IMG/VR virus record: IMGVR_UViG_3300027759_000056
Span: 47,977-111,976 of that record
DNA length: 64,000 bases
Source: a virus
Reading direction: 5' to 3' (one strand)
The notes under the pieces were generated by a model. That model was not told the DNA's origin. It saw only the letters and a program-made list of their open reading frames with translations, and searched no databases. The translations under genes were made by a program, and so were the position numbers. Of this stretch, positions 1 to 64,000 are shown piece by piece. How positions within the stretch are numbered: the stretch's first letter is position 1; each line of letters opens with the position of its first letter.

Positions 1-75
1 GGTATGACACCTAAAACATGGGTTAGTTTGACTTTGGCAATTATGATTATTATAATTCAAGTAATATTTAATTAA
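1..75 (+). CDS. C-terminal end of a small membrane protein (partial)
   Basis: Frame 1 is open from the window edge to TAA at 73-75. An internal ATG at 4 could also make it a complete 23-residue peptide. The residues are mostly hydrophobic (TLAIMIIIIQVIF), consistent with one membrane helix at the C-terminus. The upstream part is outside the window, so neither the true start nor any function can be given. Confidence 0.45.
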   Translation, partial: GMTPKTWVSLTLAIMIIIIQVIFN

Positions 76-79
76 AGTT

Positions 80-259
80 ATGGCATATTGTATTGTAAAA
101 TTGATGAAAACTAATAATGGTGTTGAAATACCTGTTATATTATTGGATAACCACGATGAGGTTTGGGAATTTGATGATGTGGATATTGCCATTAAAATGT
201 CTGAAATTTTAACAAAGAATTCTGATTCGGGATATAGATATTTCGTAAAGAAAGTTTAA
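80..259 (+). CDS. Small hypothetical protein (59 aa)
   Basis: ATG at 80, stop TAA at 257-259, four bases after the previous stop. The protein starts MAYCIVKLMKTNNGVEIPV and is hydrophilic and acidic in the middle (DNHDEVWEFDDVD), with a basic C-terminus. It looks like a small soluble phage protein. I do not recognise the family. The stop codon overlaps the -7 box of a host-type promoter that precedes the tRNA-Arg gene. Confidence 0.55.
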   Translation: MAYCIVKLMKTNNGVEIPVILLDNHDEVWEFDDVDIAIKMSEILTKNSDSGYRYFVKKV

Positions 260-264
260 CTTTG
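257..264 (+). promoter_or_regulatory. Host-type -7 element before tRNA-Arg
   Basis: TAACTTTG matches the Bacteroidota -7 consensus TAnnTTTG, 13 nt upstream of the tRNA-Arg gene. No good -33 TTTG is visible at the usual 19-20 nt, so this is a weak or partial promoter. Confidence 0.45.
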
Positions 265-277
265 TGAAATAATAAAT

Positions 278-351
278 GCCTTCGTAGCTCAGCTGGATAG
301 AGCAACTGCCTTCTAAGCAGTAGGTCACAGGTTCGAATCCTGTCGGGGGTA
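278..351 (+). tRNA. tRNA-Arg (TCT)
   Basis: Cloverleaf with a 7-bp acceptor (GCCTTCG/CGGGGGT, with G-U pairs), anticodon stem ACTGC/GCAGT, loop CTTCTAA giving anticodon TCT, and T-loop TTCGAAT. It reads AGA/AGG, the main Arg codons of this AT-rich genome. CCA is not encoded. Confidence 0.93.
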
Positions 352-355
352 CAAA

Positions 356-502
356 ATGAAATTTTGGAATAAAGACGAATGGCAAGGTAGGTCCAAAGAA
401 CAAGTGGAAAGCTATTATAGAAATATTGGTACCGTAACAACAATTGCGGTTTTATCATTTTGTTTGGTAAGTTTTATCATTTCAATATGGCACATCCTTT
501 AA
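356..502 (+). CDS. Small single-span membrane protein (48 aa)
   Basis: ATG at 356, stop at 500-502. The N-terminal half is charged (MKFWNKDEWQGRSKEQVES) and the C-terminal half is a hydrophobic helix (TTIAVLSFCLVSFIISIW). It starts five bases after the tRNA-Arg gene, and its last 16 bases overlap the next gene in another frame. The topology suggests a cytoplasmic N-terminus. No family is recognised. Confidence 0.5.
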   Translation: MKFWNKDEWQGRSKEQVESYYRNIGTVTTIAVLSFCLVSFIISIWHIL

Positions 503-840
503 TTCACGCAAAATCTTCTGCTAAAAAGTTTGGTGGAAAATTTGAAGATTACATTCATTTACACGATTGGTTAGATGAAACAAAGGCATGGGTGGGACAT
601 TCAAATCATAGAATGTTTCGTCATCACTCAGAAGGTATTTTTGAGATGGAAAAAATATTTGGTAAATCATTTATTAATAGCGATGGTAAAACAGTTTACA
701 CCAGATATGTTGGTGAACAACACATAAAAGAAGATTGTTTTAATTACATCCCAACAGCAAAAGATTGGATTGATGCTTTACAGGCTGAAAAGAAACCAAT
801 GTGGATGATAAGAACATTGGACCTCAAAGTTGATGATTGA
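487..840 (+). CDS. DUF6915-like conserved protein (117 aa)
   Basis: I start it at ATG 487 (MAHPLIHAKSSAKKFGGK) because this N-terminus matches what I remember of DUF6915 proteins. The upstream in-frame start at 460 lies inside the previous gene. The conserved core HHSEGIFEMEKIFG, then GEQHIKED and an IPTAKDWI tail, is rich in His and is shared by bacterial and phage members. The role of the family is unknown. The His/Glu/Asp pattern might bind a metal, but that is inference. Confidence 0.6.
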   Translation: MAHPLIHAKSSAKKFGGKFEDYIHLHDWLDETKAWVGHSNHRMFRHHSEGIFEMEKIFGKSFINSDGKTVYTRYVGEQHIKEDCFNYIPTAKDWIDALQAEKKPMWMIRTLDLKVDD

Positions 841-847
841 TATTTAT
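841..847 (+). promoter_or_regulatory. TATTTAT box, 4 nt before ATG 852
   Basis: TATTTAT immediately follows the previous stop codon and ends 4 nt before ATG 852. It is one of eleven copies in the window with 4-5 nt spacing to a start codon. Confidence 0.55.
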
Positions 848-851
848 TATT

Positions 852-1526
852 ATGACTCCCAAACAAAAATCAATTTTTGAATTAGTTAGTAAATACGCAT
901 CTTCTCGTGGTTGTGAGTATCTTGAGATGGATGTTGACCCTTGGAATTTCACACCATATAACGGTAGAAATTTTGGTTGTGGAACTGAAAGACATGAAAA
1001 TCCGCAAAAATTACCATTTGACATAAGTGATATGATTACAGAATATGTTGGTGAAAATGCTTCAGATATTGATGAAGATAATTTGAGTGGGTTAAGTTTT
1101 AGATTATATCCCCAAACAAGGACAATTACTATTAGTGGAACTTATCAAGAAGTTGTTGACGGACCTTTAGATGAAACTGAAAAAAGTGAAGAAGATGATG
1201 AAATTCTAAAAGAGATTATGGATTATCTTAAAAACGAAGACATATATCCATTTGCGGAAGTTGAGTTTAGTGGTGCTGGTGATGATGGATATATTGAAGA
1301 TAACTTATATGTTGATGCAGGTTCAAAACCACAAAGAAAAGTAGGTGATGTTCCAGGGTTAGAGGATTATTTATATGACATGTTAAATGTGTATGGTGGT
1401 TGGATGAATGATGAAGGTTCTTTTGGAAATTTCATGATTGACTCAAGAGCGGGTACAATTACATTAAAATTTACTTGGAATGAATATGCGTATGAAGATG
1501 TTGTATTCCATCAAGAAGAATTTTAA
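852..1526 (+). CDS. Hypothetical acidic protein (224 aa)
   Basis: I choose ATG 852 (MTPKQKSIFELVSKYASSRG). The longer frame begins with TTG at 837, upstream of the TATTTAT box, and is less likely. The protein is soluble and acidic, with several Trp/Tyr-rich beta-like stretches and no visible signal peptide or membrane helix. It is followed after three bases by another unknown gene, so the two are probably co-transcribed. Family and function are not recognised. Confidence 0.6.
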   Translation: MTPKQKSIFELVSKYASSRGCEYLEMDVDPWNFTPYNGRNFGCGTERHENPQKLPFDISDMITEYVGENASDIDEDNLSGLSFRLYPQTRTITISGTYQEVVDGPLDETEKSEEDDEILKEIMDYLKNEDIYPFAEVEFSGAGDDGYIEDNLYVDAGSKPQRKVGDVPGLEDYLYDMLNVYGGWMNDEGSFGNFMIDSRAGTITLKFTWNEYAYEDVVFHQEEF

Positions 1527-1529
1527 CCT

Positions 1530-2156
1530 ATGTCAGTTCTAAACCACAACATACCAAGTTTTAAGGCTTTAGTCCGCAAATCACATTTTACAAAAAACGA
1601 ATCTGATTTTGAAACATTCTTAAATGTTTATTGTTTTGGAATTCAATCTGTTAATGGAAAGATTTTAACTTTTCATGTTATGACAGATGATGGTATGGTA
1701 AGAAGTCGTGTACCAATGTCAGAAATATTCACAAAACCCCCCACCAATGATATTCCTTTTCATTTCAAACAATTATGGGATTGTTTTTCAGAAAATGTTA
1801 GTGTTATAGAATATGATTTTCTTAAGGGTCATAAAGTTCAAGTTGCCTTAAGAGACGGTAATAAAGTTTGGGGGACCTATATGTTTACTGTGGATTGGTA
1901 TAACAATCCGTTTAGTGATGAGCCGTCAGATTATAAGTGTGGACACATCTTCAGTGCTGATGATGGTTACTTGATGTGTCAACCAAATAACAGAATATTT
2001 TGGAAAGATTCAAATTGGGTTACCAAGGGGTTACCTGAAAACCTAAAACAATTCAAAGTAGATACCGAATTACCATCTGTAGAAAATGTTAGTGATAGAT
2101 GGGTGTCTGAAGATTCCGATAGTTTTTATTACGATATTTCTTTGATTAAAGAATAA
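1530..2156 (+). CDS. Hypothetical protein (208 aa)
   Basis: ATG at 1530, three bases after the previous stop. The protein is soluble, moderately acidic and rich in aromatic residues, and begins MSVLNHNIPSFKALVRKSHF. I see no catalytic motif, signal peptide or membrane segment. It ends just before a host-type promoter whose -33 TTTG lies inside its last codons (2141-2144). Function unknown. Confidence 0.6.
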   Translation: MSVLNHNIPSFKALVRKSHFTKNESDFETFLNVYCFGIQSVNGKILTFHVMTDDGMVRSRVPMSEIFTKPPTNDIPFHFKQLWDCFSENVSVIEYDFLKGHKVQVALRDGNKVWGTYMFTVDWYNNPFSDEPSDYKCGHIFSADDGYLMCQPNNRIFWKDSNWVTKGLPENLKQFKVDTELPSVENVSDRWVSEDSDSFYYDISLIKE

Positions 2157-2171
2157 TCTTCATTACCTTTG
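2141..2171 (+). promoter_or_regulatory. Host-type promoter (TTTG-N19-TACCTTTG)
   Basis: TTTG at 2141-2144 and TACCTTTG at 2164-2171 are separated by exactly 19 nt, matching the Bacteroidota housekeeping consensus. It lies 4 nt before the ATG of the HAD gene, which implies a very short or absent leader. Confidence 0.7.
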
Positions 2172-2175
2172 CTTT

Positions 2176-2739
2176 ATGAAAGTTATATTTTTGGACCACG
2201 ATGGTGTTATATGTCTATCTGACAATTGGGGTAATCGTTTCAAAAAACAAAAAGAGTGGGGCGGTCGTAAATTATCTATGGGTTTGAATGAAATCCCGTT
2301 GGAGTATCGTTTTGACAATTTTGATAAAAAAGCGATTAAAGTACTTAATGAAATCTTAGAGGAAACAGATGCCGAAATTGTTGTGTCTTCAGATTGGAAG
2401 AAATGGGCAACAGTTGAAGAGATGGGAGAATATTACGAATCACAGGGTATTATCAAAAAACCAATTGCGTTTACTGACTCTATTTTATATGATGACTATG
2501 AGAATTTTCCATGGCATAACAAATGGGAGTCAGAACAAACTCGTAGTTTGGAGATTGCACAATATCTTGGTCAGAATCCTGTAATTACACATTGGGTGGC
2601 AATAGATGATTTGAATATGTCATTGAGAGAGATAGATGATACATCTTGGGGATTGAAGAACTTTGTATTAACTCCTGTAAATAATGAAGGGATTAAACAA
2701 ACGGGTATAAAAGAAAAAGTATTGGAATATTTATTATAA
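2176..2739 (+). CDS. HAD-superfamily phosphatase, SAK-repair-like
   Basis: Predicted HAD-fold phosphohydrolase of 187 aa. Motif I is FLDHDGVI near residue 5, with the nucleophile Asp; HAD enzymes usually have DxDG, so the His between the acidic residues is a variant. Motif II is IVVSSDWKKW and the motif IV-like acidic pair is AIDDLN. The arrangement resembles HAD domains of 'Swiss army knife' RNA-repair proteins, so a polynucleotide end-phosphatase role is possible but unproved. The gene has its own host-type promoter and abuts the next gene with no gap. Confidence 0.7.
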   Translation: MKVIFLDHDGVICLSDNWGNRFKKQKEWGGRKLSMGLNEIPLEYRFDNFDKKAIKVLNEILEETDAEIVVSSDWKKWATVEEMGEYYESQGIIKKPIAFTDSILYDDYENFPWHNKWESEQTRSLEIAQYLGQNPVITHWVAIDDLNMSLREIDDTSWGLKNFVLTPVNNEGIKQTGIKEKVLEYLL

Positions 2740-3996
2740 ATGAGAAAAGTTTCTAAACAAAACATTAAAGAAGCTGTTGGTGTTCCAGCAAACATTGAAG
2801 TTGCATCACAGAATTTATATAATGACATTGCAAAAAAATTAAAGAATAAAGAAATTGGTCCTGAGGATGTTGTTAAATTCAAATTTATTAACAAAGATGG
2901 TAGATATTCATTTGGAGATTTTAATCCAAATTTTATAACCGCTGAGTTCGGTTTAGGTACTTATTCTGGTGATGCCATAGATAATAGTACCGGAAATAAA
3001 ATAACGGGTGGGTTGGTTCACAGTATGGGATTTTCAAAACAATCAAAATTAAATGATGTATTTGATTTGGTTAGTGTGGATGATGATGGTGGTATTGAAT
3101 TAAATATTGATTATGCTCAACCTAATGATGATGAAGAGTGGTCAGGGAATAAAATTTTGGACACAATGGAAAAAAACAAGTCCAATAGTATATCATCATT
3201 GGGGCATGAATTAAAACATGCTTACGACAACTACAAAAAGCCGGTAGAAAAATTGGTTGATAGAAGCAATTATGCTGGATTTCAAAGGTCAAGGTCAGGA
3301 GTACGACCAATGGACCAATTTATGTTCAATATGTATTTTATAAATCAAATTGAAAATTTGGTTAGACCAACTGAATCATATGTTGAAATGGTTTCTGATG
3401 GTGTTGTAACAAAAGAACAATTCTTAAAGTTTTTGTTAAATTCAAAAACATATAAAACTTTGGTGCAAATACGTGACAGTTCATTTGATAATTTGGTTGA
3501 AGACTTAAAAGGTTACGAAACTGAAATTGATGATTACTTAAATAACACAGTTGATGATTATGATTCATCTTCATTAGACATTGATGATAAGGTAAAATAC
3601 TTTCTAAAAGTATTTGCATTCGTAACAGCACAAAAGGTTCACGAAGTAAGAAAACAAATGGTTTCTCCAAATATTTTTCAAATGTTATTTAGTAGTAGTT
3701 TATTTGGTGGTAATGATGAGGCTGATAAATTTTTAGAAAGTACTTTAGGTGATTTAACCAAAATGATGGACAATCCAAATAAGTTTTACTACACTTCAAT
3801 TGAAAACATGAAAAAAATTGCAATTAAAATGATGAAAAAATTGTCAAAACTATACTCTTTAATTAACAAAGACAAAACAATCACTGTTGAAACAAGAGAC
3901 CCTATGAGTTTTGAGATGGACCAATTGATGAGAAAAACTCAAAAACCAAGAAAGATTGATACCAAGTTGGATGAAAGATTTACCAAAAAAAAATAA
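2740..3996 (+). CDS. Putative zincin metalloprotease (HELKH, 418 aa)
   Basis: ATG 2740 follows the previous TAA directly, so translation is probably coupled. The sequence around residues 154-164 is SLGHELKHAYD, an HExxH zinc-binding motif (H156, E157, H160) within a predicted helix, typical of zincin peptidases. The third zinc ligand cannot be assigned with confidence. The C-terminal part is helical and Lys-rich and ends in KKK. No signal peptide is visible, so it would act in the infected cell or travel in the virion. The peptidase call rests on this motif alone. Confidence 0.5.
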   Translation: MRKVSKQNIKEAVGVPANIEVASQNLYNDIAKKLKNKEIGPEDVVKFKFINKDGRYSFGDFNPNFITAEFGLGTYSGDAIDNSTGNKITGGLVHSMGFSKQSKLNDVFDLVSVDDDGGIELNIDYAQPNDDEEWSGNKILDTMEKNKSNSISSLGHELKHAYDNYKKPVEKLVDRSNYAGFQRSRSGVRPMDQFMFNMYFINQIENLVRPTESYVEMVSDGVVTKEQFLKFLLNSKTYKTLVQIRDSSFDNLVEDLKGYETEIDDYLNNTVDDYDSSSLDIDDKVKYFLKVFAFVTAQKVHEVRKQMVSPNIFQMLFSSSLFGGNDEADKFLESTLGDLTKMMDNPNKFYYTSIENMKKIAIKMMKKLSKLYSLINKDKTITVETRDPMSFEMDQLMRKTQKPRKIDTKLDERFTKKK

Positions 3997-3997
3997 T

Positions 3998-4234
3998 ATG
4001 ATTACAATGGAAGACTTAAAAGATTTTGACTTCACAAATGATAGTAAGGTTGAATTTATGACCAAACCAGGTTTTGTAGAAAAACGTATTCAACAAATGA
4101 TTCAAATTGGTGCGAATGAAGAGTATGAAAAATACAGTGAAGGAATGAGTGATGATGACATTGCAAAATGGAAAGAAGGGTTTGTAGTCGGAGCAAACTG
4201 GTTATTAAAAAATAAAAACGAAAAAAATATTTGA
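3998..4234 (+). CDS. Small hypothetical protein (78 aa)
   Basis: I choose ATG 3998, two bases after the upstream stop (MITMEDLKDFDFTNDSKVEF). Longer starts lie inside the preceding gene. The protein is soluble, charged and predicted helical, with a short hydrophobic patch before a Lys/Asn-rich tail. Its last codons contain the -33 TTTG of the leader-1 promoter. Function unknown. Confidence 0.55.
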   Translation: MITMEDLKDFDFTNDSKVEFMTKPGFVEKRIQQMIQIGANEEYEKYSEGMSDDDIAKWKEGFVVGANWLLKNKNEKNI

Positions 4235-4260
4235 CATATCAATAAACTTTTGTATCTTTG
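4230..4260 (+). promoter_or_regulatory. Consensus host-type promoter of tRNA array 1
   Basis: TTTG (4230-4233), exactly 19 nt, then TATCTTTG (4253-4260): a perfect match to the Bacteroidota consensus. Transcription should start near 4266, about 18 nt before the leader peptide ATG. Confidence 0.85.
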
Positions 4261-4283
4261 TACCATATTTAATACTAAACACA

Positions 4284-4379
4284 ATGAAACTCGTAAATAA
4301 ACAAATCGTGAAACATGTCATTCAATTCTGTTCGAATTGGTATCTTCGCGTATTCGTAAGTTCGGGTGTTTTAAGTTAA
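4284..4379 (+). CDS. Leader peptide 1 of the tRNA-array attenuator (31 aa)
   Basis: ATG 4284, TAA 4377-4379. The ORF lies between a perfect promoter and an intrinsic terminator. Residues 10-22 are KHVIQFCSNWYLR: thirteen different amino acids, each once, identical as a set to the amino acids of the 13 tRNAs in the array downstream (Phe, Ile, Gln, Lys, Val, Tyr, Cys, His, Ser, Arg, Trp, Leu, Asn). Codons 26-28 form the 5' arm of an antiterminator. The peptide lacks A, D, E, P and T, which are all present in leader 2. By analogy with trp- and his-type attenuation, a ribosome that stalls in the sensor run would leave the antiterminator arm free; one that finishes would cover it. The peptide itself probably has no other function. 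Confidence 0.85.
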   Translation: MKLVNKQIVKHVIQFCSNWYLRVFVSSGVLS

Positions 4380-4432
4380 CACATAGTAGCCTTAAAAAGG
4401 AAACCCGAACTCACAAGGTTCGGGTTTTTTTG
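4359..4432 (+). promoter_or_regulatory. Attenuator 1: antiterminator versus terminator
   Basis: AGTTCGGGT (4359-4367, inside the leader ORF) can pair 9 bp with ACCCGAACT (4403-4411). The same ACCCGAAC (4403-4410) can instead pair 8 bp with GTTCGGGT (4418-4425), forming an intrinsic terminator followed by a T run. The two structures are mutually exclusive, the hallmark of transcription attenuation. Confidence 0.85.
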
Positions 4433-4438
4433 TTTTTA

Positions 4439-4456
4439 AGTTCTTTGACATGTTGG
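4439..4456 (+). promoter_or_regulatory. boxA antitermination element, array 1
   Basis: AGTTCTTTGACATGTTGG resembles boxA of rRNA operon leaders (E. coli TGCTCTTTAACA). It lies after the terminator and just before the first tRNA. A near-identical element precedes array 2, and a shorter one precedes the tmRNA. It would recruit NusB/NusE-type host factors to keep polymerase on long untranslated RNA. Confidence 0.75.
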
Positions 4457-4467
4457 TAATCAAAAAT

Positions 4468-4540
4468 GGGACGGTAGCAAAGATGGTCAATGCGCTGGAC
4501 TGAAAATCCAGTCATGGTGGTTCGAGTCCACCCCGTCCCA
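4468..4540 (+). tRNA. tRNA-Phe (GAA)
   Basis: Acceptor GGGACGG/CCGTCCC, anticodon stem CTGGA/TCCAG, loop CTGAAAA, discriminator A. First gene of array 1. Confidence 0.95.
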
Positions 4541-4548
4541 CAATACAT

Positions 4549-4625
4549 TGGTGATTAGCTCAGTTGGTTAGAGCACTACGCTGATACCGTAGGGGTCACA
4601 GGTTCAAATCCTGTATCACCAACCA
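4549..4625 (+). tRNA. tRNA-Ile (GAT), CCA encoded
   Basis: Acceptor TGGTGAT/ATCACCA, anticodon stem CTACG/CGTAG, loop CTGATAC, discriminator A at 4622 and encoded CCA at 4623-4625. Confidence 0.95.
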
Positions 4626-4630
4626 TAAAT

Positions 4631-4701
4631 TACCCTTTCGTCTAACGGCAGGACGAGTGGTTTTGGTCCACTTAGTGGAGGTTCGAATCCTTCAGGGGTA
4701 A
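4631..4701 (+). tRNA. tRNA-Gln (TTG)
   Basis: Acceptor TACCCTT/AGGGGTA, anticodon stem AGTGG/CCACT, loop TTTTGGT giving TTG. Reads CAA. Confidence 0.92.
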
Positions 4702-4707
4702 CAATAT

Positions 4708-4781
4708 GACTTCGTAGCTCAATTGGCTAGAGCACCGTGCTTTTAACACGGGGGTTTCGGGTTCAAGTCCCGATGGGGTCA
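4708..4781 (+). tRNA. tRNA-Lys (TTT)
   Basis: Acceptor GACTTCG/TGGGGTC with G-U pairs, anticodon stem CCGTG/CACGG, loop CTTTTAA. Confidence 0.93.
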
Positions 4782-4786
4782 CAATA

Positions 4787-4861
4787 TCTTTCCTTAGCTC
4801 AGTTGGAAGAGCACTTGGCTTACATCCAAGATGTCGTTGGTTCAAATCCAACAGGAAAGAC
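4787..4861 (+). tRNA. tRNA-Val (TAC)
   Basis: Acceptor TCTTTCC/GGAAAGA is perfect. Anticodon stem CTTGG/CCAAG, loop CTTACAT. Discriminator C, as written. Confidence 0.93.
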
Positions 4862-4866
4862 AAAAA

Positions 4867-4950
4867 TGCCAGTATCGCATAGCGGCAATTGCGGCGGATT
4901 GTAAACCCGCTCTCATTTGAGTTCGTAGGTTCGAGTCCTACTGCTGGCAC
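4867..4950 (+). tRNA. tRNA-Tyr (GTA), class II
   Basis: Acceptor TGCCAGT/GCTGGCA, loop TTGTAAA giving GTA, long variable arm as usual for bacterial tRNA-Tyr. The innermost anticodon-stem pair is A-C. Confidence 0.9.
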
Positions 4951-4963
4951 AAAACTTATAATC

Positions 4964-4996
4964 CTCCAAAACTCACTTTTTTTACTAGTTTTGGAG
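4964..4996 (+). other. Perfect 10-bp hairpin inside array 1
   Basis: CTCCAAAACT (4964-4973) pairs with AGTTTTGGAG (4987-4996) around a T-rich loop, between tRNA-Tyr and tRNA-Cys. No T run follows, so it is more likely a processing or spacer hairpin than a terminator. Confidence 0.6.
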
Positions 4997-5011
4997 AGTT
5001 ATAGAATATAA

Positions 5012-5085
5012 GTCCATATGCCTGAGAGGTTCAAAGGGACAGTCTGCAAAACTGTTATTCGTTGGTTCGATTCCAACTATGGACT
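5012..5085 (+). tRNA. tRNA-Cys (GCA)
   Basis: Acceptor GTCCATA/TATGGAC, anticodon stem ACAGT/ACTGT, loop CTGCAAA, discriminator T as in other bacterial tRNA-Cys. Confidence 0.94.
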
Positions 5086-5087
5086 CT

Positions 5088-5159
5088 GTGACTGTAGTTC
5101 AGTGGTAGAGCATCGGCTTGTGGTGCCGAGTGTCGTGGGTTCGAATCCCATCAGTCACC
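5088..5159 (+). tRNA. tRNA-His (GTG)
   Basis: Acceptor GTGACTG/CAGTCAC, anticodon stem TCGGC/GCCGA, loop TTGTGGT, discriminator C as expected for tRNA-His. Confidence 0.94.
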
Positions 5160-5167
5160 CCAAATAC

Positions 5168-5250
5168 GGAAGTGGTCCGAATGGACGAGGACACCGCCTT
5201 GAAAGCGGCTGGCTGTAAAAGGCTTGGGGGTTCGATTCCCTTCTCTTCCG
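5168..5250 (+). tRNA. tRNA-Ser (TGA), class II
   Basis: Acceptor GGAAGTG/CTCTTCC with one T-T mismatch, loop CTTGAAA giving TGA, long variable arm, discriminator G. Typical serine features. Confidence 0.9.
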
Positions 5251-5258
5251 CAAAAAAT

Positions 5259-5333
5259 GGTTCCTTAGTTTAATTGGATAAAACATCTCGCTACGGACGA
5301 GAAGATGTGGGGGTTCGAATCCCTCAGGAATCA
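5259..5333 (+). tRNA. tRNA-Arg (ACG)
   Basis: Acceptor GGTTCCT/AGGAATC, anticodon stem TCTCG/CGAGA, loop CTACGGA. A34 would need inosine formation (TadA) to read all of CGT/CGC/CGA. Confidence 0.93.
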
Positions 5334-5340
5334 CAACTAC

Positions 5341-5411
5341 GTAAGTGTGGTGTAATGGTAGCATAAAGGTCTCCAAAACTTTTGGCGAGGGTTCGAGTCC
5401 TTCCACTTGCG
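5341..5411 (+). tRNA. tRNA-Trp (CCA)
   Basis: Acceptor GTAAGTG/CACTTGC, anticodon stem AAGGT/ACTTT, loop CTCCAAA, discriminator G. It reads only TGG, consistent with TGA being a stop codon. Confidence 0.9.
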
Positions 5412-5417
5412 CAAAAT

Positions 5418-5499
5418 ACCAAAGTGGCGTAACGGTAGCCGCATTAGTCTTAGAAACTAATGTCCTAAGGGCGTGTGGGTTCGACTCCCACCTTTGGTA
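5418..5499 (+). tRNA. tRNA-Leu (TAG), class II
   Basis: Acceptor ACCAAAG/CTTTGGT, anticodon stem TTAGT/ACTAA, loop CTTAGAA, long variable arm, discriminator A. Confidence 0.92.
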
Positions 5500-5510
5500 C
5501 AAAAATAAAT

Positions 5511-5592
5511 TGGCAGGTAGCCTAGAGGTCAGGCAGCAGACTGTTAATCTGCGACGGAAACGTCTACGTGGGTTCGATTCCCACCCTGTCAG
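5511..5592 (+). tRNA. tRNA-Asn (GTT) with an extra-long variable arm
   Basis: Acceptor TGGCAGG/CCTGTCA, anticodon stem GCAGA/TCTGC, loop CTGTTAA, discriminator G. U1-A72, G73 and GTT fit asparagine identity. Unusually, the variable region is 15 nt and contains the hairpin GACG-GAAA-CGTC, a class II feature normally limited to Ser, Leu, Tyr and Sec tRNAs. Last gene of array 1. Confidence 0.85.
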
Positions 5593-5602
5593 CAAAATAT
5601 TT

Positions 5603-5633
5603 TTTGTAAAGTCAAATATCTGTTGTATATTTG
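5603..5633 (+). promoter_or_regulatory. Host-type promoter (TTTG-N19-TATATTTG)
   Basis: TTTG at 5603-5606, 19 nt, TATATTTG at 5626-5633. It ends 4 nt before ATG 5638, so the transcript is nearly leaderless. Confidence 0.8.
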
Positions 5634-5637
5634 TTGT

Positions 5638-6114
5638 ATGGAAAAGGGGTTTATATCATCTTCAAAAGCAATCAAAGGATATACTGAATCAAAAATTGCC
5701 AAATCTGAAAACAACGATTGTGTTGTTAGAGCAATTGCATCAGCTGCGGATATGGATTATGATTCCGCCCACCAATTCGTTAAAGAAACATTCAATAGAA
5801 AAAATGGTAAAGGTACTTTTGGACTTGGTACTGGTATGAATTTGTTGTCAAAGAATGGTAAACAAATTAACGGTAAAAACATTCAAATTATTTCTGAAGA
5901 ACACAACACCATGTTGTATTATGTGGTAGTTAAAGGTGTAAAAAAATTAAGAGCAACAACAACCGCATCATTCATCAAAAAACACCCTGTTGGTTCTTAT
6001 GTGGTTGTTGTTAAAGGTCATGCGTTTACCATCAAAGATGGTGTTGTTATTGGTAACCCTGATGATGGTAAAAAAATGAAAAAACACATTACAGGGGCTT
6101 GGAAAATTGGATAA
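5638..6114 (+). CDS. Cysteine-peptidase-like protein (158 aa)
   Basis: I choose ATG 5638 because the consensus promoter ends just before it. The longer frame from 5623 begins upstream of the likely transcription start. Motifs NDCVVRAIASAADMDYDSAH (residues ~26-45) and GSYVVVVKGHAFTIKDGVVIGN (~115-137) give a Cys...His...Asn order, as in papain-like or C39-type folds. The same pattern is common in uncharacterised phage proteins. Substrate and activity are unknown. The host-type promoter suggests early expression. Confidence 0.55.
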   Translation: MEKGFISSSKAIKGYTESKIAKSENNDCVVRAIASAADMDYDSAHQFVKETFNRKNGKGTFGLGTGMNLLSKNGKQINGKNIQIISEEHNTMLYYVVVKGVKKLRATTTASFIKKHPVGSYVVVVKGHAFTIKDGVVIGNPDDGKKMKKHITGAWKIG

Positions 6115-6121
6115 TATGTTT

Positions 6122-6129
6122 TAACTTTG
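6122..6129 (+). promoter_or_regulatory. Host-type -7 element before the 6142 tRNA
   Basis: TAACTTTG, 12 nt upstream of the tRNA. The -33 region shows only CTTGG at the right distance. Confidence 0.5.
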
Positions 6130-6141
6130 TATAACAATAAT

Positions 6142-6215
6142 GGTGTGGTAGCTCAGCAGGTAGAGCAGTAGATTGAAACCCTACGTGCCACGTGGTTCGA
6201 TTCCCGTTCACACCA
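6142..6215 (+). tRNA. tRNA-Phe-like (GAA), imperfect
   Basis: Acceptor GGTGTGG/TCACACC and D-arm are good. The anticodon stem GTAGA/CCTAC has an A-C mismatch and the loop TTGAAAC gives GAA. The T-stem is poorly paired. It would be a second Phe tRNA. It may be divergent or decaying. Confidence 0.65.
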
Positions 6216-6221
6216 CAAAAT

Positions 6222-6353
6222 AATTAGATGGGCGTAATGAGGGATGGTACCCGAGTCCCCAAGATTGGAGGTCACCAGTAATAGGTGGCCGTTGCGTCGT
6301 AAGGTTGTCTAATCCGTCCTGAACGGTATTCGGTTCGAGTCCGACTCTAATTA
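6222..6353 (+). ncRNA. tRNA-like structured RNA A (132 nt)
   Basis: Its ends form a 7-bp acceptor (AATTAGA/TCTAATT), discriminator A and a T-arm with loop TTCGAGT, as in a tRNA. In place of an anticodon arm there is a helix GGATGG (6242-6247)/CCGTCC (6314-6319) enclosing a perfect 7-bp hairpin GGTCACC-AGTAATA-GGTGGCC (6270-6290). No loop has a T33-anticodon context. The design (acceptor, long helix, T-arm) recalls the tRNA-like domain of tmRNA, but there is no tag ORF that I can identify. Confidence 0.55.
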
Positions 6354-6360
6354 TGAAAAA

Positions 6361-6430
6361 CTAACCCAGTTTCACAATGAGGGCTGATACCTTCGGAGTG
6401 GGGGTGACGGTCAGGAAAGACTGACAACCA
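6361..6430 (+). ncRNA. Structured spacer RNA between tRNA-like RNAs
   Basis: Shares AATGAGGG (6376-6383) and the following TG.TACC context with RNA A (6236-6243). It carries a hairpin GTCAG (6410-6414)/CTGAC (6421-6425), close in position to the RNA A hairpin. It could be a 5' domain of RNA B or a separate small RNA. Confidence 0.35.
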
Positions 6431-6431
6431 T

Positions 6432-6589
6432 AGTCAGGTGGCGGAATTGGTAGACGATAATGGAGTTATACTATCAAACACAGAGGGTGCGGCGTAGATG
6501 GGAACTACTACATTATCTCTTGGACGCAAGAGAGCAATATAACCCTAACCATTTGGTATAACGTGTAGGTTCGAATCCTACCCTGACTA
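6432..6589 (+). ncRNA. tRNA-Leu-like RNA B with a large insertion (158 nt)
   Basis: It starts with acceptor AGTCAGG and a D-arm of tRNA-Leu type (TGGCGGAATTGGTAGACG) and ends with T-arm GTAGG-TTCGAAT-CCTAC, CCTGACT and discriminator A. Between them are about 100 nt instead of an anticodon and variable arm. Helices visible: GTTATAC (6465-6471)/GTATAAC (6556-6562), GATAAT (6456-6461)/ATTATC (6512-6517) (crossing the first, so a pseudoknot or an alternative), and CTCTTG (6517-6522)/CAAGAG (6527-6532). No group I intron core is seen. Confidence 0.5.
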
Positions 6590-6601
6590 CAAAAACATAA
6601 A

Positions 6602-6675
6602 CTCAAGTACCCACACAGTGGTGAGACGGGCTAAGTAAGATACAATTCCTCGGAACTGGGAGTAGAGAGCTTGAG
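6602..6675 (+). ncRNA. tRNA-sized structured RNA without a T-arm
   Basis: Ends pair as CTCAAG (6602-6607)/CTTGAG (6670-6675). Inside are a CCAC-ACA-GTGG hairpin (6611-6621) and a possible CCCA/TGGG helix. No TTCGA T-loop is present, so it is not a normal tRNA. It lies just before the SGNH gene and could also act as that gene's 5' leader. Confidence 0.35.
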
Positions 6676-6695
6676 AGTGTTTTTTAATTAAAAAT

Positions 6696-7379
6696 ATGAA
6701 AAATTTAGTAAAAGCAATTATTTTGGTCATTGTTATAGGAATTTTAGGTTTCATAACAAGTTGGAAAGTTTGGGGTAACAATAAACCAATTGAAGATACC
6801 GTTAAAATTGATACGGTAAAAATTAAACCACAAGACACAATTGTGGATGTTAAAGGAAAATACGTTCTTTTTATTGGTGATTCACATACATCAAATCCTA
6901 ATGGATGGCAAACAATCTTATCCAACAAAACAAAGATGAGAATGAATAACATTTCTGTTGGTGGAAAAACTACAGGTTGGATGTTAGAAAGGGCAAAAGA
7001 ATCAATTCACGAGAATTTAGATTATTGTTTTATCTATGGTGGTGCCAATGATATGTTTAACAGTAAAATTACTATTGAAAGTGCCATAAAGAACATTCAA
7101 AGAATTGTTAATATTTGTAATTCCAAAGGTGTTAAACCAGTTGTGATTACGGGATTTGACCCCCTTACTTGTATTAACACACCAGAAAATCCAAACTATA
7201 AATTTAAGTATTCCAAATTTCAGAATGAATTGATTAAAAAAATTGTTGGTGGAAAGGTGATTAATACTCGTGTGATTACAAAATCGGATTGTTGGGATGG
7301 ACTTTGTCATATGGCACCATCAGGACATAAAAAAATTGGAAATTGTGTTATCAAAGAAATGAAGTTTAAGACATATTAA
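6696..7379 (+). CDS. Membrane-anchored SGNH/GDSL hydrolase (227 aa)
   Basis: Residues 5-27 form a hydrophobic signal-anchor helix, so the enzyme domain should face the periplasm. SGNH blocks are all visible: block I FIGDSHTSN with the nucleophile Ser (~62), block III GGANDM (~115), and block V DGLCHMAPSGH with Asp and His near the C-terminus. Such enzymes are esterases or deacetylases acting on lipids, peptidoglycan or surface polysaccharides. In a phage it may alter the host envelope or surface glycans. No promoter is obvious directly upstream, where a structured RNA ends. Confidence 0.8.
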   Translation: MKNLVKAIILVIVIGILGFITSWKVWGNNKPIEDTVKIDTVKIKPQDTIVDVKGKYVLFIGDSHTSNPNGWQTILSNKTKMRMNNISVGGKTTGWMLERAKESIHENLDYCFIYGGANDMFNSKITIESAIKNIQRIVNICNSKGVKPVVITGFDPLTCINTPENPNYKFKYSKFQNELIKKIVGGKVINTRVITKSDCWDGLCHMAPSGHKKIGNCVIKEMKFKTY

Positions 7380-7389
7380 CACATCAGTA

Positions 7390-7396
7390 TATTTAT
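7390..7396 (+). promoter_or_regulatory. TATTTAT box, 4 nt before ATG 7401
   Basis: TATTTAT with 4-nt spacing to the start codon. Confidence 0.55.
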
Positions 7397-7400
7397 TGAT

Positions 7401-7838
7401 ATGGAAATTACAAAAAGAGACCTTTTAAATGGTTTATCATCAAAATCAAATCCAGCAACTGAAACTGCAGATGTGGTTGATATGATTGCAACATTACTTC
7501 ATTCAAGAAATCAGGCTCATGTTTTTCATTGGCAAACAAAATCACAATCATCATTTGCTGAACATATGGCCTTAGGTACGTATTACGATGAGATTGTTGA
7601 ATTAATTGATAATATTGTTGAAAGTTATCAAGGAAAATACGAAATAATTACTGGTTATAAAACAATTAAAACAGTTGATTATAAATCAACAGAACAAGTA
7701 ATATCTTATTTTAAAGAATTAGATGAAAATATTGAAAAAAATAGAACATCGGTTAAAGAATCCTATATTCAAAATCAAATTGATGGAGTTCAAGAATTGA
7801 TTTACTCAACATTATACAAATTAAGATTCTTAAAATAA
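7401..7838 (+). CDS. DUF5856-like, ferritin-like helical protein
   Basis: 145 aa, predicted all-helical. Residues ~28-70 carry the pattern LLHSRNQAHVFHWQT...HMALGTYYDEIVELIDNIVE, which matches a family common in T4-like phages (DUF5856 as I recall it) and resembles the Dps/ferritin four-helix bundle. His and Glu residues lie where ferritin-like proteins bind metal, but metal binding is inference. A TATTTAT box precedes the start, so it may be a late gene. No signal peptide. Confidence 0.6.
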   Translation: MEITKRDLLNGLSSKSNPATETADVVDMIATLLHSRNQAHVFHWQTKSQSSFAEHMALGTYYDEIVELIDNIVESYQGKYEIITGYKTIKTVDYKSTEQVISYFKELDENIEKNRTSVKESYIQNQIDGVQELIYSTLYKLRFLK

Positions 7839-7869
7839 TTGACGAATCACGGTTTTAAACATATATTTG
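7838..7869 (+). promoter_or_regulatory. Host-type promoter (ATTG-N20-TATATTTG)
   Basis: ATTG at 7838-7841 and TATATTTG at 7862-7869, 4 nt before ATG 7874. One mismatch in the -33 box. Confidence 0.65.
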
Positions 7870-7873
7870 CCTC

Positions 7874-8485
7874 ATGGCTAAATACACACTTAATACCTAT
7901 GGATGGTCTTTTGAGGCTATCTGCAAATCTCTAACTGACGAACAAGTCCAAATTATTAAAGACAAAATGGAAGAAGAAGGTTTTTCGGAACTCCATGAAA
8001 TCCGTTTTGATTTGGATGAACTATTGGACCTTGATTTTTGGGACGGTGAAATATTTCACAAAACCGAAGCGTTTGACAATGGTACAATGCACTTTGAACT
8101 TCTTGATGAAGAAGAAAATAAAGTATTAGAGTTTGGTATTGGTGAAACCGCCGACTTATACGAAACAATTGAAGATTTTGAAGAAAAGTATGAGTATAGA
8201 GGTTATAGTCCGATTCCTGAAGAAAAAGGACCAACCAATTTGTATTTAAGCATAGATGAAAACAAAGGTGGGATTTTTACATTCAAACTTGAATCTGATA
8301 CCATACCGACACCATCGGATTTTACTTACTCAACAGGTTCAATAGACACAACTGATGGTGATTATGATTTTATTGACAAAATTTTCTTTAAAGGACAACC
8401 ATTAGAAATTGAAGATTGTTTGGATAATTCAGGGAAATCATCCTCATGTATGATTTATACATTGGATGGTGAAACCATAGAATAA
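7874..8485 (+). CDS. Hypothetical acidic protein (203 aa)
   Basis: Starts MAKYTLNTYGWSFEAICKSL right after a host-type promoter. It is strongly acidic (repeated DE-rich stretches in residues ~35-110), with no membrane segment or catalytic motif that I can identify. The acidic surface might mimic nucleic acid, as in some anti-defence proteins, but nothing specific supports that. A tRNA-Met gene follows 4 bases after its stop. Confidence 0.6.
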   Translation: MAKYTLNTYGWSFEAICKSLTDEQVQIIKDKMEEEGFSELHEIRFDLDELLDLDFWDGEIFHKTEAFDNGTMHFELLDEEENKVLEFGIGETADLYETIEDFEEKYEYRGYSPIPEEKGPTNLYLSIDENKGGIFTFKLESDTIPTPSDFTYSTGSIDTTDGDYDFIDKIFFKGQPLEIEDCLDNSGKSSSCMIYTLDGETIE

Positions 8486-8489
8486 TTAT

Positions 8490-8563
8490 GGCGAGGTAGC
8501 TCAGTCGGTTAGAGCGCAGGATTCATAACCCTGAGGTGGGGGGTTCAATTCCCTCCCTCGCTA
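8490..8563 (+). tRNA. tRNA-Met (CAT), probably elongator
   Basis: Acceptor GGCGAGG/CCTCGCT with terminal G-U, loop TTCATAA giving CAT. The body resembles bacterial elongator tRNA-Met (TAGCTCAG...TTCATAACCCTGAGG). The innermost anticodon-stem pair is A-C. Confidence 0.88.
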
Positions 8564-8581
8564 CAAATACATAATTGTGAG

Positions 8582-8588
8582 TATTTAT
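8582..8588 (+). promoter_or_regulatory. TATTTAT box, 4 nt before ATG 8593
   Basis: GTATTTATATATATG: TATTTAT with 4-nt spacing to the start codon. Confidence 0.55.
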
Positions 8589-8592
8589 ATAT

Positions 8593-10146
8593 ATGATTTT
8601 ATTTGAAGGTCGTAAGGAAGACTCATTTAAGAAATTCCAAAAAAGTATTGATGGTGAAAGAAAGATGATATCCACTTACATGGATGATGCGTCTGCGTAT
8701 GATTTTTTAATTGGTGAACCTTTTATAAAAGAGACTAATTACAAATATCTTAATGATATTTTGGATTATTATTATACCGTAAATTATTATTCAGGTGAAG
8801 CTGAGCCTTTAGACAAAGACAAAGCAAGAAATCTAATATTTGGAATGAGGAGTGAAATTGACAAGATTGTTGCTTCTTTAGAAACATTTGAAAAACACAA
8901 ATCCAAATTCAAATATCCTGAGTTTAGAAAATACAATACAAATATAGAAGATTTTTTTAAGGAAGCTCAAAAGATTAAAACTGACGTTGAGACCAAACAG
9001 ATTGAAAAATCCGCCAAGAAAGAAATAGATAAAATTTTTGAAAACGATACGTTGTTGGTTATAAAACCAAAATCATTTACAGCATCTTGTTATTATGGTT
9101 CAGGTACAAAATGGTGTACAACAATGAAAGGTAATCCATCGTACTTTAATCAATATAGCTCAAGTGGAAACTTGTATTATTTAATATTAAAAAATGTTGA
9201 TAGAAGTAACAAGTTTTACAAAATGGCTATTCACGCACCAAAGAATAAAAGATTTGATGAAGCTTCAATTTGGTACGATTCAACTGACGAAAGATTAACA
9301 TCAAGAGAAAAAGAATCTGTATTAGCTCATATGCCAAAAGACGCTTATAATGCAATGGTTAATGACTATAAAACTTCATTCCCTGAAGAGAATCCAATAG
9401 ATATTATTTACAAGATAATGCCAAATGTGAACCAAAATGTGGATGATTATGTATATAAATTCAAAGGTGGTGAAATAGAATTGGCAATTGATTCACCTGA
9501 GATTGAAGATACTGACACAAATAGTCTTAGAATTAGTTCTACTTGGGGTATATCGGAACAAAGAAATGGTAAAGAGGTTTATCATGAAGATGGTGCCATT
9601 GATTGTTATTTGGAATCTTATCCAAATCAAGTGTTATTACCAAACTATTACATAGTTAAAATAAGTTATGAGATAATACCATATTCAGATACTAAAATTG
9701 TTGAAAGATATGATGGTACTACAACATTACAACTTGACAACGAAAGAAAAAACGACCCAGAATATGTTAGAATACAACTTAACGGTGCATTAAAACAAAT
9801 ATTTGACGGTTTCCAAAATAAAATGGAGTATAGACTTAGAAATGATGAGGATTTATTAGAGAAATATCCACCAACAAAGTCTAAAGCTTATACCATGTCA
9901 AAATACACCTTCACAGGTAAAGGAGCGTTAACCAAAGCATTTATGGAATATCTTAAAAACATTCCTGAAGGTAAGGTCGGTAATAAGAACGAATTTTTAA
10001 CTCAAATAGGTAGAAGAAGTGGTCCTGGTCAATATAGTAGTTTCTTTTCAGCGTCAAATATGGCAGGTATTAGTGCCAGACAAGGAAAAAGTGGTTTGGT
10101 TAAAGGACCAAACTTTGACAAATTTTACAAGAAAATATTTGAATAA
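8593..10146 (+). CDS. SCYYGSGTKWCT-family protein, possible virion cargo (517 aa)
   Basis: A large soluble protein. Around residues 162-200 is the block SCYYGSGTKWCTTM...YFNQY...LYYLIL, nearly the same as in the product at 18500. The two Cys, the Gly-rich turn and the Trp look like an active or binding site, but I cannot name an activity. The N-terminus MILFEGRKEDSFKKF contains LFE, a match to the gp21 protease rule (L/I)xE, followed by a basic helix. T4 proteins packaged in the head carry such N-terminal targeting peptides. A TATTTAT box suggests late expression. Delivery with the DNA is inference. Confidence 0.55.
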   Translation: MILFEGRKEDSFKKFQKSIDGERKMISTYMDDASAYDFLIGEPFIKETNYKYLNDILDYYYTVNYYSGEAEPLDKDKARNLIFGMRSEIDKIVASLETFEKHKSKFKYPEFRKYNTNIEDFFKEAQKIKTDVETKQIEKSAKKEIDKIFENDTLLVIKPKSFTASCYYGSGTKWCTTMKGNPSYFNQYSSSGNLYYLILKNVDRSNKFYKMAIHAPKNKRFDEASIWYDSTDERLTSREKESVLAHMPKDAYNAMVNDYKTSFPEENPIDIIYKIMPNVNQNVDDYVYKFKGGEIELAIDSPEIEDTDTNSLRISSTWGISEQRNGKEVYHEDGAIDCYLESYPNQVLLPNYYIVKISYEIIPYSDTKIVERYDGTTTLQLDNERKNDPEYVRIQLNGALKQIFDGFQNKMEYRLRNDEDLLEKYPPTKSKAYTMSKYTFTGKGALTKAFMEYLKNIPEGKVGNKNEFLTQIGRRSGPGQYSSFFSASNMAGISARQGKSGLVKGPNFDKFYKKIFE

Positions 10147-10163
10147 TTCTTATTAGTGTCTTA

Positions 10164-10171
10164 TACTTTTG
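10164..10171 (+). promoter_or_regulatory. Host-type -7 element before the aminotransferase
   Basis: TACTTTTG, 3 nt before ATG 10175. The nearest TTTG (10138-10141) is 22 nt upstream, a little long. Confidence 0.5.
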
Positions 10172-10174
10172 ATA

Positions 10175-11443
10175 ATGGAAAAATTATCAAATGTAGGGAA
10201 CAATATTGTGGGCTCTGAAATTATTAAAATCTCACAACAAATCAAAGAAATTGCTAAAACAAAATCAGTATCTAACCTAACCATAGGTGACTTTAATTCC
10301 AAACTATGGCCAATACCCTCAAAATTAAGAGAACACATTCAAGATGCGTATGAGTGGGATTTAACCAACTATCCAAACTCACAAGGAGAACTTGAATTAA
10401 GAGAATCCGTATCCAAACACATTAAACATCAGTTCAATGTTGATTATTCACCTGAAGAAATATTAATTGGTGGTGGAGTTCGTCCATTAATTTATACGGT
10501 TTATAAAGCCACGGTAAATCCAAATGAAGAGGTGATTTATCCTGTACCATCTTGGAATAATAACCACTATTGTTTTTTACATAACGCAAAAAAAGAAGAA
10601 ATTGAATGTACACCTGAAAATTCATTTTTCCCAACCGTTGAAGATGTTGACGGCAGAATAAGTGATAAAACATCATTGGTTTGTATTTGTTCACCGCAAA
10701 ATCCAACAGGTCGTGTAATTGACCCCGAAGTTCTGAAAGGTATTTGTGAGTTGATTGTGAGAGAAAATAAAATCAGGTCAACACAAGTAGGTTCAAGACC
10801 ATTGTATTTGTTCTTTGACCAGATTTATTCTGACATCACCAAAGAAGGTTTGTTTATCCACCCATTAACTTTATGTCCTGAAATCAGAGATTATTTGATT
10901 TGTGCTGATGGTATTTCAAAGTCATTAAACGCAACTGGTGTTCGTGTTGGTTGGTTGTTTGGTCCAAAAGATATTATTGGAAAGATGACCGAAGTTTTGT
11001 CTCACATTGGAGCATGGGCTCCAAAACCTGAACAACGAGCATTGGATGCGTACATCAGAGAAGATTATGAAGATTACATTTCTCACATTAACTATGTAAC
11101 AAAATCGTACGAATTTATATCAGATAAAATATGTGGTAAGTTGGAAGAATTGAAAAACAAAGGTCATAATGTTGATTACCAAAAACCTGATGGTGGAATT
11201 TATATTTCGGTTTATTTGGGTTATGTTCATTCATTTCCAACAACTGAAGAGTATATTTCGTTCTTAATTAATACCTGTGGGTTGGGAATTGTTCCGTTTG
11301 AATATTTTGGTTCAAAGAGTAACAAAGGATGGTTTAGAATATCAATTGGTAATGTTGCCGAGTTAAATTTGGACTCAATTATTAAAACAATTGAAAATTC
11401 TGTACAAAAATCAGTAAGTTATGTAAATTCTTTAGCATTTTAA
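10175..11443 (+). CDS. PLP-dependent class I/II aminotransferase (422 aa)
   Basis: Fold-type I aminotransferase. SPQNPTGRV (~residue 176) is the conserved NPTG phosphate/substrate motif. DQIYSD holds the Asp/Tyr pair of the cofactor site. GISKSLNATGVRVGW (~250) contains the Schiff-base Lys in the SK...GxRxGW signature. The substrate is unknown: it resembles aspartate/aromatic-type enzymes. I choose ATG 10175; the longer frame begins with TTG inside the -7 box. Length is normal for the family and no key residue is missing. A full-length aminotransferase is an unusual phage accessory gene. Confidence 0.85.
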   Translation: MEKLSNVGNNIVGSEIIKISQQIKEIAKTKSVSNLTIGDFNSKLWPIPSKLREHIQDAYEWDLTNYPNSQGELELRESVSKHIKHQFNVDYSPEEILIGGGVRPLIYTVYKATVNPNEEVIYPVPSWNNNHYCFLHNAKKEEIECTPENSFFPTVEDVDGRISDKTSLVCICSPQNPTGRVIDPEVLKGICELIVRENKIRSTQVGSRPLYLFFDQIYSDITKEGLFIHPLTLCPEIRDYLICADGISKSLNATGVRVGWLFGPKDIIGKMTEVLSHIGAWAPKPEQRALDAYIREDYEDYISHINYVTKSYEFISDKICGKLEELKNKGHNVDYQKPDGGIYISVYLGYVHSFPTTEEYISFLINTCGLGIVPFEYFGSKSNKGWFRISIGNVAELNLDSIIKTIENSVQKSVSYVNSLAF

Positions 11444-11473
11444 TTGACACTTTTCAAAAGTTTGATATATTTA
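11443..11473 (+). promoter_or_regulatory. Near-consensus promoter of tRNA array 2
   Basis: ATTG (11443-11446), 19 nt, TATATTTA (11466-11473): the same spacing as the consensus, with one mismatch in each box. It lies 27 nt before leader ORF 2. Confidence 0.6.
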
Positions 11474-11500
11474 ATAAGAAATTAAATAATAATACATTCA

Positions 11501-11569
11501 ATGATTACCATCAACATATTCGGCACACCAGCAACAGAGGCTGATACTTCCAAAGTGGAGATGGGATAA
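11501..11569 (+). CDS. Leader peptide 2 of the tRNA-array attenuator (22 aa)
   Basis: ATG 11501, TAA 11567-11569. The peptide reads MITINIFGTPATEADT then SKVEMG. It contains every amino acid served by array 2 and the nearby tRNAs (Glu, Met, Gly, Asp, Ala, Pro, Thr, Ile), including all five residues missing from leader 1 (A, D, E, P, T). It also uses the rare codon ATA, for which a phage tRNA-Ile(TAT) exists at 13462. Codons 20-22 form the antiterminator arm. The last sensor codon (T16) is exactly three codons before that arm, the same gap as in leader 1. Confidence 0.8.
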   Translation: MITINIFGTPATEADTSKVEMG

Positions 11570-11622
11570 TATTGTAAAAAAATATCTTACAAAAACCCAT
11601 CTCAAAAGGATGGGTTTTTTTT
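11558..11622 (+). promoter_or_regulatory. Attenuator 2: antiterminator versus terminator
   Basis: GAGATGGG (11558-11565, last codons of leader 2) can pair 8 bp with CCCATCTC (11596-11603). Alternatively ACCCATC (11595-11601) pairs 7 bp with GATGGGT (11609-11615), followed by a T run to 11622: an intrinsic terminator. Same logic as attenuator 1 with unrelated stem sequence, so the two copies conserve structure rather than sequence. Confidence 0.85.
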
Positions 11623-11629
11623 GTGTTTG

Positions 11630-11661
11630 TTTGGCAGTATCAAAAAAATGTATTAACTTTG
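11630..11661 (+). promoter_or_regulatory. Second host-type promoter before array 2
   Basis: TTTG (11630-11633), 20 nt, TAACTTTG (11654-11661), located after the terminator and before boxA. It would give basal tRNA expression independent of the attenuator. A GTGTT-GAAA-AACAC hairpin follows. Confidence 0.6.
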
Positions 11662-11690
11662 TAGTGTTGAAAAACACAACAGAACAAAAA

Positions 11691-11708
11691 AGTTCTTTGA
11701 CGTATTGG
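11691..11708 (+). promoter_or_regulatory. boxA antitermination element, array 2
   Basis: AGTTCTTTGACGTATTGG, differing from the array 1 element at only two positions in 18 and placed at the same distance (12 nt) from the first tRNA. Confidence 0.75.
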
Positions 11709-11720
11709 TAAGAAAAAATT

Positions 11721-11792
11721 GCTCGGTTCATCTATCGGTTAGGATGCTAGGTTTTCATCCTAGAAAGAGGGGTTCGACTCCCCTACCGAGTA
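11721..11792 (+). tRNA. tRNA-Glu (TTC)
   Basis: Acceptor GCTCGGT/ACCGAGT, anticodon stem CTAGG/CCTAG, loop TTTTCAT. First gene of array 2. Confidence 0.93.
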
Positions 11793-11801
11793 CAAATAAA
11801 T

Positions 11802-11876
11802 AGCGGGGTGGAGCAGAGGTAGCTTGCGAGGCTCATAACCTTGAGGTCACAGGTTCGAATCCTGTCCCCGCTACCA
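11802..11876 (+). tRNA. tRNA-Met (CAT), initiator-like, CCA encoded
   Basis: The body GCGGGGTGGAGCAG...GGTAGCT...GGCTCATAACC closely follows bacterial initiator tRNA, including the A11-U24 D-stem pair. It has an A1-U72 pair rather than a C1xA72 mismatch, and an anticodon stem CGAGG/CCTTG with two G-C pairs next to the loop. CCA at 11874-11876. Confidence 0.85.
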
Positions 11877-11884
11877 AAATAAAT

Positions 11885-11958
11885 CGCGAGTTGGTGTAAT
11901 GGTAACATAATGGGCTCATAACCCATAGTTCCGAGTTCGAGTCTCGGGTTCGCAACCA
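11885..11958 (+). tRNA. tRNA-Met (CAT), initiator-like, CCA encoded
   Basis: Acceptor CGCGAGT/GTTCGCA has a C1xA72 mismatch, and the anticodon stem ATGGG/CCCAT has three consecutive G-C pairs: two hallmarks of initiator tRNA. The D-stem has U11-A24, unlike classical initiators. CCA at 11956-11958. Confidence 0.82.
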
Positions 11959-11961
11959 ATG

Positions 11962-12172
11962 GATGTAACTTGGGTCGTGCCACATTGGCCACTTTTACAT
12001 CAAGAGTCAGAAGGATTAGAGGTGGCCGTGACTACTCTGACTCGAATACAAAGTACCACGATGCTTACCGTAAGAACAGCACAGTGGTAGATAGAGTTAA
12101 CGTGAATAACCCAAGGCATAAGCGTTAACAACCCCCAATAAGACTATTTGGCCAATAGAAACTGTTGGGGTT
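11962..12172 (+). ncRNA. Multi-hairpin structured RNA D with a possible kissing loop
   Basis: Five strong helices in 211 nt without a coding frame: P1 GATGTAA (11962-11968)/TTACATC (11995-12001); P2 GAGTCAGA (12004-12011)/TCTGACTC (12036-12043); P3 TACCAC (12054-12059)/GTGGTA (12084-12089); P4 GTTAACG (12096-12102)/CGTTAAC (12123-12129); P5 AACCCCCAA (12130-12138)/TTGGGGTT (12165-12172). The loops of P1 (GGCCAC 11987-11992) and P2 (GTGGCC 12022-12027) are complementary. It lies between two tRNAs. I recognise no known family. Confidence 0.65.
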
Positions 12173-12179
12173 ATTAAAA

Positions 12180-12251
12180 GCGAGTGTAGTATAAAGGCTA
12201 TTACTCCAGCCTTCCAAGCTGGATATGCGAGTTCGATTCTCGCCACTCGCT
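12180..12251 (+). tRNA. tRNA-Gly (TCC)
   Basis: Acceptor GCGAGTG/CACTCGC, anticodon stem CCAGC/GCTGG, loop CTTCCAA, discriminator T. Confidence 0.94.
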
Positions 12252-12260
12252 CAAAAAGAA

Positions 12261-12460
12261 CCTTTTCTTACGGAAGTCCGATTAGCGCGGATGAAAGGAA
12301 CCTTGACTTCACGGGAGTAGCTACCCAATTGAAGCTTGAATGACTCAAGGTACTCTGTAATGGACCCTGCTCTATGGTGCACACATAACAGGTGATGGGG
12401 AACAAACCATCGGTAAAATCTAAACCCACGGTGAGCGTGGAAGGAAAGTTTCTTTTTTTT
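12261..12460 (+). ncRNA. Structured RNA C between the two Gly tRNAs
   Basis: About 200 nt without a coding frame. Helices: CCTTTTC (12261-12267)/GAAAGG (12293-12298) around TCCG-ATTAGCG-CGGA; ACCTTGA (12300-12306)/TCAAGGT (12345-12351) enclosing CTTCA (12307-12311)/TGAAG (12330-12334); GATGG (12394-12398)/CCATC (12407-12411); CCACG (12426-12430)/CGTGG (12436-12440), then a T8 run at 12453-12460. CTTGA (12335-12339) can compete for TCAAG (12345-12349). Family not recognised. Confidence 0.55.
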
Positions 12461-12535
12461 GCGGGAGTAGCTCAGGGGTAGAGCTTCAGTTTACCAAACT
12501 GAAAGTCGAAGGTTCGAATCCTTTTTCCCGCTCCA
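12461..12535 (+). tRNA. tRNA-Gly with ACC anticodon, CCA encoded
   Basis: The body is a standard tRNA-Gly (GCGGGAGTAGCTCAG...TTCCCGCT). The loop is TTACCAA, where bacteria have TTGCCAA, so the anticodon is ACC instead of GCC. Stem TCAGT/ACTGA. CCA at 12533-12535. A34 is very rare in glycine tRNAs. Confidence 0.88.
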
Positions 12536-12552
12536 AATGTAAATCTTAAAAA

Positions 12553-12587
12553 GGGCCCTTCCGTGTTTATCACGGCTTGTTGGGCCC
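12553..12587 (+). ncRNA. Two-tier hairpin between tRNAs
   Basis: GGGCCC (12553-12558) pairs with GGGCCC (12582-12587, self-complementary), enclosing CCGTG-TTTAT-CACGG (12561-12575). No T run follows, so it is not an obvious terminator. A processing signal is possible. Confidence 0.5.
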
Positions 12588-12603
12588 GGGTTTACTAACT
12601 TAC

Positions 12604-12675
12604 GGTCCTGTAGTTAATCGGCTATAATATTGCCCTGTCACGGCAAAGTGCCGGGTTCGATTCCCGGTGGGACCG
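12604..12675 (+). tRNA. tRNA-Asp (GTC)
   Basis: Acceptor GGTCCTG/TGGGACC, anticodon stem TTGCC/GGCAA, loop CTGTCAC, discriminator G as in tRNA-Asp. Confidence 0.92.
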
Positions 12676-12686
12676 CAAAAATAAAA

Positions 12687-12756
12687 GGGCCTGATGTCAA
12701 CGGCAGACCGTTTGATTTGCAATCAGAACGTATGGGTTCGATTCCCACAGTGTCCA
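12687..12756 (+). tRNA. tRNA-Ala (TGC), imperfect acceptor
   Basis: Anticodon stem TTTGA/TCAGA, loop TTTGCAA giving TGC, good T-loop. The acceptor GGGCCTG/AGTGTCC has two mismatches and position 8 is A instead of T. It may be divergent or partly decayed. Confidence 0.7.
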
Positions 12757-12765
12757 CAAACAAAT

Positions 12766-12841
12766 AGCGTAGTAGAGGAGTCAGGTTTATCTCATCTGCT
12801 TTGGGAGCAGAGGCACGCTGGTTCGAATCCAGTCTACGCTA
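12766..12841 (+). tRNA. tRNA-Pro (TGG)
   Basis: Acceptor AGCGTAG/CTACGCT, anticodon stem TCTGC/GCAGA, loop TTTGGGA. Last gene of the continuous part of array 2. Confidence 0.92.
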
Positions 12842-12862
12842 CTAATTATAAAAAAAATTTAC

Positions 12863-12870
12863 TATCTTTG
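12863..12870 (+). promoter_or_regulatory. Host-type -7 element before the lipoprotein gene
   Basis: TATCTTTG, 4 nt before ATG 12875. No clear -33 box. Confidence 0.5.
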
Positions 12871-12874
12871 TAAC

Positions 12875-13162
12875 ATGAAAAACATATTAAAAGACCCCCG
12901 ATTTTATTTTTTCCTATGGATTGTTCTATCTATTATTCTTGCCATTACGTTAGGAGCTTGTAAACAGAAACCTTTGATTGAAAAAGGTGATGTAGTTGAA
13001 AAGTTCGTTATTGATTCAATGGTTCAATTGCCACCTCACAGCACAATTGAACTTGACAGGAAGTACAAGTATTTCATGTCAGACAGCAGTGAGTTTACTT
13101 CTTTGAAGAAATATAACATTGGTGATACAATCACTTATGTTTACAAAAAACAAGGAAAGTAA
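12875..13162 (+). CDS. Small lipoprotein (95 aa)
   Basis: A hydrophobic signal helix (residues ~11-28) ends in the lipobox-like LGAC, with the lipidated Cys near residue 29. The mature domain of about 65 residues (KQKPLIEKGDVVEKF...) looks beta-rich and should sit in the host envelope. The host-type promoter suggests early expression. Phage lipoproteins often block superinfection or modify receptors, but nothing here identifies the target. I do not recognise the family. Confidence 0.65.
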   Translation: MKNILKDPRFYFFLWIVLSIILAITLGACKQKPLIEKGDVVEKFVIDSMVQLPPHSTIELDRKYKYFMSDSSEFTSLKKYNIGDTITYVYKKQGK

Positions 13163-13181
13163 TATATATTAAAACATAAAT

Positions 13182-13258
13182 GCCTGAATAGCTTTAATTG
13201 GTAGAGCACCTGACTTGTAATCAGGGGGTTGGCGGTTCGAGTCCGTCTTCAGGCTCCA
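13182..13258 (+). tRNA. tRNA-Thr (TGT), CCA encoded
   Basis: Acceptor GCCTGAA/TTCAGGC, anticodon stem CCTGA/TCAGG, loop CTTGTAA, discriminator T and CCA at 13256-13258. Confidence 0.94.
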
Positions 13259-13270
13259 AACACAATAATC

Positions 13271-13456
13271 ATGGACCCCAAGACTCAAATGACGCAGGAA
13301 GATTTTTTAACTGAATTGACTGAATTAAGTCAGTCATTTGGATTGTATGGTGAAAATGACAACTTTGGTGTTGATGGAGTTTACATACATACCCAACCAG
13401 AAATGTACATATGTCCGTGGGATAATACTCAAGGGGATTGTACTCATTTCAACTAA
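13271..13456 (+). CDS. Small hypothetical acidic protein (61 aa)
   Basis: I choose ATG 13271 (MDPKTQMTQEDFLTELTELS); the longer frame begins inside the tRNA-Thr gene. The protein is acidic and has two Cys in the C-terminal part (YICPWDNTQGDC). It stands alone between two tRNA genes. Function unknown. Confidence 0.55.
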   Translation: MDPKTQMTQEDFLTELTELSQSFGLYGENDNFGVDGVYIHTQPEMYICPWDNTQGDCTHFN

Positions 13457-13461
13457 TATTT

Positions 13462-13535
13462 GGACGGGTAGCTCAACAGGTTAGAGCAGGATGCTTATAT
13501 CATCAAGGTTGGGGGTTCAAGTCCCTTCTCGTCTA
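13462..13535 (+). tRNA. tRNA-Ile with TAT anticodon
   Basis: Acceptor GGACGGG/CTCGTCT, anticodon arm GATG-CTTATAT-CATC giving TAT. Bacteria normally read ATA with a lysidine-modified CAT tRNA, so a genuine TAT tRNA would read ATA without TilS. Confidence 0.87.
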
Positions 13536-13549
13536 CTAAAAATTTAATT

Positions 13550-14122
13550 ATGAGCAACGAATATAATCAATGGTATTGGAAACTTTATAGATGGTTCAGA
13601 TGGGACGCTAAACATCTTCATCGTGATATTGCACAGGGTTTTAGAAACCTATGGAAATGGTTACCAATAATTTGGAAAGACCGTGATTGGGATGACCATT
13701 TTATTTTTGAAGTTTTGAAATTCAAAATCAAGAATACCGCCAAGTATACAGAAAAAAAACAAAGGTTTGTTGGTTGGGAAAAAGAAGTTAGATATATGAG
13801 AATATGTGAAACTTTAATTGATAGAATTCAAAATGAGTATTATCAGATGGAGTATCAAGATTATCATGATTTTGATATTAGTACGGTACCAACAGAAGAT
13901 GGTTTGTATGAAGTTGTCTTTGATGTTAAACGTGATGATACTGATGAATTTGTTAAAAAATACCCACACGCTCTAAGAAAAGCAAAAAAAGACCCAAGAT
14001 TTAAGAGTTATTTTAAGAATGAAAGAAATGGTTATCTTGCTGTGGGTATGATTAGACACGAAAAAGCAAGAAAACTGTTATTCAAAATTTTGGAACAAAG
14101 AATTGAGCGTTGGTGGGATTGA
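13550..14122 (+). CDS. Conserved phage hypothetical protein (190 aa)
   Basis: The N-terminal ~60 residues are unusually rich in Trp and Tyr (NQWYWKLYRWFRWDAK...LWKWLPIIWKDRDWDDHF). The middle is helical with ICETLIDRIQNEYYQ, and the C-terminus is basic (ALRKAKKDPRF...NERNG). No membrane segment or signal peptide is visible. The pattern looks like a conserved structural or nucleic-acid-associated phage protein seen in large T4-like phages, but I cannot assign a function. Confidence 0.6.
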   Translation: MSNEYNQWYWKLYRWFRWDAKHLHRDIAQGFRNLWKWLPIIWKDRDWDDHFIFEVLKFKIKNTAKYTEKKQRFVGWEKEVRYMRICETLIDRIQNEYYQMEYQDYHDFDISTVPTEDGLYEVVFDVKRDDTDEFVKKYPHALRKAKKDPRFKSYFKNERNGYLAVGMIRHEKARKLLFKILEQRIERWWD

Positions 14123-14132
14123 TTTTTTTCAC

Positions 14133-14140
14133 TATATTTG
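14133..14140 (+). promoter_or_regulatory. Host-type promoter of the 14151 tRNA and PspC gene
   Basis: TATATTTG at 14133-14140 with GTTGG (14109-14113) about 20 nt upstream as a weak -33. Confidence 0.55.
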
Positions 14141-14150
14141 TATAACAAAT

Positions 14151-14224
14151 GGACCTTTAGCTCAGTTGGTCAGAGCGGCTGACTCATAATCAGTAGGTCG
14201 TAGGTTCAAGCCCTACAGGGTCCA
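14151..14224 (+). tRNA. tRNA with CAT anticodon, tRNA-Ile2-like or Met
   Basis: Acceptor GGACCTT/AGGGTCC, anticodon stem GCTGA/TCAGT, loop CTCATAA. The body (TTAGCTCAG...GACTCATAATC...TTCAAG...AGGG) is closer to bacterial tRNA-Ile2, whose C34 becomes lysidine, than to elongator Met. Sequence alone does not settle this. Confidence 0.85.
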
Positions 14225-14227
14225 CAA

Positions 14228-14413
14228 ATGAAACAAAAAATGTATAGACCAAAAATTGACCGAGTTATTGGTGGAGTATGTTCTGGTATTGCATACCACG
14301 TAGACATTGACCCAATTTTTGTTCGAGTATTATTCTCAATATTAATTTTTAGTCCACTCCCAATTATCTTTGCTTATTTATTATTTTGGTTTTTTACACC
14401 AGGTGGTGAATAA
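14228..14413 (+). CDS. PspC-domain membrane protein (61 aa)
   Basis: A short PspC-family protein. Residues ~9-30 are the signature RVIGGVCSGIAYHVDIDPIF, followed by a hydrophobic segment (LFSILIFSPLPIIFAYLLFWFF) that would span the membrane. In bacteria PspC helps sense or stabilise stressed inner membranes. In a phage it may preserve membrane integrity while other envelope proteins act. It starts three bases after a tRNA and shares its promoter. Length is typical for a stand-alone PspC domain. Confidence 0.8.
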   Translation: MKQKMYRPKIDRVIGGVCSGIAYHVDIDPIFVRVLFSILIFSPLPIIFAYLLFWFFTPGGE

Positions 14414-14426
14414 AAAGTTTTAATAC

Positions 14427-14448
14427 CTGATTTATATCAGTTTTTTTT
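14427..14448 (+). terminator. Intrinsic terminator after the PspC gene
   Basis: CTGAT (14427-14431)/ATCAG (14436-14440), followed by eight T. Confidence 0.65.
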
Positions 14449-14449
14449 G

Positions 14450-14456
14450 TATTTAT
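14450..14456 (+). promoter_or_regulatory. TATTTAT box, 24 nt before ATG 14481
   Basis: Same motif at wider spacing; downstream of a terminator, so it fits a promoter better than a translation signal. Confidence 0.45.
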
Positions 14457-14480
14457 TTAGTAAATAACACTTTTTTACTA

Positions 14481-15107
14481 ATGGAATGGGCTGATATTCT
14501 TAAAACATTAATAACCGCTGTATCATCAATTGTTGTTGCATTGGTTGCTGCAGGGTATTTTAGAAAAAATTCTGAAAAAAACAAAGAAGAAAAAAGCCGT
14601 GGTAAATTAATGGAACAAATTCAACGTGATGAATTGGTTCATTTTACATTAAGAGAAATTAGAAGAAAATTTAATTCAGATAGAGTTTATATTATTCAAT
14701 TTCATAATGGTGGAAGTTTTTATACTCAAACACCAATGCAAAAAGCATCCATTACATATGAAAGATGTTCAGATGGATTAGAAAAATTTTCAGAAAGATT
14801 TCAAAATATTTTAATTTCAAATCATAATTGGTATTTTACCGAAATTATTAACAATCGTTGTTTTTTTTCAGACATTGAAACACAGGTCAAAGATTTACCT
14901 GAAAAAAGTTTATTAAAAAATTATGGTAATTACGCACATGCTGGAGTACCAATTTATGATGTTGAAAAAAGATTAATTGGTGTTATGTGTTTATCTTGGG
15001 TATTTTCTGATTTACAAATAAATGATATACATGATGGTAAATTCAATGATGAGTTCAAAAAACAACTTTATGATGATGCCAATTCTTTAAGACCATATCT
15101 TGTATGA
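14481..15107 (+). CDS. Membrane-anchored GAF-like protein (208 aa)
   Basis: A hydrophobic N-terminal helix (residues ~8-28) anchors a charged linker (KNSEKNKEEKSRGK) and a soluble domain. The domain (VYIIQFHNGGSFYT...YAHAGVPIYDVEKRLIGVMCLSW) resembles GAF sensor domains, which bind small molecules or cofactors. No kinase or cyclase domain is attached, so any output is unknown. Stop and start overlap the next gene (TATGA at 15103-15107), so the two are translationally coupled. Confidence 0.55.
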   Translation: MEWADILKTLITAVSSIVVALVAAGYFRKNSEKNKEEKSRGKLMEQIQRDELVHFTLREIRRKFNSDRVYIIQFHNGGSFYTQTPMQKASITYERCSDGLEKFSERFQNILISNHNWYFTEIINNRCFFSDIETQVKDLPEKSLLKNYGNYAHAGVPIYDVEKRLIGVMCLSWVFSDLQINDIHDGKFNDEFKKQLYDDANSLRPYLV

Positions 15108-15385
15108 TTGAATTTTGGGACATAGATTTTGATGACGAATTAGATTTAGAGGTTGAAGATTTTGTTGAAGGTTTATTAAAATTAGGATTCAAAAGAAAAA
15201 ACAAAGACATTTTTGTTAAATCAGTAATTAATCATAATGGTGATAAAGTTGATGACGGATTATTTTACCATCTAAACGAACAACTTTTGGTTTATTATCC
15301 TGAACCTAATAGTGGAATAACAATCAAAGGTGTAGGTGATGACATCAATAAAATTGATGAATTTATCCGAAAGAATATAATGTAA
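15104..15385 (+). CDS. Small acidic hypothetical protein (93 aa)
   Basis: ATG 15104 overlaps the previous stop codon by four bases. The N-terminus is very acidic (DIDFDDELDLEVEDFVEG), followed by a basic patch and a beta-rich C-terminus. It is coupled to the GAF-like protein and may act with it. Not recognised. Confidence 0.55.
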   Translation: MIEFWDIDFDDELDLEVEDFVEGLLKLGFKRKNKDIFVKSVINHNGDKVDDGLFYHLNEQLLVYYPEPNSGITIKGVGDDINKIDEFIRKNIM

Positions 15386-15392
15386 TATTTAT
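15386..15392 (+). promoter_or_regulatory. TATTTAT box, 4 nt before ATG 15397
   Basis: TATTTAT with 4-nt spacing to the start codon. Confidence 0.55.
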
Positions 15393-15396
15393 TGTT

Positions 15397-16062
15397 ATGG
15401 AAATGACTTATCCCGTAGCCGGAGAAACCTTTAATAGTAACTCATCATTTGGTATGAGAGGAACTGGTACACACAAAGGAATTGACCTTAAAGCCGATTC
15501 TGGTGACCGTGTAGTTGCCGCTTTACCAGGTACTGTAATAAAATCAGACGATAATACTGACCCACAAGGTTATGGTGGACAAATATTAATTAAACACAAT
15601 ATTGACGGTGATATTTTTTATACTCGTTATGCTCACTTAAGAAAAAGATATGTTCAAGTAAATGAGAACGTTTCTCAGGGTGAAAAAATTGGAGAATCAG
15701 GTGGTGGTGAAGGTGATGCAAATAGAGGTAGAGCAACTGGTCCACATTTACATTTTGAATTATTAGATTACGGTCAAAAAGCAATTGACCCTGAACCATA
15801 CTTAAAAGGTGCTTTAGCGGTTGGAGCTGCGGGTCTTGTTGCTGGAGGAACAAATAGTGGAAGTACAAGTTCATCAGGCTCAACTCTTAATACCGACGCT
15901 GCTGGAAAAGCGGTTGATAAAATTATGGCTGGGTTTATGAAAGGATATTCACCTATAGGTTATTTATCATCACTAAAAGGATTGTCTGAACCAAAAAAAG
16001 AATCGGAAATTTCAAAACCAATACTTGAAGATATAGAACGAATTAAACAACTCTTAAAATAA
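15397..16062 (+). CDS. M23-type peptidoglycan endopeptidase (221 aa)
   Basis: LytM/M23 metallopeptidase domain in residues ~1-135. The first zinc ligands lie in GTHKGIDLKAD (His and Asp) and the second pair is in GPHLHFEL. These enzymes cut peptide cross-links of peptidoglycan. There is no signal peptide, so it is likely virion-associated or released with lysis proteins. The C-terminal ~80 residues are Gly/Ser/Ala-rich, then a short basic helix. The TATTTAT box points to late expression, and a strong terminator follows. Confidence 0.85.
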   Translation: MEMTYPVAGETFNSNSSFGMRGTGTHKGIDLKADSGDRVVAALPGTVIKSDDNTDPQGYGGQILIKHNIDGDIFYTRYAHLRKRYVQVNENVSQGEKIGESGGGEGDANRGRATGPHLHFELLDYGQKAIDPEPYLKGALAVGAAGLVAGGTNSGSTSSSGSTLNTDAAGKAVDKIMAGFMKGYSPIGYLSSLKGLSEPKKESEISKPILEDIERIKQLLK

Positions 16063-16067
16063 AAAAA

Positions 16068-16089
16068 CCCCTCGATTGAGGGGTTTTTT
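16068..16089 (+). terminator. Intrinsic terminator after the M23 gene
   Basis: CCCCTC-GATT-GAGGGG followed by six T; an A run on the other side lets it work in both directions. Confidence 0.85.
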
Positions 16090-16109
16090 GTTAATGATTA
16101 CGGTGTTGA

Positions 16110-16286
16110 TTATTTCTTCTCAACTACAACTGAATCAGCTTTAACTGAATCTTTAGCAACTACCATAGTAGAATCACACTTAAGTGAATCTGCACAAGTT
16201 GAATCGCATTTAGTTGTTTCGGTTTCTTGGCTTGAACAAGCAACCAACGCAGTCATCATTACTAAACCTAAAATGTACTTTTTCAT
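16110..16286 (-). CDS. Small Cys-rich lipoprotein (58 aa)
   Basis: Minus-strand ORF: signal peptide MKKYILGLVMMTALVAC with lipobox LVAC, then a mature region made of repeated xxDS units with three further Cys (TKCDST, TCADS, LKCDS, AKDSVKADS). A short lipidated peptide in the host envelope is the simplest reading. The repeat suggests an extended, negatively charged tail. It sits between plus-strand genes and faces the terminator at 16068-16089. Function unknown. Confidence 0.6.
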   Translation of the reverse strand: MKKYILGLVMMTALVACSSQETETTKCDSTCADSLKCDSTMVVAKDSVKADSVVVEKK

Positions 16287-16381
16287 AATTTGTTTTTGAT
16301 TATTTTATCTTTGAATTTTAATTATAGTCAATAAATATACCTATGACAATAGAAGGACTAATTTTTTTTCTATTATTAAGG

Positions 16382-16388
16382 TATTTAT
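16382..16388 (+). promoter_or_regulatory. TATTTAT box, 5 nt before ATG 16394
   Basis: The position supports ATG 16394 as the start rather than ATG 16343. Confidence 0.55.
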
Positions 16389-16393
16389 ACATT

Positions 16394-16708
16394 ATGAAAG
16401 ATATTAAAACACTTATCAGAGAAGGTCTGAACAACTATATCAACGAAGCCGAAGGTAAAAGTACTAAGGAGCAAGAAATTCCATTACCAAAAGGATGTTT
16501 TGGTGGACCAAAAAGTGAATTAGGAGCATTGATATCTTTGGTTGAATTACTATTAAAAGAAAAAGGTGATGGTGGTCATGGTCAAAGAGCTGTTGATGAT
16601 TTGAAACAATTTTTAAAAGGTACTAAGAAAATCAATGCTGAACATGTTGCTGGGATTTTAAGAAAACACCACAAGACTCAATTTATTCATTGGGTTGGTT
16701 GTTTATAA
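16394..16708 (+). CDS. Hypothetical protein with capsid-targeting-like N-terminus (104 aa)
   Basis: The start at 16394 is chosen by the TATTTAT box; the longer frame adds a Phe/Leu-rich stretch that does not fit. The N-terminus MKDIKTLIREGLNNYINEAE is an amphipathic helix with I-R-E and I-N-E matches to the gp21 cleavage rule. The rest (GCFGGPKSEL..., AEHVAGILRKHHKTQFIHWVGCL) has two Cys and a His cluster. Possibly a head-packaged protein; function unknown. Confidence 0.5.
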   Translation: MKDIKTLIREGLNNYINEAEGKSTKEQEIPLPKGCFGGPKSELGALISLVELLLKEKGDGGHGQRAVDDLKQFLKGTKKINAEHVAGILRKHHKTQFIHWVGCL

Positions 16709-16732
16709 AAAAATTTTATAAAAAAATATTAA

Positions 16733-16762
16733 ATTAAAGTGGTCTAAATTGACCACTTTAAT
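16733..16762. terminator. Bidirectional terminator, 12-bp stem
   Basis: ATTAAAGTGGTC (16733-16744) pairs perfectly with GACCACTTTAAT (16751-16762) between the convergent 16394 gene and tmRNA gene. Confidence 0.75.
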
Positions 16763-16771
16763 TGTTTTTAG

Positions 16772-17152
16772 TGGAGATGGAGGGTATCGAACCCTCGTCC
16801 AGACTACCTCAACCGATAGATACTACACGTTTAGGTCAGTGTTTGCCAACACTCCGAAATTCACAATTCCCTTATTTTATAGTGGTTCGGTTTACTGAGA
16901 ACTAATCCTCCACTTGTTTCTTTTTAGATAGAAACCACACCTCTAAAGACTTCTGTTCTTAGGTTAATGTCTCCCGACCTGTTTTGTAATAGCGATTAGG
17001 CTACTACAGAAGCGTTTTCACGGATTAATCCGATAGTCGCCATTTTGTCTAAAACGTTGCCGTCTAATTTTTCGAACCAGTTTTTAATGAGTTATTTCAG
17101 CTCATACGTGCATCCATCAATCAACAATACCTGTCGATTCCATGTCATCCCC
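16772..17152 (-). ncRNA. ssrA: tmRNA (transfer-messenger RNA)
   Basis: On the minus strand the RNA begins GGGGATGACATGG-AATCGACAGG and ends with the T-arm GAGGG-TTCGATA-CCCTC and CATCTCC plus discriminator A. GGGGATG pairs with CATCTCC as the tRNA-like acceptor. Between them are several stem candidates and an open tag frame ending at TAA 16998-16996. If resume is at the GCG codon at 17040, the tag is ATIGLIRENASVVA. The hydrophobic end fits a protease tag, though it is not the usual ALAA. CCA is not encoded. Its own host-type promoter and a boxA precede it. tmRNA rescues stalled ribosomes and tags their products. Confidence 0.88.
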
Positions 17153-17156
17153 ATAA

Positions 17157-17167
17157 ATCAAAGAACT
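17157..17167 (-). promoter_or_regulatory. boxA element before the tmRNA
   Basis: On the minus strand AGTTCTTTGAT, ending 5 nt before the tmRNA 5' end; it shares AGTTCTTTGA with the two tRNA-array boxA elements. Confidence 0.6.
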
Positions 17168-17172
17168 TTCTA

Positions 17173-17203
17173 CAAATATAAATATACTTTTTTAACAATA
17201 CAA
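17173..17203 (-). promoter_or_regulatory. Host-type promoter of the tmRNA
   Basis: Minus-strand TATATTTG (17180-17173) with TTG (17203-17201) 20 nt upstream. Confidence 0.65.
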
Positions 17204-17204
17204 C

Positions 17205-17211
17205 TATTTAT
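17205..17211 (+). promoter_or_regulatory. TATTTAT box before ATG 17213/17225
   Basis: TATTTAT lies 1 nt from ATG 17213 and 13 nt from ATG 17225. The odd spacing raises the chance that 17225 is the true start. Confidence 0.45.
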
Positions 17212-17212
17212 A

Positions 17213-17962
17213 ATGAAAATAACTATGAAAAAATCAATTTTATTGAATGAAGACGAAAAGAGTAGAATTTTGAATCTTCACGAGACGGCAAAAAATTTAT
17301 ATGAAAATAAAAAACCTGTATCTTCAATAAAAGAAGATAAATCAAAAAAAGAAAATATGAAAAAAGTAATCAAATTAACTGAATCTGATTTAGAAAAAAT
17401 CGTAAGACGTGTTATTGAAGAACAATACATGGGTGTTGCCTTTGGTGGTGAACAAAATGGTTTACAAATCAAAAAAATGGAAACTAAGGAACAAATGGAA
17501 CAACCTGCTGTTACGGGTGGTGCTCCTGTAGACAAAAAACAAATTTACAACCAATTAATTTCAAAAATAAATCAATTTTTACCTGTTGATACAACACAAT
17601 TCAAACCTATTTTTGCGTTAATTAAATCAGGTCAAGATAATATGAAAACATTTAATCAATATCAAAATGTTATTAAACAAGTCCAAGATGATGTTCTCCC
17701 TAAATTTAATCCACAGGGTGCTAGAGAATTGGCTAACTCAAATGCTGAAAGATATACATCAGTAACTGGTTTAGGTAGTGCCGCTCAAAGTTATAAAGGA
17801 GCTTTGAATCTTACTTTACAAGATATTCTAAATTTAAAAATGGGGTTATCTTATTTGGCTGGAGTTAAAGCTGGTGTTATGAATCCAAAACCGGCTTGGG
17901 TAAAAAGTCAAAACGAAATGGAAATGTTAAAGAAAATTGGTAATCAAATTGGATTAGCATAA
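17213..17962 (+). CDS. Helical protein with capsid-targeting-like N-terminus (249 aa)
   Basis: Start at 17213 or 17225 (MKKSILLNEDEKSRILNLHE). The longer frame from 17045 runs through the antisense of the tmRNA and is rejected. Two short amphipathic modules lie in the first ~65 residues; the second, MKKVIKLTESDLEKIVRRVIEE, closely matches the N-terminus of the 41195 gene product and ends in I-E-E, a possible gp21 cleavage site. The remainder is helical and Gln/Asn-rich. Likely a head-packaged or structural protein. Function unknown. Confidence 0.55.
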   Translation: MKITMKKSILLNEDEKSRILNLHETAKNLYENKKPVSSIKEDKSKKENMKKVIKLTESDLEKIVRRVIEEQYMGVAFGGEQNGLQIKKMETKEQMEQPAVTGGAPVDKKQIYNQLISKINQFLPVDTTQFKPIFALIKSGQDNMKTFNQYQNVIKQVQDDVLPKFNPQGARELANSNAERYTSVTGLGSAAQSYKGALNLTLQDILNLKMGLSYLAGVKAGVMNPKPAWVKSQNEMEMLKKIGNQIGLA

Positions 17963-17981
17963 TTAAAATTCTATATAAATG

Positions 17982-18010
17982 AAAAAGGGGGTTAATAACC
18001 CCCTTTTTTT
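17982..18010. terminator. Bidirectional intrinsic terminator
   Basis: GGGGGTT-AAT-AACCCCC with an A run before and a T run after, between convergent genes ending at 17962 and 18009. Confidence 0.85.
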
Positions 18011-18434
18011 ATTCTACAATTACACTCTGCCAACCTTCGTATTCTTTGAACTCATTAACCCAAACACACAACACTTGAACTTCATCAGGGGTGTTTTGGA
18101 AGATGGTGAAAATTACATCTTTACCTTTGTAGTTTACGATGTACAAATCAGTGTTCTCACCCAAAACTTCTTTTTTCTTGATGAAGTATTTGCTTACTTT
18201 ACCATTCTCAATGTCATTCAAACTCATGATGCGAGATGCTGTATCAATAGTCAAAACCACATCACCACGAGAACTCGGAAGTTTAGTTTCCAAATCATTG
18301 TTCAAAGCGTACATAGTATTGTACTTAGCGTTGTGGGTAAATCCGTAAAAAGCATTCATCTTGTAAGATACTGATTGTGCTTGAGCGGTGATTGTCAAGA
18401 TGAACATTGCGATGGTGGTGATGATGTTTTTCAT
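18009..18434 (-). CDS. Secreted hypothetical protein (141 aa)
   Basis: I choose the ATG at 18434 (MKNIITTIAMFILTITAQAQ), which yields a clear Sec signal peptide with AQA cleavage near residue 19. The longer frame adds 12 unlikely residues. The mature domain is beta-rich (SVSYKMNAFYGF...VVLTIDTASRIMSL...DVIFTIFQ), with one Cys in VQVLCVWVNEF. It resembles the small periplasmic proteins that Bacteroidota carry in large numbers, so host origin is possible. It has its own host-type promoter. Function unknown. Confidence 0.65.
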   Translation of the reverse strand: MKNIITTIAMFILTITAQAQSVSYKMNAFYGFTHNAKYNTMYALNNDLETKLPSSRGDVVLTIDTASRIMSLNDIENGKVSKYFIKKKEVLGENTDLYIVNYKGKDVIFTIFQNTPDEVQVLCVWVNEFKEYEGWQSVIVE

Positions 18435-18455
18435 AGTTTGTCTTCCTTTCTTATA

Positions 18456-18486
18456 CAAATATACAACCATTTTTCAATCTACACAA
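18456..18486 (-). promoter_or_regulatory. Host-type promoter of the secreted-protein gene
   Basis: Minus-strand TATATTTG (18463-18456) with TTG (18486-18484) 20 nt upstream. Confidence 0.6.
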
Positions 18487-18487
18487 C

Positions 18488-18494
18488 TATTTAT
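18488..18494 (+). promoter_or_regulatory. TATTTAT box, 5 nt before ATG 18500
   Basis: TATTTAT with 5-nt spacing to the start codon, abutting the divergent host-type promoter. Confidence 0.55.
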
Positions 18495-18499
18495 AAGAA

Positions 18500-20299
18500 A
18501 TGTACAAAATATTTTTACAAGAAGGTAAGAAAGAAGATGCCATCCAAAAGGTAAAAGAAATGTTTTCATCTCCTGAGGATGCTGAGATGATTAACAAAAT
18601 TTTTGATGCTACGTCAAGTTTGGGAACCAAGTTTATTCCGTTTGTTGAGAACGAAACCAAAAGATATTTGATTGACCAAAATACAGATATTAATGATTTT
18701 ATTAATCTACTTATAAGTAGACTTAGGTCATTTATCAAAAACAATGCTAAAATTACATCTGAAGTCATTGGTACAACCAAAGAATTGTGGGATAGTATTG
18801 AATCAAGAGCATTTCCAAAGTTAGACGTTGTATTAAACGCACCAAAAGATATTAATTCGTATAATATTGATTCATTGGGTTATTTGACACAAGCTCTTTC
18901 AATGATTTCATCCAAAAGAGAAAAAGAACGTGAGGCGAAAAAAGAGGCTGAAAGAGTATTTGAAGATGGTGATGTGATAGGAATTAGAGCCATCACACAT
19001 AATGCTTCTTGTTATTATGGTTCAGGTACACGTTGGTGTACTGCGGGACAACAGCCCGATTATTTTAACAAATACACCAGAGATGGTAAACTTTATTACT
19101 TTATTGACAAATCAAATAGAAGACAAAAGATTGCTTTATATATTAAAGACGGTGACCCAACTGTGTATGATGCTGCGGACACTGGACATGATGTGGATTT
19201 TCTATACCATGTTTATCCTGAGGTTGAGAATTTTGTTATTGAAAAATTATTGGGTGGTGGAAAAGTAAAAGCAGGATTTGAAAGAATTAAAGACGGAACC
19301 ATTTCAAGTTGGAATGCTGATAGGGTGGACCCATTAATCACCAGTTACAATAGAGATAATGAGGATAATGTCACTTTAAATTTAGATTTTAACGGAAGAG
19401 ATAACGATTATTTTGATTTATTTGAGTGGAACGAAGGTGACGGTGATAGAATGTACTTAGATATTTCATTATCTAGTTACGGTACAGGTGACATTTTTGA
19501 TAGTTATTATGGTGAAGAAGAATGGAAAGATGGATATATGTATTCTTATTTTGATGACGAACAAATGAAAAGACTTCAAACGTATATGAAGATTATTAAT
19601 CCAAAATTATATGAATGTACGTTGGGATTAAAAGAATATGGTAATGATGACTGTAAAATTAAAGTTTCCGAATTCTTATCAAAGACATTTGAAAATGCCG
19701 TTGATAACATAACCAGTGAATATACTTATGACATGAATGCTGATACCGAACGAGGTATTAAAGAATATTTGGAAAGAGATTATTCAAATATGTTTGCCGA
19801 ATATGGATTACCAATGACGGGTACTTTTTATAAAAAAACTGTCAAATTAGACGACCTTATAAAAACATATCAAAAATACAATCCAAAGTTTAATATTGGA
19901 ATTTATGGATTATTAAGAAGAATTATTAATCTTGAAAATATTGACCCCCCAAGTATTGCAGATAGTGTATATGAGTTTAGAACTGGTAATTATGAATATA
20001 GTAGTACCAACAGTGCCATAGAAAAATTATTGGACACTATGGAAGAAACTATCAATGAAAATGAAAATATAACAGGTGATTATGTTGACCATTATGATTT
20101 TATCAAAAAATTGGGTGGTTTTGATGAGTGGATTGATATGCCTGGTGACAAAAGATACATGTTAAAAATCACCGATTTGGACATGGAAGATGATAGGGTA
20201 ACGTTTGCACTACAAAATAGGGAGACAAGGGATTTCAAAAAAATGAGATTACCGTTTGAAAAATTCAAAGATTTTATTTATAATCTGCAACTTTTTTGA
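18500..20299 (+). CDS. SCYYGSGTRWCT-family protein, paralogue of 8593 (599 aa)
   Basis: Residues ~170-205 carry SCYYGSGTRWCTAG...YFNKYTRDGKLYYFIDK, almost the same block as in the 8593 product. Outside it the two proteins differ, so this is probably the functional core. The N-terminus MYKIFLQEGKKEDAIQKV contains L-Q-E, a gp21-type cleavage site, then GKKEDA, parallel to GRKEDS in the paralogue. The C-terminal half is acidic. The TATTTAT box suggests late synthesis. A head-packaged protein injected with DNA is my best guess; the activity is unknown. Confidence 0.55.
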   Translation: MYKIFLQEGKKEDAIQKVKEMFSSPEDAEMINKIFDATSSLGTKFIPFVENETKRYLIDQNTDINDFINLLISRLRSFIKNNAKITSEVIGTTKELWDSIESRAFPKLDVVLNAPKDINSYNIDSLGYLTQALSMISSKREKEREAKKEAERVFEDGDVIGIRAITHNASCYYGSGTRWCTAGQQPDYFNKYTRDGKLYYFIDKSNRRQKIALYIKDGDPTVYDAADTGHDVDFLYHVYPEVENFVIEKLLGGGKVKAGFERIKDGTISSWNADRVDPLITSYNRDNEDNVTLNLDFNGRDNDYFDLFEWNEGDGDRMYLDISLSSYGTGDIFDSYYGEEEWKDGYMYSYFDDEQMKRLQTYMKIINPKLYECTLGLKEYGNDDCKIKVSEFLSKTFENAVDNITSEYTYDMNADTERGIKEYLERDYSNMFAEYGLPMTGTFYKKTVKLDDLIKTYQKYNPKFNIGIYGLLRRIINLENIDPPSIADSVYEFRTGNYEYSSTNSAIEKLLDTMEETINENENITGDYVDHYDFIKKLGGFDEWIDMPGDKRYMLKITDLDMEDDRVTFALQNRETRDFKKMRLPFEKFKDFIYNLQLF

Positions 20300-20325
20300 T
20301 AATTCATAATTTTGTTGTATCTTTG
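20295..20325 (+). promoter_or_regulatory. Consensus host-type promoter
   Basis: TTTG (20295-20298), exactly 19 nt, TATCTTTG (20318-20325), 7 nt before ATG 20333. Confidence 0.8.
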
Positions 20326-20332
20326 TGGTAAG

Positions 20333-21157
20333 ATGAACAGATTAGATTTATTAGAAAAAGTCCTTAGCGTCCCAACAGCTACGTATCATGAAGAGTATAT
20401 GGTGGAATTTATTTCCAACTGGCTTAAGGAAAACAACATTCCATACGTAGTGGACGAAATGATGAACATTTATGCAACCAAAACAAGTGAAGGTTTTGAA
20501 GGAAAACTTTATCCATGTATGGTTGCCCATACCGACACTGTTCACGGAATGAACGAGATTGTTGTTCACACGGAAACTTTACCTGACTATGAAGGAAACC
20601 TTAAAGTTTGTCTTAAGGGTTACACACCTGAAGGAAAAGAAACAGGTATTGGTGGTGATGACAAGTGTGGTGTGTTCGGAGCAATGTCGGCTCTGTTGGA
20701 TTTACCACACGTAAAAGCGGCGTTCTTTGTTAGTGAAGAAACAGGATGTTGGGGTTCTCGTAAAGCTGACCCAAATTTCTTTGTTGATGTAGCTTACGCA
20801 ATTCAGTTGGACGCACCGTTGAACTACATGGTTACTGAAGTTTGTTCTGGTGTACGTTTATTTGACCGTGAGAGTGAATTCTTCACCATTGTTGATAAGG
20901 TATTAGATGAATATATGCCAACACGTCAATACATGGTTCACCCATACACAGACGTTTCTCAGTTAAAGATGAAGTTTGATTTCTCATGTATCAACATTTC
21001 TTGTGGGTATTACAATTACCACAGACCAAGTGAGTATGTTGTAATTGATGATTTGGATAACTCAATCAAGACCGCTTATGCGATGATTGATAAACTTGGA
21101 TATAAAAAATATGAGTTCTTATTTGATAAGGAACTCATGAGGAATGGTTGGTATTAA
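20333..21157 (+). CDS. M20/M42-type metallopeptidase or deacylase (274 aa)
   Basis: I choose ATG 20333, directly after a consensus promoter. Zinc-site motifs are in order: AHTDTV (~67), GIGGDDKCGV (~110), SEETGCWGS (~135), and DVSQLK and a late His. These fit the di-zinc aminopeptidase/deacylase clan (M20, M28, M42). At 274 residues it is shorter than typical M20 enzymes, which suggests that the lid/dimer domain is missing. The substrate is unknown; peptide turnover to supply amino acids during infection is possible. A terminator follows. Confidence 0.75.
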   Translation: MNRLDLLEKVLSVPTATYHEEYMVEFISNWLKENNIPYVVDEMMNIYATKTSEGFEGKLYPCMVAHTDTVHGMNEIVVHTETLPDYEGNLKVCLKGYTPEGKETGIGGDDKCGVFGAMSALLDLPHVKAAFFVSEETGCWGSRKADPNFFVDVAYAIQLDAPLNYMVTEVCSGVRLFDRESEFFTIVDKVLDEYMPTRQYMVHPYTDVSQLKMKFDFSCINISCGYYNYHRPSEYVVIDDLDNSIKTAYAMIDKLGYKKYEFLFDKELMRNGWY

Positions 21158-21162
21158 TATAA

Positions 21163-21187
21163 AAGGGTCTTAACGACCCTTTTTTTA
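21163..21187 (+). terminator. Intrinsic terminator after the peptidase
   Basis: AAGGGTC-TTAAC-GACCCTT then a T run. Confidence 0.85.
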
Positions 21188-21202
21188 TGCTTATAACTTA
21201 AC

Positions 21203-21227
21203 AAAAAAAATGGGGTCAATGACCCCA
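21203..21227 (-). terminator. Intrinsic terminator of the ClpC-like gene
   Basis: On the minus strand TGGGGTC-ATT-GACCCCA followed by eight T. Confidence 0.85.
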
Positions 21228-21257
21228 CTTTTATTACCGATAAGGAATATTATTCAC

Positions 21258-23252
21258 TTATTTGATGATTACCTTATCAGATTTTACCGATAGGGAATAT
21301 TGTTTACCCTCAACCACGTTCCCGTTCAAAACTTCTTCTGACACCAAATCTTCCACTTGGTCCTGAATGGCCCTTTTGATATGACGAGCTCCATATGTAT
21401 CATCAAAACCAACCTTGGAGATGTGAGATACCAATTTATCGTCAAACTTGAATACAAGTTTCAATTCACCCAAACGTTTAATCAATTTTCCCAATTCAAT
21501 ATTAACAATTTGTTTGATTGATTCTTCATTCAAAGAGTTGAATACGATTGTATCATCAATACGGTTCAAGAACTCAGGAGAGAAATAATTCTTCATTTCT
21601 TTCTTCAGGATATCTTTCTTCTGTTCTTCATTTGAATATGAATTGCTTGAGAAACCAATACCAGCACCAAAGTCTTGTAGTTTCTTAACCCCAATGTTTG
21701 ATGTCATAATAATCAAACAATTTTTGAAGTTAATCTTTCTACCCAAAGAATCTGTAAGGTGACCTTCATCCAACATCTGAAGAAGTGTGTGGAAGATTTC
21801 TTTGTTTGCCTTTTCCACTTCATCAAACAAGATTACAGAATAAGGTTTGTTCTTAACTTGTTCAGTCAATTGTCCACCTTCTTCATAACCCACGTAACCT
21901 GGAGGGGAACCAATCAAACGAGAGATGGAATGTTTCTCTTGGTACTCACTCATGTCCACACGGATAAGATTATCCACCGAACCAAAGATTTGTTTTGCGA
22001 GTTGTTTAGCCAAGTGAGTTTTACCAACACCAGTTGAACCCAAGAAAATGAATGAACCAATTGGTTTGTTTGGGTCTTTAATACCCAAACGGTTTCTACG
22101 GATTGCTTTAGCAATTTTGGTAACCGCTTCTTCTTGTCCAATAACGTCTTTTTGGAGAGATTTTTCCAAATCAATCAAGGATGTTTTATCGTCAGTTGAC
22201 AATTTGTTTACTGGAATTTTGGTCATTGAAGATACAACCGTCAAAACCAATTCAGGGTCAATTTCCTTACGGTTGGCAGCTTGTTCATCTTCAAACTTTT
22301 TCTTTTCAAGTTCCAAACGTTCCAACAATTTCTTTTCTTTATCACGAATTGCCGCCGCTTCTTCAAATTGTTGAGATTTAACAACATTAATTTTTTGTTG
22401 TTGAAGTTCTTTTGCTTTTTGACGCAAAATCTCAATTGACTCAGGAGTTTTAACATCCACTTGAGAACGAGCACCCACTTCATCCAAGATGTCAAATGCT
22501 TTATCAGGGAACTCACGGTCCGTGATGTAACGGTCCGCCAAGTTTACACACATTTCCAATACCTCAGGTGTGTATGTTACTTTGTGATATTCTTCGTACT
22601 TGTCTTTTACGTTGGTGATGATTTTCAAGGTTTCTTCCTTGTTTGGTGAATCAACCACAACTTTTTGGAAACGACGCTCAAGTGCTCCGTCTTTTTCAAA
22701 GTTGGTTCTATATTCATCCAAAGTTGTTGCTCCGATACATTGGATTTCACCACGAGCAAGTGCTGGTTTGAAGATGTTGGAACCGTCCATTGAACCTGAT
22801 GAGTTACCAGCCCCCACCAATGTGTGGATTTCATCGATGAAAATAATGATGTCAGGGTTTTCACTCAACTCTTCAATAATCACTTTCATACGTTCTTCAA
22901 ATTGTCCACGGTATTTTGTACCTGCAACAATTGATGTTAAGTCCAAAAGAACAATACGTTTATCTTTTAGATTACGAGGACATTCCCCGTTAAAGATTTT
23001 CATGGCAAGACCTTCCACAATCGCAGTTTTACCACAACCTGGCTCACCTATAATGATGGGGTTGTTTTTCTTCCTACGTGAAAGAATCTGTGCAATACGA
23101 TTAATCTCCATTTCTCTGCCAATCACAGGGTCTAATTTACCCTCCGAGGCCATTTTAATTAGGTCTTTTGAGAAGTTGTCCAAAACAGGTGTTCCACCTG
23201 ATTTACGTTTTGACTTCTGTGAACCTTCGTTGTTATCAATAGAATCTATCAT
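21258..23252 (-). CDS. ClpC-like AAA+ unfoldase lacking the N-domain (664 aa)
   Basis: Hsp100 protein with two AAA+ rings. D1 has Walker A GEPGCGKT (~69-76) and Walker B IIIFIDEIH (~136-144). The linker has a UVR motif (~281-312), as in ClpC. D2 has Walker A GSTGVGKT (~405-412) and Walker B VILFDE (~473-478). The tripeptide IGF (~532-534) sits where ClpA/ClpC bind ClpP, so docking on host ClpP is likely. The Clp N-terminal repeat domain that binds adaptors is absent. I choose the Met at 23252, downstream of a host-type promoter; the longer frame contains the promoter. It faces away from a UVR-domain protein gene that could encode its adaptor. Confidence 0.85.
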   Translation of the reverse strand: MIDSIDNNEGSQKSKRKSGGTPVLDNFSKDLIKMASEGKLDPVIGREMEINRIAQILSRRKKNNPIIIGEPGCGKTAIVEGLAMKIFNGECPRNLKDKRIVLLDLTSIVAGTKYRGQFEERMKVIIEELSENPDIIIFIDEIHTLVGAGNSSGSMDGSNIFKPALARGEIQCIGATTLDEYRTNFEKDGALERRFQKVVVDSPNKEETLKIITNVKDKYEEYHKVTYTPEVLEMCVNLADRYITDREFPDKAFDILDEVGARSQVDVKTPESIEILRQKAKELQQQKINVVKSQQFEEAAAIRDKEKKLLERLELEKKKFEDEQAANRKEIDPELVLTVVSSMTKIPVNKLSTDDKTSLIDLEKSLQKDVIGQEEAVTKIAKAIRRNRLGIKDPNKPIGSFIFLGSTGVGKTHLAKQLAKQIFGSVDNLIRVDMSEYQEKHSISRLIGSPPGYVGYEEGGQLTEQVKNKPYSVILFDEVEKANKEIFHTLLQMLDEGHLTDSLGRKINFKNCLIIMTSNIGVKKLQDFGAGIGFSSNSYSNEEQKKDILKKEMKNYFSPEFLNRIDDTIVFNSLNEESIKQIVNIELGKLIKRLGELKLVFKFDDKLVSHISKVGFDDTYGARHIKRAIQDQVEDLVSEEVLNGNVVEGKQYSLSVKSDKVIIK

Positions 23253-23272
23253 AGTCGTTTTTATTTCTGTTA

Positions 23273-23304
23273 CAAATATACAATATCTTTTCCAAAAAAA
23301 CCAA
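23273..23304 (-). promoter_or_regulatory. Host-type promoter of the ClpC-like gene
   Basis: Minus-strand TATATTTG (23280-23273) with TTGG (23304-23301) 20 nt upstream. A second -7-like TATCTTTG lies further upstream at 23387-23380 (minus). Confidence 0.65.
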
Positions 23305-23414
23305 TACTGACAAATTGTCATATTTACCTGACATTATGTCATAATCATTGATTTGGCATTTTTTTTATTGTATACTGTACAAAGATAAACTAAAAAAGTG
23401 TAATTATAAAAGAT

Positions 23415-23867
23415 ATGTTTAATTTATTTGGAAGAAATCACGGAAAGTCATTAAAACAACTAATGGACGAACTAAACGAAATGATGAATGACGACTGGTC
23501 CTCATTCACCCGTATGGACATAAACGAATTAAAAGGTACTGACGAATTGGGTGAATTTGAAACCGAAACGTTTGAATCTCCTGATGGTTCTATGAAATAT
23601 ACAATTAGAACCTATAAGATTGGTGGTTCACCTAAACCCAACAAAGAAGAACGTGGTTCATTGGAATCATTGAAAAAACAACTTGATACCGCAGTTAAAA
23701 AAGAAGATTATCAACTCGCAATTTACCTTAGAGACAAAATTAAAAATTTTGAAAAAGACCAAGAAGAAATTAAAAAGATTGAAGATGAGTTAAAAGCTTG
23801 TGTTGAAGCTCAAGAGTTTGAAAAGGCGATTGAACTACGAAACCAATTACGAAAAATGAAACCCTAA
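23415..23867 (+). CDS. Double UVR-motif protein, possible ClpC adaptor (150 aa)
   Basis: The N-terminal ~75 residues are acidic and unrelated to anything I know. Residues ~80-150 hold two UVR motifs in tandem: LKKQLDTAVKKEDYQLAIYL (~residue 85) and IEDELKACVEAQEFEKAIEL (~120). UVR motifs occur in UvrB/UvrC, ClpC linkers and McsA-type ClpC adaptors. The zinc fingers of McsA are missing. It is divergent from the ClpC-like gene with a 162-nt shared control region, so an adaptor or inhibitor of that unfoldase, or of host ClpC, is a reasonable guess. Confidence 0.65.
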   Translation: MFNLFGRNHGKSLKQLMDELNEMMNDDWSSFTRMDINELKGTDELGEFETETFESPDGSMKYTIRTYKIGGSPKPNKEERGSLESLKKQLDTAVKKEDYQLAIYLRDKIKNFEKDQEEIKKIEDELKACVEAQEFEKAIELRNQLRKMKP

Positions 23868-23875
23868 CTTAACAA

Positions 23876-23902
23876 CCCTCACTTTACAGTGGGGGTTTTT
23901 TA
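23876..23902 (+). terminator. Intrinsic terminator after the UVR gene
   Basis: CCCTCACT-TTAC-AGTGGGGG then a T run. Confidence 0.8.
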
Positions 23903-23909
23903 TTTATAC

Positions 23910-23916
23910 TATTTAT
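23910..23916 (+). promoter_or_regulatory. TATTTAT box, 4 nt before ATG 23921
   Basis: TATTTAT with 4-nt spacing; a second copy lies at 23901-23907. It follows a terminator directly. Confidence 0.55.
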
Positions 23917-23920
23917 TATT

Positions 23921-24166
23921 ATGGGAGTTAAACATCAAAAAATCGAAGGTACCAAAATCATCAATGAGATTGATTCTACCAACATAGTAAAAACAACTTA
24001 CGATACTGCAGATAATTCGTTAATTGCGGAGTTCAAAAACGGAACAAAATATGAGTACGAACAAGTTCCACACAATGTATATGCGGAATTTAGATTATCA
24101 GAATCACAAGGAAAATACTTTAATTCAAAAATTTCTAAGGTATATAAATACAAAAAATTACCTTAA
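23921..24166 (+). CDS. KTSC-domain protein (81 aa)
   Basis: Small protein that matches the KTSC family: VKTTYDTADNSLIAEFKNG, then YEYEQVPHNVYAEFRLSESQGKYFNSKI. Family members occur in phages and bacteria, often beside nucleic-acid enzymes. Some are fused to lysyl-tRNA synthetase, hence the name. The role is unknown. Here it is a stand-alone domain with a late-type TATTTAT box, followed by a nucleotidyltransferase gene after 24 nt. Confidence 0.75.
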   Translation: MGVKHQKIEGTKIINEIDSTNIVKTTYDTADNSLIAEFKNGTKYEYEQVPHNVYAEFRLSESQGKYFNSKISKVYKYKKLP

Positions 24167-24178
24167 TGAATTTCGTGG

Positions 24179-24185
24179 TATTTAT
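24179..24185 (+). promoter_or_regulatory. TATTTAT box, 5 nt before ATG 24191
   Basis: TATTTAT with 5-nt spacing to the start codon. Confidence 0.55.
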
Positions 24186-24190
24186 TTAAG

Positions 24191-24943
24191 ATGGATAAAT
24201 ACTACGAAATATTATCTTCGTTTGGAACACATGATACATTAGACCCAAAAATATGGGACGATGTTGATGGTGATACACCAAAATTAAAACCACAAATCAG
24301 AAAAGCATTATTGATGATTGCCGGAGAATTCTTGGAATTTTTGGGTGAAAATATATTTGTGGACGATGTAAGATTTACGGGTTCCTTAGCCAATTATAAT
24401 TGGTCAAAATTTTCTGACGTTGATTTACACTTATATGTGGACTTTAATCAATTTGATGAAGAAGATAAAGAAGTCTATAAAGAACTATTCCAATTAAAGA
24501 AAACTTTATTTAATACAACACATAATATTACCGTTAAGGGTTATGAAGTTGAATTATATGCCGAAGATGTAAACGAAGAACATTTCTCAACAGGTGTGTA
24601 TTCTGTTTTGTTTGACGAGTGGGTTGAACAACCTGTTAAAGAAGATGTGAAGATTGATAAACAAATGTTGAAAAACAAAGCTCAATCAATGATGGATAAA
24701 ATTGATACTGTTTTAGATGGGGCCAAAAAGGAAAATTACGATGAAGCCGTTAAACACATTGACAGTTTCAAAGAAAAATTAAAAAAATATAGAAGTGCTG
24801 GATTGGAGAAAGAAGGTGAGTTTTCTTACGAGAATTTGGTCTTTAAGGTAATGAGAAGAAACGGTTATATCGACAAATTATTTGATTTCAAAAATAAACT
24901 TATGGATAAAGAATTATCTATAGAAACTAAGAATACAGAATAA
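24191..24943 (+). CDS. Pol-beta superfamily nucleotidyltransferase (250 aa)
   Basis: The core motif is FTGSLANYNWSKFSDVDLHLYVD (split here as TGSLANYNW and SDVDLHLYVD, ~residues 62-82): the GS...DxD pattern of nucleotidyltransferases, with a third acidic residue probably in YEVELYAED (~118). Related proteins are common in T4-like phages of marine and freshwater bacteria. The substrate is unknown; addition of a nucleotide to RNA, protein or a small molecule is possible. The C-terminal ~100 residues are a charged helical domain. Confidence 0.7.
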   Translation: MDKYYEILSSFGTHDTLDPKIWDDVDGDTPKLKPQIRKALLMIAGEFLEFLGENIFVDDVRFTGSLANYNWSKFSDVDLHLYVDFNQFDEEDKEVYKELFQLKKTLFNTTHNITVKGYEVELYAEDVNEEHFSTGVYSVLFDEWVEQPVKEDVKIDKQMLKNKAQSMMDKIDTVLDGAKKENYDEAVKHIDSFKEKLKKYRSAGLEKEGEFSYENLVFKVMRRNGYIDKLFDFKNKLMDKELSIETKNTE

Positions 24944-24967
24944 TTCAACAATTTAGTATTATTCGTA

Positions 24968-24974
24968 TATTTAT
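24968..24974 (+). promoter_or_regulatory. TATTTAT box, 12 nt before ATG 24987
   Basis: Same motif at wider spacing. Confidence 0.45.
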
Positions 24975-24986
24975 ATAGTAAAAATT

Positions 24987-25931
24987 ATGGCATTAGTAAC
25001 ATATTTAATAGCACCTTGTGAAGGACCAGCGGCAATTAACGTTGATTTTGATAGTAGTTCACTTCCCGTAGTTGGAGGTAATTACTATTTAACATTTGTT
25101 GGGTCAACAGATAGTGGATGTTATGAAATTGTTGACACTGCAGAGCCTGGTGTAGGTATTGATGTGGTCGCAACCAAATCAACAAATTATGGTGATTGTG
25201 CAACATGTCAAGGTGCCTCAACACCAACACCAACACCAAGTGTTACCGCAACTGTTACACCAACTGTAACTAAAACACCTACAGTAACACCAACAAAAAC
25301 AGTTACACCAAGTGTTACGACAACTACAACACCAACCGTAACACCTACTAAAACTGTAACACCGAGTGTGACACCGACCAAAACTGTAACACCTTCGGTA
25401 ACACCCACAAATACTATTACACCAACAGTTACGGCAACTAAAACGCCAACACCAAGTGTGACTAGAACACAAACACCAAGTGTGACTCCAAGTGTTACGG
25501 CAACTAAAACGCCAACACCAAGTGTGACTAGAACACAAACACCAAGTGTGACTCCAAGTGTTACGGCAACTAATACTCAAACACCAACGGTTACTCCAAC
25601 AAAAACAGTAACTCCAAGTGTTACGGCAACTGTAACAAAAACACCAACAGTAACTCCAACAAAAACAGTTACACCAAGTGTTACGGCAACTGTAACAATA
25701 ACACCTACAAAAACGGCAACACCAACACCAACACTTACACAAACACCAACACCAACACCGAGTATGTTTGCATTATCGGCTGGTACTGAGTATTTTGAAT
25801 GTAGATGGTGTCCAGGTGAAACACCAACAATTGAAGCTGTTCCACACGCAGTTTATTCAAACGCTCAAGGAAGAAGTGTTATCCAAGAAAATTCTGTAGC
25901 ATTAGGTGGATTTAACGGACTAAACTCATAA
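24987..25931 (+). CDS. Virion fibre-like protein with mucin-like Thr/Pro stalk (314 aa)
   Basis: The N-terminal ~75 residues form a small Cys-containing beta domain (LIAPCEGPA...GDCATCQG). Residues ~78-260 are a low-complexity stalk of Thr, Pro and Val in units such as TPTVTPTKTVTPSVT, more than 180 residues. The C-terminal ~55 residues (ECRWCPGETPTIEAVPHAVYS) form a distinct cap. The layout (head, extended stalk, tip) fits a fibre or whisker. Pro/Thr-rich stalks are typical O-glycosylation targets, and this phage carries many glycosyltransferases. A similar protein is encoded at 62543. Confidence 0.6.
   Translation: MALVTYLIAPCEGPAAINVDFDSSSLPVVGGNYYLTFVGSTDSGCYEIVDTAEPGVGIDVVATKSTNYGDCATCQGASTPTPTPSVTATVTPTVTKTPTVTPTKTVTPSVTTTTTPTVTPTKTVTPSVTPTKTVTPSVTPTNTITPTVTATKTPTPSVTRTQTPSVTPSVTATKTPTPSVTRTQTPSVTPSVTATNTQTPTVTPTKTVTPSVTATVTKTPTVTPTKTVTPSVTATVTITPTKTATPTPTLTQTPTPTPSMFALSAGTEYFECRWCPGETPTIEAVPHAVYSNAQGRSVIQENSVALGGFNGLNS
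25216..25764 (+). repeat. Thr/Pro/Val-coding low-complexity repeat
   Basis: Degenerate short repeats of ACA-CCA-ACN-type codons. It includes a 66-nt direct duplication beginning near 25429 and 25495. It encodes the stalk and would be prone to length change. Confidence 0.8.
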
Positions 25932-25952
25932 CAACATAAAAATAATATAAAA

Positions 25953-27410
25953 ATGGCTGACTTAAAACCAATAGGAAGTGAAAAACTTCAAGGACAAGAC
26001 AAGATAAACAGAATTCTTGAAATCGCAAGATACAAAGAGAATACTCCATCATCATTAAATGAAACTTCAAGAGTTGAGTTTGAAAGAGTATTAGCTGACG
26101 GAAACAATTACGAGATTGTAAAAGAAAAATCTGGATACGTAATAAAGAAAAAGGTTAACGAATCTTTGGAGTACATTGAACCAATGAAAAATAGAAAACA
26201 TTATGGTTCATATAGTGCCGCTCTTAAAAGACTTAACTTAATTGCCGGTGAGGTAAACAGACTTACTGAAAATGAAGAAGAAGTTTCTATGTTCAATTTA
26301 GGTGAGCAAAAAAAATTCACATTAAAAACTCCTAAACCAGCGATGCCGGCACCAACACCTGAATTACCAACACCTCCAGCAGCACCTGAGGTAGGGTCAA
26401 TGGACGCACCATTAGATGATGCATCTCTTGATACACCTGAAGGTGGTGAGGAATTGGATTTTGAAATGGATGCCGAATCACCTGAAGGTGGTGAGGAATT
26501 GGATTTTGAAATGGATGCTGATGAAGAACCAATGGGTGGTGAGGAAGAAGAAGTTACTTTCAAAACAATCCAAAAGTTAACAGGTAAATTGGGTCAGAAA
26601 ATCAGAATGATGAATGATTCAGTTGGTATGACTTCTGAAGATGTTAAGTATGTTATAAATTCATTATTGTCAGCTTTGGATTTAAGCAAACTTGACGAAG
26701 AAGACCAAGAGGATATCATGGCTAAATTTGAAGAAGATGCTGAATCGGATTATGATTCAGATATGGATTTTGGTTCTATGGGTGATGATGAGGAAGAAGA
26801 TGTTGATATGGATATTGAAGAACCAGTAGATGGTGAAATGGGTGAAGGTATGTATGGTTCATTTAAAAACGATGAATGGTACGATGAAAATGATAGACCA
26901 TATACAGGTGATTTTGACTTTGATTTTGATGAAGAAGAGTTTGACGAACTTGAACCAATGATGAAAAAACATGGTGATAGTAGATGGTTTCAAAAAGGAC
27001 CTGCTGGTGAAAGAATGTTTAACATGTACAAAGAAAAACACGGTCCAATGAAAGTTAGAACAAGAAAAATGGGTGATGAAATGTCTGAAGAAGATAAAAT
27101 CAACTCACACGTTTCTAGTGTAATGGATGAAATTTTCAGTGAATCTAAAATAGATAAAGTTTTATCTTCATATTTTGAAATTACAGAATCTGAAAAGAAA
27201 GAAAAAAAACAAAAGTTAAATGAAAGTAAGAAAGTTGCAGTAAGTTCGATTAAAAGACTTTCAGAAACTATTGAACAAGAATTAGCGGCAGAATTTATCG
27301 TAAGAGAAAATTCAAACTATAAACTCGTTGGTAAAACAAACAAGAGTAACTTGGTGTTTGAACACAACGGAGAACAAATCAGAGTAACTCCAAAAGGAGA
27401 AGTTCTATGA
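25953..27410 (+). CDS. Acidic head-associated protein, scaffold-like (485 aa)
   Basis: The N-terminal ~115 residues are basic and helical. The middle (120-330) is dominated by Asp/Glu and contains a duplicated PEGGEELDFEMDA unit (near residues 163 and 177). The C-terminal part is helical and basic. Such alternation resembles internal scaffold or core proteins of T4-like heads, and it precedes the terminase/portal genes. No enzymatic motif. It overlaps the next gene by 4 nt (ATGA). Confidence 0.5.
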   Translation: MADLKPIGSEKLQGQDKINRILEIARYKENTPSSLNETSRVEFERVLADGNNYEIVKEKSGYVIKKKVNESLEYIEPMKNRKHYGSYSAALKRLNLIAGEVNRLTENEEEVSMFNLGEQKKFTLKTPKPAMPAPTPELPTPPAAPEVGSMDAPLDDASLDTPEGGEELDFEMDAESPEGGEELDFEMDADEEPMGGEEEEVTFKTIQKLTGKLGQKIRMMNDSVGMTSEDVKYVINSLLSALDLSKLDEEDQEDIMAKFEEDAESDYDSDMDFGSMGDDEEEDVDMDIEEPVDGEMGEGMYGSFKNDEWYDENDRPYTGDFDFDFDEEEFDELEPMMKKHGDSRWFQKGPAGERMFNMYKEKHGPMKVRTRKMGDEMSEEDKINSHVSSVMDEIFSESKIDKVLSSYFEITESEKKEKKQKLNESKKVAVSSIKRLSETIEQELAAEFIVRENSNYKLVGKTNKSNLVFEHNGEQIRVTPKGEVL

Positions 27411-27805
27411 GTCATCTAATCTATATTAATGGACTTGGTCCAAACTATAGAGGAGATAACATGTATGAATTTATCTTTAGTGATGAACTCGATGTTTGGG
27501 GAGATGATTGGGACTCAAAACCAGCACATGGTTACCCACAACCACCTGAACTAAAATATATAAAAACGGTTGGTACGTTGAAAAAAACAACAATCCAATT
27601 AGAACTTATACAAGACTCCGATTTTATGGGAGTAACAGACGCGATGGAAGATATCATCGCGTTAGCCTGGGAGAAAGATGAAAGTTGTGAAGATGAGACT
27701 CGTCTTGTTTTCCGTTTCGGAGACTCCGTAGATAAAGTAAAAGATAAACTGTACGAAAGAGACCTCATCTTAGATTTTGATAAAGAAGTCGTTTATGAAA
27801 AATAA
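27407..27805 (+). CDS. Hypothetical structural-region protein (132 aa)
   Basis: ATG 27407 overlaps the upstream stop by 4 nt. The protein has a conserved-looking Gly/Asn/Tyr N-terminus (MSHLIYINGLGPNYRGDNMY) and a beta/alpha mix after it. No motif is recognised. Coupling to the scaffold-like gene and the position before the terminase suggest a head or neck role, on context only. Confidence 0.55.
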   Translation: MSHLIYINGLGPNYRGDNMYEFIFSDELDVWGDDWDSKPAHGYPQPPELKYIKTVGTLKKTTIQLELIQDSDFMGVTDAMEDIIALAWEKDESCEDETRLVFRFGDSVDKVKDKLYERDLILDFDKEVVYEK

Positions 27806-28847
27806 AATACAACAATTAATTAGAGTTGGATTATCCAAAGAATTATTAAAGAATTTGTCTGAAGGACAAGTTAATCAATTGCACCGCAGAATGATTTCTG
27901 AACAAGTGGTACCTTTACCATCAAAACCATCGTATAAAGTGGGTCCTGAAGGTGGAGAATTACCTAAGTCAGAAAAGGGATATGCCATTAAGAAAAATCA
28001 AGATAATTCTATTACCGCAACTCCAATGGAAAGTGAGATTGATGAAAATCTTGGTACGGATTATCAATCAGGTTATAACGCAGATGAATTTGGTGGTAAT
28101 TTACCCGTTAATTATAATAACCCTGAAGATGATAGTGAACCAGATGTAATGGGTAAAAATGATGGTATGCCGACAGAAGGTGAAGTAGGTGAAGGAAAAA
28201 AGAAAAAATCTAAATACAATCCTTGGGCTATTTGTACATCATCTGTTGGTAGAGAAGACAACGATAAATTTGAAAGATGTGTTAAAGATGTTAAAAGAAA
28301 TGTTAGAGAAGGTAAAAACCCACATCAAGTAATTGTTGAAATGGCTTTAGAAAAAATGGTTGAAAAACACATTTCTCCAAGAATGACTAAGGGTGATTTA
28401 ATTAAAACTTTATCAGAACAGGGAATTATCCGTAGACCGATGTCAAATATGAGAATTGGTTTTGTTGATGAAGGAATGGACAAACCAACAAAAAAATCTT
28501 ATTCTTCTAAAAAAGAAGATATGGAACAACAAACAAAAGAGGCTCCAACAAGAGTAAAACCTGGTACTAAGGAAAAAGAAAAACCAGGAAAAATGGACCC
28601 ATTTAAGAATCCAAAACATCAACCAAAGCCAAAGGCTAAAAAAGATATTGAGGAACAAGTTACTAAAACAGCCCCTCCTGTGGTTAAACCAGGTACAAAA
28701 GAAAAACCAAAAACTTCTGACCCGTTTAAGAACCCAAAACACCAACCAAAACCAAAGGCTTCAACAAAAGCACCAAAAATGGGTACGGTTGAGATACCAG
28801 ATTATTTAACTTTTGACCAATTAAAAATTAATTTCAAAGACCAATAA
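27795..28847 (+). CDS. Lys/Pro-rich virion protein with targeting-like N-terminus (350 aa)
   Basis: I choose ATG 27795, which overlaps the preceding gene by 11 nt; the longer frame begins with TTG. The N-terminus is a basic amphipathic helix, then RRMISEQ, where I-S-E fits gp21 cleavage. Residues ~235-330 repeat a KPGTKEK...DPFKNPKHQPKPKA unit twice, extended and strongly basic, as expected for DNA-binding internal head proteins. The end overlaps the next start by one base. Confidence 0.5.
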   Translation: MKNKIQQLIRVGLSKELLKNLSEGQVNQLHRRMISEQVVPLPSKPSYKVGPEGGELPKSEKGYAIKKNQDNSITATPMESEIDENLGTDYQSGYNADEFGGNLPVNYNNPEDDSEPDVMGKNDGMPTEGEVGEGKKKKSKYNPWAICTSSVGREDNDKFERCVKDVKRNVREGKNPHQVIVEMALEKMVEKHISPRMTKGDLIKTLSEQGIIRRPMSNMRIGFVDEGMDKPTKKSYSSKKEDMEQQTKEAPTRVKPGTKEKEKPGKMDPFKNPKHQPKPKAKKDIEEQVTKTAPPVVKPGTKEKPKTSDPFKNPKHQPKPKASTKAPKMGTVEIPDYLTFDQLKINFKDQ

Positions 28848-30133
28848 TGGCTAAAAAGAATAGAATACACGAAGCTCCAATTGATTATGGAGATAGACCT
28901 GAAAGAATGTCACCAGATGTTGAGGGTAAAATTAATAGAGGTGAAACTCCATTATCTAAAAACCCTGCGTTTCCTGATATTCAAGGTGGTCAAGTACCAC
29001 AAACTTTTGAACAACTTATTGCATCTAAAAGATTCAAAGATGTTGTTGATAAAGTAAAAAGATATACTGGACAAGAAAACATTTCAGGTCAAAATGCTTT
29101 AATGCAACTCCAAATGGCAATGATGAGAGGGGTTCAAGATTTATTCGCCATCCAAAGAAACAATAAAGAATATTTGGAAAATTTGGCTGTTGATTTAGTT
29201 AGAAAAGAAATGGGTGTTAGACCAGACCAACTACAGTATGATGCAAAACTTGTTGGTATGGGTGAAATTGATATGGAAGGATTTTCTAAAGAAGGTGAAG
29301 AACCTGAAGAAGAAGATATTGAACAAAATTTCCAACAACAAGAAGAAGATATTGAAGACTTCATTACAGCATTTGAAAGATTTGATATTGAAAAGGCGAA
29401 AAGAAGATTTATTAACGCTTTAATTCAAGGTTCATCTAAAAAAGGACATTACATGTTTGAATTAGTGAGAGATGAACTTGATAGAATTGACCCAAGATTG
29501 TTAAATCTATACGGTGTTGTTATGTCTATTAATGACTTAATGTATTGGGTATTACCTGACCAAATGATGGATATGATGATGAGTCAAAGTGGTGTTGGTG
29601 GAAAAGAAGAGGTTGATATTGAAACTGACCCCCCAACAGTAAAGGCTCGTGGTTTATTTTTTCCTATTTTGGTTCATGAGTTAATTAAAGGTACAATGGA
29701 AGTATTAGGTACTCAAGGACTTCCTGATGACCCAAAACAAGCCGAAATGGTAATGGCATCTACAGACACTTTATCAAATGAAATTTGGGATTTAAGATTA
29801 GGACCTGTATTATGGGAAAAATTCTTAACAGCATATCCTGAAAGATTATTTGAAGAAGATAAAAAATTCATACAAAGCTACCTATTTGCAAGATTTTCAG
29901 CATTATCCGCTGATGAGTTTTTCAAACTAGCAAAAATGATTTTAAGAGGTGATGCAAAAGCAACATCTATCTTAGACAGAATGGTTACTGAAATTGTTAA
30001 TCATCTTAATGAAATTCACAGTGATGATGAAGAAGAATCTTCAGATTACGGTAATGAAGATGATGACATTGACCCAGATGATTTAAGTGATTTAGATGAT
30101 TTCTTAGGTAGTTTAGGTATCGACAGGTCCTAA
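28847..30133 (+). CDS. Conserved protein upstream of terminase (428 aa)
   Basis: TAATG overlap couples it to the previous gene. Predicted mostly helical, with an acidic stretch around residues 140-170 and a very acidic C-terminus (DDEEESSDYGNEDDDIDPDDL...DDFLGSLG). It contains a long conserved-looking core (SKRFKDVVDKVKRYTGQ, LWEKFLTAYPERLFEE). It precedes gp17 by 12 nt. It could be a small-terminase or head-maturation partner, but no homology supports that. Confidence 0.55.
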   Translation: MAKKNRIHEAPIDYGDRPERMSPDVEGKINRGETPLSKNPAFPDIQGGQVPQTFEQLIASKRFKDVVDKVKRYTGQENISGQNALMQLQMAMMRGVQDLFAIQRNNKEYLENLAVDLVRKEMGVRPDQLQYDAKLVGMGEIDMEGFSKEGEEPEEEDIEQNFQQQEEDIEDFITAFERFDIEKAKRRFINALIQGSSKKGHYMFELVRDELDRIDPRLLNLYGVVMSINDLMYWVLPDQMMDMMMSQSGVGGKEEVDIETDPPTVKARGLFFPILVHELIKGTMEVLGTQGLPDDPKQAEMVMASTDTLSNEIWDLRLGPVLWEKFLTAYPERLFEEDKKFIQSYLFARFSALSADEFFKLAKMILRGDAKATSILDRMVTEIVNHLNEIHSDDEEESSDYGNEDDDIDPDDLSDLDDFLGSLGIDRS

Positions 30134-30145
30134 CACTAACCTTTT

Positions 30146-31915
30146 ATGGGTTTCACCAAAGAACAATTATTATTAGAATATTCAAGATGTATTAAAAATA
30201 CACCATACGCTCTTAAGACGTATCTTCAGACTTATGATAACACTCAGTCAAGATACGTCCCTTTAGAGTTATTTCCCGACCAAGTAAATTTGGTTGAGGA
30301 CTATGAAAATTACAACGAAAACATTGCGTTAAAATATCGTCAGGCAGGTGTGTCTACGGTAACTGCTGCTTGGGCTAGTAAAAGACTTGTATTTGCATCT
30401 AAACAAAGACCTGAAAAGGTTTTGATTATTGCAAACAAATTGGATACTGCTGTGGAAATGGCAAACAAAATTCGTGGTTTTACAGAACAATGGCCAGCTT
30501 GGGTTGGTGTTGGGTTTTCACCAGACAAAAACGCGGCGAGACACTTTAAGTTAACTAATGGTTGTGAGGTAAAAGCGGTTGCAACATCAAAAGATGCACT
30601 TCGTGGTTATACCCCCACTATGTTGATATTTGACGAAGCTGCGTATATTGAAGCCGATGGTGATTTCTGGGCTGCCTGTATGGCTTCGTTATCTACGGGT
30701 GGTAAAGTTGTTGTTGTATCAACACCAAACGGATACGACCCGATTTACTATGAAATTTACGAACAAGCCAATCGTGGAATGAACGATTTCAAAATTACAG
30801 AAATGTTTTGGTATCGTGACCCTCGTTATACAAAAGATTTATATTTGGTTAAAACGGATGAGATTATTCATTACTTGTTAAACCGTGAGGAATATACTGC
30901 AGATAAAGTTATTGATTTTTCAGGTCGTGACCCTTACGAAAGAAATTACGATGAGTTAAAGGCATATTTTGAATTGGGTTATAGACCATGTTCGTCTTGG
31001 TTTGAAGCGATGGTTAAAAAACTTAAGTATGACAAACGTAAAGTTTCTCAGGAATTGGAATGCAACTTCTTGGGTTCGGGTGATAACGTGTTTGATTCTA
31101 ACTTAATTAAAAACATTACTGACAACATGATTAAAGAACCTATCAATAAAATGATGGGTGGTGGACTTTGGATATGGAAAGAACCTGAAATGGGACACAG
31201 ATACATTATGGGTGTGGACGTTTCTCGTGGGGATTCTGAGGATTATTCAACATTCCAAATTTACGACTTTGATGTTAAGGAACAAGTTGCTGAATATGTT
31301 GGTAAACTTCCCCCTGATGTATTGGCAGAGATTGCTTACAAATGGGGAAATATGTACAATTGTTTTATCGTAATTGATATCACGGGTGGTATGGGTGTTG
31401 CAACGGCAAGAAAACTACAAGAACTTGGATACAAAGATTTGTATGTTGATGGTGTTGATTTTGGAAACAAATGGAAATATGACCCAAAGGCTGCTGAAAA
31501 AATACCTGGTATTAACTTTAACAACAAAAGGGTTCAAATTATTGCGGCACTTGAAGAAAGTTTAAGACACGGATTAATAGTTCATTCATCAAGAATGTTG
31601 AATGAAATGAATACATTTGTTTATATCAATGGACGACCAGACCACATGAAAGGACAACATGATGATTTAATTATGTCTTTGGCTATGGCTGTTTATGTAT
31701 CTGACTCATCTTTTTCACAACTTACAAAGGTTACACAACAAGCCAAAACAATGTTGGAATCTTGGACGGTTCAATCTTATGACCCACCAAAAGAACAGTA
31801 TTTTAATCCAGCAATTCCAAATAATAATTTAAAAGATAACCCGGCATATAGAAATCAACCTTCAAAAAAAGATTATGAACAGTATTTATGGGTATTCGGC
31901 GGAATGAAGCGTTGA
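30146..31915 (+). CDS. 17: Terminase large subunit (gp17-like)
   Basis: DNA-packaging motor of 589 aa. The N-terminal ATPase has a Walker A-like YRQAGVST (~64-71), Walker B MLIFDEAAY (~159-167) with catalytic Glu, and coupling motif STPNG (~192-196). The C-terminal RNase H-like nuclease has GVDVSRGDSEDYS (~356) and DITGGMG (~411). The length matches T4 gp17. It is followed after 30 nt by the portal gene; in T4 the tail sheath and tube genes 18 and 19 lie between them, but they are absent here. Confidence 0.95.
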   Translation: MGFTKEQLLLEYSRCIKNTPYALKTYLQTYDNTQSRYVPLELFPDQVNLVEDYENYNENIALKYRQAGVSTVTAAWASKRLVFASKQRPEKVLIIANKLDTAVEMANKIRGFTEQWPAWVGVGFSPDKNAARHFKLTNGCEVKAVATSKDALRGYTPTMLIFDEAAYIEADGDFWAACMASLSTGGKVVVVSTPNGYDPIYYEIYEQANRGMNDFKITEMFWYRDPRYTKDLYLVKTDEIIHYLLNREEYTADKVIDFSGRDPYERNYDELKAYFELGYRPCSSWFEAMVKKLKYDKRKVSQELECNFLGSGDNVFDSNLIKNITDNMIKEPINKMMGGGLWIWKEPEMGHRYIMGVDVSRGDSEDYSTFQIYDFDVKEQVAEYVGKLPPDVLAEIAYKWGNMYNCFIVIDITGGMGVATARKLQELGYKDLYVDGVDFGNKWKYDPKAAEKIPGINFNNKRVQIIAALEESLRHGLIVHSSRMLNEMNTFVYINGRPDHMKGQHDDLIMSLAMAVYVSDSSFSQLTKVTQQAKTMLESWTVQSYDPPKEQYFNPAIPNNNLKDNPAYRNQPSKKDYEQYLWVFGGMKR

Positions 31916-31945
31916 TAAAAAAATAATATAATATAGATTTTTAAT

Positions 31946-33769
31946 ATGGAGCAAAAAAACTTGACAATATGGCAAAGATTATCCCAAGAGTTAGGACCTA
32001 ATTCTTTGATGGGTCAAGATATACCCACATTTAAGTTTGATAAAAAAGAACTTTTAAGAACTCAAGATAAGGCCGAGTACGAAAAACAAAAATTACAAGC
32101 ACAACAAACTTTTTATATTACAAGCCAATGGGCTAAAATTGAAAACAATCTTTATAGTCAAGCGGTATATTATGAACCAACTCGTTTGGCATCTTATTAT
32201 GATTACGAATCAATGGAATATACTCCTGAGATTTCTGCTGCGTTGGATACATACGCTGAAGAATCTACAACTGTAGATGAAGATGGTTACATGTTACAAA
32301 TATATTGTGATTCACCAAGAATCAAAGCAGTATTGGGGGATTTATTCAACAATGCTTTAGATATCAATACAAACTTACCAATGTGGACTCGTAATACCTC
32401 TAAATATGGTGATAACTTTGTTTTCTTAAAGTTGGACCCTGAAAAAGGTGTTGTGGGTTGTTTACAATTACCAAACATTGAGGTAGAACGTATTGAAGTT
32501 GGTATGAAAGGTAGAGCCACTTCAGGTTATGGTGGACCAACAGCGTCAAACGCTGGTGTTAAGAGTCTTACATTTACTTGGAAAAACAAACAACTTGAAT
32601 TTAACAGTTGGGAAATTGCCCACTTTAGATTATTGGGTGACGATAGAAAACTTCCTTACGGTACATCAATGTTGGAAAAAGCAAGACGTACTTGGAAACA
32701 GTTGGTATTGGCTGAAGACGCCATGTTGGTTTACAGAACATCAAGAGCACCTGAAAGACGTGTGTTCAAAGTGTTTGTTGGTAACATGGATGATGCGGAT
32801 ATTCAACCATATGTTCAAAGATTCGCACAACAGTTTAAGAAAGACCAAGTTGTTGACCCTCAATCAGGAAACGTGGATATGAGATTCAACCAAATGGCGG
32901 TTGACCAAGATTTCTTTGTTCCTGTTCGTGACCCGTCAGCACCAAACCCAATCGATACTTTGCCAGGAGCACAAAACTTATCAGAAATTGCTGATATTGA
33001 ATATATCCAAAAGAAACTTTTAACAGCGTTAAGAATTCCAAAAGCATTTTTAGGATTTGAAGAAGTTGTTGGTGATGGTAGAAACTTGTCATTACAAGAT
33101 ATTCGTTTCGCTCGTACAATTAACAGAATTCAAAAATCTATGGTTGCTGAACTTAACAAGATTGCAATCATTCACTTATTCTTATTAGGATTTGAAGATG
33201 AATTGGGTTCATTTCAATTAAGTTTAACTAACCCATCTAAACAAGCTGACTTACTTACCATTGACGTATGGAAAGAGAAAATGTTGTTATATAAAGATGC
33301 TGTCGCACCTGTTGAAGGTATTGCTCCAACATCACAAACTTGGGCTAAGAAACATATTCTTGGATTCTCTGATGAAGAAATTAAGTTGGATTTACAACAA
33401 CAAAGATTGGAAAAAGCGGTTTCACTTGAAATACAAAATACTGGTAATGTTATTACCAAGACAGGTATTTTTGATAACATGGATAGACTGTATGGTAATG
33501 GTTCATCATCAGGAGCCACAGCAACACCACCAGCTGAAGGTGGAGGTGATATGGGTGGATTTGGTTCTGATTTAGGTGGAGGAGCTACACCACCGGCAGA
33601 GGCACCACCAGCAGGAGGTGAAACTGCGGTTACACCAGAATCAGTTAAAAAAGATATGAATATGATTTTGGAACGTGATAATGTCTATGGTGTTGATGAT
33701 ATTGATTTAGAAAAAGGTAGTCGTTCTTTGGGGGTTATTGAAGAATCTCTTAGAAAACTGATAGATTGA
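31946..33769 (+). CDS. 20: Portal protein (gp20-like)
   Basis: 607 aa, T4 gp20 type. The N-terminal region (ESTTVDEDGYMLQIYCDSP), the clip/wing region around WEIAHFRLLGDDRKLPYG (~220), and the conserved helical part EIADIEYIQKKLLTALRIPKAFLGFEE (~350) are all recognisable. It forms the dodecameric DNA channel and nucleates head assembly. The C-terminal ~60 residues are Gly/Pro/Ala-rich and then acidic, an extension of uncertain role. Position after gp17 and before gp21 is syntenic with T4. Confidence 0.93.
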   Translation: MEQKNLTIWQRLSQELGPNSLMGQDIPTFKFDKKELLRTQDKAEYEKQKLQAQQTFYITSQWAKIENNLYSQAVYYEPTRLASYYDYESMEYTPEISAALDTYAEESTTVDEDGYMLQIYCDSPRIKAVLGDLFNNALDINTNLPMWTRNTSKYGDNFVFLKLDPEKGVVGCLQLPNIEVERIEVGMKGRATSGYGGPTASNAGVKSLTFTWKNKQLEFNSWEIAHFRLLGDDRKLPYGTSMLEKARRTWKQLVLAEDAMLVYRTSRAPERRVFKVFVGNMDDADIQPYVQRFAQQFKKDQVVDPQSGNVDMRFNQMAVDQDFFVPVRDPSAPNPIDTLPGAQNLSEIADIEYIQKKLLTALRIPKAFLGFEEVVGDGRNLSLQDIRFARTINRIQKSMVAELNKIAIIHLFLLGFEDELGSFQLSLTNPSKQADLLTIDVWKEKMLLYKDAVAPVEGIAPTSQTWAKKHILGFSDEEIKLDLQQQRLEKAVSLEIQNTGNVITKTGIFDNMDRLYGNGSSSGATATPPAEGGGDMGGFGSDLGGGATPPAEAPPAGGETAVTPESVKKDMNMILERDNVYGVDDIDLEKGSRSLGVIEESLRKLID

Positions 33770-33771
33770 TA

Positions 33772-33778
33772 TATTTAT
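33772..33778 (+). promoter_or_regulatory. TATTTAT box, 14 nt before ATG 33793
   Basis: The box lies just after the portal stop codon. Confidence 0.45.
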
Positions 33779-33792
33779 TAATAAAACCTATT

Positions 33793-34494
33793 ATGAAATT
33801 TGGACAATTAATGAGCAAAATAGAAGAGTTATTGGTTAACTCTTATATTACAGAAACCGCTAAAATGGAGTTAAAGAACTTCAAAAGCTTGGTATTGGAA
33901 AATAAAAACGCCAGTACAATGTTTTATATTTACACTGAATTGTCTAAGAAAAAAGGTTATGATAAAGAAATTGCTGAAGCATATATCAATGAATCTTTGA
34001 AACACATCGAAAAATTTTTACCAAAATTAAATACACAAAAGATTGAATATTGGGTTAAAGATGTAGTGTGTGAAAATAACTACAAAGATATCGACAATAT
34101 CGTTTACGGTACACCAGACAAAATTATTGAAACGGTTACTAGCAAAAAAACGTTAATAAAATTATTAGGTGAATCAACTGAGGTTAAATCTCACATTAAT
34201 TTACCAATAGAAACTTTATTAAACATAGCCAACAAATCAATCAAAGGATACATCGAAAATTTAGATGAAGATTCTAAGAAAGATTTGTCTAAAGTATTAA
34301 TGACAGAAGATGTGGAACTCTCGAAAGAATTTGATGACTTAAAATCAAAGACTATTGGTAAATTGGGTAACATCAGAGAATCTTTAGATGACGTAACTAG
34401 TAAGAAATTACAGGAAACTATCGAACAGATTCAGTCAGATACTTTTTCAAAAATCAATTATGTGAGATTATATAATCTCCACAACAATTTATAA
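33793..34494 (+). CDS. Helical head-region protein (233 aa)
   Basis: I choose ATG 33793 (MKFGQLMSKIEELLVNSY); the longer frame starts upstream of the TATTTAT box. Predicted entirely helical, Lys/Glu-rich, with no enzyme motif. It occupies the T4 location of the small core genes 67/68, between portal and protease, so a prohead core role is plausible. The 3' end overlaps the convergent bS21 gene by 6 nt. Confidence 0.5.
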   Translation: MKFGQLMSKIEELLVNSYITETAKMELKNFKSLVLENKNASTMFYIYTELSKKKGYDKEIAEAYINESLKHIEKFLPKLNTQKIEYWVKDVVCENNYKDIDNIVYGTPDKIIETVTSKKTLIKLLGESTEVKSHINLPIETLLNIANKSIKGYIENLDEDSKKDLSKVLMTEDVELSKEFDDLKSKTIGKLGNIRESLDDVTSKKLQETIEQIQSDTFSKINYVRLYNLHNNL

Positions 34495-34683
34495 ATTATC
34501 TTTATCTTTTTGGGACTGAACGTATTTGGCTTTCAGTTTCTGATTTCTTTTCAAAACACTTTGTTTTTCGTACTGTAATCTCTCACGTAACTTTTCATTT
34601 TGTTTTGTTTTGATTACTTTTCCTTTCAGAACTTTCAAAGCTTTCTCCAAATTCTGACCATTTTCTATTTTTACTTTTAACAT
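34489..34683 (-). CDS. rpsU: Ribosomal protein bS21 homologue (64 aa)
   Basis: The sequence LKVKIENGQNLEKALKVLKGK, then RERLQYEKQSVLKRNQKLKA, follows bacterial bS21: a short beta start, a central helix with a basic RxRxxYEKxSxxRxxxxxA pattern and a Lys-rich tail. Length is normal. bS21 sits on the 30S platform near the anti-Shine-Dalgarno. In Bacteroidota it helps hide that sequence, so a phage version could change which mRNAs are initiated. The gene runs against the head genes and has a host-type -7 box, so it is probably expressed early. Confidence 0.88.
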   Translation of the reverse strand: MLKVKIENGQNLEKALKVLKGKVIKTKQNEKLRERLQYEKQSVLKRNQKLKAKYVQSQKDKDNL

Positions 34684-34699
34684 ATCCTATTAAATAACC

Positions 34700-34707
34700 C
34701 AAAGATA
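34700..34707 (-). promoter_or_regulatory. Host-type -7 element of the bS21 gene
   Basis: Minus-strand TATCTTTG (34707-34700), 16 nt before the start codon. The -33 box is not evident. Confidence 0.55.
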
Positions 34708-34780
34708 CAAAAAAGTTTGACATGGTAATTAAATTTGATTAAATTTTATCAACAAATAAATCTAATTAAAATGATTATTA

Positions 34781-35224
34781 ATGAAAAAAGGGAAAACGGC
34801 ACGAATCATTGGGTTCAATGATTCAAAGGTGAGTTATGGTACAGTTGATTCAAAAAATTTCAAATCACTATACTTAAACTTACAAAGTTGGGTATCACCA
34901 AAAGAAAGTTATGAGAAGTGGGAAAGAATTGTAGGAAATTTTAGCAGAAGCATAAAACATACAGTTTACGAAATTGCTGATAAAGACACATTCAAAGAAA
35001 CAAATATTGTTGATTTAGATTTACGAACAAGTGGAATTTATTATGGAAAAAAGAGTTTTATGAATTTGGAAATAACTCTTTTTCTAAATGAAAACACGGA
35101 TTTCAAAGACCCCCAACTCAAAGAAAAACTTAAGAAAATTGCCAAAGCTATTTACGTAGATAATTTTAAGAATAACGACTATTTTGATTTTACTGTCTCA
35201 AAGAAAGTAAAAGATACAATTTGA
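34781..35224 (+). CDS. Hypothetical head-region protein (147 aa)
   Basis: ATG 34781. Basic N-terminus (MKKGKTARIIGFNDSKVSYG), then a mixed alpha/beta domain. The length and position just before gp21 recall T4 gp68, a prohead core protein, but there is no sequence similarity that I can see. No catalytic motif. Confidence 0.5.
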   Translation: MKKGKTARIIGFNDSKVSYGTVDSKNFKSLYLNLQSWVSPKESYEKWERIVGNFSRSIKHTVYEIADKDTFKETNIVDLDLRTSGIYYGKKSFMNLEITLFLNENTDFKDPQLKEKLKKIAKAIYVDNFKNNDYFDFTVSKKVKDTI

Positions 35225-35227
35225 TGG

Positions 35228-35234
35228 TATTTAT
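35228..35234 (+). promoter_or_regulatory. TATTTAT box, 15 nt before ATG 35250
   Basis: The box is four bases after the previous stop codon. Confidence 0.45.
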
Positions 35235-35249
35235 TATTAAAATGTTTTT

Positions 35250-35978
35250 ATGAAAATATTAGGACCACAAGATACAGGTAAAGGAATATTGGTTGAAATG
35301 GATGCGGGATATATTTCCCCAAACGAAACTCACAATAAGAATTTATTAGAGCAAGCCAACAAAAACATGTTGGACTATTCAAAACCATTTGAATTCTATG
35401 CCGTACTGCAAAAATACAATACACCAAACCGTAACGGTAGAGTGTATCCTGAAAAGATTCTCAAAAGAGAAGCTGACAACTATAAGAAGATGATTGCCAA
35501 AGGTACATCATTGTCTGAATTAAACCACCCTGAATCATCGTTAATTGACCTTGACAGAGTATCTCACCTTATCAATGACGTATGGTGGGACGGACACATC
35601 CTTATGGGTAAATTAAAGCTTCTAACGTCACCTGGGTTCCACGAAAGAGGAATTGTATCTACCAAGGGTGACCAAGCGGCAAACTTACTAAGACAGGGGG
35701 TTACATTAGGTATATCATCACGTGGTGTTGGTTCACTTAAAAAGGTTGGTGAACAGAATGAAGTACAAGGAGATTTTGAATTAATTTGTTTTGACTTAGT
35801 ATCATCACCATCTACACCTGGTGCATACTTGTTTACTAATGTTGAAGATAGAAATAAATTTGAGGAAAATTTGGAAGAAGAGAAGGTTTCAAGAACACCC
35901 GAAATTGGAGTAAGTGAAAAAGGAATGAACCGCTCTATTGACTTATTGAAAAAATTAAATCATTATTTGGACAAATAA
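35250..35978 (+). CDS. 21: Prohead core protease (gp21-like)
   Basis: 242 aa. The fold and catalytic residues of T4 gp21-type (herpes-protease-like) enzymes are visible: NHPE with His93 and GISSRGVGS with the nucleophile Ser around 156-157. The protease cleaves scaffold, capsid and internal proteins after (L/I)xE during head maturation. Matching sites are present in gp23 (INE, Glu60) and in the N-termini of several other products in this window. Syntenic with T4. Confidence 0.92.
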   Translation: MKILGPQDTGKGILVEMDAGYISPNETHNKNLLEQANKNMLDYSKPFEFYAVLQKYNTPNRNGRVYPEKILKREADNYKKMIAKGTSLSELNHPESSLIDLDRVSHLINDVWWDGHILMGKLKLLTSPGFHERGIVSTKGDQAANLLRQGVTLGISSRGVGSLKKVGEQNEVQGDFELICFDLVSSPSTPGAYLFTNVEDRNKFEENLEEEKVSRTPEIGVSEKGMNRSIDLLKKLNHYLDK

Positions 35979-35988
35979 TATTAAAAAC

Positions 35989-36201
35989 ATGGACGAAAAA
36001 TATTTTGTAGCAAAAGTACAGTACGAACTACCTGATGAAAATACAGGTAAATTGAAGAAAATTAGAGAAGAGAAATTGGTGAAAGGTTACTCAGTAACCG
36101 ATGTAGAAGCCAAGGTTACTTCACGATACCAAGGGTTCCAACATGATTGGCGAATCACGGCAGTATCAGAGAGTAAAATTGACGAAGTTATTGAAGATTA
36201 A
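35989..36201 (+). CDS. DUF4494-like small protein (70 aa)
   Basis: Pattern FVAKVQYELPDENTGKLKK, then LVKGYSVTDVEAKVTSRY and a WRITAVSES beta strand, as I recall for DUF4494 proteins of Bacteroidota and their phages. Function unknown. It is inserted between gp21 and gp22, where T4 has no gene. A terminator follows immediately. Confidence 0.6.
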   Translation: MDEKYFVAKVQYELPDENTGKLKKIREEKLVKGYSVTDVEAKVTSRYQGFQHDWRITAVSESKIDEVIED

Positions 36202-36206
36202 TAAAA

Positions 36207-36232
36207 ACCCCTCCTAACCGAGGGGTTTTTTT
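36207..36232 (+). terminator. Intrinsic terminator before the scaffold gene
   Basis: CCCCTC-CTAACC-GAGGGG then seven T. Confidence 0.85.
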
Positions 36233-36284
36233 ATTTATTTTGGGTTTCTGCCAACCCAACACCAACTTTTTTTAAGTTGGGGCA

Positions 36285-36291
36285 TATTTAT
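36285..36291 (+). promoter_or_regulatory. TATTTAT box, 24 nt before ATG 36316
   Basis: The box lies downstream of a terminator and of a CCAACTT/AAGTTGG hairpin; it should drive scaffold and capsid genes. Confidence 0.5.
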
Positions 36292-36315
36292 TATGTAAAT
36301 TATTCTAAAATTTAT

Positions 36316-37893
36316 ATGGCAGACAAAAAGTCATTAGTCGAGGAAGCATTACTTCAAATGAAAAATTTGGAAGAAGTAGTGGCTGAAAATGCAAAAGGAA
36401 TACTTGCTTCAACAATGAAGGGAGAAATCGCAGAATTAGTAAAAGAGTCTTTGAAAAAAGAGACTGACGAACAAGAAGAAGACGAGATGGGTATTGAAAT
36501 GGATTCTATGGATGACATGGGAGACGAAGATGAAATGGAAATCGACATGGATATGGACGATGAAGATGACATGGACGTTGAAGACATGGAAGATGACATG
36601 GAAATGGATTTCGATATGGACTCGGAAGATGAACAACCAATTGACCTTACAAACGCTTCAGATGAAGAAATCTTAAAGGTTTTCAAATCTATGGGTGATG
36701 AAGATGGTATTATCGTTAAAAAAGACGACAACCAAATCACTTTGGAAGATGAAGACGAAGATGCTGAATATATTATTCAGTTAGAAAGCGACATGGAAGA
36801 AGACACTATTGAAGAAATGGATGATGTTGAAATGGACGAGTATGAAATGGAAGAATCTGAATTATCTAACAAACAGTTAGATGATATGATGGCTGACATT
36901 TTTGGTTCTGAAATGGGAGAGTCTGATATGGAAGAAGAGTGGAACGAATCTGATTTAGAAGAAGACGATGATGTTGTTTACGAAATAACTATGGATGATG
37001 ACGATGAAGAAGAAGAGGAAGAAGAAGAATCCGTAAACGAAAATAAATTTACAGTTAAACCAAAAATGGGAACATTGAAAAAATCATCATTAACTACTAA
37101 AGCAGAAACTAAAGAAGGTTCAATGATGTCAAAACCTGTAGTTGGTAAAGGTGTAAAAACAGGTACAGCTAAATTTGAATATAAAGGAGGTAAAAAAATG
37201 GAAACAAAAGAAGCTTCTATCGAACCAAAAGGTAAAGCTAAAGGTGTCGGTATGAATTTATCTCCAAAGAAATTCGAATACAAAGAGGGTGAAATGGAAG
37301 AAAACTATGGTTCTAAAAAACACGAATACAGACGTAAGGATGTTGATGGTGTTGAAAAGAAAGCTGGTGAAAAAGGTGGTCATTACAAAGATTACGAAAA
37401 AGAGGAAACTAAAGAAGCTGCTAGAACTTTATCTAACGGTACAAGAAACTACCCAATGAGAAAAGGATTACCTAAAATGAAAGTTAAACCTAATTCAGCT
37501 CTTTCTGAAGAAGTAGTACGTTTGAGAGAAAAGAACGAAGAGTATAGAAAAGCTTTGAATGTATTCAGAGAAAAATTAAATGAAGTTGCGGTGTTCAACT
37601 CAAACTTAGCTTACGCTACAAGATTGTTTACTGAACATACAACAACTAAACAAGAAAAAATCAACATCTTAAGAAGATTTGATGACGTTGAATCATTGAA
37701 AGAATCTAAGTCTTTGTACGGCTCAATCAAAAACGAATTAACAAATAATAATCAAAGTGTTGTAACTGAATCTATGTCTAAGATTGAAAAATCTCCATCA
37801 TCAGGTTCGGCTCAAAACTTAATTGAATCTAAGACATACGAAAATCCACAATTCTTAAGAATGAAGGATATCATGTCTAAAATAGTAAAATAA
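36316..37893 (+). CDS. 22: Prohead scaffold protein (gp22-like)
   Basis: 525 aa from ATG 36316 (MADKKSLVEEALLQMKNLEE). Residues ~45-240 are extraordinarily acidic with Asp/Glu/Met repeats; the middle is Lys/Gly-rich with three copies of a KxEYK-type element; the C-terminal third is a coiled-coil-like helix (ALSEEVVRLREKNEEYRKAL...). The helical C-terminal domain just before gp23 identifies the scaffold core protein. It would be degraded by gp21. It is much more acidic and longer than T4 gp22 (269 aa). Confidence 0.8.
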   Translation: MADKKSLVEEALLQMKNLEEVVAENAKGILASTMKGEIAELVKESLKKETDEQEEDEMGIEMDSMDDMGDEDEMEIDMDMDDEDDMDVEDMEDDMEMDFDMDSEDEQPIDLTNASDEEILKVFKSMGDEDGIIVKKDDNQITLEDEDEDAEYIIQLESDMEEDTIEEMDDVEMDEYEMEESELSNKQLDDMMADIFGSEMGESDMEEEWNESDLEEDDDVVYEITMDDDDEEEEEEEESVNENKFTVKPKMGTLKKSSLTTKAETKEGSMMSKPVVGKGVKTGTAKFEYKGGKKMETKEASIEPKGKAKGVGMNLSPKKFEYKEGEMEENYGSKKHEYRRKDVDGVEKKAGEKGGHYKDYEKEETKEAARTLSNGTRNYPMRKGLPKMKVKPNSALSEEVVRLREKNEEYRKALNVFREKLNEVAVFNSNLAYATRLFTEHTTTKQEKINILRRFDDVESLKESKSLYGSIKNELTNNNQSVVTESMSKIEKSPSSGSAQNLIESKTYENPQFLRMKDIMSKIVK

Positions 37894-37929
37894 AAATAAA
37901 CATAAAACTAAAAAAAAAATAAAATTAAA

Positions 37930-39822
37930 ATGGGTGCATTATTAGAAAGCGGTCTAGTTGGTAACATTGGGTTGAAACACTTAAAAGTTATCAAAGAAGA
38001 CACAATTAACAAATGGGATAAACTTGGCTTTTTGGAAGGTTTGAAAGGTCACATGAAAGAAAACGTAGCTCAGTTGTACGAAAACCAAGCTTCACACTTA
38101 ATCAATGAGGCTTCTTCAACTTCTGACTCTGGTTCTTTTGAAACAGTTGTTTTCCCAATCGTGAGAAGAGTATTCTCTAAATTATTAGCTAACGACATCG
38201 TGTCAGTACAAGCAATGAACTTACCAATCGGTAAATTGTTCTACTTCGTACCTAAAATTCAAGGTTACTCTGGTGGTACTTCTACTAACGGATACTTTGG
38301 TGATAGTGGTTCACACTACGCTCCAATAGGTTCTCCAGGAAACTATCAAGGTAATCCTAATCTTGGTTATACTGAGGTAAATGCTGGTTCTGGTACCTAC
38401 AATCCTATCTTTAACAAAGATTTGTATGACTTATTCTACGAAGGTAACGAACCAAACTTGGACCCACCAGGATTGTTTGATTACTCTAAAGGTCAGTGGA
38501 CAGCTGTAACAGCTACAACTGTAACTTACGCATGGGATGCAGCTGGTTATTTATTACCATCAGCATATAACACAAGTACACCTATCCCTAATAACACAAC
38601 TTCTAATTTCAGAAAAGTAATCATCGTTATGAGTGGATTCTCTAGTGCGGGTGCTGGTCAATTGATTGGTCCAAATGGTAATACTATGGACACTGAAGAA
38701 TTCTTGTCTGGTTTGAACATTTTTGGTGTTTCTGGTAACCAATACACTTCAGGTAACACACAAGCTCCTTACTTATTCAGAGTAGTAACTCAAAGATATG
38801 GTAAAGGTATTGTTCAATACGGTAGTAACGTTAATGTTAACTTCCCTAGTGGTCCTGGTACTTACAACGCTAACTCAGGTGGTTCTTTCTACAACGTATG
38901 TGACGCACAAGGTTTCATTTTCTTAGAAATCGATTTACAAACACCTGTTTGTATTTCTTGTGGTGACACATCTCCTGATGGTTACACAGGTTCAACATTC
39001 TCTTCATCAACAGTTGCAAACAACGCATTCATTGCAGTTTACAGATTGTATAAAGAGTTGGAATTTGAAGACCAAATCGGTGAAGTTTCTTTCGACCTTG
39101 AATCAGTTACTGTTTCAGTTACAGAAAGAAAATTAAGAGCTCAATGGTCTCCTGAATTGGCTCAAGACGTTGCAGCGTTCCACAACATTGATGCTGAAGC
39201 TGAATTAACAGCTTTATTGTCAGAACAAGTTGCGGCTGAAATCGACAGAGAAATCTTACGTGATTTGAGAAAAGGTGCGGCATGGAACTTGAGATGGGAT
39301 TACAACGGTTGGAAGAGATTAGCTTCTTCTGGAACTACACCATACACTCAAAAAGATTGGAACCAAACTTTGATTACTGCTATCAACCAATTGTCAGCTC
39401 AAATCCACAAATCAACATTGAGAGGTGGAGCTAACTGGATTGTTGTATCTTCTGAAGTTTCAGCTATCTTTGATGATTTGGAATACTTCCACGTATCAAA
39501 CGCAGCTCCTGACCAAGACCAATACAACATGGGTATCGAAAGAATCGGTACATTGTCAGGAAGATACCAAGTGTATCGTGACCCTTACTTCCCAGCTAAC
39601 CAAGTGTTAATCGGACACAAAGGTACAAGCTTGTTGGATACTGGTTACATCTACGCTCCATATGTTCCTTTACAGTTGACTCCAACTATGTATAACCCAT
39701 TCAACTTCACACCTATCAAGGGTATCATGACAAGATACGCTAAGAAAATGGTTAACAACCGTTTCTATGGTAGAGTAACAGTTGATGGTGTAAGAACATT
39801 CAACTTACAAGAATTGAGATAA
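37930..39822 (+). CDS. 23: Major capsid protein (gp23-like)
   Basis: 630 aa, HK97-fold capsid protein of T4 type. N-terminal propeptide ends at HLINE (Glu60), an (L/I)xE site for gp21, followed by ASSTSDSGSFE. Conserved parts: VFPIVRRVF, VTERKLRAQWSPELAQDVAAFHNIDAEAEL (split by a turn), and the C-terminal MTRYAKKMVNNRFYGRVTV. Residues ~110-370 carry a Gly/Ser/Asn-rich insertion domain. Codon use is biased to C-ending codons, unlike neighbours, as expected for the most abundant protein. An A-rich leader precedes the ATG. Confidence 0.95.
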   Translation: MGALLESGLVGNIGLKHLKVIKEDTINKWDKLGFLEGLKGHMKENVAQLYENQASHLINEASSTSDSGSFETVVFPIVRRVFSKLLANDIVSVQAMNLPIGKLFYFVPKIQGYSGGTSTNGYFGDSGSHYAPIGSPGNYQGNPNLGYTEVNAGSGTYNPIFNKDLYDLFYEGNEPNLDPPGLFDYSKGQWTAVTATTVTYAWDAAGYLLPSAYNTSTPIPNNTTSNFRKVIIVMSGFSSAGAGQLIGPNGNTMDTEEFLSGLNIFGVSGNQYTSGNTQAPYLFRVVTQRYGKGIVQYGSNVNVNFPSGPGTYNANSGGSFYNVCDAQGFIFLEIDLQTPVCISCGDTSPDGYTGSTFSSSTVANNAFIAVYRLYKELEFEDQIGEVSFDLESVTVSVTERKLRAQWSPELAQDVAAFHNIDAEAELTALLSEQVAAEIDREILRDLRKGAAWNLRWDYNGWKRLASSGTTPYTQKDWNQTLITAINQLSAQIHKSTLRGGANWIVVSSEVSAIFDDLEYFHVSNAAPDQDQYNMGIERIGTLSGRYQVYRDPYFPANQVLIGHKGTSLLDTGYIYAPYVPLQLTPTMYNPFNFTPIKGIMTRYAKKMVNNRFYGRVTVDGVRTFNLQELR

Positions 39823-39846
39823 TCTCAAAAATTCATAAAAAGAAAA

Positions 39847-39870
39847 GGGGACCAAAAGTCCCCTTTTTTT
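39847..39870. terminator. Terminator after the capsid gene
   Basis: GGGGAC-CAAAA-GTCCCC followed by seven T; an A run upstream allows action in both directions. Confidence 0.85.
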
Positions 39871-40108
39871 ATTTACTAAAAACTATTCTTAATGATTTAG
39901 AAATTGCTTCAGATTCTTGCAAATCAAACAACCCTTTAACAAAAGCATAATTTAATGACTCCTTAATACAATATATTGCTTGGTCTTCAGTCATACTATC
40001 TAAGAAGAGATTTAACTGTTCTTGTGAAGTATAATGTAATGATTCAAAAAGAACTCCAATAACTTCTTTTTTTTCGGTTATTTTTTCGTTATTGTCAGTA
40101 TTTTCCAT
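39869..40108 (-). CDS. Small acidic hypothetical protein (79 aa)
   Basis: Minus strand, MENTDNNEKITEKKEVIGVL start. An acidic, predicted helical protein with one Cys, no motif. It is the last gene of a short minus-strand segment convergent with gp23. Function unknown. Confidence 0.55.
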   Translation of the reverse strand: MENTDNNEKITEKKEVIGVLFESLHYTSQEQLNLFLDSMTEDQAIYCIKESLNYAFVKGLFDLQESEAISKSLRIVFSK

Positions 40109-40176
40109 ATTTTTTTATATTTATCTGTGGTTATTTTTTATAATCAAATAATAAGAAAATTTTACGTAAAAAACAA

Positions 40177-40758
40177 ATGAAAAACCCAAACAAATCAAAC
40201 AATGTTAATCTTGTATTGAAAGAAGATTTAGCTGTTTGGTTTGGAACAAAAAAGAAACCAAAAGGTAGTAAACAACCAAAAGGTCCATGGGTTAATATTT
40301 GTCGTAAAGATGAGAATGGTAAACATCCATCATGTGGAAGACCTGACACATCTAAAGGCGGATATCCAAAATGTAGAGCCGCTGGAGTTGCGGGTAAAAT
40401 GTCTGATTCTCAAAAAAGAGCAGCTTGTTCACAAAAAAGAACCGCTGAAAAAAAAGATACTCAAACAGGAAAAGGTCAAAAACCTGTAATGACATCGTAT
40501 AAACCAAAAAAATCTAAAAATGAAGGTATGAGACAAACAATTAAGTCCATCCTCCAAGAACAAGTTAGAAAAAGTAACATGCTAGAACTTGGAACTTTAT
40601 TCGAATCAAGAGAAGTTGGAAATATTAAAGAAGCAAAGAAAATTGCTCAACAACACTTGAACGAAAATCCAAGATATTATTGTGTCTTACATAGAATAGG
40701 ACTTATTGAAGGAGCGGATGCAAGTAACTTAGCAAACAAAACTTGCCCATCAAGTTAA
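40177..40758 (+). CDS. DUF5872-like basic protein (193 aa)
   Basis: The N-terminal ~110 residues follow a pattern I associate with DUF5872: DLAVWFGTKKKPKGSKQPKG, VNICRKDENGKHPSCGRPD, GGYPKCRAA, then KRAACSQKRTAEKK. It has four Cys in a basic context, possibly a metal-bound or RNA/DNA-binding fold. The C-terminal part contains TIKSILQEQVRKSNM (an L-Q-E gp21-type site) and an alpha-helical YYCVLHRIGLIEGA end. The 3' end overlaps the convergent 40750 gene by 9 nt. Confidence 0.55.
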   Translation: MKNPNKSNNVNLVLKEDLAVWFGTKKKPKGSKQPKGPWVNICRKDENGKHPSCGRPDTSKGGYPKCRAAGVAGKMSDSQKRAACSQKRTAEKKDTQTGKGQKPVMTSYKPKKSKNEGMRQTIKSILQEQVRKSNMLELGTLFESREVGNIKEAKKIAQQHLNENPRYYCVLHRIGLIEGADASNLANKTCPSS

Positions 40759-41157
40759 AGTATGTAAAATATTTTTTAATGAGTGTTTGATGTTTGAAGT
40801 AATTTCTTCTTCCATCTTTAATCTTTGATTTTCTAAAACCTCATTAAAATAGTTAAGAATTTCTTCTTTAGATTTGTCTTGAATTGATACCGTATAAGAA
40901 TATTTGTGATTAATCACATTTACCGTATTACCCTCAATAGTAATAAAAATAGAATTTTCAGGGTTATGAATGTATTTTTTGTTTGACAATGGTGTCATCA
41001 ATAATTGAGTTTCAGGTTTATCAATGAGTTTTTTACAAATTGAAATACAATCCATTTCGTATTTTGTTCGTTGACCTCTTTGATAGTCCATCTTTCTCGC
41101 AGAATCAATATACATTCTTTGAATCCATCTTCTAAATGCGTGTTTATACTCTTTCAT
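40750..41157 (-). CDS. Hypothetical protein (135 aa)
   Basis: Minus strand, start MKEYKHAFRRWIQRMYIDSA, basic N-terminus then a beta-rich middle (NSIFITIEGNTVNVINH) and a helical tail. It has its own host-type promoter, unlike its upstream virion neighbours, suggesting an early role. Not recognised. Confidence 0.55.
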   Translation of the reverse strand: MKEYKHAFRRWIQRMYIDSARKMDYQRGQRTKYEMDCISICKKLIDKPETQLLMTPLSNKKYIHNPENSIFITIEGNTVNVINHKYSYTVSIQDKSKEEILNYFNEVLENQRLKMEEEITSNIKHSLKNILHTLT

Positions 41158-41170
41158 AGTGTTTAGGATA

Positions 41171-41201
41171 CAAATATACTAATGTTTTTTGATATTAACA
41201 A
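41171..41201 (-). promoter_or_regulatory. Host-type promoter of the 41157 gene
   Basis: Minus-strand TATATTTG (41178-41171) and TTG (41201-41199) 20 nt upstream. Confidence 0.6.
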
Positions 41202-41671
41202 TAGGAACCTGAACAATGTTTCTTACCGTCTAAACCTTTGATTTTACCTTTACATACCTGAACCGCATATCCGTTAGCATATGCTGATGGATAAACATCA
41301 AACTTTGATTTAGCCGCTGATTTACCACGAGCACAAAGTTTAGTACCTGTTTTTTTCTTACCTTCTTGCATTTGCATTTCGTCCCCCATTGAATCATCGG
41401 TAATGTGGTCTGTATTAATTTGATTCATCATAAAATCAAACACTTGGTCAATGTTTTCTTTCGCTACGGCTACGTGGTCTTGAGCCCAATCGTGACCTTG
41501 TTCTAAAATACTAACTACAGCGTCCTCACCCAATTCAAGTAGGATTGCGGTTTGTCTGTGTAATTGTTCTAAATTACTGAAGAACATGTATCTTTCATTT
41601 TCTTGTTCAGCTAAAACCTTTTTAACTAAGGCGTTAATATCTGATTCTTTAAGTCTAACTATTTTTTTCAT
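41195..41671 (-). CDS. Small virion protein with targeting-like N-terminus (158 aa)
   Basis: The N-terminus MKKIVRLKESDINALVKKVL is the same module as in the 17213 product and is followed by AEQ, giving an L-A-E gp21-type site. The middle is helical; the C-terminal third is Lys/Cys/Gly-rich (LCARGKSAAKSKFDVYPSA, VCKGKIKGLDGKKHCSGSYC). It overlaps the stop of the upstream structural gene by 4 nt. Likely a head or tail-associated protein; function unknown. Confidence 0.55.
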   Translation of the reverse strand: MKKIVRLKESDINALVKKVLAEQENERYMFFSNLEQLHRQTAILLELGEDAVVSILEQGHDWAQDHVAVAKENIDQVFDFMMNQINTDHITDDSMGDEMQMQEGKKKTGTKLCARGKSAAKSKFDVYPSAYANGYAVQVCKGKIKGLDGKKHCSGSYC

Positions 41672-43152
41672 TTTTTGTTTACAATTTGGAACATTAATTC
41701 TCTTTGATAAGTATCTCTTTCTCCGCTAGTATTCACACGGATATCTACATAATATTGATTTGGAATTTTATCTCTTGTGTCAAACATGAAATAATATTCA
41801 TTTGGTGTTCTGTTTATTGGAGTCCAATCTTGAACTTGAACTTCGGTATTACCTTCTCTCACATAAACACGATAGAACGCTTCAATATCGTTCAACACTA
41901 CTTGACTTGTATATGCTTGTTTGATGGTCACCATGACCTTCCTAATGTCTGTATTAAGTATTTTTTCGTTTTGTTTAATACCACTAAAATCAAATCCGTA
42001 TAGTATTGGGTCTTTTGATTGATAACCAATTTGATACACAGATGATTGACTTAATAATACAAACTCATTTTCCACATTACTTAATGTTACACCATTTTTT
42101 ACCAAATCAGACCATTGGTCAGTAAATTGACATGGAGTTGAGTATCCCGTAATTGGTGGAATTGTAACTTCATAAACTCCCTTTGTCTTCAAACATGTTG
42201 TAAGTGCTGACATACCAGGTACAATTTCGCCATTTGAGTCTAAAATCGCGACTGTTGGGTCATTATCTAAGTTCATAAAGTCACCACTTGAATATACGTA
42301 TAGATATAAGTGATTTGTTCTGCCAGCAGGGAATTGGTTTCTATCATCTTTGATAATATCATCATAAGTTGTTTGAAGATACGGTTCATAGAATGTTTGA
42401 GTGTGTTTTGTAAAGAACCCGACTGAATATGTTTCAGTCAGTCCTGTAATATTTTCAATTTCAGGTACGTAGGCAATACCCCATCCAGTCACACCTGTAA
42501 TTGTTCCTTGTAAAACACCATTAATTTCGTTTGACATATCAAATGAAATATCTTCATTACCCAATTCAAAATGTTGTCTGTCAACGATAGTAAGGGCTGA
42601 GTAGTTAAGACCCGAATAATTACCAACAATTGTGTTTGTATTGTTATATAAACCAGGGTAAGACCAATTGTTTAATGTTGTTCCCTGAAACCAATTTGAT
42701 GGTCGAGTACTAAATGCTTGGTTATTTGAATATTCGGCAACTGCTGGTTGATAAACATAATCAAAACCAACACCTTCATCCCATTCTTGAGCAATACCCG
42801 TAGAACCTGAATATTCAGGTATTCTAAATAAAATTAAATCAAATGATGTTGCTCTTCTTGAACCTTCAGATGTTGTACCATTTAATAATTCAATATCAAA
42901 TGATGCGGTGTTTATCATATTAAGAACGTGAGTCATTCCTGATGTACATCCTGTTGAAATAATACCTGAGGCGATTTGTTCTTCTAAATAAGTTAAATCC
43001 AAATCAAATATAAATCTTGTAAATCCTCTTGGGGCGTAAGTTGCTAAATCACCACCAAAATATAATTGGGTTACAGGGTTTCTACCAGTGTTGGTATAAC
43101 TGTTGTATTCAAGTGTGTTGTTCTTGCTAAAATATGACTTTAATATAGACAT
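41668..43152 (-). CDS. Structural protein, beta-rich (494 aa)
   Basis: Beta-rich, Thr/Asn/Ser/Tyr-rich composition without signal peptide, typical of phage tail or baseplate components. Aromatic residues are frequent in the middle (WFQGTTLNNWSYPGLYNN). The C-terminal ~100 residues (VMVTIKQAYTSQVVLNDIEAFYRVYVREG...) look like an Ig-like or baseplate-wedge domain. It heads a minus-strand unit with a TATTTAT box on its sense strand. No closer assignment. Confidence 0.55.
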   Translation of the reverse strand: MSILKSYFSKNNTLEYNSYTNTGRNPVTQLYFGGDLATYAPRGFTRFIFDLDLTYLEEQIASGIISTGCTSGMTHVLNMINTASFDIELLNGTTSEGSRRATSFDLILFRIPEYSGSTGIAQEWDEGVGFDYVYQPAVAEYSNNQAFSTRPSNWFQGTTLNNWSYPGLYNNTNTIVGNYSGLNYSALTIVDRQHFELGNEDISFDMSNEINGVLQGTITGVTGWGIAYVPEIENITGLTETYSVGFFTKHTQTFYEPYLQTTYDDIIKDDRNQFPAGRTNHLYLYVYSSGDFMNLDNDPTVAILDSNGEIVPGMSALTTCLKTKGVYEVTIPPITGYSTPCQFTDQWSDLVKNGVTLSNVENEFVLLSQSSVYQIGYQSKDPILYGFDFSGIKQNEKILNTDIRKVMVTIKQAYTSQVVLNDIEAFYRVYVREGNTEVQVQDWTPINRTPNEYYFMFDTRDKIPNQYYVDIRVNTSGERDTYQRELMFQIVNKK

Positions 43153-43166
43153 TGATACTTTAGTAT

Positions 43167-43173
43167 ATAAATA
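43167..43173 (-). promoter_or_regulatory. TATTTAT box (minus), 14 nt before start 43152
   Basis: Sense-strand TATTTAT in the gap between two structural genes. Confidence 0.45.
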
Positions 43174-44661
43174 TCAATTAACTCTAATATGTGGATTCAA
43201 AATTGTATTTTGAGCATTTTGGAGTTGAGAAAGTATATTATTTGCCGATGTACCATCAGTTCCAACAGGTACTGCAGGTGCTCCTGGTATTGCGTGAACG
43301 TGAGATAATAAGAATTGTACGATAACATTTAGTAATTGAATTAACTCCTCACCACGTACCATAGACGAAGTACTTGGTAATATTTTTTCAGTTAAATCAT
43401 TTTGACTAATACCGTATAAAGTACCTTCCAAATTAACTGGTTTGTTTGATAAATAAGATAATAAAAATAAAGTATCGGCACCCATACCCCCAAATGTTCC
43501 GTATGTTGATTCAATATCTTTTGGGATATAATCTTGAATATCTACTTTGTATGGTTTACCCACTTGATTTTTTTCTCTAACAATAGCAAATCTATAACTT
43601 TCAATCCCCAAACCTGAATTTAATGTAACATTACTTGCAAATTTGGTAACATTTGAAAACACAATTGGATTAATTGTCAAATCTGTTGATGTTAATATTT
43701 TTCGATTTGGTGTTGATGGACGATATGCGAATGGAAATTGGTTTTCAACTTTTGGACCATTATGAATTTGACCTTCATTTACACCTTTGATAAAGTCATT
43801 AATTAATTTTACGGTCCTTTCAAATGAATAACCAATAAACGGTTGATAATATTCTAAAAATTTAACATCTTCTAAATCAGAATCAAAATTAATATTATCA
43901 CTCAATGTTTTATTAACTGGTTTCAAACTATACAATCTAATTGCACCAGTAAAAGCATTTTGTTCATTTTCTAAATTTTGAATATCCCATTCAACAAGTT
44001 TTAATACTTGTTGGTTAACACTATTAATACCCAAAAATGTCTTTTTTGGTTTTGTTACAGTTTTTGTGGTAAAGTTTGAAAGTTGTAAAAAGGCTCTATT
44101 TGGATTTCCAACAGGTTGTTGATTTGCTTCCAACCTTTTTGTTTTACCAGCACGTAACATAATTGTGTCGGGTTTAACAATCATATCAGCAGCACCCCTA
44201 CCCATGATAGCGTTATCACCTGGTTCAGGGAAAATACCGTCAGTAGAACCTGAAAAATAAGTACCATTAAGGTTTTTTAATTTTAATGTTTTGGCAACTC
44301 TATCACCTTGTGCTGTAAATGCGTTTGCTTGTTGTATTTGTTCATATGGTAAACTCATTGGAGATGAGAATCCACCCTGAACATAATATTGGTCTTGGTA
44401 TGGATAAAAACTATTTTGATAAATAATATTAACTCTTTCATGGAGTAATGGTACCTGAGCAAAGAACATTGGTAACAATGGTGTTTGTACAAATGGGTCT
44501 TTTGGTCCCCACTTATCTTTTGTTGGGTCAAATTCAAAGGCTTCTAACGCAGCTCTAATTGTTTGGTCAACAGGATACGCACGAATTCTCCCCAAAACCC
44601 AAGGGTCTTGGTTATCAACTACTTCAGCTGGGAATAATATCCTTTTATAACTTTTGTCCAT
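43174..44661 (-). CDS. Baseplate hub/spike-like protein with OB-type N-terminus (495 aa)
   Basis: The N-terminus KRILFPAEVVDNQDPWVLGRIRAYP has the pattern of the OB domain of gp5/gpV-type spike proteins (N.DP...GRIRV). The middle is beta-rich. The C-terminal part (LIQLLNVIVQFLLSHVHAIPGAPAVP) is helical and then extended with Pro/Gly. A baseplate hub component is likely. No lysozyme domain is present, unlike T4 gp5. It overlaps the next gene's stop by 17 nt. Confidence 0.5.
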   Translation of the reverse strand: MDKSYKRILFPAEVVDNQDPWVLGRIRAYPVDQTIRAALEAFEFDPTKDKWGPKDPFVQTPLLPMFFAQVPLLHERVNIIYQNSFYPYQDQYYVQGGFSSPMSLPYEQIQQANAFTAQGDRVAKTLKLKNLNGTYFSGSTDGIFPEPGDNAIMGRGAADMIVKPDTIMLRAGKTKRLEANQQPVGNPNRAFLQLSNFTTKTVTKPKKTFLGINSVNQQVLKLVEWDIQNLENEQNAFTGAIRLYSLKPVNKTLSDNINFDSDLEDVKFLEYYQPFIGYSFERTVKLINDFIKGVNEGQIHNGPKVENQFPFAYRPSTPNRKILTSTDLTINPIVFSNVTKFASNVTLNSGLGIESYRFAIVREKNQVGKPYKVDIQDYIPKDIESTYGTFGGMGADTLFLLSYLSNKPVNLEGTLYGISQNDLTEKILPSTSSMVRGEELIQLLNVIVQFLLSHVHAIPGAPAVPVGTDGTSANNILSQLQNAQNTILNPHIRVN

Positions 44662-44872
44662 GTAATCTTGTTTCGTGTTCTTTTAATAACTTATTATAAA
44701 GCTCTTCAATATTATCTAAATGTTTTGTAAGGCTAAGAATCATTTCTTTGGTTTCTTCAAAGTCTTCACTTAAAAAATCCATGACTTTTGTTAAATCAGT
44801 ATTGCTTTTATTTTTGATATCGGCAATAATCTCATTAAATTCTTCAATTGATATTTTGTTTGATGTAATCAT
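44645..44872 (-). CDS. Small coiled-coil protein (75 aa)
   Basis: Predicted all-helical with heptad-like Leu/Ile spacing (MITSNKISIEEFNEIIADIK, MILSLTKHLDNIEELYNKLL). It overlaps both neighbours (17 nt and 4 nt), so it is co-translated with the two large structural genes and may be a small assembly partner. Function unknown. Confidence 0.55.
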   Translation of the reverse strand: MITSNKISIEEFNEIIADIKNKSNTDLTKVMDFLSEDFEETKEMILSLTKHLDNIEELYNKLLKEHETRLHGQKL

Positions 44873-46818
44873 AATGGTATTCCTGTAAACGGTACTGGTA
44901 TTGTAATACCTATTGGTAAAACAATTTGTTGTGGTGTCATACCAGCAATTTTTGAATTTTTATCCCTTTCGGATTCAACACCTGTTATTGCGGCTTGTTG
45001 AGCAATCATAAATTGATTTGGACTTCCATCTGGCATTGGACCTGTTGGTATCCCCAAAGCTTGGAAATTTTGTATTACCTGTAAAGACGCTCGTACTGAA
45101 TTAAATCCTGAACGTAATGATGCTAATGGTAGTAAAAATGGTGGTATTTGTATACTAGTTCCTCGTAAGGCAAATTCAATAATGTTTAATATATCACCAA
45201 TAACACTTTTACATTTTCTATAATCATCAACTAATTGAGTTATTAAAATTGTTAATTCAATTAATTGTGTAATTATAGCGTATTTTTTAGTTACCGCACT
45301 TTTTTGTAAATCTTTTGTTACTACTTGTAAAAGTTTTCTAACATCTCTTACAATAATATTTCTTAATATTTTGACAAACTCAGCACCAATTTTGGACATA
45401 ATCTGAATGTTCATTTTCTTAAAGACATTTATGAATGTTTTTAAGTTATAAACTTGATTTACCGCTGAAGTTGTTGTACTTACCAACGCACTTTCTAACG
45501 CTTTAAACATTACCATAAATGGTAGTAAAACTTTTGGTGACAAAACGGCAGTATATAGGGCTTTTGGTAATGATTTTACAATTTCATTATCAATTTTAAT
45601 TCCTATTGAATCAATTTGGGGCCAACCAGTATTACCTTTAACAGAATTTACTGTTTGGTTTAATAATGCTATTGTTTTGGCTGAATCATTTTCATCAAAA
45701 TCTAATATTTGTAATAAATTATTAAAAATTGCTTGGGTATCAACAGGTAATTTAACATTTGTACAATCTTGATATTCAATTACACCTCTTTGTATGTTAG
45801 ATAATTTTGATTCAATTTCTCTTAAATCAATATCCGTTAACTCAAAGAAACTTTCATCGACACCATCTAAAGGAGCCACTTTGGCATTTCCACTTACATC
45901 TATTTCACTTCTATCATCAAAACACAATCCTAAAATTCTTGTTAAAATTTTTTGAAAATATTCACCATCTTCAACTTGGCCAACACCCATCTTTAAGTCA
46001 ATTGAAACGGCTCCAAATAAATTTTGAAATAATTGTAGGAAAATATTTTTGGTGTTAACTATTTCAATTGAGTTAAAATAGTCAGTCATAAACTGACTAA
46101 TTAAATTTAAGTTATCGGCTCTATTTTTTAAATCAACTTTGAAAAAGTTACCATTATTTCCATTTCCATCTTTTGTTACATACACAATATCAAATAATGA
46201 TTGATTAGATGACCCTAAATAATCTTGACCATAACTATCACTGTATGAAACATTTTCATTTTGAACTCGTTCATAAAGTTCTTTATTCATTGAAAACGGA
46301 GCGTCTTGAATTGTGATTTTTGGTGATTCGTAAGTCAATTTTCCTACAGTAGTATCCGGTGATAACTTTAATGTACCAAATAAATCAACACTCTCAACCG
46401 GAATATAAAATGATAAAGAATTATATGTTTGTTCTTGAGAACAACCTAATTGATTCATCATTTCATCAACAATAATTTGAGGTATTCTTGATTTAATTCG
46501 ATTTAATGATTCAGTAAATTGATTTTTAATTAAACTTGCAGTTGAACTAACTGTCTGTCCTGACACACGGTTATTTGGTAATAACGTATTTAAGTCAAGT
46601 AATTTATCTAATTGTGATGTTACTTGTCTTTGAAATCTTTTTTGTTGTTCTTGTAATTGTGATAATTGTGAGGCAGTATTTGTTGTGTCTTGTTCAAAAG
46701 ACGATTGTTGTTGTGAAAGAAGTTGTTGTGTACCTTGGGTTACTTGATTGTAAGTATCAAGGGACTTAATTCGTTCACTAGTTTTTGCATATTCCTCATT
46801 TAGGTCAAGTCCTGGCAT
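44869..46818 (-). CDS. Large structural or baseplate protein (649 aa)
   Basis: The N-terminal ~110 residues are Gln-rich coiled coil (QGTQQLLSQQQSSFEQDTTN). The middle is mixed. Residues ~440-560 are helical and partly hydrophobic (LTILITQLVDDYRKCKS), and the C-terminus is Pro/Ile-rich (VLPIGITIPVPFTGIPL). It lies in the baseplate-like gene block. A tape-measure or wedge role cannot be decided. No enzyme motif seen. Confidence 0.5.
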   Translation of the reverse strand: MPGLDLNEEYAKTSERIKSLDTYNQVTQGTQQLLSQQQSSFEQDTTNTASQLSQLQEQQKRFQRQVTSQLDKLLDLNTLLPNNRVSGQTVSSTASLIKNQFTESLNRIKSRIPQIIVDEMMNQLGCSQEQTYNSLSFYIPVESVDLFGTLKLSPDTTVGKLTYESPKITIQDAPFSMNKELYERVQNENVSYSDSYGQDYLGSSNQSLFDIVYVTKDGNGNNGNFFKVDLKNRADNLNLISQFMTDYFNSIEIVNTKNIFLQLFQNLFGAVSIDLKMGVGQVEDGEYFQKILTRILGLCFDDRSEIDVSGNAKVAPLDGVDESFFELTDIDLREIESKLSNIQRGVIEYQDCTNVKLPVDTQAIFNNLLQILDFDENDSAKTIALLNQTVNSVKGNTGWPQIDSIGIKIDNEIVKSLPKALYTAVLSPKVLLPFMVMFKALESALVSTTTSAVNQVYNLKTFINVFKKMNIQIMSKIGAEFVKILRNIIVRDVRKLLQVVTKDLQKSAVTKKYAIITQLIELTILITQLVDDYRKCKSVIGDILNIIEFALRGTSIQIPPFLLPLASLRSGFNSVRASLQVIQNFQALGIPTGPMPDGSPNQFMIAQQAAITGVESERDKNSKIAGMTPQQIVLPIGITIPVPFTGIPL

Positions 46819-46824
46819 TTACAA

Positions 46825-47196
46825 TTATTTAAGTTTGTATGGCTTATCCGCCATACTTTCAATATCTTTATGTATTAAAGATTGTAACATATCATCATCA
46901 ATATCGCTTAATGACATATTATCGTCTTCTTTGTTATTTGATTTTTCCCAAATTGTAGATTGTAATTTGGCAAGTGTTAATTTTTTCTCAACAACATCAT
47001 TAATAATTTTTTGTTGTTTTTCCAATACAGGACCAATAACAGTCATGTCTTCAGGGTCTTTTAACAAAGCCAACATTTTATTTTGAACTCTAATCGCTGT
47101 TGACCTTTGTTCCACTAATTCATTATATATCTCTTGTAATAGAGATAATACAGAATCTTTACTAAGATTTATTTCTTTTTTCTTTGGTCTAGACAT
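46825..47196 (-). CDS. Small helical protein beside the late sigma gene (123 aa)
   Basis: Start MSRPKKKEINLSKDSVLSLL, basic at the N-terminus and acidic at the C-terminus (EDDNMSLSDIDDDMLQSLIH). T4 has a 112-aa late co-activator, gp33, whose acidic C-terminus contacts the sliding clamp. Size, charge and adjacency to the gp55-like gene make this a candidate analogue, but I see no sequence match. A TATTTAT box ends 4 nt before the start codon. Confidence 0.5.
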   Translation of the reverse strand: MSRPKKKEINLSKDSVLSLLQEIYNELVEQRSTAIRVQNKMLALLKDPEDMTVIGPVLEKQQKIINDVVEKKLTLAKLQSTIWEKSNNKEDDNMSLSDIDDDMLQSLIHKDIESMADKPYKLK

Positions 47197-47200
47197 ACTG

Positions 47201-47207
47201 ATAAATA
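47201..47207 (-). promoter_or_regulatory. TATTTAT box (minus), 4 nt before start 47196
   Basis: Sense-strand TATTTAT with 4-nt spacing, as on the plus strand. Confidence 0.55.
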
Positions 47208-47221
47208 TTATTTTTTATGTT

Positions 47222-47962
47222 TTATTCAATTATGCCATTAAGAACCACATAATATAACTTCTTAAATCTTTTCATTGCTGTTCTAATTTCTTTGGTTGAA
47301 AGGTTTGTCATTTCCCTTATCGATAATAAAATAATGTTTTTATTAAACTTGTTATTATCACTACCTAAGAAAATAGTTTTGTAATTTTCAAATAACTCTA
47401 ACAATGCAATTCCTAATTTTGTTTCATTGTCGGTTAGTTGTTCATTTTCCAAATATCTTTTTAATTCATCTAAAAATCCTTGAATTACATCATCAGCTTC
47501 TGTTTTTTCAAATTCCATATAATAAACCATGTCCGGTCTATTTTCTAAATTTGAAGAAATATCTTCATACGAAACTTTTCTGTTTGTATCTTTTTGGTCT
47601 TTAATAATTTGACCCATTAAATAATTCTTACAAATTGTACCAAAATAAGAATACGCTTTTTTGTTTTTTGACGGTTTGAATTTATCAACTTTAGTCATTA
47701 AAAACGAATGAGTATCTGTGTGAATATCGATAAAATTCATATCTTTACGATATAATTTATACCTTCTAATGATTGACGAAATCATCTTATCCAACGGACC
47801 TCTTAAAAATTCATTGTAGATTTGATTCTTTTCTTCAAAAGTTTCTGCCGTGAGATACATTCTCACGGCATTCTCTTCTACAACATCAAAATAGTTTGTG
47901 TTCGTTGCTTTCCTACCTCTTTTTTTGGAAGTAGTTGTTGTCGTTGTTTCTGATGAAAACAT
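47222..47962 (-). CDS. 55: Late-transcription sigma factor (gp55-like)
   Basis: 246 aa. After a low-complexity Thr/Lys N-terminus, residues ~50-130 resemble sigma region 2 of gp55-type factors: YNEFLRGPLDKMISSIIRRY, MTKVDKFKPSKNKKAYSYFG, then CKNYLMGQIIKDQKDTNRKV. This follows the same order as T4 gp55 ([20 protein letters not shown] then a basic helix). The C-terminal ~100 residues are helical. In T4, gp55 with gp33 directs RNA polymerase to TATAAATA late promoters. The TATTTAT box in this genome may be its target. Confidence 0.65.
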   Translation of the reverse strand: MFSSETTTTTTSKKRGRKATNTNYFDVVEENAVRMYLTAETFEEKNQIYNEFLRGPLDKMISSIIRRYKLYRKDMNFIDIHTDTHSFLMTKVDKFKPSKNKKAYSYFGTICKNYLMGQIIKDQKDTNRKVSYEDISSNLENRPDMVYYMEFEKTEADDVIQGFLDELKRYLENEQLTDNETKLGIALLELFENYKTIFLGSDNNKFNKNIILLSIREMTNLSTKEIRTAMKRFKKLYYVVLNGIIE

Positions 47963-48768
47963 TAAACACTTTGGGCGTCATATTTTATATTTCTGTCATC
48001 AACAAAGAAGTATTCTTTTTTTGCTGTGGAAATCCAAAACTTAACTTCACTTTCAGTCATAACGTTTTCACCGTTTTTGTAATTCCAAAAAATTGAACCT
48101 TCTCTCATACTAGTGTGTTTGTATCCAAGTTTTGGAATTGTCATAACACGAGCTGTAAAGTAAGTCAATCTTAATAAGAATTCGTAAACAAATGTTAACT
48201 TCATTGATGATTTCATTGGACCAATCTCATCCAATTTAGATTTTTTAACAACCATACCAGCGGTTTGGAAGTTTTGATAATCTAATAAAGTGTCATTGTT
48301 CAAATATCCCATTTCTTGAGTAAAATTAGCGGCAAATGTTGCTTCATTTGTAAATCCAGCAAACACATCTTTAGAATCAACATCAACAACAATTGGTAAA
48401 AATGCGTCTACATCAGGATATATTTCAGTGTATTTCAATACATTGTCAAACCAAATATTTGCATATTCGTCATCAAATTCAAAGAATGAAACCCATTCAC
48501 TTGAAACATTTTCAATACCTAAATTGATTTGTGATTGGTAATTAGCCTCACCCTCAAAACGAATCAATTTAACATTTAAAGATTCAAAATCATAATTTTT
48601 TAATTTTTCAACTAGTTGTTCTTCAACTGTATGTACAATTAGTAATTCGTTGAATGGTACTTTTTGTACTTTAAGTGATTTAATACACTTATCAAAATAT
48701 TCATCAAAATCTCTTACAACAGCAGATTTTAAAGGTAAAATAACGGATAGATTTAATTTTTTTTCCAT
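47962..48768 (-). CDS. GT2-like glycosyltransferase (268 aa)
   Basis: GT-A type fold: N-terminal LSVILPLKSAVVRDFDEYFD strand-helix for the nucleotide sugar, then SFFEFDDEYAN (~95) with the acidic DxD-like metal site. No membrane segment. It starts at the base where the previous gene ends. It belongs to a minus-strand set of six glycosyltransferases whose targets are probably virion surface proteins or host glycans. Confidence 0.65.
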   Translation of the reverse strand: MEKKLNLSVILPLKSAVVRDFDEYFDKCIKSLKVQKVPFNELLIVHTVEEQLVEKLKNYDFESLNVKLIRFEGEANYQSQINLGIENVSSEWVSFFEFDDEYANIWFDNVLKYTEIYPDVDAFLPIVVDVDSKDVFAGFTNEATFAANFTQEMGYLNNDTLLDYQNFQTAGMVVKKSKLDEIGPMKSSMKLTFVYEFLLRLTYFTARVMTIPKLGYKHTSMREGSIFWNYKNGENVMTESEVKFWISTAKKEYFFVDDRNIKYDAQSV

Positions 48769-48774
48769 AATATA

Positions 48775-49818
48775 TTATTCAGCAATTTGAGCTTCAAAAG
48801 CTTCTTTACGTTTATTAATAAAGGTGTTGATTTTCTCAATCACCTCTGTGTTAAATTTTTCAACATCTGTGAACTTACTAGCAGTTTCCGCAGCTTCAGT
48901 ATAAAGTTCAGGTTTCAAATTGTCTTCTAACCATGTCTGACAAATATCAGCAATTACATCTGGTAATTGAATAACATTATCAATCCAAACTCCGTTTGTT
49001 TCGGTCATCCATGAAGGTGTTAAATTTGGTATTTTTCCAACAACAGGAACTCCTGATTTCATACACTCTAATGGGAATGTTCCAAATGATGATGTTGGGT
49101 CCACCCAAACACCTAAGAAACATTCTTTAATTGAGTTAGCAAATTCTTCTTGAGACATACCTCTCAAATCTCTAAATGTGAAGAATCTGTACTGTGGGTA
49201 TTTTACATAAAATTCTTTGATTACATTAAGACCTTCTCTTTGTTCTCTTGAGAAAATACCAATAATTGGTTTTGGTGGGAATTGTTGTTTTTCAAACACG
49301 TCAGCAATTACAGGTTCAATCACATCAACAGAAACATTTTTCATTGTTCTTTGGATATGTTCTTTTTGTAACTCAGATGTTGTAATACACTTCATAAAAC
49401 CAAATTGTTGCCAAGTAGCACCAGGTGTTAAAGTTTCAAACATGTGGTCATATGCCTGACAAAGAACGATTTTACCACAAGGTAAGTTTTTAACTTGTTC
49501 CATAATAAAACCAAAAATTTCAGGAATAATCAATGTGTCTTCAGGAGAAATTGCCAAATTAGTACCTTCCAAACATTGGTGTGGAATTTCATCGTATGGG
49601 CCACTTAACCAAGATGTTACTGGTGTGAATTCTTTTTTCTCATAAAGCATAATTACGTTATGACCATCATTTTTTAAGGTCAATGCCATATCGTAAAGAT
49701 ATTTGATAGAGGCTTTTGCGTTACCCCTTGTATCTTGTACAAAGAAGTAAATTCTGTTTAATTTAAATTCAATGTTTGCAATTGAACCTTTGATTTTTTC
49801 AATCATTTCTTGTTCCAT
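48775..49818 (-). CDS. GT4-like glycosyltransferase (347 aa)
   Basis: GT-B fold. The C-terminal nucleotide-sugar domain has FGTFPLECMKSGVPVVGKIP (~248-267), the E...G.P.V pattern of GT4 enzymes. The N-terminal domain has RIYFFVQDTRGNAKASIKYL. Family members use NDP- or UDP-sugars with retaining chemistry. No signal or membrane segment, so it acts in the host cytoplasm. Neighbouring glycosyltransferases suggest sequential addition to one glycan. Confidence 0.75.
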   Translation of the reverse strand: MEQEMIEKIKGSIANIEFKLNRIYFFVQDTRGNAKASIKYLYDMALTLKNDGHNVIMLYEKKEFTPVTSWLSGPYDEIPHQCLEGTNLAISPEDTLIIPEIFGFIMEQVKNLPCGKIVLCQAYDHMFETLTPGATWQQFGFMKCITTSELQKEHIQRTMKNVSVDVIEPVIADVFEKQQFPPKPIIGIFSREQREGLNVIKEFYVKYPQYRFFTFRDLRGMSQEEFANSIKECFLGVWVDPTSSFGTFPLECMKSGVPVVGKIPNLTPSWMTETNGVWIDNVIQLPDVIADICQTWLEDNLKPELYTEAAETASKFTDVEKFNTEVIEKINTFINKRKEAFEAQIAE

Positions 49819-49826
49819 ATTCTATA

Positions 49827-50102
49827 TTAAAATTTTTCAATAAATTTATTAAATAACATTGTATTCCAAGCCAATTTGAATGGGATAGTTACTTGAGAGG
49901 AGGATTTAGAACCCAACTTTTCATCAATATCTTCAGTCTCGCTCATAATAACATCAGTCATTATTTTAATCATTTCGTATTTCACGAATGCAATTTTTTC
50001 TTCACCTTCAGTTATTCCTGATGTTGGCGTATTTGAAACATTGACAAACTTATCTATGTTTTCTAAGTTCAAATAGTAGTGTTCTCCAAATAATTGTAAC
50101 AT
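49827..50102 (-). CDS. Small hypothetical protein (91 aa)
   Basis: Start MLQLFGEHYYLNLENIDKFV. Mixed alpha/beta, acidic, no motif. It lies one base from the next gene in the same unit. Function unknown. Confidence 0.5.
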   Translation of the reverse strand: MLQLFGEHYYLNLENIDKFVNVSNTPTSGITEGEEKIAFVKYEMIKIMTDVIMSETEDIDEKLGSKSSSQVTIPFKLAWNTMLFNKFIEKF

Positions 50103-50103
50103 G

Positions 50104-50694
50104 TTATTCTATTAATTTTTCAATTTGTTCATCCAAATCTTTTAAACTTTTAATTGATAATTCAGATGTGGTATTTGAATTATATGATGTTTCATATTTA
50201 ATTAAAGTTTTATTATGATTTTGGTTCAATAATTCAGGGTTTGCCGTCAATAAAATATCAAATTCATCCCAAATTTTGTTTTCAGTTAATTTATTATAAA
50301 AAACAACCTTATCAATCTCACATCCAAATTTTGAAATAAAAAATAAAGTAGCTGGTTTTGTTTTTCCAATTTGTTTTGATATTAACATGAAATCAACCTT
50401 GTTTTTATATTTTTGATAGATTTCTGCCAATACGTGAAAAGTAGACATTTCGGATGACGGAGCGTGACCAAAAATCTGCATTGTAAATTCTTCGTATAAA
50501 AATGAAAAAAATTCTTCCTCATTTTTGAACATGAAGTGATTTTGATAATCTGGTGTGTTATACGGGGTTTTAATTTCAAACTTAAAATCTTCATCAACCA
50601 ACTCCAACTCATCAATAAAAAACTTTTGATAAGTCTGTTCAATCTTTAAGAACGTGTCTCTTAAAACACCATCAATGTCAATTGCTAATTTCAT
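50104..50694 (-). CDS. HAD-like phosphatase, nucleotidase-type (196 aa)
   Basis: Motif I is AIDIDGVLRDTF at the N-terminus with the DxDG pattern. Motif II is probably MLISKQ (~104) and motif III the Lys in GKTKPATL. The usual acidic motif IV is replaced by LLTANPEL, so activity is uncertain. Size and cap placement recall phage 5'(3')-deoxyribonucleotidases. It overlaps PhoH by 4 nt. Confidence 0.55.
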   Translation of the reverse strand: MKLAIDIDGVLRDTFLKIEQTYQKFFIDELELVDEDFKFEIKTPYNTPDYQNHFMFKNEEEFFSFLYEEFTMQIFGHAPSSEMSTFHVLAEIYQKYKNKVDFMLISKQIGKTKPATLFFISKFGCEIDKVVFYNKLTENKIWDEFDILLTANPELLNQNHNKTLIKYETSYNSNTTSELSIKSLKDLDEQIEKLIE

Positions 50695-51425
50695 GTATTG
50701 TATTTCTTAAGAATTTGTGTGATTAATGGGTTTCTAACAATATCATCTTCATTAAATTCAAAAACTCCGATATCATTCATATTTTTGAATTTTTCAATTG
50801 CGTCCCACAATCCTGTTTGTCTTTTATCCTTGTATCTATCGGTCTGTTCCAAATCGCCTGAAATAAAAAACTTACTGTTAAAACCAATACGGGTTAACAA
50901 CAATTTCATTTGATTCGGTGTACTATTCTGAGCTTCTTCGAATATTAAAATAGTGTTATCGATATTCCAACCTCTGATATATGCCAAAGCTTGAACTTCA
51001 ATAAACTCAGATTGTATTAATCTTTCACGATTTTCCTTACCAATTAATTTATTCAAAAGGTAATATGATGGACTGATATATGGGTCCAACTTTTCTTCCA
51101 AGTTACCTGGTAATGAACCAAGTTTTTCTTCAGCTTCAACCGCAGGTCTTACAATCATAATTTTTTCGTAAGCGTTATTTTTATCGGATAGTAAATCAAC
51201 AGCTGCTTTCATCGCGATATATGATTTACCAACACCGGCAGGACCTGAACATATTGTAATCTGATTTGATTTTAATATATCATAATAGGTTCTTTGGTTT
51301 TCAGTTAAAAATTTTTCTTTAGTTGGTTTTTGGATTATTTGAGAAATGATGTCCTTTTTTGTTCTAGGTTCTGGTTTCGTTGTACCACTCAAAGGAGCGG
51401 GTTTACGTCTTGGTTTTTTTTCCAT
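50691..51425 (-). CDS. phoH: PhoH-like ATPase (244 aa)
   Basis: P-loop ATPase with Walker A SGPAGVGKSY (~60-69), Walker B TILIFEEAQN (~157) and sensor FFISGDLEQTDR (~188), the order of PhoH proteins. PhoH is a helicase/RNase-related family very common in marine and freshwater phages; its role in infection is unsettled. A basic N-terminal extension of ~30 residues (KKPRRKPAPLSGTTKPEPR) may bind nucleic acid. Confidence 0.9.
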   Translation of the reverse strand: MEKKPRRKPAPLSGTTKPEPRTKKDIISQIIQKPTKEKFLTENQRTYYDILKSNQITICSGPAGVGKSYIAMKAAVDLLSDKNNAYEKIMIVRPAVEAEEKLGSLPGNLEEKLDPYISPSYYLLNKLIGKENRERLIQSEFIEVQALAYIRGWNIDNTILIFEEAQNSTPNQMKLLLTRIGFNSKFFISGDLEQTDRYKDKRQTGLWDAIEKFKNMNDIGVFEFNEDDIVRNPLITQILKKYNT

Positions 51426-51462
51426 TTATTATATATTAAATCATTTAATCATAAAAGAAACA

Positions 51463-52533
51463 TTAAAGAGTAATGTATATCCCTTTAGGCGATGTTCCTC
51501 GTTTGAAGAACTTAACATTACCGTTGAAATCATTAATCAATTCCTTTGGTAACTTTGATTCTCTTATGAATTTTTCACTTTCAATAATATGAACAGTATA
51601 ACCATCCCTTAGTAAGTCATAAACAAGATTTAACTTGGATGATTCTACGTTGGCCTCTGTATTGTCTTTATACCCCAAACCATCAATGATAAATGGTTCT
51701 GACTTATCCTCATTTAATTTGGTAAAATGTTTTCTTAAAAACTGATTGTGTTGGACATTAAAATCTTCAACAACATAAGGTAAAATAAACTCTAATTTAT
51801 TACGGTTACAAAACTCACCAAATACTCTGTTATCTGCAGGAAGATATGGTCCCCCAAAACCAAAACCGTAATCAAAGTTTTTCTCACCAATTACACTATG
51901 TTTTGATAGTGTATCCATAACCAATTTAATTTCATCAGTCAAATCATAATTGGTTAATAACTCACCCATCATGTTGGCAAAGTTGATTTTATATGCCGTG
52001 TAAGAATTTAGAGCTAGTTTACACAACTCAGCACTTTTACTGGTCATGGAAACAATGGTTGTTGGTTTTTTCTGAAAATCAGATATTAAAGTTCCCACAA
52101 TATTTACGGTGTATGGGTCAATACTACCCACAATAATTTTCTCTTGTGATTGTAATGAATCTATGTAGTTATCACTTGATAAAGTAAGGGGTAAATAACA
52201 TACTCGTAAATTCATGGGAGTTAAGATGTCACTAATCTCTTTTGTATCACCAGGGTTCATTGTAGAACACAATACAACAATCTTATCCACCAATGGTACT
52301 TCTTCCTCAAACGCTACCCCAAAGTCCTCCACAACGTCCATTACGTTCTTAATATTGTATATGTTTGATGGAAGTATTTCCGTATTTACACAACAAAAGA
52401 TAATATCGGAGTTTTTAATAACTTCATAGTTATCACCATCAACATCTGAAACATAAATTTCATGTTGTTGTTCAGCGAAACAACTTAATAAATTTAGACC
52501 TAAATTACCAAGTCCTATAATACCAATTTTCAT
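51463..52533 (-). CDS. UDP-sugar dehydrogenase homologue lacking catalytic Cys (356 aa)
   Basis: The N-terminal Rossmann domain has GIIGLGNLGLNLL. The central domain has KLALNSYTAYKINFANM, matching the Lys/Asn helix of UDP-glucose/GDP-mannose dehydrogenases. The C-terminal domain has GLGYKDNTEANVESSKL. The active-site loop, normally GFGGxCFPKD, is here GFGFGGPYLPADNR: the catalytic Cys is Tyr and the Lys is Ala. Without the thiohemiacetal Cys the full four-electron oxidation should fail, so this is a changed-function or pseudo-enzyme in the sugar gene block. Confidence 0.75.
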   Translation of the reverse strand: MKIGIIGLGNLGLNLLSCFAEQQHEIYVSDVDGDNYEVIKNSDIIFCCVNTEILPSNIYNIKNVMDVVEDFGVAFEEEVPLVDKIVVLCSTMNPGDTKEISDILTPMNLRVCYLPLTLSSDNYIDSLQSQEKIIVGSIDPYTVNIVGTLISDFQKKPTTIVSMTSKSAELCKLALNSYTAYKINFANMMGELLTNYDLTDEIKLVMDTLSKHSVIGEKNFDYGFGFGGPYLPADNRVFGEFCNRNKLEFILPYVVEDFNVQHNQFLRKHFTKLNEDKSEPFIIDGLGYKDNTEANVESSKLNLVYDLLRDGYTVHIIESEKFIRESKLPKELINDFNGNVKFFKRGTSPKGIYITL

Positions 52534-53153
52534 GTTAGTAGTTTGTCAAATGTTTCCATTTCATTAGATTGTACATAATGAAATGTAAAAACGTCTTTAA
52601 TTTTACTATTTTCCATTTTGTAATATTTTGGTGCCTGTGAATGAAATTCGTCAAAATTTTTATTTTCAATCCCCATTTCTCTAATACACAACCCAAGTGT
52701 TACATCTGAGTATCCTGAATCTCCTGATTTTATATTTTTTGATATTTTTTCTAATAAAGTTTTATGTATTAAATAACCAGCACCACCAGAACAATAGTTC
52801 AAATCTCTATCTCTACCCCAAGTTCCTTCAAGAACACTACCGTTAATTTTATCTTTATCAAAAATTTCAAAATTGCTTTCCAAATTTTTTGTGTTAACAA
52901 ATGTGTCGTCATCACAAAAGAAAAACCATTCATACTGATAATCATTTTCAATCAAATATTTTATAACATTAACATGTTTTGGTTCATTTGATGAATATGT
53001 AAAATCATCTGAAACTTTAATAATCTTTTTTTCTTCGTTGTCACAATCTGCGTAGAATATATAATCTACGTCTTTACCCCAACTATTAACAATACCGTCA
53101 TGTCTATCGGGTCTTGTACAGGTGTGGAGAATTACATATAATATTTTTTTCAT
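52530..53153 (-). CDS. Fringe/GT31-like glycosyltransferase (207 aa)
   Basis: The features are those of Fringe and core-1 galactosyltransferases: YVILHTCTRPDRHDGIVNSW at the N-terminus (RxxxxxxTW-like region), FFFCDDDTFV (~75) as the DDD metal site, YCSGGAGYLI (~120) and SDVTLGLCIREMG (~146). This family is abundant in animals and rare in phages. Animal members add Gal or GlcNAc to O-linked sugars. It overlaps neighbours by 4 nt, so the sugar genes are co-translated. Confidence 0.75.
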   Translation of the reverse strand: MKKILYVILHTCTRPDRHDGIVNSWGKDVDYIFYADCDNEEKKIIKVSDDFTYSSNEPKHVNVIKYLIENDYQYEWFFFCDDDTFVNTKNLESNFEIFDKDKINGSVLEGTWGRDRDLNYCSGGAGYLIHKTLLEKISKNIKSGDSGYSDVTLGLCIREMGIENKNFDEFHSQAPKYYKMENSKIKDVFTFHYVQSNEMETFDKLLT

Positions 53154-53812
53154 AATACTGCCAAGTGGTCTGTCCCAACTGGTGTATCATTGTGGTCAAT
53201 ACGACTTCCAATAAATTCACCAGGATTTCTCTTGATAGGGAAGGGTTTATTTTCAAAGAATTCATCGTGAGTACATCTGTCATCTTGGAAAATGGAATAA
53301 ATTGTTTTTAAGAACGTTTGGTCATTACCATATTGAAGTTCTTTTGATTTTGGAAATCTTTTGATTAGGTCGGTAAGGGGTATGATACCTGATTTAATAC
53401 CCCACATTCCACCTAAGATACCCAAACCAGAATTTCCATAAGGAATCCTATGTGCTGGGTGGTCTCTCATTACATGGATTGATTTTCCACTATTAATCCA
53501 TTCATCAACTGCTAATTTTTCTCGTTCAGTTAAACGAGCGTCGGCATCTCTGAATATGGAATATTGACAATCAGATTCATCGTGAGCAAAAAACCTCCAA
53601 AACATACCATAAATGTCGGTACCTGTCATATCTTTTACTACCACATCCAATTCTTTTAGTTTGTCAATTGTTTCAGAAGGTACTGTGTTATCGTAATAAA
53701 CAATCATTTTCCAATCAGGGTAGATTGTTTTCATAAGTTCAGCATTTCTGATTGCACCAACATTATATATTGGTTGATTTCCCCACAAACTAAAACTTAC
53801 GTAATTTGTCAT
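53150..53812 (-). CDS. Putative GT-A glycosyltransferase (220 aa)
   Basis: The start is MTNYVSFSLWGNQPIYNVGA; the metal site is probably SIFRDADARLTEREK (~83-95), a DxD. The sequence MRDHPAHRIPYGNSGLGILGG follows. The pattern fits a group of small galactosyl/mannosyl-type enzymes often seen with O-antigen or fibre-glycan genes. Overlaps both neighbours by 4 nt. Confidence 0.6.
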   Translation of the reverse strand: MTNYVSFSLWGNQPIYNVGAIRNAELMKTIYPDWKMIVYYDNTVPSETIDKLKELDVVVKDMTGTDIYGMFWRFFAHDESDCQYSIFRDADARLTEREKLAVDEWINSGKSIHVMRDHPAHRIPYGNSGLGILGGMWGIKSGIIPLTDLIKRFPKSKELQYGNDQTFLKTIYSIFQDDRCTHDEFFENKPFPIKRNPGEFIGSRIDHNDTPVGTDHLAVL

Positions 53813-55239
53813 TGTACTTTATTCTCAAGTAATCCATTAATGGATGCTTTATCGTCAACAAAATGTCCTTGTGTTTTATGTGAGTCCATTTGATAATGTT
53901 TTAAGAAACCATTGGTTAGAATTAATTTTTTATTTTTTATTGATGCGAAAATGGTGATTGACCTTTCATGTAAGTGACCTGCATTTGGGTCAACTTTAAT
54001 TTCATCAACCATTGGTAACATCCAATTCATATATTGGTCAAATACACTTTTTCTAAATGTTGTGTTTGATGTTGATGACCAATAAGCCATCTTACCTTCA
54101 TTAATTGCGTTCATTAACAATCGTTGAATATCTACATGATATGTTTTCCTAATTGTTTTGAATAATGTCTCAATAAAGGGTGGGTGTTGAATAAACATTT
54201 GATGTGGTGCTGGGAATGGAATATACCCAATCATATCTTGTTTATCGTATATCATTTTTGAAATTTGTGGTAAAAAGTCAGGAACATAATTAACATCATA
54301 CTCAAATAAATTTACATATTCAGTATCAATTAATTTGTGTTTCCAAAGTGTATACCAACCACTAAATGATGTTAATTTTGGATAATCTTCTAAATGACCA
54401 TCATAATTACGAGATATGATTACATTTGGTAAATTTTCAACTTTATCAACAGGTCTATTACCAACAAACACGTATGTGTAGTCATTAAAACCTTTGAATT
54501 TACCGTTTTCTTCAAATAATTCAATCAAATCTTGGTCGTGTACAAAGATAAATGTCTTTAATTTTTTATCCGTTACGGTAATATCGACAGGTAAAACATC
54601 TTCAAATTTTTTGGAAAACTCAACTCTATTTGCCTCCCATTGTTCGTTAGTTTGACCAATAGATAAGTGTGTTACACGAATATCGGTACATATTCCAACT
54701 TTAACACCTTCAAGGTAATTTTGGAATGAGAATGTCACATCATAAAAGTGAAATCCTTTAACTGTTTCATCAAAATTCTTTTTAATTCTTTGTTTATGAA
54801 CGGAAAAGAATAATCCATCGACCATTAATGTAGGTTCAATTTTATTTCCAATTTCTTTTGAATACTTAGATTCCCATTTTTTACCTTCATGTTCGTGGTT
54901 TACGATACCATACATTGTTGGTTGTACTTCCCACCACATACCAGACTTTGGCATGTATTTGGAACCCGCTAAACCAATAATTCCGTATTCAGGATTTTTC
55001 TCAAAATGAGTTTTTATCTTATATACCCATCCACCAGTGTCAAATTTTAAGTCATCATGACATAAAACAACAATATCATTTTCAGCTTGTTCTAAAATTT
55101 TATTATAAACTTCTGACAATGAAAATTCACCATTATTTTCAATTGGGATTATTTGAACACTTTTATTACCACAACTTTTTTCTAATTGTGTGATATAATT
55201 TTCGTCAATTTTTCTTGTACTAAATCCTATTGTAATCAT
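53809..55239 (-). CDS. Bifunctional glycosyltransferase, StrF-type GT2 plus second domain (476 aa)
   Basis: The N-terminal ~220 residues are a GT2 domain of the StrF-like group: NDIVVLCHDDLKFDTGGWVY (~53-72) is the DD metal site, followed by GIIGLAGSKYMP and WEVQPTMYGIVNHEHEG. The C-terminal ~240 residues (FIFVHDQDLIELFEENG..., YVNLFEYDVNYVPDFLPQ) look like a second, different GT-A-type domain with an EYD acidic site. Two activities in one chain would make a disaccharide unit. Overlaps dUTPase by 4 nt. Confidence 0.65.
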   Translation of the reverse strand: MITIGFSTRKIDENYITQLEKSCGNKSVQIIPIENNGEFSLSEVYNKILEQAENDIVVLCHDDLKFDTGGWVYKIKTHFEKNPEYGIIGLAGSKYMPKSGMWWEVQPTMYGIVNHEHEGKKWESKYSKEIGNKIEPTLMVDGLFFSVHKQRIKKNFDETVKGFHFYDVTFSFQNYLEGVKVGICTDIRVTHLSIGQTNEQWEANRVEFSKKFEDVLPVDITVTDKKLKTFIFVHDQDLIELFEENGKFKGFNDYTYVFVGNRPVDKVENLPNVIISRNYDGHLEDYPKLTSFSGWYTLWKHKLIDTEYVNLFEYDVNYVPDFLPQISKMIYDKQDMIGYIPFPAPHQMFIQHPPFIETLFKTIRKTYHVDIQRLLMNAINEGKMAYWSSTSNTTFRKSVFDQYMNWMLPMVDEIKVDPNAGHLHERSITIFASIKNKKLILTNGFLKHYQMDSHKTQGHFVDDKASINGLLENKVQ

Positions 55240-55829
55240 ATTCCTGTTGAACCAAATCCATTACCGCCTCTATCTTTTCCATTAATTTCTGACACTTCTT
55301 TTGTCTCAATCCATTTGCCATTTACTACAGGACAAATACATGCCTGAGCAATTTTTTGACCTTTTTCTATATAAACAGTATCGTGTGATGTATTATAAAG
55401 AATTACTTTAACTTCTCCATCATATCCAGAATCAACTGTACCAGGTGTATTCAAAACTGTTAATCCTTGCTTCAACGCTAAACCACTTTTAGGTCTTACT
55501 TGCATTTCAAAACCGTCTTTGATGTTAAATTTCAAACCAGTACCAACAATCATTCTTGATTGTGGTGATATCCCAACACTTTCAGTTGAGTGTAAATCAA
55601 ATCCTGAATCAGTTGGGTAATTATATTTGGGGCTTACAGCATCTTGATGTATTTTAATAAACTCTAAAGTCATTTTAGGTTGTTTGTTGTCGAATGCTTC
55701 TTGTAATTCTTTCAAATTTACACCATGTATTTCTTCAACTTCAAATTCTGAAGTTCCTTCAGTTTCCTCTTGAATTTGTTTCAAGATTTTACTTAACTCG
55801 TCTCTTAATAAATCAATTTCGTTTTCCAT
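55236..55829 (-). CDS. dut: dUTPase with N-terminal extension (197 aa)
   Basis: All five motifs of trimeric dUTPases are present: DSGFDL, RPKSGLA, GTVDSGYDGEV with catalytic Asp, IAQACICP, and the C-terminal RGGNGFGSTG. It hydrolyses dUTP to dUMP, keeping uracil out of DNA and feeding dTMP synthesis. The first ~55 residues are an acidic helical extension (MENEIDLLRDELSKILKQIQ) not found in standard enzymes; it may oligomerise or bind a partner. Confidence 0.93.
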   Translation of the reverse strand: MENEIDLLRDELSKILKQIQEETEGTSEFEVEEIHGVNLKELQEAFDNKQPKMTLEFIKIHQDAVSPKYNYPTDSGFDLHSTESVGISPQSRMIVGTGLKFNIKDGFEMQVRPKSGLALKQGLTVLNTPGTVDSGYDGEVKVILYNTSHDTVYIEKGQKIAQACICPVVNGKWIETKEVSEINGKDRGGNGFGSTGI

Positions 55830-55830
55830 A

Positions 55831-56532
55831 TTATTGTAATTCTTTTAATTTTTTTATAATATCAATCAATACCATTACGTCTCTTTCACAATACTCAACA
55901 ATTAAATCAAGTTGGTTAAAATCGTAATACGCTTCATGTACACGGTTACCTGTCACTTCACCTTCTTTTGGTGATTTAACACCCATAGCCGCGCACATAA
56001 GTTCCAAGGATGATAATGCAAAGTTATTACCCATTTTCCATACATCCATAGTATCAATGGCTTTTATTTCCCACGGTTTTGTATCATATGATGGTAATAA
56101 TGGTGATGGTTTTATTCCATTAATAACCATACGTTTACTTAATACGGGTATATCAAAATTTTTGATGTTATGTCCACACAACCAAAAATCTAATTTGAAT
56201 ACTTTGGTTAAAAGTCCATTAATACCCAATAAAACTTCTTTTTCGTTATCACCTGAAAAAGTTTGTGCGTGTGTTTTTCCATCAGGTCCAACAAACGCAA
56301 AACTAGCACATACAATTTTTGAAAATTCAGGTACCAATGCGGCCCTGTTTACAAAAACCTCACCAGGAGTTAATCCTTGGTCTTCAGGGAACCTTTTCAA
56401 GAACCAATCAAAATAATTGTGAAATTGCTTGGTTAAAGCTGGGTATTTTTCTTCAAGTTCGGGAAAATCCTTTGTTATTCCGACAGTTTCAATGTCAAAG
56501 AATAATACTTTGTTTATAGCTGGTTGTATCAT
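55831..56532 (-). CDS. PolB-type 3'-5' exonuclease (233 aa)
   Basis: DnaQ-like fold: ExoI LFFDIETVG (~10-18) with catalytic Asp/Glu, ExoII CGHNIKNFDIPVL (~118-130) and ExoIII YCERDV (~217) with Tyr/Asp. This matches the stand-alone 'PolB 3'-5' exonuclease' family found in Bacteroidota and phages. It may proofread, repair or degrade DNA. No polymerase domain is fused. Overlaps the upstream gene by 4 nt. Confidence 0.82.
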   Translation of the reverse strand: MIQPAINKVLFFDIETVGITKDFPELEEKYPALTKQFHNYFDWFLKRFPEDQGLTPGEVFVNRAALVPEFSKIVCASFAFVGPDGKTHAQTFSGDNEKEVLLGINGLLTKVFKLDFWLCGHNIKNFDIPVLSKRMVINGIKPSPLLPSYDTKPWEIKAIDTMDVWKMGNNFALSSLELMCAAMGVKSPKEGEVTGNRVHEAYYDFNQLDLIVEYCERDVMVLIDIIKKLKELQ

Positions 56533-57740
56533 AATAGTGATTTATAAAATTCTGCTCTTGTGTGTGTAACAACATTCAAATCATATTTGTCTTTAACGGT
56601 TTCATATAATCTTTCACCTAAATCTTCAGCCCATGTTGGGTTGTCAATTAATTTTTTAACGTATTTGAACCAATCACTATGATTTCTACCCTCATCAACT
56701 AAAAGAGCGTTACCATCAACAAAGTTACCATGATTAAGAGAGTGTTTTAAATCGATTGAATATGGTCCAAAATCACTTGCAATTAAAGCTTTTTTGTAGA
56801 AACCCGCTTCAATTACTTTTAATTGTGATTTTACTTTATTAAAAATGTGATTTTTCAATGGTGCCAAAGATACATCAAATTTAGCATAGTTTTTAGCATA
56901 AGTTTGCACAGGTCTTGTCCATACTCTATGATAAAACTCATCTTTGAATTTTGAATCGTCCATTTCTTTGAACTTTTCCAAGAACTCTCTATACTCAGGA
57001 CTAATCAATTTGAATTTATCAGTAAAGATGTTTTCAAATTGATACCATACGGTTTCGTGAGGTTTAATATCTCTTCTAGTTTGTTCTTTGGTTTCTGAAT
57101 TGATTTCAGTAACGGTACCTCTAATATCAAATCCACAAAGATAAACTTGCGATTTGTCTTTATACGGTTCCATTCTTTGGAACAAATCATTTAGAATGGT
57201 TAAATCATGTAAGTGTGATGAACCACCTAACCAACCAAATCTTAATTTGTCAGATTTTTCAGTTTTTTCACAAAATTGTGGTTCTTTAGGATTGATAGCA
57301 TTTGGAAATACAACAACATTTTTATTTAATTTACGAATTTCATCCGCAAAAACTGTTGTTGTTGTTATAACATACTTGGCAACTTTTAAGTTTGCCATAA
57401 TTTTTTCGTGAATTTTATTCACGACAACTAAATCATGAATTGGGTGGTCTTTTGTTGGTAACCAATAGTCATCCAAGTCCATAACCGTAATAATTCCCAT
57501 ATCATTTAATTTTTCAATAAATGATTTTGATTTATCATAATCTAAACCAATAGTTCTGTGGAAATGTACAATTGGATAATCTTTCCAAAAGTTCATGTCT
57601 TCCATTGGAGGGTCATAAACAATATCAACGTGAAAATCGTTAGGGTATAAATTCTGTAAGAAAATGTGTGGGTCAATTGAACGGAATTTACCAACTCCTG
57701 TTCTGTCTGACGGTAATACTAATACTTTAATTTTAGACAT
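56529..57740 (-). CDS. GT-B glycosyltransferase (403 aa)
   Basis: I choose the Met at 57740 (MSKIKVLVLPSDRTGVGKFR). The N-terminal domain has VLVLPSDRTGVGKFRSIDP; the C-terminal domain has LRFGWLGGSSHLHDLTILND (~174) and VIEAGFYKKALIASDFGPYS (~330), the glycine-rich loop and E...A pattern of GT4-type enzymes. The middle carries an insertion. Last (promoter-proximal) of the six sugar-transfer genes on this strand. Confidence 0.72.
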   Translation of the reverse strand: MSKIKVLVLPSDRTGVGKFRSIDPHIFLQNLYPNDFHVDIVYDPPMEDMNFWKDYPIVHFHRTIGLDYDKSKSFIEKLNDMGIITVMDLDDYWLPTKDHPIHDLVVVNKIHEKIMANLKVAKYVITTTTVFADEIRKLNKNVVVFPNAINPKEPQFCEKTEKSDKLRFGWLGGSSHLHDLTILNDLFQRMEPYKDKSQVYLCGFDIRGTVTEINSETKEQTRRDIKPHETVWYQFENIFTDKFKLISPEYREFLEKFKEMDDSKFKDEFYHRVWTRPVQTYAKNYAKFDVSLAPLKNHIFNKVKSQLKVIEAGFYKKALIASDFGPYSIDLKHSLNHGNFVDGNALLVDEGRNHSDWFKYVKKLIDNPTWAEDLGERLYETVKDKYDLNVVTHTRAEFYKSLL

Positions 57741-57789
57741 AGATAAACTTTTACTGAAATATAGTAAGTTTATCACATAAAAAAAAGTA

Positions 57790-58380
57790 TTATTTCATCT
57801 TTTTAATTTTTGTTACAACTCCTTCAAATACATGTTGACCAACTCTAAAACTAATTTGTTCTTTTGTCTTAGATGAACTTTCAGCAACTAAACCTTTTTC
57901 AGTTAAAACCTCGGTAATAGTGTCCCTGATAATTGACTTTAATAAACTATAATCAATTCCTGAAGTATTTTGTGGTTGATACTGTACTTGAGGTTGTCTT
58001 GGTGTATTTGATTCTTGTATATTACCTCTAGCATCTGTTTTCATTAATCTTGCTGCGGCTTCCACAATATCATTAGATAATGTTGGACCACCAAAACCAG
58101 CAGGTTGTTCAATTGGATGTTCCATCATTAATTGTTTAATCTCATTTGGTAATTTTGAATTTAATATTTTGTCTCTTGTTGGTAATTGGTTTGTTGTTTG
58201 AGCAACTGGTTTTTGAGTTTCAGACAAATATTCTTGTGGTATGTTATAATTTGCTGGTGGCGCATTATATGTCTCTAATTCTGGCATTGAGATGTTTCTT
58301 GCACCTCCTCTTGGGGTATCTTTTGTAGCATCCATAATTTTTTTGGCTACTACTAATTTTTGCATAAATTCGTTATTCAT
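57790..58380 (-). CDS. Virion-region hypothetical protein (196 aa)
   Basis: Pro/Asn/Gln-rich, partly disordered middle (YNAPPANYNIPQEYLSE) with helical ends. The C-terminus (KEQISFRVGQHVFEGVVTKI) looks like a small beta domain. It overlaps the WYL-domain gene by 8 nt. Likely a structural accessory protein; not recognised. Confidence 0.5.
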   Translation of the reverse strand: MNNEFMQKLVVAKKIMDATKDTPRGGARNISMPELETYNAPPANYNIPQEYLSETQKPVAQTTNQLPTRDKILNSKLPNEIKQLMMEHPIEQPAGFGGPTLSNDIVEAAARLMKTDARGNIQESNTPRQPQVQYQPQNTSGIDYSLLKSIIRDTITEVLTEKGLVAESSSKTKEQISFRVGQHVFEGVVTKIKKMK

Positions 58381-58777
58381 TGTATTCTGTTTGTGTTGGA
58401 AATTTAGCGATAACTATAACTTGTGTCATACTTCTATCACCGTTAAAGTTATAGCCAGGTTTAGGTTCTGTAAAGATATCACGTAAAGGTTTATACATAG
58501 TTATTTTATCAATACGAAATAACCTCCATGATGGGAGTGGTTGTTCTCCCTTATAAGCGGTGTGAGAAGAACCTTCTCTGTCCCATCCTCTTAGTACTAA
58601 GTTACCCGCTTTAGAACGACCTAAAGCAACTGGTTCAATTTCTCTTAAACCTCTACCACCTGGTTCATCACCTTCATAATAAATGGAGCACACTTGTCTT
58701 TGTTCAATTGATTTTCTAATATCATCAATTGACGCTGCTTCAGTTAGTAATGATTTTAATGAACCTAATAATTTCAT
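58373..58777 (-). CDS. WYL-domain protein with targeting-like N-terminus (134 aa)
   Basis: Residues ~18-105 fit a WYL domain, a Sm-like sensor fold: IRKSIEQRQVCSIYYEGDEP, REIEPVALGRSKAGNLVLRG and WRLFRIDKI. WYL domains in bacteria bind nucleic acid or nucleotides and regulate defence operons and CRISPR. No HTH is attached. The N-terminus MKLLGSLKSLLTEAAS is an amphipathic helix ending in L-T-E, a gp21-type cleavage site, so the protein may be packaged in the head and delivered into the cell. Confidence 0.65.
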   Translation of the reverse strand: MKLLGSLKSLLTEAASIDDIRKSIEQRQVCSIYYEGDEPGGRGLREIEPVALGRSKAGNLVLRGWDREGSSHTAYKGEQPLPSWRLFRIDKITMYKPLRDIFTEPKPGYNFNGDRSMTQVIVIAKFPTQTEYNE

Positions 58778-58778
58778 T

Positions 58779-59069
58779 TTATCCTTCTACCTTGTATGGT
58801 TTGTTAGGTTGGTATTTATTTATTTTGATTTCGTTTTTTCTTTCAGTAATATCTACTGAAGTTCCAGCTAAACCATTGTAAACATCTAAAAACGAACCAG
58901 TACCACGACCTAATACATCACCATCACCCATGGCATCAGGGTTTGTTGATGAATAAAGGTTTCCTTGTTGGTTATAATCGTTTTTAACTAGATTCTTTTT
59001 TCTTTCTACGTCAGCAATTGCTGTTAATTTATTTGCTGGTTGTGAAAAATCTAAAGGTAATTTTTCCAT
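58779..59069 (-). CDS. Small hypothetical protein (96 aa)
   Basis: Start MEKLPLDFSQPANKLTAIAD. Polar, Asn/Gly-rich (NQQGNLYSSTNPDAMGDGDV), probably an extended virion accessory protein. It lies between small genes of one unit, one base from each neighbour. No motif. Confidence 0.5.
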   Translation of the reverse strand: MEKLPLDFSQPANKLTAIADVERKKNLVKNDYNQQGNLYSSTNPDAMGDGDVLGRGTGSFLDVYNGLAGTSVDITERKNEIKINKYQPNKPYKVEG

Positions 59070-59070
59070 A

Positions 59071-59541
59071 TTATAAAAGTTTTGTTATTAAATCATTTAT
59101 CCTTTTAAGGCTTTCAGTAACTTGTAAATCATATTTTTCAATTGTACTTTTATTGGCTGTATCTTGTGAAATATTCAAATTCACATTTGGGTCTGCCAAC
59201 TCAGGTTTGCTACCATCCATACCTGTATTATTTCTAATTTCTTTTGATGTTGAAAGGGATTGTCTAGCTCCTGATAAAATAGAATTTACAAAATCTTTCA
59301 TTTTATTTTCACCATTTAAGATAAACGGTGCGTCTTGTGGGTTACCTTTGTGACTATCAAAAAAATTTTTAATTCTTTTTAACTCAGGGTACCCAACTTG
59401 ATTTGCCAATTGTAATCTTCTATTACGATTATATCCTTCAACATTAGCATCCGCATTTTTAACCTTAGCAAAACATATTTTCATATGTTGTTGCATATGT
59501 TGAGGAAACTGCCAAACTTTACCGTAAAGTTGATTATTCAC
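59071..59541 (-). CDS. Hypothetical protein (156 aa)
   Basis: The N-terminus MNNQLYGKVWQFPQHMQQHM is aromatic and His-rich, followed by a basic helix (EGYNRNRRLQLANQVGYPEL). The C-terminus is helical (YDLQVTESLKRINDLITKLL). Similar small proteins occur in structural clusters of large phages, as far as I recall. Overlaps the upstream gene by 8 nt. Function unknown. Confidence 0.5.
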   Translation of the reverse strand: MNNQLYGKVWQFPQHMQQHMKICFAKVKNADANVEGYNRNRRLQLANQVGYPELKRIKNFFDSHKGNPQDAPFILNGENKMKDFVNSILSGARQSLSTSKEIRNNTGMDGSKPELADPNVNLNISQDTANKSTIEKYDLQVTESLKRINDLITKLL

Positions 59542-60340
59542 TTTTCATTAATTTTATAATATCTGAATTACTTAAACCTTCTTTATCCGCCATTTTTTTC
59601 AAAGCCTTAAGATTTTTTATAAGTAATTTAGATGCGTTTATTTCTTTTGACTGAACATCAGTTTCTTTACTTTTTTTAGTTAAGATGTCTTCAAGAACTT
59701 TAATCATTTTTTCTCTCTCCAATGTTAAAATTCTCATGTCAGAACCTTTTTTCTTTTTCTTATTAAATTTTGGGTCTTTACCAAATTCCAAAGCTCTTCC
59801 TTCAGGGTCTTCAACTCCCATATCAGCCAAAACCTCAATTGTTTCATCTGGTGGTAAATCTTTAGTTTCTTCATATCCAAAGGCTTTTGACATATCTTCT
59901 TCTCTCTGAACACTTTCACCATAATAAACCCTATAACCACGAGTCAATGGATTTCCAGCTTGAGTTGTGGCAAATACTGTTTGGTCCATTGTTTTTGTTG
60001 GAGATAATTTAGGATTATGAATTGGAATTTTTGAGTTGTTTAATGTACCATCAAAATCAATTAGTTCATCAATCTCTTCTTTTTCTTCTTTTTCAGGTGA
60101 AATCTTTTTAATTAAATTTCTAATATCTGATTTAGAAAATTTCTTTTTAGATTTTATAACTTTTTCAACTAATCTTTTAATATTAGTTTCGGCACTTAAC
60201 GGTACAGATATAAGTTCGTCAATGTCTCTTGCTTCAGTTAAAGTATTTCCAACTGAGAAATAAACATCAATATTTTTTGCTCTTTTCTTTAGAAAGAAGT
60301 AGTTGTTGTCTGAATAATATTCTTTACCAAAATCAATCAT
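59534..60340 (-). CDS. Hypothetical structural-unit protein (268 aa)
   Basis: First gene of this minus-strand unit. N-terminal beta segment (YFFLKKRAKNIDVYFSVGNT), then LTEARD (an L-T-E site near residue 35), a helical basic part (KRLVEKVIKSKKKFSKSDIR), an acidic stretch and a Lys-rich tail. Its sense strand carries a TATTTAT box 15 nt before the start, facing the box of the divergent 60387 gene. No enzymatic motif. Confidence 0.5.
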   Translation of the reverse strand: MIDFGKEYYSDNNYFFLKKRAKNIDVYFSVGNTLTEARDIDELISVPLSAETNIKRLVEKVIKSKKKFSKSDIRNLIKKISPEKEEKEEIDELIDFDGTLNNSKIPIHNPKLSPTKTMDQTVFATTQAGNPLTRGYRVYYGESVQREEDMSKAFGYEETKDLPPDETIEVLADMGVEDPEGRALEFGKDPKFNKKKKKGSDMRILTLEREKMIKVLEDILTKKSKETDVQSKEINASKLLIKNLKALKKMADKEGLSNSDIIKLMKSE

Positions 60341-60355
60341 GATTATTTTTTTACT

Positions 60356-60381
60356 ATAAATACTGCGTCAAAGGTATTTAT
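60356..60381. promoter_or_regulatory. Divergent pair of TATTTAT boxes
   Basis: Minus-strand TATTTAT at 60362-60356 (15 nt before start 60340) and plus-strand TATTTAT at 60375-60381 (5 nt before ATG 60387), 12 nt apart and back to back between the two divergent structural genes. Confidence 0.55.
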
Positions 60382-60386
60382 CTTAT

Positions 60387-62540
60387 ATGGCTTATCAGAA
60401 CATTAATCAATATGTCTATAATAAATGGTATTTACAACCCGTGCAACAGGTTGAAGACCTTTCATTATCTAATGATGAACGTGAATATAACGAAGAAGTT
60501 GTGTTCTCACCTTTGATTATTGGTTCCAATAATGGAAATATTTTACCTGTAAAAATGGACTTAAATAGTTCAGGTTCAAGTGAGGGTTATATATTAGATT
60601 ATGGTGAATATGTTCCTGAGAACATAATTATTTCTGAAAATTATTATAATGATTTACAACTTGATTTAAGTTGTTTTTCATCAAAAACAATTTGTGATAT
60701 TGGATTAACTGGCACGGATAACGGATTGGTAACTCAAATGACTGGAGAAACCATAACATTTACAAATGGTTTATTACCCAACATTGATAAATTTGATAGA
60801 AAAAAATTCGATAGAAGATTAAAATTACACCAAGTAACAGGTTATACTTGGAATCCAAACCATAGATTTTCAGGTGTGACTGCCGGTACAATGTATGAAG
60901 TAGTATCGTATAACGCTTCTGATGTTGGAATTTACCATGAACTATATGGTGGTTTTTATCAAGGGTTTTATGAATTATTTGGTTATGATTATCAAATTTT
61001 ACCTGAAAGATATCCAAAAGGTTGGACCGTTGAAATGACGTTAAAACCAAGACTTATCAATGAGTACGTCCCACAATCAGGACAAACAACATTAAATGAG
61101 TACTACCCAAATAATTCGGGAATATTCTTTTACATGGGAACAAGAGCCGAAAACAAATATTGGCACCACGCAAACGGACCAAATTCAGGATACACCGCAT
61201 ATACTCGTGTGACCGAAACTTTAACAGGTGAAACAACTTGTATGTGTAATGACTTAAACCCAGGTTACACATCATCATCAACAACATATTTTAATATGAC
61301 AGAAGTTAGTGGGTTATTACTAATCAGTCCAAATTTATCATGGGAAGCTGGTGATGAAATTTTGGTGTATCACGATTTTGAAAACTATGTTTTAGGTAAT
61401 GTAACTGGTTATACCGCATCCACAGGTTATATTGGTTTTACAGTAACCGAAAGAGTTCATCCAACAGATTTTAAATTTTGGTTAATTGATAAACCCGACT
61501 TTTTAGAATATGCCGTTTCAAACTGTTATAGTGTTTACCCCCCAACAGGGACGACAAATTATCATTATACAAACACACCATGTTGTACGGGACCTCAAGA
61601 TTGGGTTGACGATTTAAATACATGGTACGACTCAATGTCAAACGCATTGGCAATAAGATTTAGTGGTGACCCCCACAATCCAAAGATTTGTGTAAGAACA
61701 TTAACATTTACAGGGGATTGTATTTTCACAGGAGCATGTGAAACTTTAGGAAGAGAATCGGTAACAGGTTATTCAATTAACAACTATTGTTCTACCAAAG
61801 GAATTTATGATGATTGTAGTGGAACAACATATGACCAACAAGAACATTGGGTGTTGATAGATGCGGTGTTTGAAAGATATACTTGGTTTGATACTTGTGA
61901 TTTAGTTTATCGTGGTGGATTGGGTGTGATTACATCGGTTCCATATACGGCATCTACGGACCAAAATTCTGTATCATTAATTTCACCACCAACAACACAC
62001 TATCAATTAATACCACCAGTGATTGAGTTGGTTGAATTAAATAACAATTGGTTATTGGAAAAAGATTACCGTAAGGGTAAATTTAAGATTTATGTAAATG
62101 GAAAACATTTTACAACATTTGAGAATGTTGAAGAAATTATTCCTCGTGGATTATACGGACCAAAAGAAACTCAAGTGGGTGTACCATTTAATATTTCTTG
62201 GGGTGGTGGAACACAAGGATTACATGAGAATTTAGTGTTCAGTGCAATGCCGACAAGTTTTATTAATCAGTATATTCAAGACCCTGAATTATTCCCACCA
62301 AATATTTTGAGTGGAACAAGTTTAAGTGCTTTGACAACAAACATATTGATTGAAGAAAATTTTGGGGGAACTTTTGATGGTGGAATTTCAATGTTTAACA
62401 TGTATGCGAAACCATTGTCGGTTCCTGAAATACAACATAATGCTCGAGTTCTAAAAAATAGATATAAACTTTTGAACCCATATTGTAAAGATTGTGAAGT
62501 CAATGTAGATGGGGACTTCTATTACGAATATATTTATTAA
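60387..62540 (+). CDS. Large virion protein, adhesin/fibre-like (717 aa)
   Basis: Start MAYQNINQYVYNKWYLQPVQ. Beta-rich with many Tyr, Thr, Gly and Asn and about 20 Cys in the second half (e.g. NCYSVYPPTG, CDLVYRGGLG). The C-terminal ~150 residues (KGKFKIYVNGKHFTTFEN..., FGGTFDGGISMFNMYAKPLS) resemble a concanavalin-A/LamG-type sandwich, which binds sugars. It is followed after 2 nt by a mucin-like fibre gene and should be part of the same appendage. Confidence 0.6.
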   Translation: MAYQNINQYVYNKWYLQPVQQVEDLSLSNDEREYNEEVVFSPLIIGSNNGNILPVKMDLNSSGSSEGYILDYGEYVPENIIISENYYNDLQLDLSCFSSKTICDIGLTGTDNGLVTQMTGETITFTNGLLPNIDKFDRKKFDRRLKLHQVTGYTWNPNHRFSGVTAGTMYEVVSYNASDVGIYHELYGGFYQGFYELFGYDYQILPERYPKGWTVEMTLKPRLINEYVPQSGQTTLNEYYPNNSGIFFYMGTRAENKYWHHANGPNSGYTAYTRVTETLTGETTCMCNDLNPGYTSSSTTYFNMTEVSGLLLISPNLSWEAGDEILVYHDFENYVLGNVTGYTASTGYIGFTVTERVHPTDFKFWLIDKPDFLEYAVSNCYSVYPPTGTTNYHYTNTPCCTGPQDWVDDLNTWYDSMSNALAIRFSGDPHNPKICVRTLTFTGDCIFTGACETLGRESVTGYSINNYCSTKGIYDDCSGTTYDQQEHWVLIDAVFERYTWFDTCDLVYRGGLGVITSVPYTASTDQNSVSLISPPTTHYQLIPPVIELVELNNNWLLEKDYRKGKFKIYVNGKHFTTFENVEEIIPRGLYGPKETQVGVPFNISWGGGTQGLHENLVFSAMPTSFINQYIQDPELFPPNILSGTSLSALTTNILIEENFGGTFDGGISMFNMYAKPLSVPEIQHNARVLKNRYKLLNPYCKDCEVNVDGDFYYEYIY
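62531..62537 (+). promoter_or_regulatory. TATTTAT box, 5 nt before ATG 62543
   Basis: The box overlaps the last codons of the preceding gene (Tyr-Ile-Tyr end), keeping the 5-nt spacing to the next ATG. Confidence 0.5.
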
Positions 62541-62542
62541 AG

Positions 62543-64000
62543 ATGGCTTGTGGTATTTTTGTTTCGAGTGTAAAATTTTCAGGGCAGACATGTCAAGTTA
62601 CTTTCTTAGAGGATGGTACTAATCAAACATATCTTTTGGGTGATGAAACTATTCCGTTTACTTTTTTTCCTTCTGATGGAACACCACAGGGAACATATTT
62701 CATTTATTTCTCAGGGACTGACACAACATATCCTTTGGTTGTAAGTGGGGCTTGTCCGACACCTACGCCAACGTTAACACAAACAAATACACCAACACCT
62801 ACAGTTACGACTGGACTTACACCAACGGCAACTCAAACACCAACTTTAACACCAACACCAACAATAACAAAAACTTCGGGAATTTATAACGCATTATTCA
62901 CTACTGGTAGTACAATATATAATTCATGTTATTCTAACAATACGGTTAGATTGTATTTTGATGTACCATTTTATACTCCGTTCCAAAATGCATATCTTAA
63001 CTCAAATTTCACAACATTTGCACCTGTAGGATATTACACAAATTCTGGTGTTGTGTATAGTTACAATGGTTTTGATTTGGAAAGTCAGGGAGCGTGTCCG
63101 TCAGTAACACCTACAGCTACGTTGACACCAACACCAACTGTCACAACTGGATTAACACCAACTGCCACCGCAACATTAACAGTAACACCAACAGTAACCG
63201 CAACTAACACTGTAACACCTACAGTTACTCCAACGGTTACAAAAACACCAACACAAACAATAACAACAACTCCAAGTGTTACATCAACTAAAACACCTAC
63301 AGTTACACCAACGGCAACAAAAACACCAACACCTTCAGTTACTAACACACCAACTGTAACACCAACTAAAAACTTTGAAGGTTGTGAATATTATATGTTG
63401 GTTAATGAATCTGATATGGGTAGTGTTATCTATTCATATATTAATTGTAATGGTTCATTGGTTACGGGTAATGTTTTACCACCAAATCCTAATGTTTATT
63501 TATGTGCTAAGAAAAATAGTGTAGTTAGAACGGGTGGTGTGGATTCATTGGTAATAACTGATTTGGGATTATGCCCGACACCAACTCAAACACCAACTCA
63601 GACACCCACAAATACACTTACACAGACAGTAACTCAAACTAATACACCAACAAACACTCAAACTCCAACACTAACTCCAACAAATACACAAACATCAACT
63701 TTAACACCAACACCAACTAAAACGCCAGCACCGTCAAATAATTTGACATATTCTTCAATACCTAACGATGATTTATTATATACCAACATTCCGGCAAATA
63801 ATATAAATTCTTTAGATATTCCAAATGATGATTTAATTTATACCAACATTCCCGCAAATAATATAAATTCTTTAGATATTCCAAATGATGATTTAATTTA
63901 TGGTAATATTCCCGCAAATAATATAAATTCTTTAGATATTCCAAATGATGATTTAATTTATGGTAATATTCCCGCAAATAACGTAAATGCCTCAGATATT
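62543..64000 (+). CDS. Mucin-like multi-domain fibre protein (partial, runs off the window)
   Basis: ATG 62543; the frame is open for all 486 codons to the window edge. It alternates small Cys-containing beta domains (MACGIFVSSVKFSGQTCQVT; a second from ~115; a third from ~278, CEYYMLVNESDMGS) with Thr/Pro stalks (~residues 72-112, 190-272, 345-395). From about residue 406 it enters 20-residue tandem repeats of the type IPNDDLIYTNIPANNINSLD. The first domain resembles the N-terminal domain of the 24987 product, so the two are related. Long extended adhesin; possible substrate of the phage glycosyltransferases. Confidence 0.65.
   Translation, partial: MACGIFVSSVKFSGQTCQVTFLEDGTNQTYLLGDETIPFTFFPSDGTPQGTYFIYFSGTDTTYPLVVSGACPTPTPTLTQTNTPTPTVTTGLTPTATQTPTLTPTPTITKTSGIYNALFTTGSTIYNSCYSNNTVRLYFDVPFYTPFQNAYLNSNFTTFAPVGYYTNSGVVYSYNGFDLESQGACPSVTPTATLTPTPTVTTGLTPTATATLTVTPTVTATNTVTPTVTPTVTKTPTQTITTTPSVTSTKTPTVTPTATKTPTPSVTNTPTVTPTKNFEGCEYYMLVNESDMGSVIYSYINCNGSLVTGNVLPPNPNVYLCAKKNSVVRTGGVDSLVITDLGLCPTPTQTPTQTPTNTLTQTVTQTNTPTNTQTPTLTPTNTQTSTLTPTPTKTPAPSNNLTYSSIPNDDLLYTNIPANNINSLDIPNDDLIYTNIPANNINSLDIPNDDLIYGNIPANNINSLDIPNDDLIYGNIPANNVNASDI
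62755..63735 (+). repeat. Three Thr/Pro-coding low-complexity stalks
   Basis: Degenerate ACA/CCA codon repeats at about 62755-62875, 63100-63370 and 63580-63735, separated by unique domains. Confidence 0.75.
63758..64000 (+). repeat. 60-nt tandem repeat, in frame
   Basis: At least four copies with an exact 60-nt period, at the window end. Copies differ mainly at one codon pair (ACC-AAC or GGT-AAT before ATT-CC). The number of copies beyond the window is unknown. Confidence 0.9.

Follow-up and report, generated by a model that had tools for sequence, protein, structure and literature searches.

A large lake phage encodes a genuine relative of the animal enzymes that build mucin sugars, a GT31/Fringe-family protein of 207 aa, within a glycan-gene cassette that is exchanged between related phages. 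Its close relatives carry, directly behind their Thr/Pro-rich fibre gene, a member of the GT60 family, which includes the enzyme that puts the first sugar on the mucins of Trypanosoma cruzi, so these phages probably glycosylate their own fibres. The stretch analysed (hereafter the window) comprises 64,000 nucleotides, bases 47,977 to 111,976 of the 111,976-base IMG/VR record IMGVR_UViG_3300027759_000056. The terminase of this phage is about 27% identical to that of Flavobacterium phage immuto, and DNA comparison with known phages returned only short matches to the dUTPase and PhoH genes.

A GT31/Fringe-family protein

The initial annotation placed a Fringe/GT31-like glycosyltransferase with a DDD site and an SGGAGY motif at 52530-53153, in a genome also encoding Thr/Pro-rich stalks of mucin-like composition and five other glycosyltransferases. 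This observation is confirmed. The open reading frame has exactly these borders but lies on the minus strand, the plus strand being full of stops, and its product reads ...WFFFCDDDTFVNT...YCSGGAGYLI...SGYSDVTLG...FTFHYV. Both Pfam profiles matched it above their curated cut-offs (Fringe PF02434, E = 9.1e-12, 45.3 bits against 21; Galactosyl_T PF01762, E = 1e-5, 25.8 bits against 23). Sequence searches of the PDB returned a beta-1,3-glucosyltransferase (12em), Drosophila C1GalT1 (7q4i) and CHSY3. The two Thr/Pro-rich ORFs and the five other GT-like genes are also real, although one of the five is a glycosyltransferase by context only (Table 1).

Comparison of structures with C1GalT1 and Fringe had been proposed in advance as a way of examining this assignment. 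An AlphaFold2 model of the protein (pLDDT 83, pTM 0.84) gave best Foldseek hits that were GT31 or CHSY3-type enzymes, with E values from 3e-11 (B3GNT2, TM 0.77; B3GalT5, TM 0.77; C1GalT1, TM 0.71; Manic Fringe, TM 0.67), indicating a GT-A fold of the GT31 type. D81-x-D83, W112, S122-G-G, D150-V151 and H192 are invariant in seven homologous sequences, and the C-terminal FTFHYV aligns with ISFHYV of C1GalT1. These positions correspond to the DxD metal site, the GGAGY-type motif, the catalytic Asp and the C-terminal His, with roles taken from the family rather than measured. The protein is thus predicted to be an inverting beta-1,3-glycosyltransferase that extends a glycan, although transfer from a UDP-sugar was not assayed and neither donor nor acceptor is known. 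It is soluble and shorter than the animal enzymes. A pattern scan of 84,980 genomes for a bacterial source of the gene found none, but the patterns were few and this is not proof of absence.

Table 1. Features of the window, with the observations on which each assignment rests
Position	Strand	Feature	Basis
278..14225		26 tRNA genes in the first 14 kb
24987..25931	+	Second Thr/Pro-rich protein, 314 aa, possible further acceptor	90 Thr and 41 Pro; counterpart at 53.7 kb of relative G012
47962..48768	-	Core GT2 glycosyltransferase	Pfam E 5e-8; 57-80% conserved; PDB GT2 hits
48775..49818	-	Core GT-B/GT4-like glycosyltransferase	Profile search E 2e-13; closest solved relative AmGGT 8xsg, kin of the adhesin-glycan-extending Agt of Actinobacillus (PMC12159676)
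50691..51425	-	PhoH-like protein, conserved right frame of the cassette	Pfam E 1e-63; at the far end of the cassette in the 33 complete loci
51463..52533	-	UDP-glucose/GDP-mannose dehydrogenase-like, 356 aa; C-terminal UDP-binding domain hardly recognisable, as in its relative in locus L001; may act on another substrate	PF00984 E 7e-13, PF03720 only E 0.09; PHROG 9148
52530..53153	-	GT31/Fringe-like glycosyltransferase, 207 aa	See text
52533..53848	-	Exchange zone in which relatives diverge at gene borders	Alignment with L007 ends at 53139; L017 ends at 53848 and resumes at 52533; L008 has five extra genes at 52536/52557
53150..53812	-	220-aa protein of unassigned family (RDADxR, MRDHP motifs), probably a glycosyltransferase; before the Fringe-like gene in nearly all loci with both (one other gene lies between them in L094)	No Pfam, PHROG or PDB assignment; conserved 44-95%; a second, 34% identical copy also precedes a second Fringe gene in a relative
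53809..55239	-	GT2-type enzyme (PF13712), first gene of the cassette; N-terminal 220 residues conserved in relatives, C-terminal half exchanged	Pfam E 5e-25; alignment; 79 related loci
55236..57776	-	Conserved left frame of the cassette: dUTPase, exonuclease, core GT	Pfam; comparison of loci
56529..57776	-	Core glycosyltransferase (PHROG 7162, GT4/GT1-like), conserved in the whole phage group	PHROG E 2e-46; 62-82% identity across relatives
60387..62540	+	717-aa fibre-type protein upstream of the Thr/Pro-rich gene	Weak laminin-G-like hit; homologues (MAYQNINQYVY...) at the same place in relatives
62543..64000	+	Thr/Pro-rich stalk protein, at least 486 aa, cut by the window and contig end; presumed glycan acceptor	113 Thr and 54 Pro of 486 residues; Thr/Pro-rich ORF at this locus in 55 of 66 related loci with enough sequence

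A variable glycan cassette

Seventy-nine related loci show a fixed frame, consisting of the core GT, exonuclease, dUTPase and GT2 genes, followed by a variable block and then by PhoH and two more core GTs. The block spans 2.4-8.9 kb in the 33 complete loci. The 761 ORFs fall into 180 clusters, among them NDP-sugar epimerases and dehydrogenases, aminotransferases, and fucosyltransferase-like, methyltransferase-like and other GT-like proteins; Pfam families were assigned only for the members scanned and the rest by reading the sequences. By simple hydropathy, 756 of the 761 proteins have no predicted membrane segment, and a lipid-carrier export route with flippase and polymerase is therefore unlikely. 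Profile searches of the PDB gave nothing useful for the core GT at 56529-57776 or the 220-aa protein. The former has about 25% identical homologues in Phapecoctavirus and related coliphages (e.g. Escherichia phage ESCO13, 106049-106996), in a four-GT cluster near primase and polymerase, where its target is equally unknown.

The borders of exchange are sharp. The nearest relative, L007, is 86.9% identical to the window over 9.76 kb and then unrelated from 53139 on, L017 diverges and rejoins at gene borders, and the extra genes of L008 lie between GT31 and the dehydrogenase gene. Only 5 of 50 group records searched hold a Fringe-like gene, which is thus an optional, swappable accessory. The GT31 records examined all have the Thr-Pro-Thr pattern, but so do most group records, and the gene therefore shows no significant tie to Thr/Pro stalks.

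Thr/Pro composition alone is a weak guide. Thr/Pro proteins are common in phages without nearby sugar genes. When loci with Thr/Pro stalks were taken blindly from the virus collection, outside this group, they were poorer in homologues of this cassette's genes than random loci (0.48 against 2.42 per 100 kb). A general link between such stalks and the cassette was therefore rejected, although GT60 was not among the queries in that comparison.

GT60-family genes behind the fibre gene of relatives

The contig ends inside its Thr/Pro-rich fibre gene, but relatives continue beyond this point. In relative G012, a 415-aa PF11397 protein (E = 3e-64) begins 57 bp after a 1314-aa Thr/Pro fibre and is followed by a second, 20-kb glycan island (G012:C1:93667-114000, loci L346 and L347) with GT10, GT25, GT61, a nucleotidyltransferase and its own pair of a 220-aa-like protein and a Fringe protein. 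This island is inserted between two conserved block genes, GT60 and that of a 557-aa HtrL_YibB-like protein; in relatives G023, G025 and G026 the same block stands without the large insert. The PF11397 gene lies 35-165 bp downstream of a Thr/Pro-rich ORF on the same strand in 11 distinct loci (L007, L009, L067, L083, L136, L193, L351, L353, L354, L370 and L372), at 55 bp in L007.

PF11397 corresponds to CAZy GT60. The studied members of this family start O-glycosylation on Thr of T. cruzi mucins and on hydroxyproline of Skp1 (PMC9472816, PMC3769586, PMC6939170). A model of the phage enzyme (pLDDT 80) had mucin-initiating GalNAc-Ts as its 16 best fold matches, at modest TM-scores of 0.42-0.51, whereas a PDB profile search gave nothing useful. 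A DSH motif (D92-S93-H94) is invariant and fits the DxH metal motif of such transferases.

Within the group, 25 of 51 records exceeded the PF11397 cut-off. These were 25 of 41 records with the Thr-Pro-Thr DNA pattern and 0 of 10 without it (Fisher p = 7e-4; p = 0.005 if a 21-residue piece at a contig edge of record G066 is counted as positive). Among 37 Thr/Pro records chosen blindly, 14 have GT60, eight of them without a strong match to the group's core GT, and 23 lack it. None of 50 random viral records has it, 22 of which are at least 40 kb (14/37 against 0/22, p = 9e-4). Because records are related to each other and often truncated, these values are guides only. No match was found in the window's own record, but as that record stops within the fibre gene this leaves undecided whether the phage itself carries GT60. 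Prolyl-hydroxylase-type 2OG-Fe(II) oxygenases (PF13640), which would allow hydroxyproline-linked glycans as in Skp1, were found in only 4 of 18 records (G019, G023, G025 and G085; L379-L381) and not in this one, such that hydroxyproline as the acceptor is neither supported nor excluded.

Isolated phages and related systems

In the annotated phage collection GT60 was found in three isolated phages only, XacN1 (ORF334, 46.6% identical), Stenotrophomonas RAS14 and CM1 (44%). XacN1 also has block partners at 30% and 40% identity and, beside them, a 3313-aa protein behind two baseplate genes with a T/P/S stretch of only about 74 residues; RAS14 has a richer such stretch. The gene after GT60 in XacN1 is annotated as a carbamoyltransferase and RAS14 has a similar protein at the same place (L376 13409-15706 and L377 13509-15809), suggesting carbamoylated sugars. 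At least two glycoproteins were reported in XacN1 by proteomic analysis (PMC5852040), the proteins concerned not being named in the text consulted. Mycobacteriophages likewise have phage-encoded GTs and glycosylated phage proteins, but their targets are the C-termini of capsid and tail-tube proteins rather than Thr/Pro stalks (Freeman 2023, cited in PMC12619734).

In T. cruzi, a GT60 enzyme acts on Thr of mucins and the first sugar is variably extended (PMC3769586), but that enzyme resides in the Golgi whereas the phage enzyme, whose activity was not assayed, is presumably cytoplasmic. Skp1 glycosylation is cytoplasmic and follows a GT60 start (Gnt1) with a beta-1,3-Gal transfer (PgtA, beta1,3-Gal/alpha1,2-Fuc; PMC6939170). 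Fucosyltransferase-like genes also occur in the phage cassettes, but the acceptor of the Skp1 pathway is one hydroxyproline; PgtA was not compared with GT31. Serine-rich-repeat adhesins and the Actinobacillus NGT/Agt system are glycosylated sequentially in the cytoplasm by soluble GTs, and one core GT of the window is related to the Agt/AmGGT family, although these systems are bacterial and Ser- or Asn-linked. The phages might be the recently described moraphages, which are large aquatic phages of up to 307 kb with mostly Bacteroidota hosts and four glycosyltransferase orthogroups in their core genome, as here (PMC12619734). Identity with that group was not examined, and no GT60/fibre link was found described for it.

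Discussion

We consider it more likely than not, with moderate confidence, that the GT31 gene encodes one extension enzyme of a phage-encoded, cytoplasmic, mucin-type protein O-glycosylation system. In this view, the Thr/Pro-rich fibre, and perhaps also the second Thr/Pro-rich protein, is made in the infected cell, and a GT60-family polypeptide N-acetylglucosaminyltransferase encoded just behind the fibre gene puts an alpha-linked HexNAc on Thr (or hydroxyproline). Core glycosyltransferases and a variable cassette (NDP-sugar enzymes, GT2, the 220-aa protein and GT31) would then build a phage-specific glycan, with GT31 adding a beta-1,3-linked sugar. Exchange of whole cassettes between phages would change the sugar coat of the virion. 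Our analysis demonstrates the family and fold of GT31, the family of GT60, the gene order, the swapping of cassettes and the co-occurrence of Thr/Pro stalks with GT60. By contrast, the enzyme activities, the acceptor, the order of steps, the presence of GT60 in this very phage and the purpose of the glycans (shielding, stiffening or adhesion of fibres) are inferred, as no biochemistry was done and no glycan, including on Thr of the presumed acceptor, has been measured on any phage of this group.

The initial annotation's interpretation, a phage-encoded O-glycosylation pathway for the phage's own fibres, is therefore only partly supported. The GT31 identity and the general idea are supported, the latter mainly by the GT60 genes of relatives, which lie outside the window. 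However, GT31 family members normally extend a sugar rather than start on the peptide, and the cassette also exists in relatives without Thr/Pro stalks. That GT31 glycosylates the Thr residues is not shown and is not the likeliest step.

The main alternative, which we consider possible but less likely, is that the PhoH-side cassette with GT31 modifies another virion protein, such as a capsid or tail protein, while the Thr/Pro fibre is handled only by the separate GT60 block. The presence of this cassette in records that lack both the Thr-Pro-Thr pattern and GT60, the conservation of four GTs throughout the group and the targets of mycobacteriophage glycosylation are consistent with this alternative, but the Fringe and 220-aa pair within the fibre-side island of G012 indicates that related genes serve both islands. 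It is very unlikely that the stalks are merely extended linkers and the GTs unrelated cargo, given the position of GT60 immediately downstream of Thr/Pro ORFs and its absence from group records without the pattern.

Glycosylation of modified DNA bases, as in T4 or TET phages, also appears very unlikely. Phage GTs often act on DNA (Pyle 2024, cited in PMC12619734), a core GT homologue lies near primase and polymerase in Phapecoctavirus, and the HtrL_YibB-like protein (L347 8415-10088) has a weak match in its C-terminal half to a TET-associated glycosyltransferase (PF20691, E = 3e-5), a DNA-modifying family. However, no dCMP/dUMP hydroxymethylase-type gene (PF00303) was found in this record or in the GT31-positive records G012, G018, G019 and G020 (118-295 kb). 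PF00303 occurred in 6 of 14 group records with scores typical of ordinary thymidylate synthase, and neither a C5 methylase in 14 records nor a TET hit was found, although the TET search had no positive control. Moreover, the cassettes are rich in NDP-sugar enzymes and swap like surface antigens, and characterised GT31 members act on glycans of proteins or lipids. Conversion of the host's O-antigen or capsule to block superinfection, which temperate phages achieve with GTs (cited in PMC12619734), is similarly improbable. Although the genes resemble O-antigen clusters, no membrane flippase, polymerase or lipid-carrier transferase is apparent, a second island directly follows the fibre gene in a relative and no integrase was seen among the ORFs read, for which no profile search was made.

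Virion glycosylation by phage enzymes is known from a few phages, with capsid and tail-tube targets. Here a likely acceptor (the Thr/Pro stalk), a likely initiating enzyme from a family otherwise known from mucin and Skp1 glycosylation in protists, and variable extension cassettes can be named together, and the isolated phage XacN1, with a related GT60 and reported glycoproteins, makes the idea testable now. It is somewhat more likely than not that a widespread group of large phages carries a complete, cytoplasmic, eukaryote-like mucin-type O-glycosylation pathway, in which a GT60 initiator encoded next to a Thr/Pro-rich fibre acceptor is combined with hypervariable extension islands that are exchanged as cassettes, some with GT31 beta-1,3-transferases. 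Each phage would then have its own sugar coat, a viral counterpart of antigenic glycan variation. If so, these phages vary their surface sugars by cassette exchange, which bears on adsorption, shielding and how mucin-type O-glycosylation arose.
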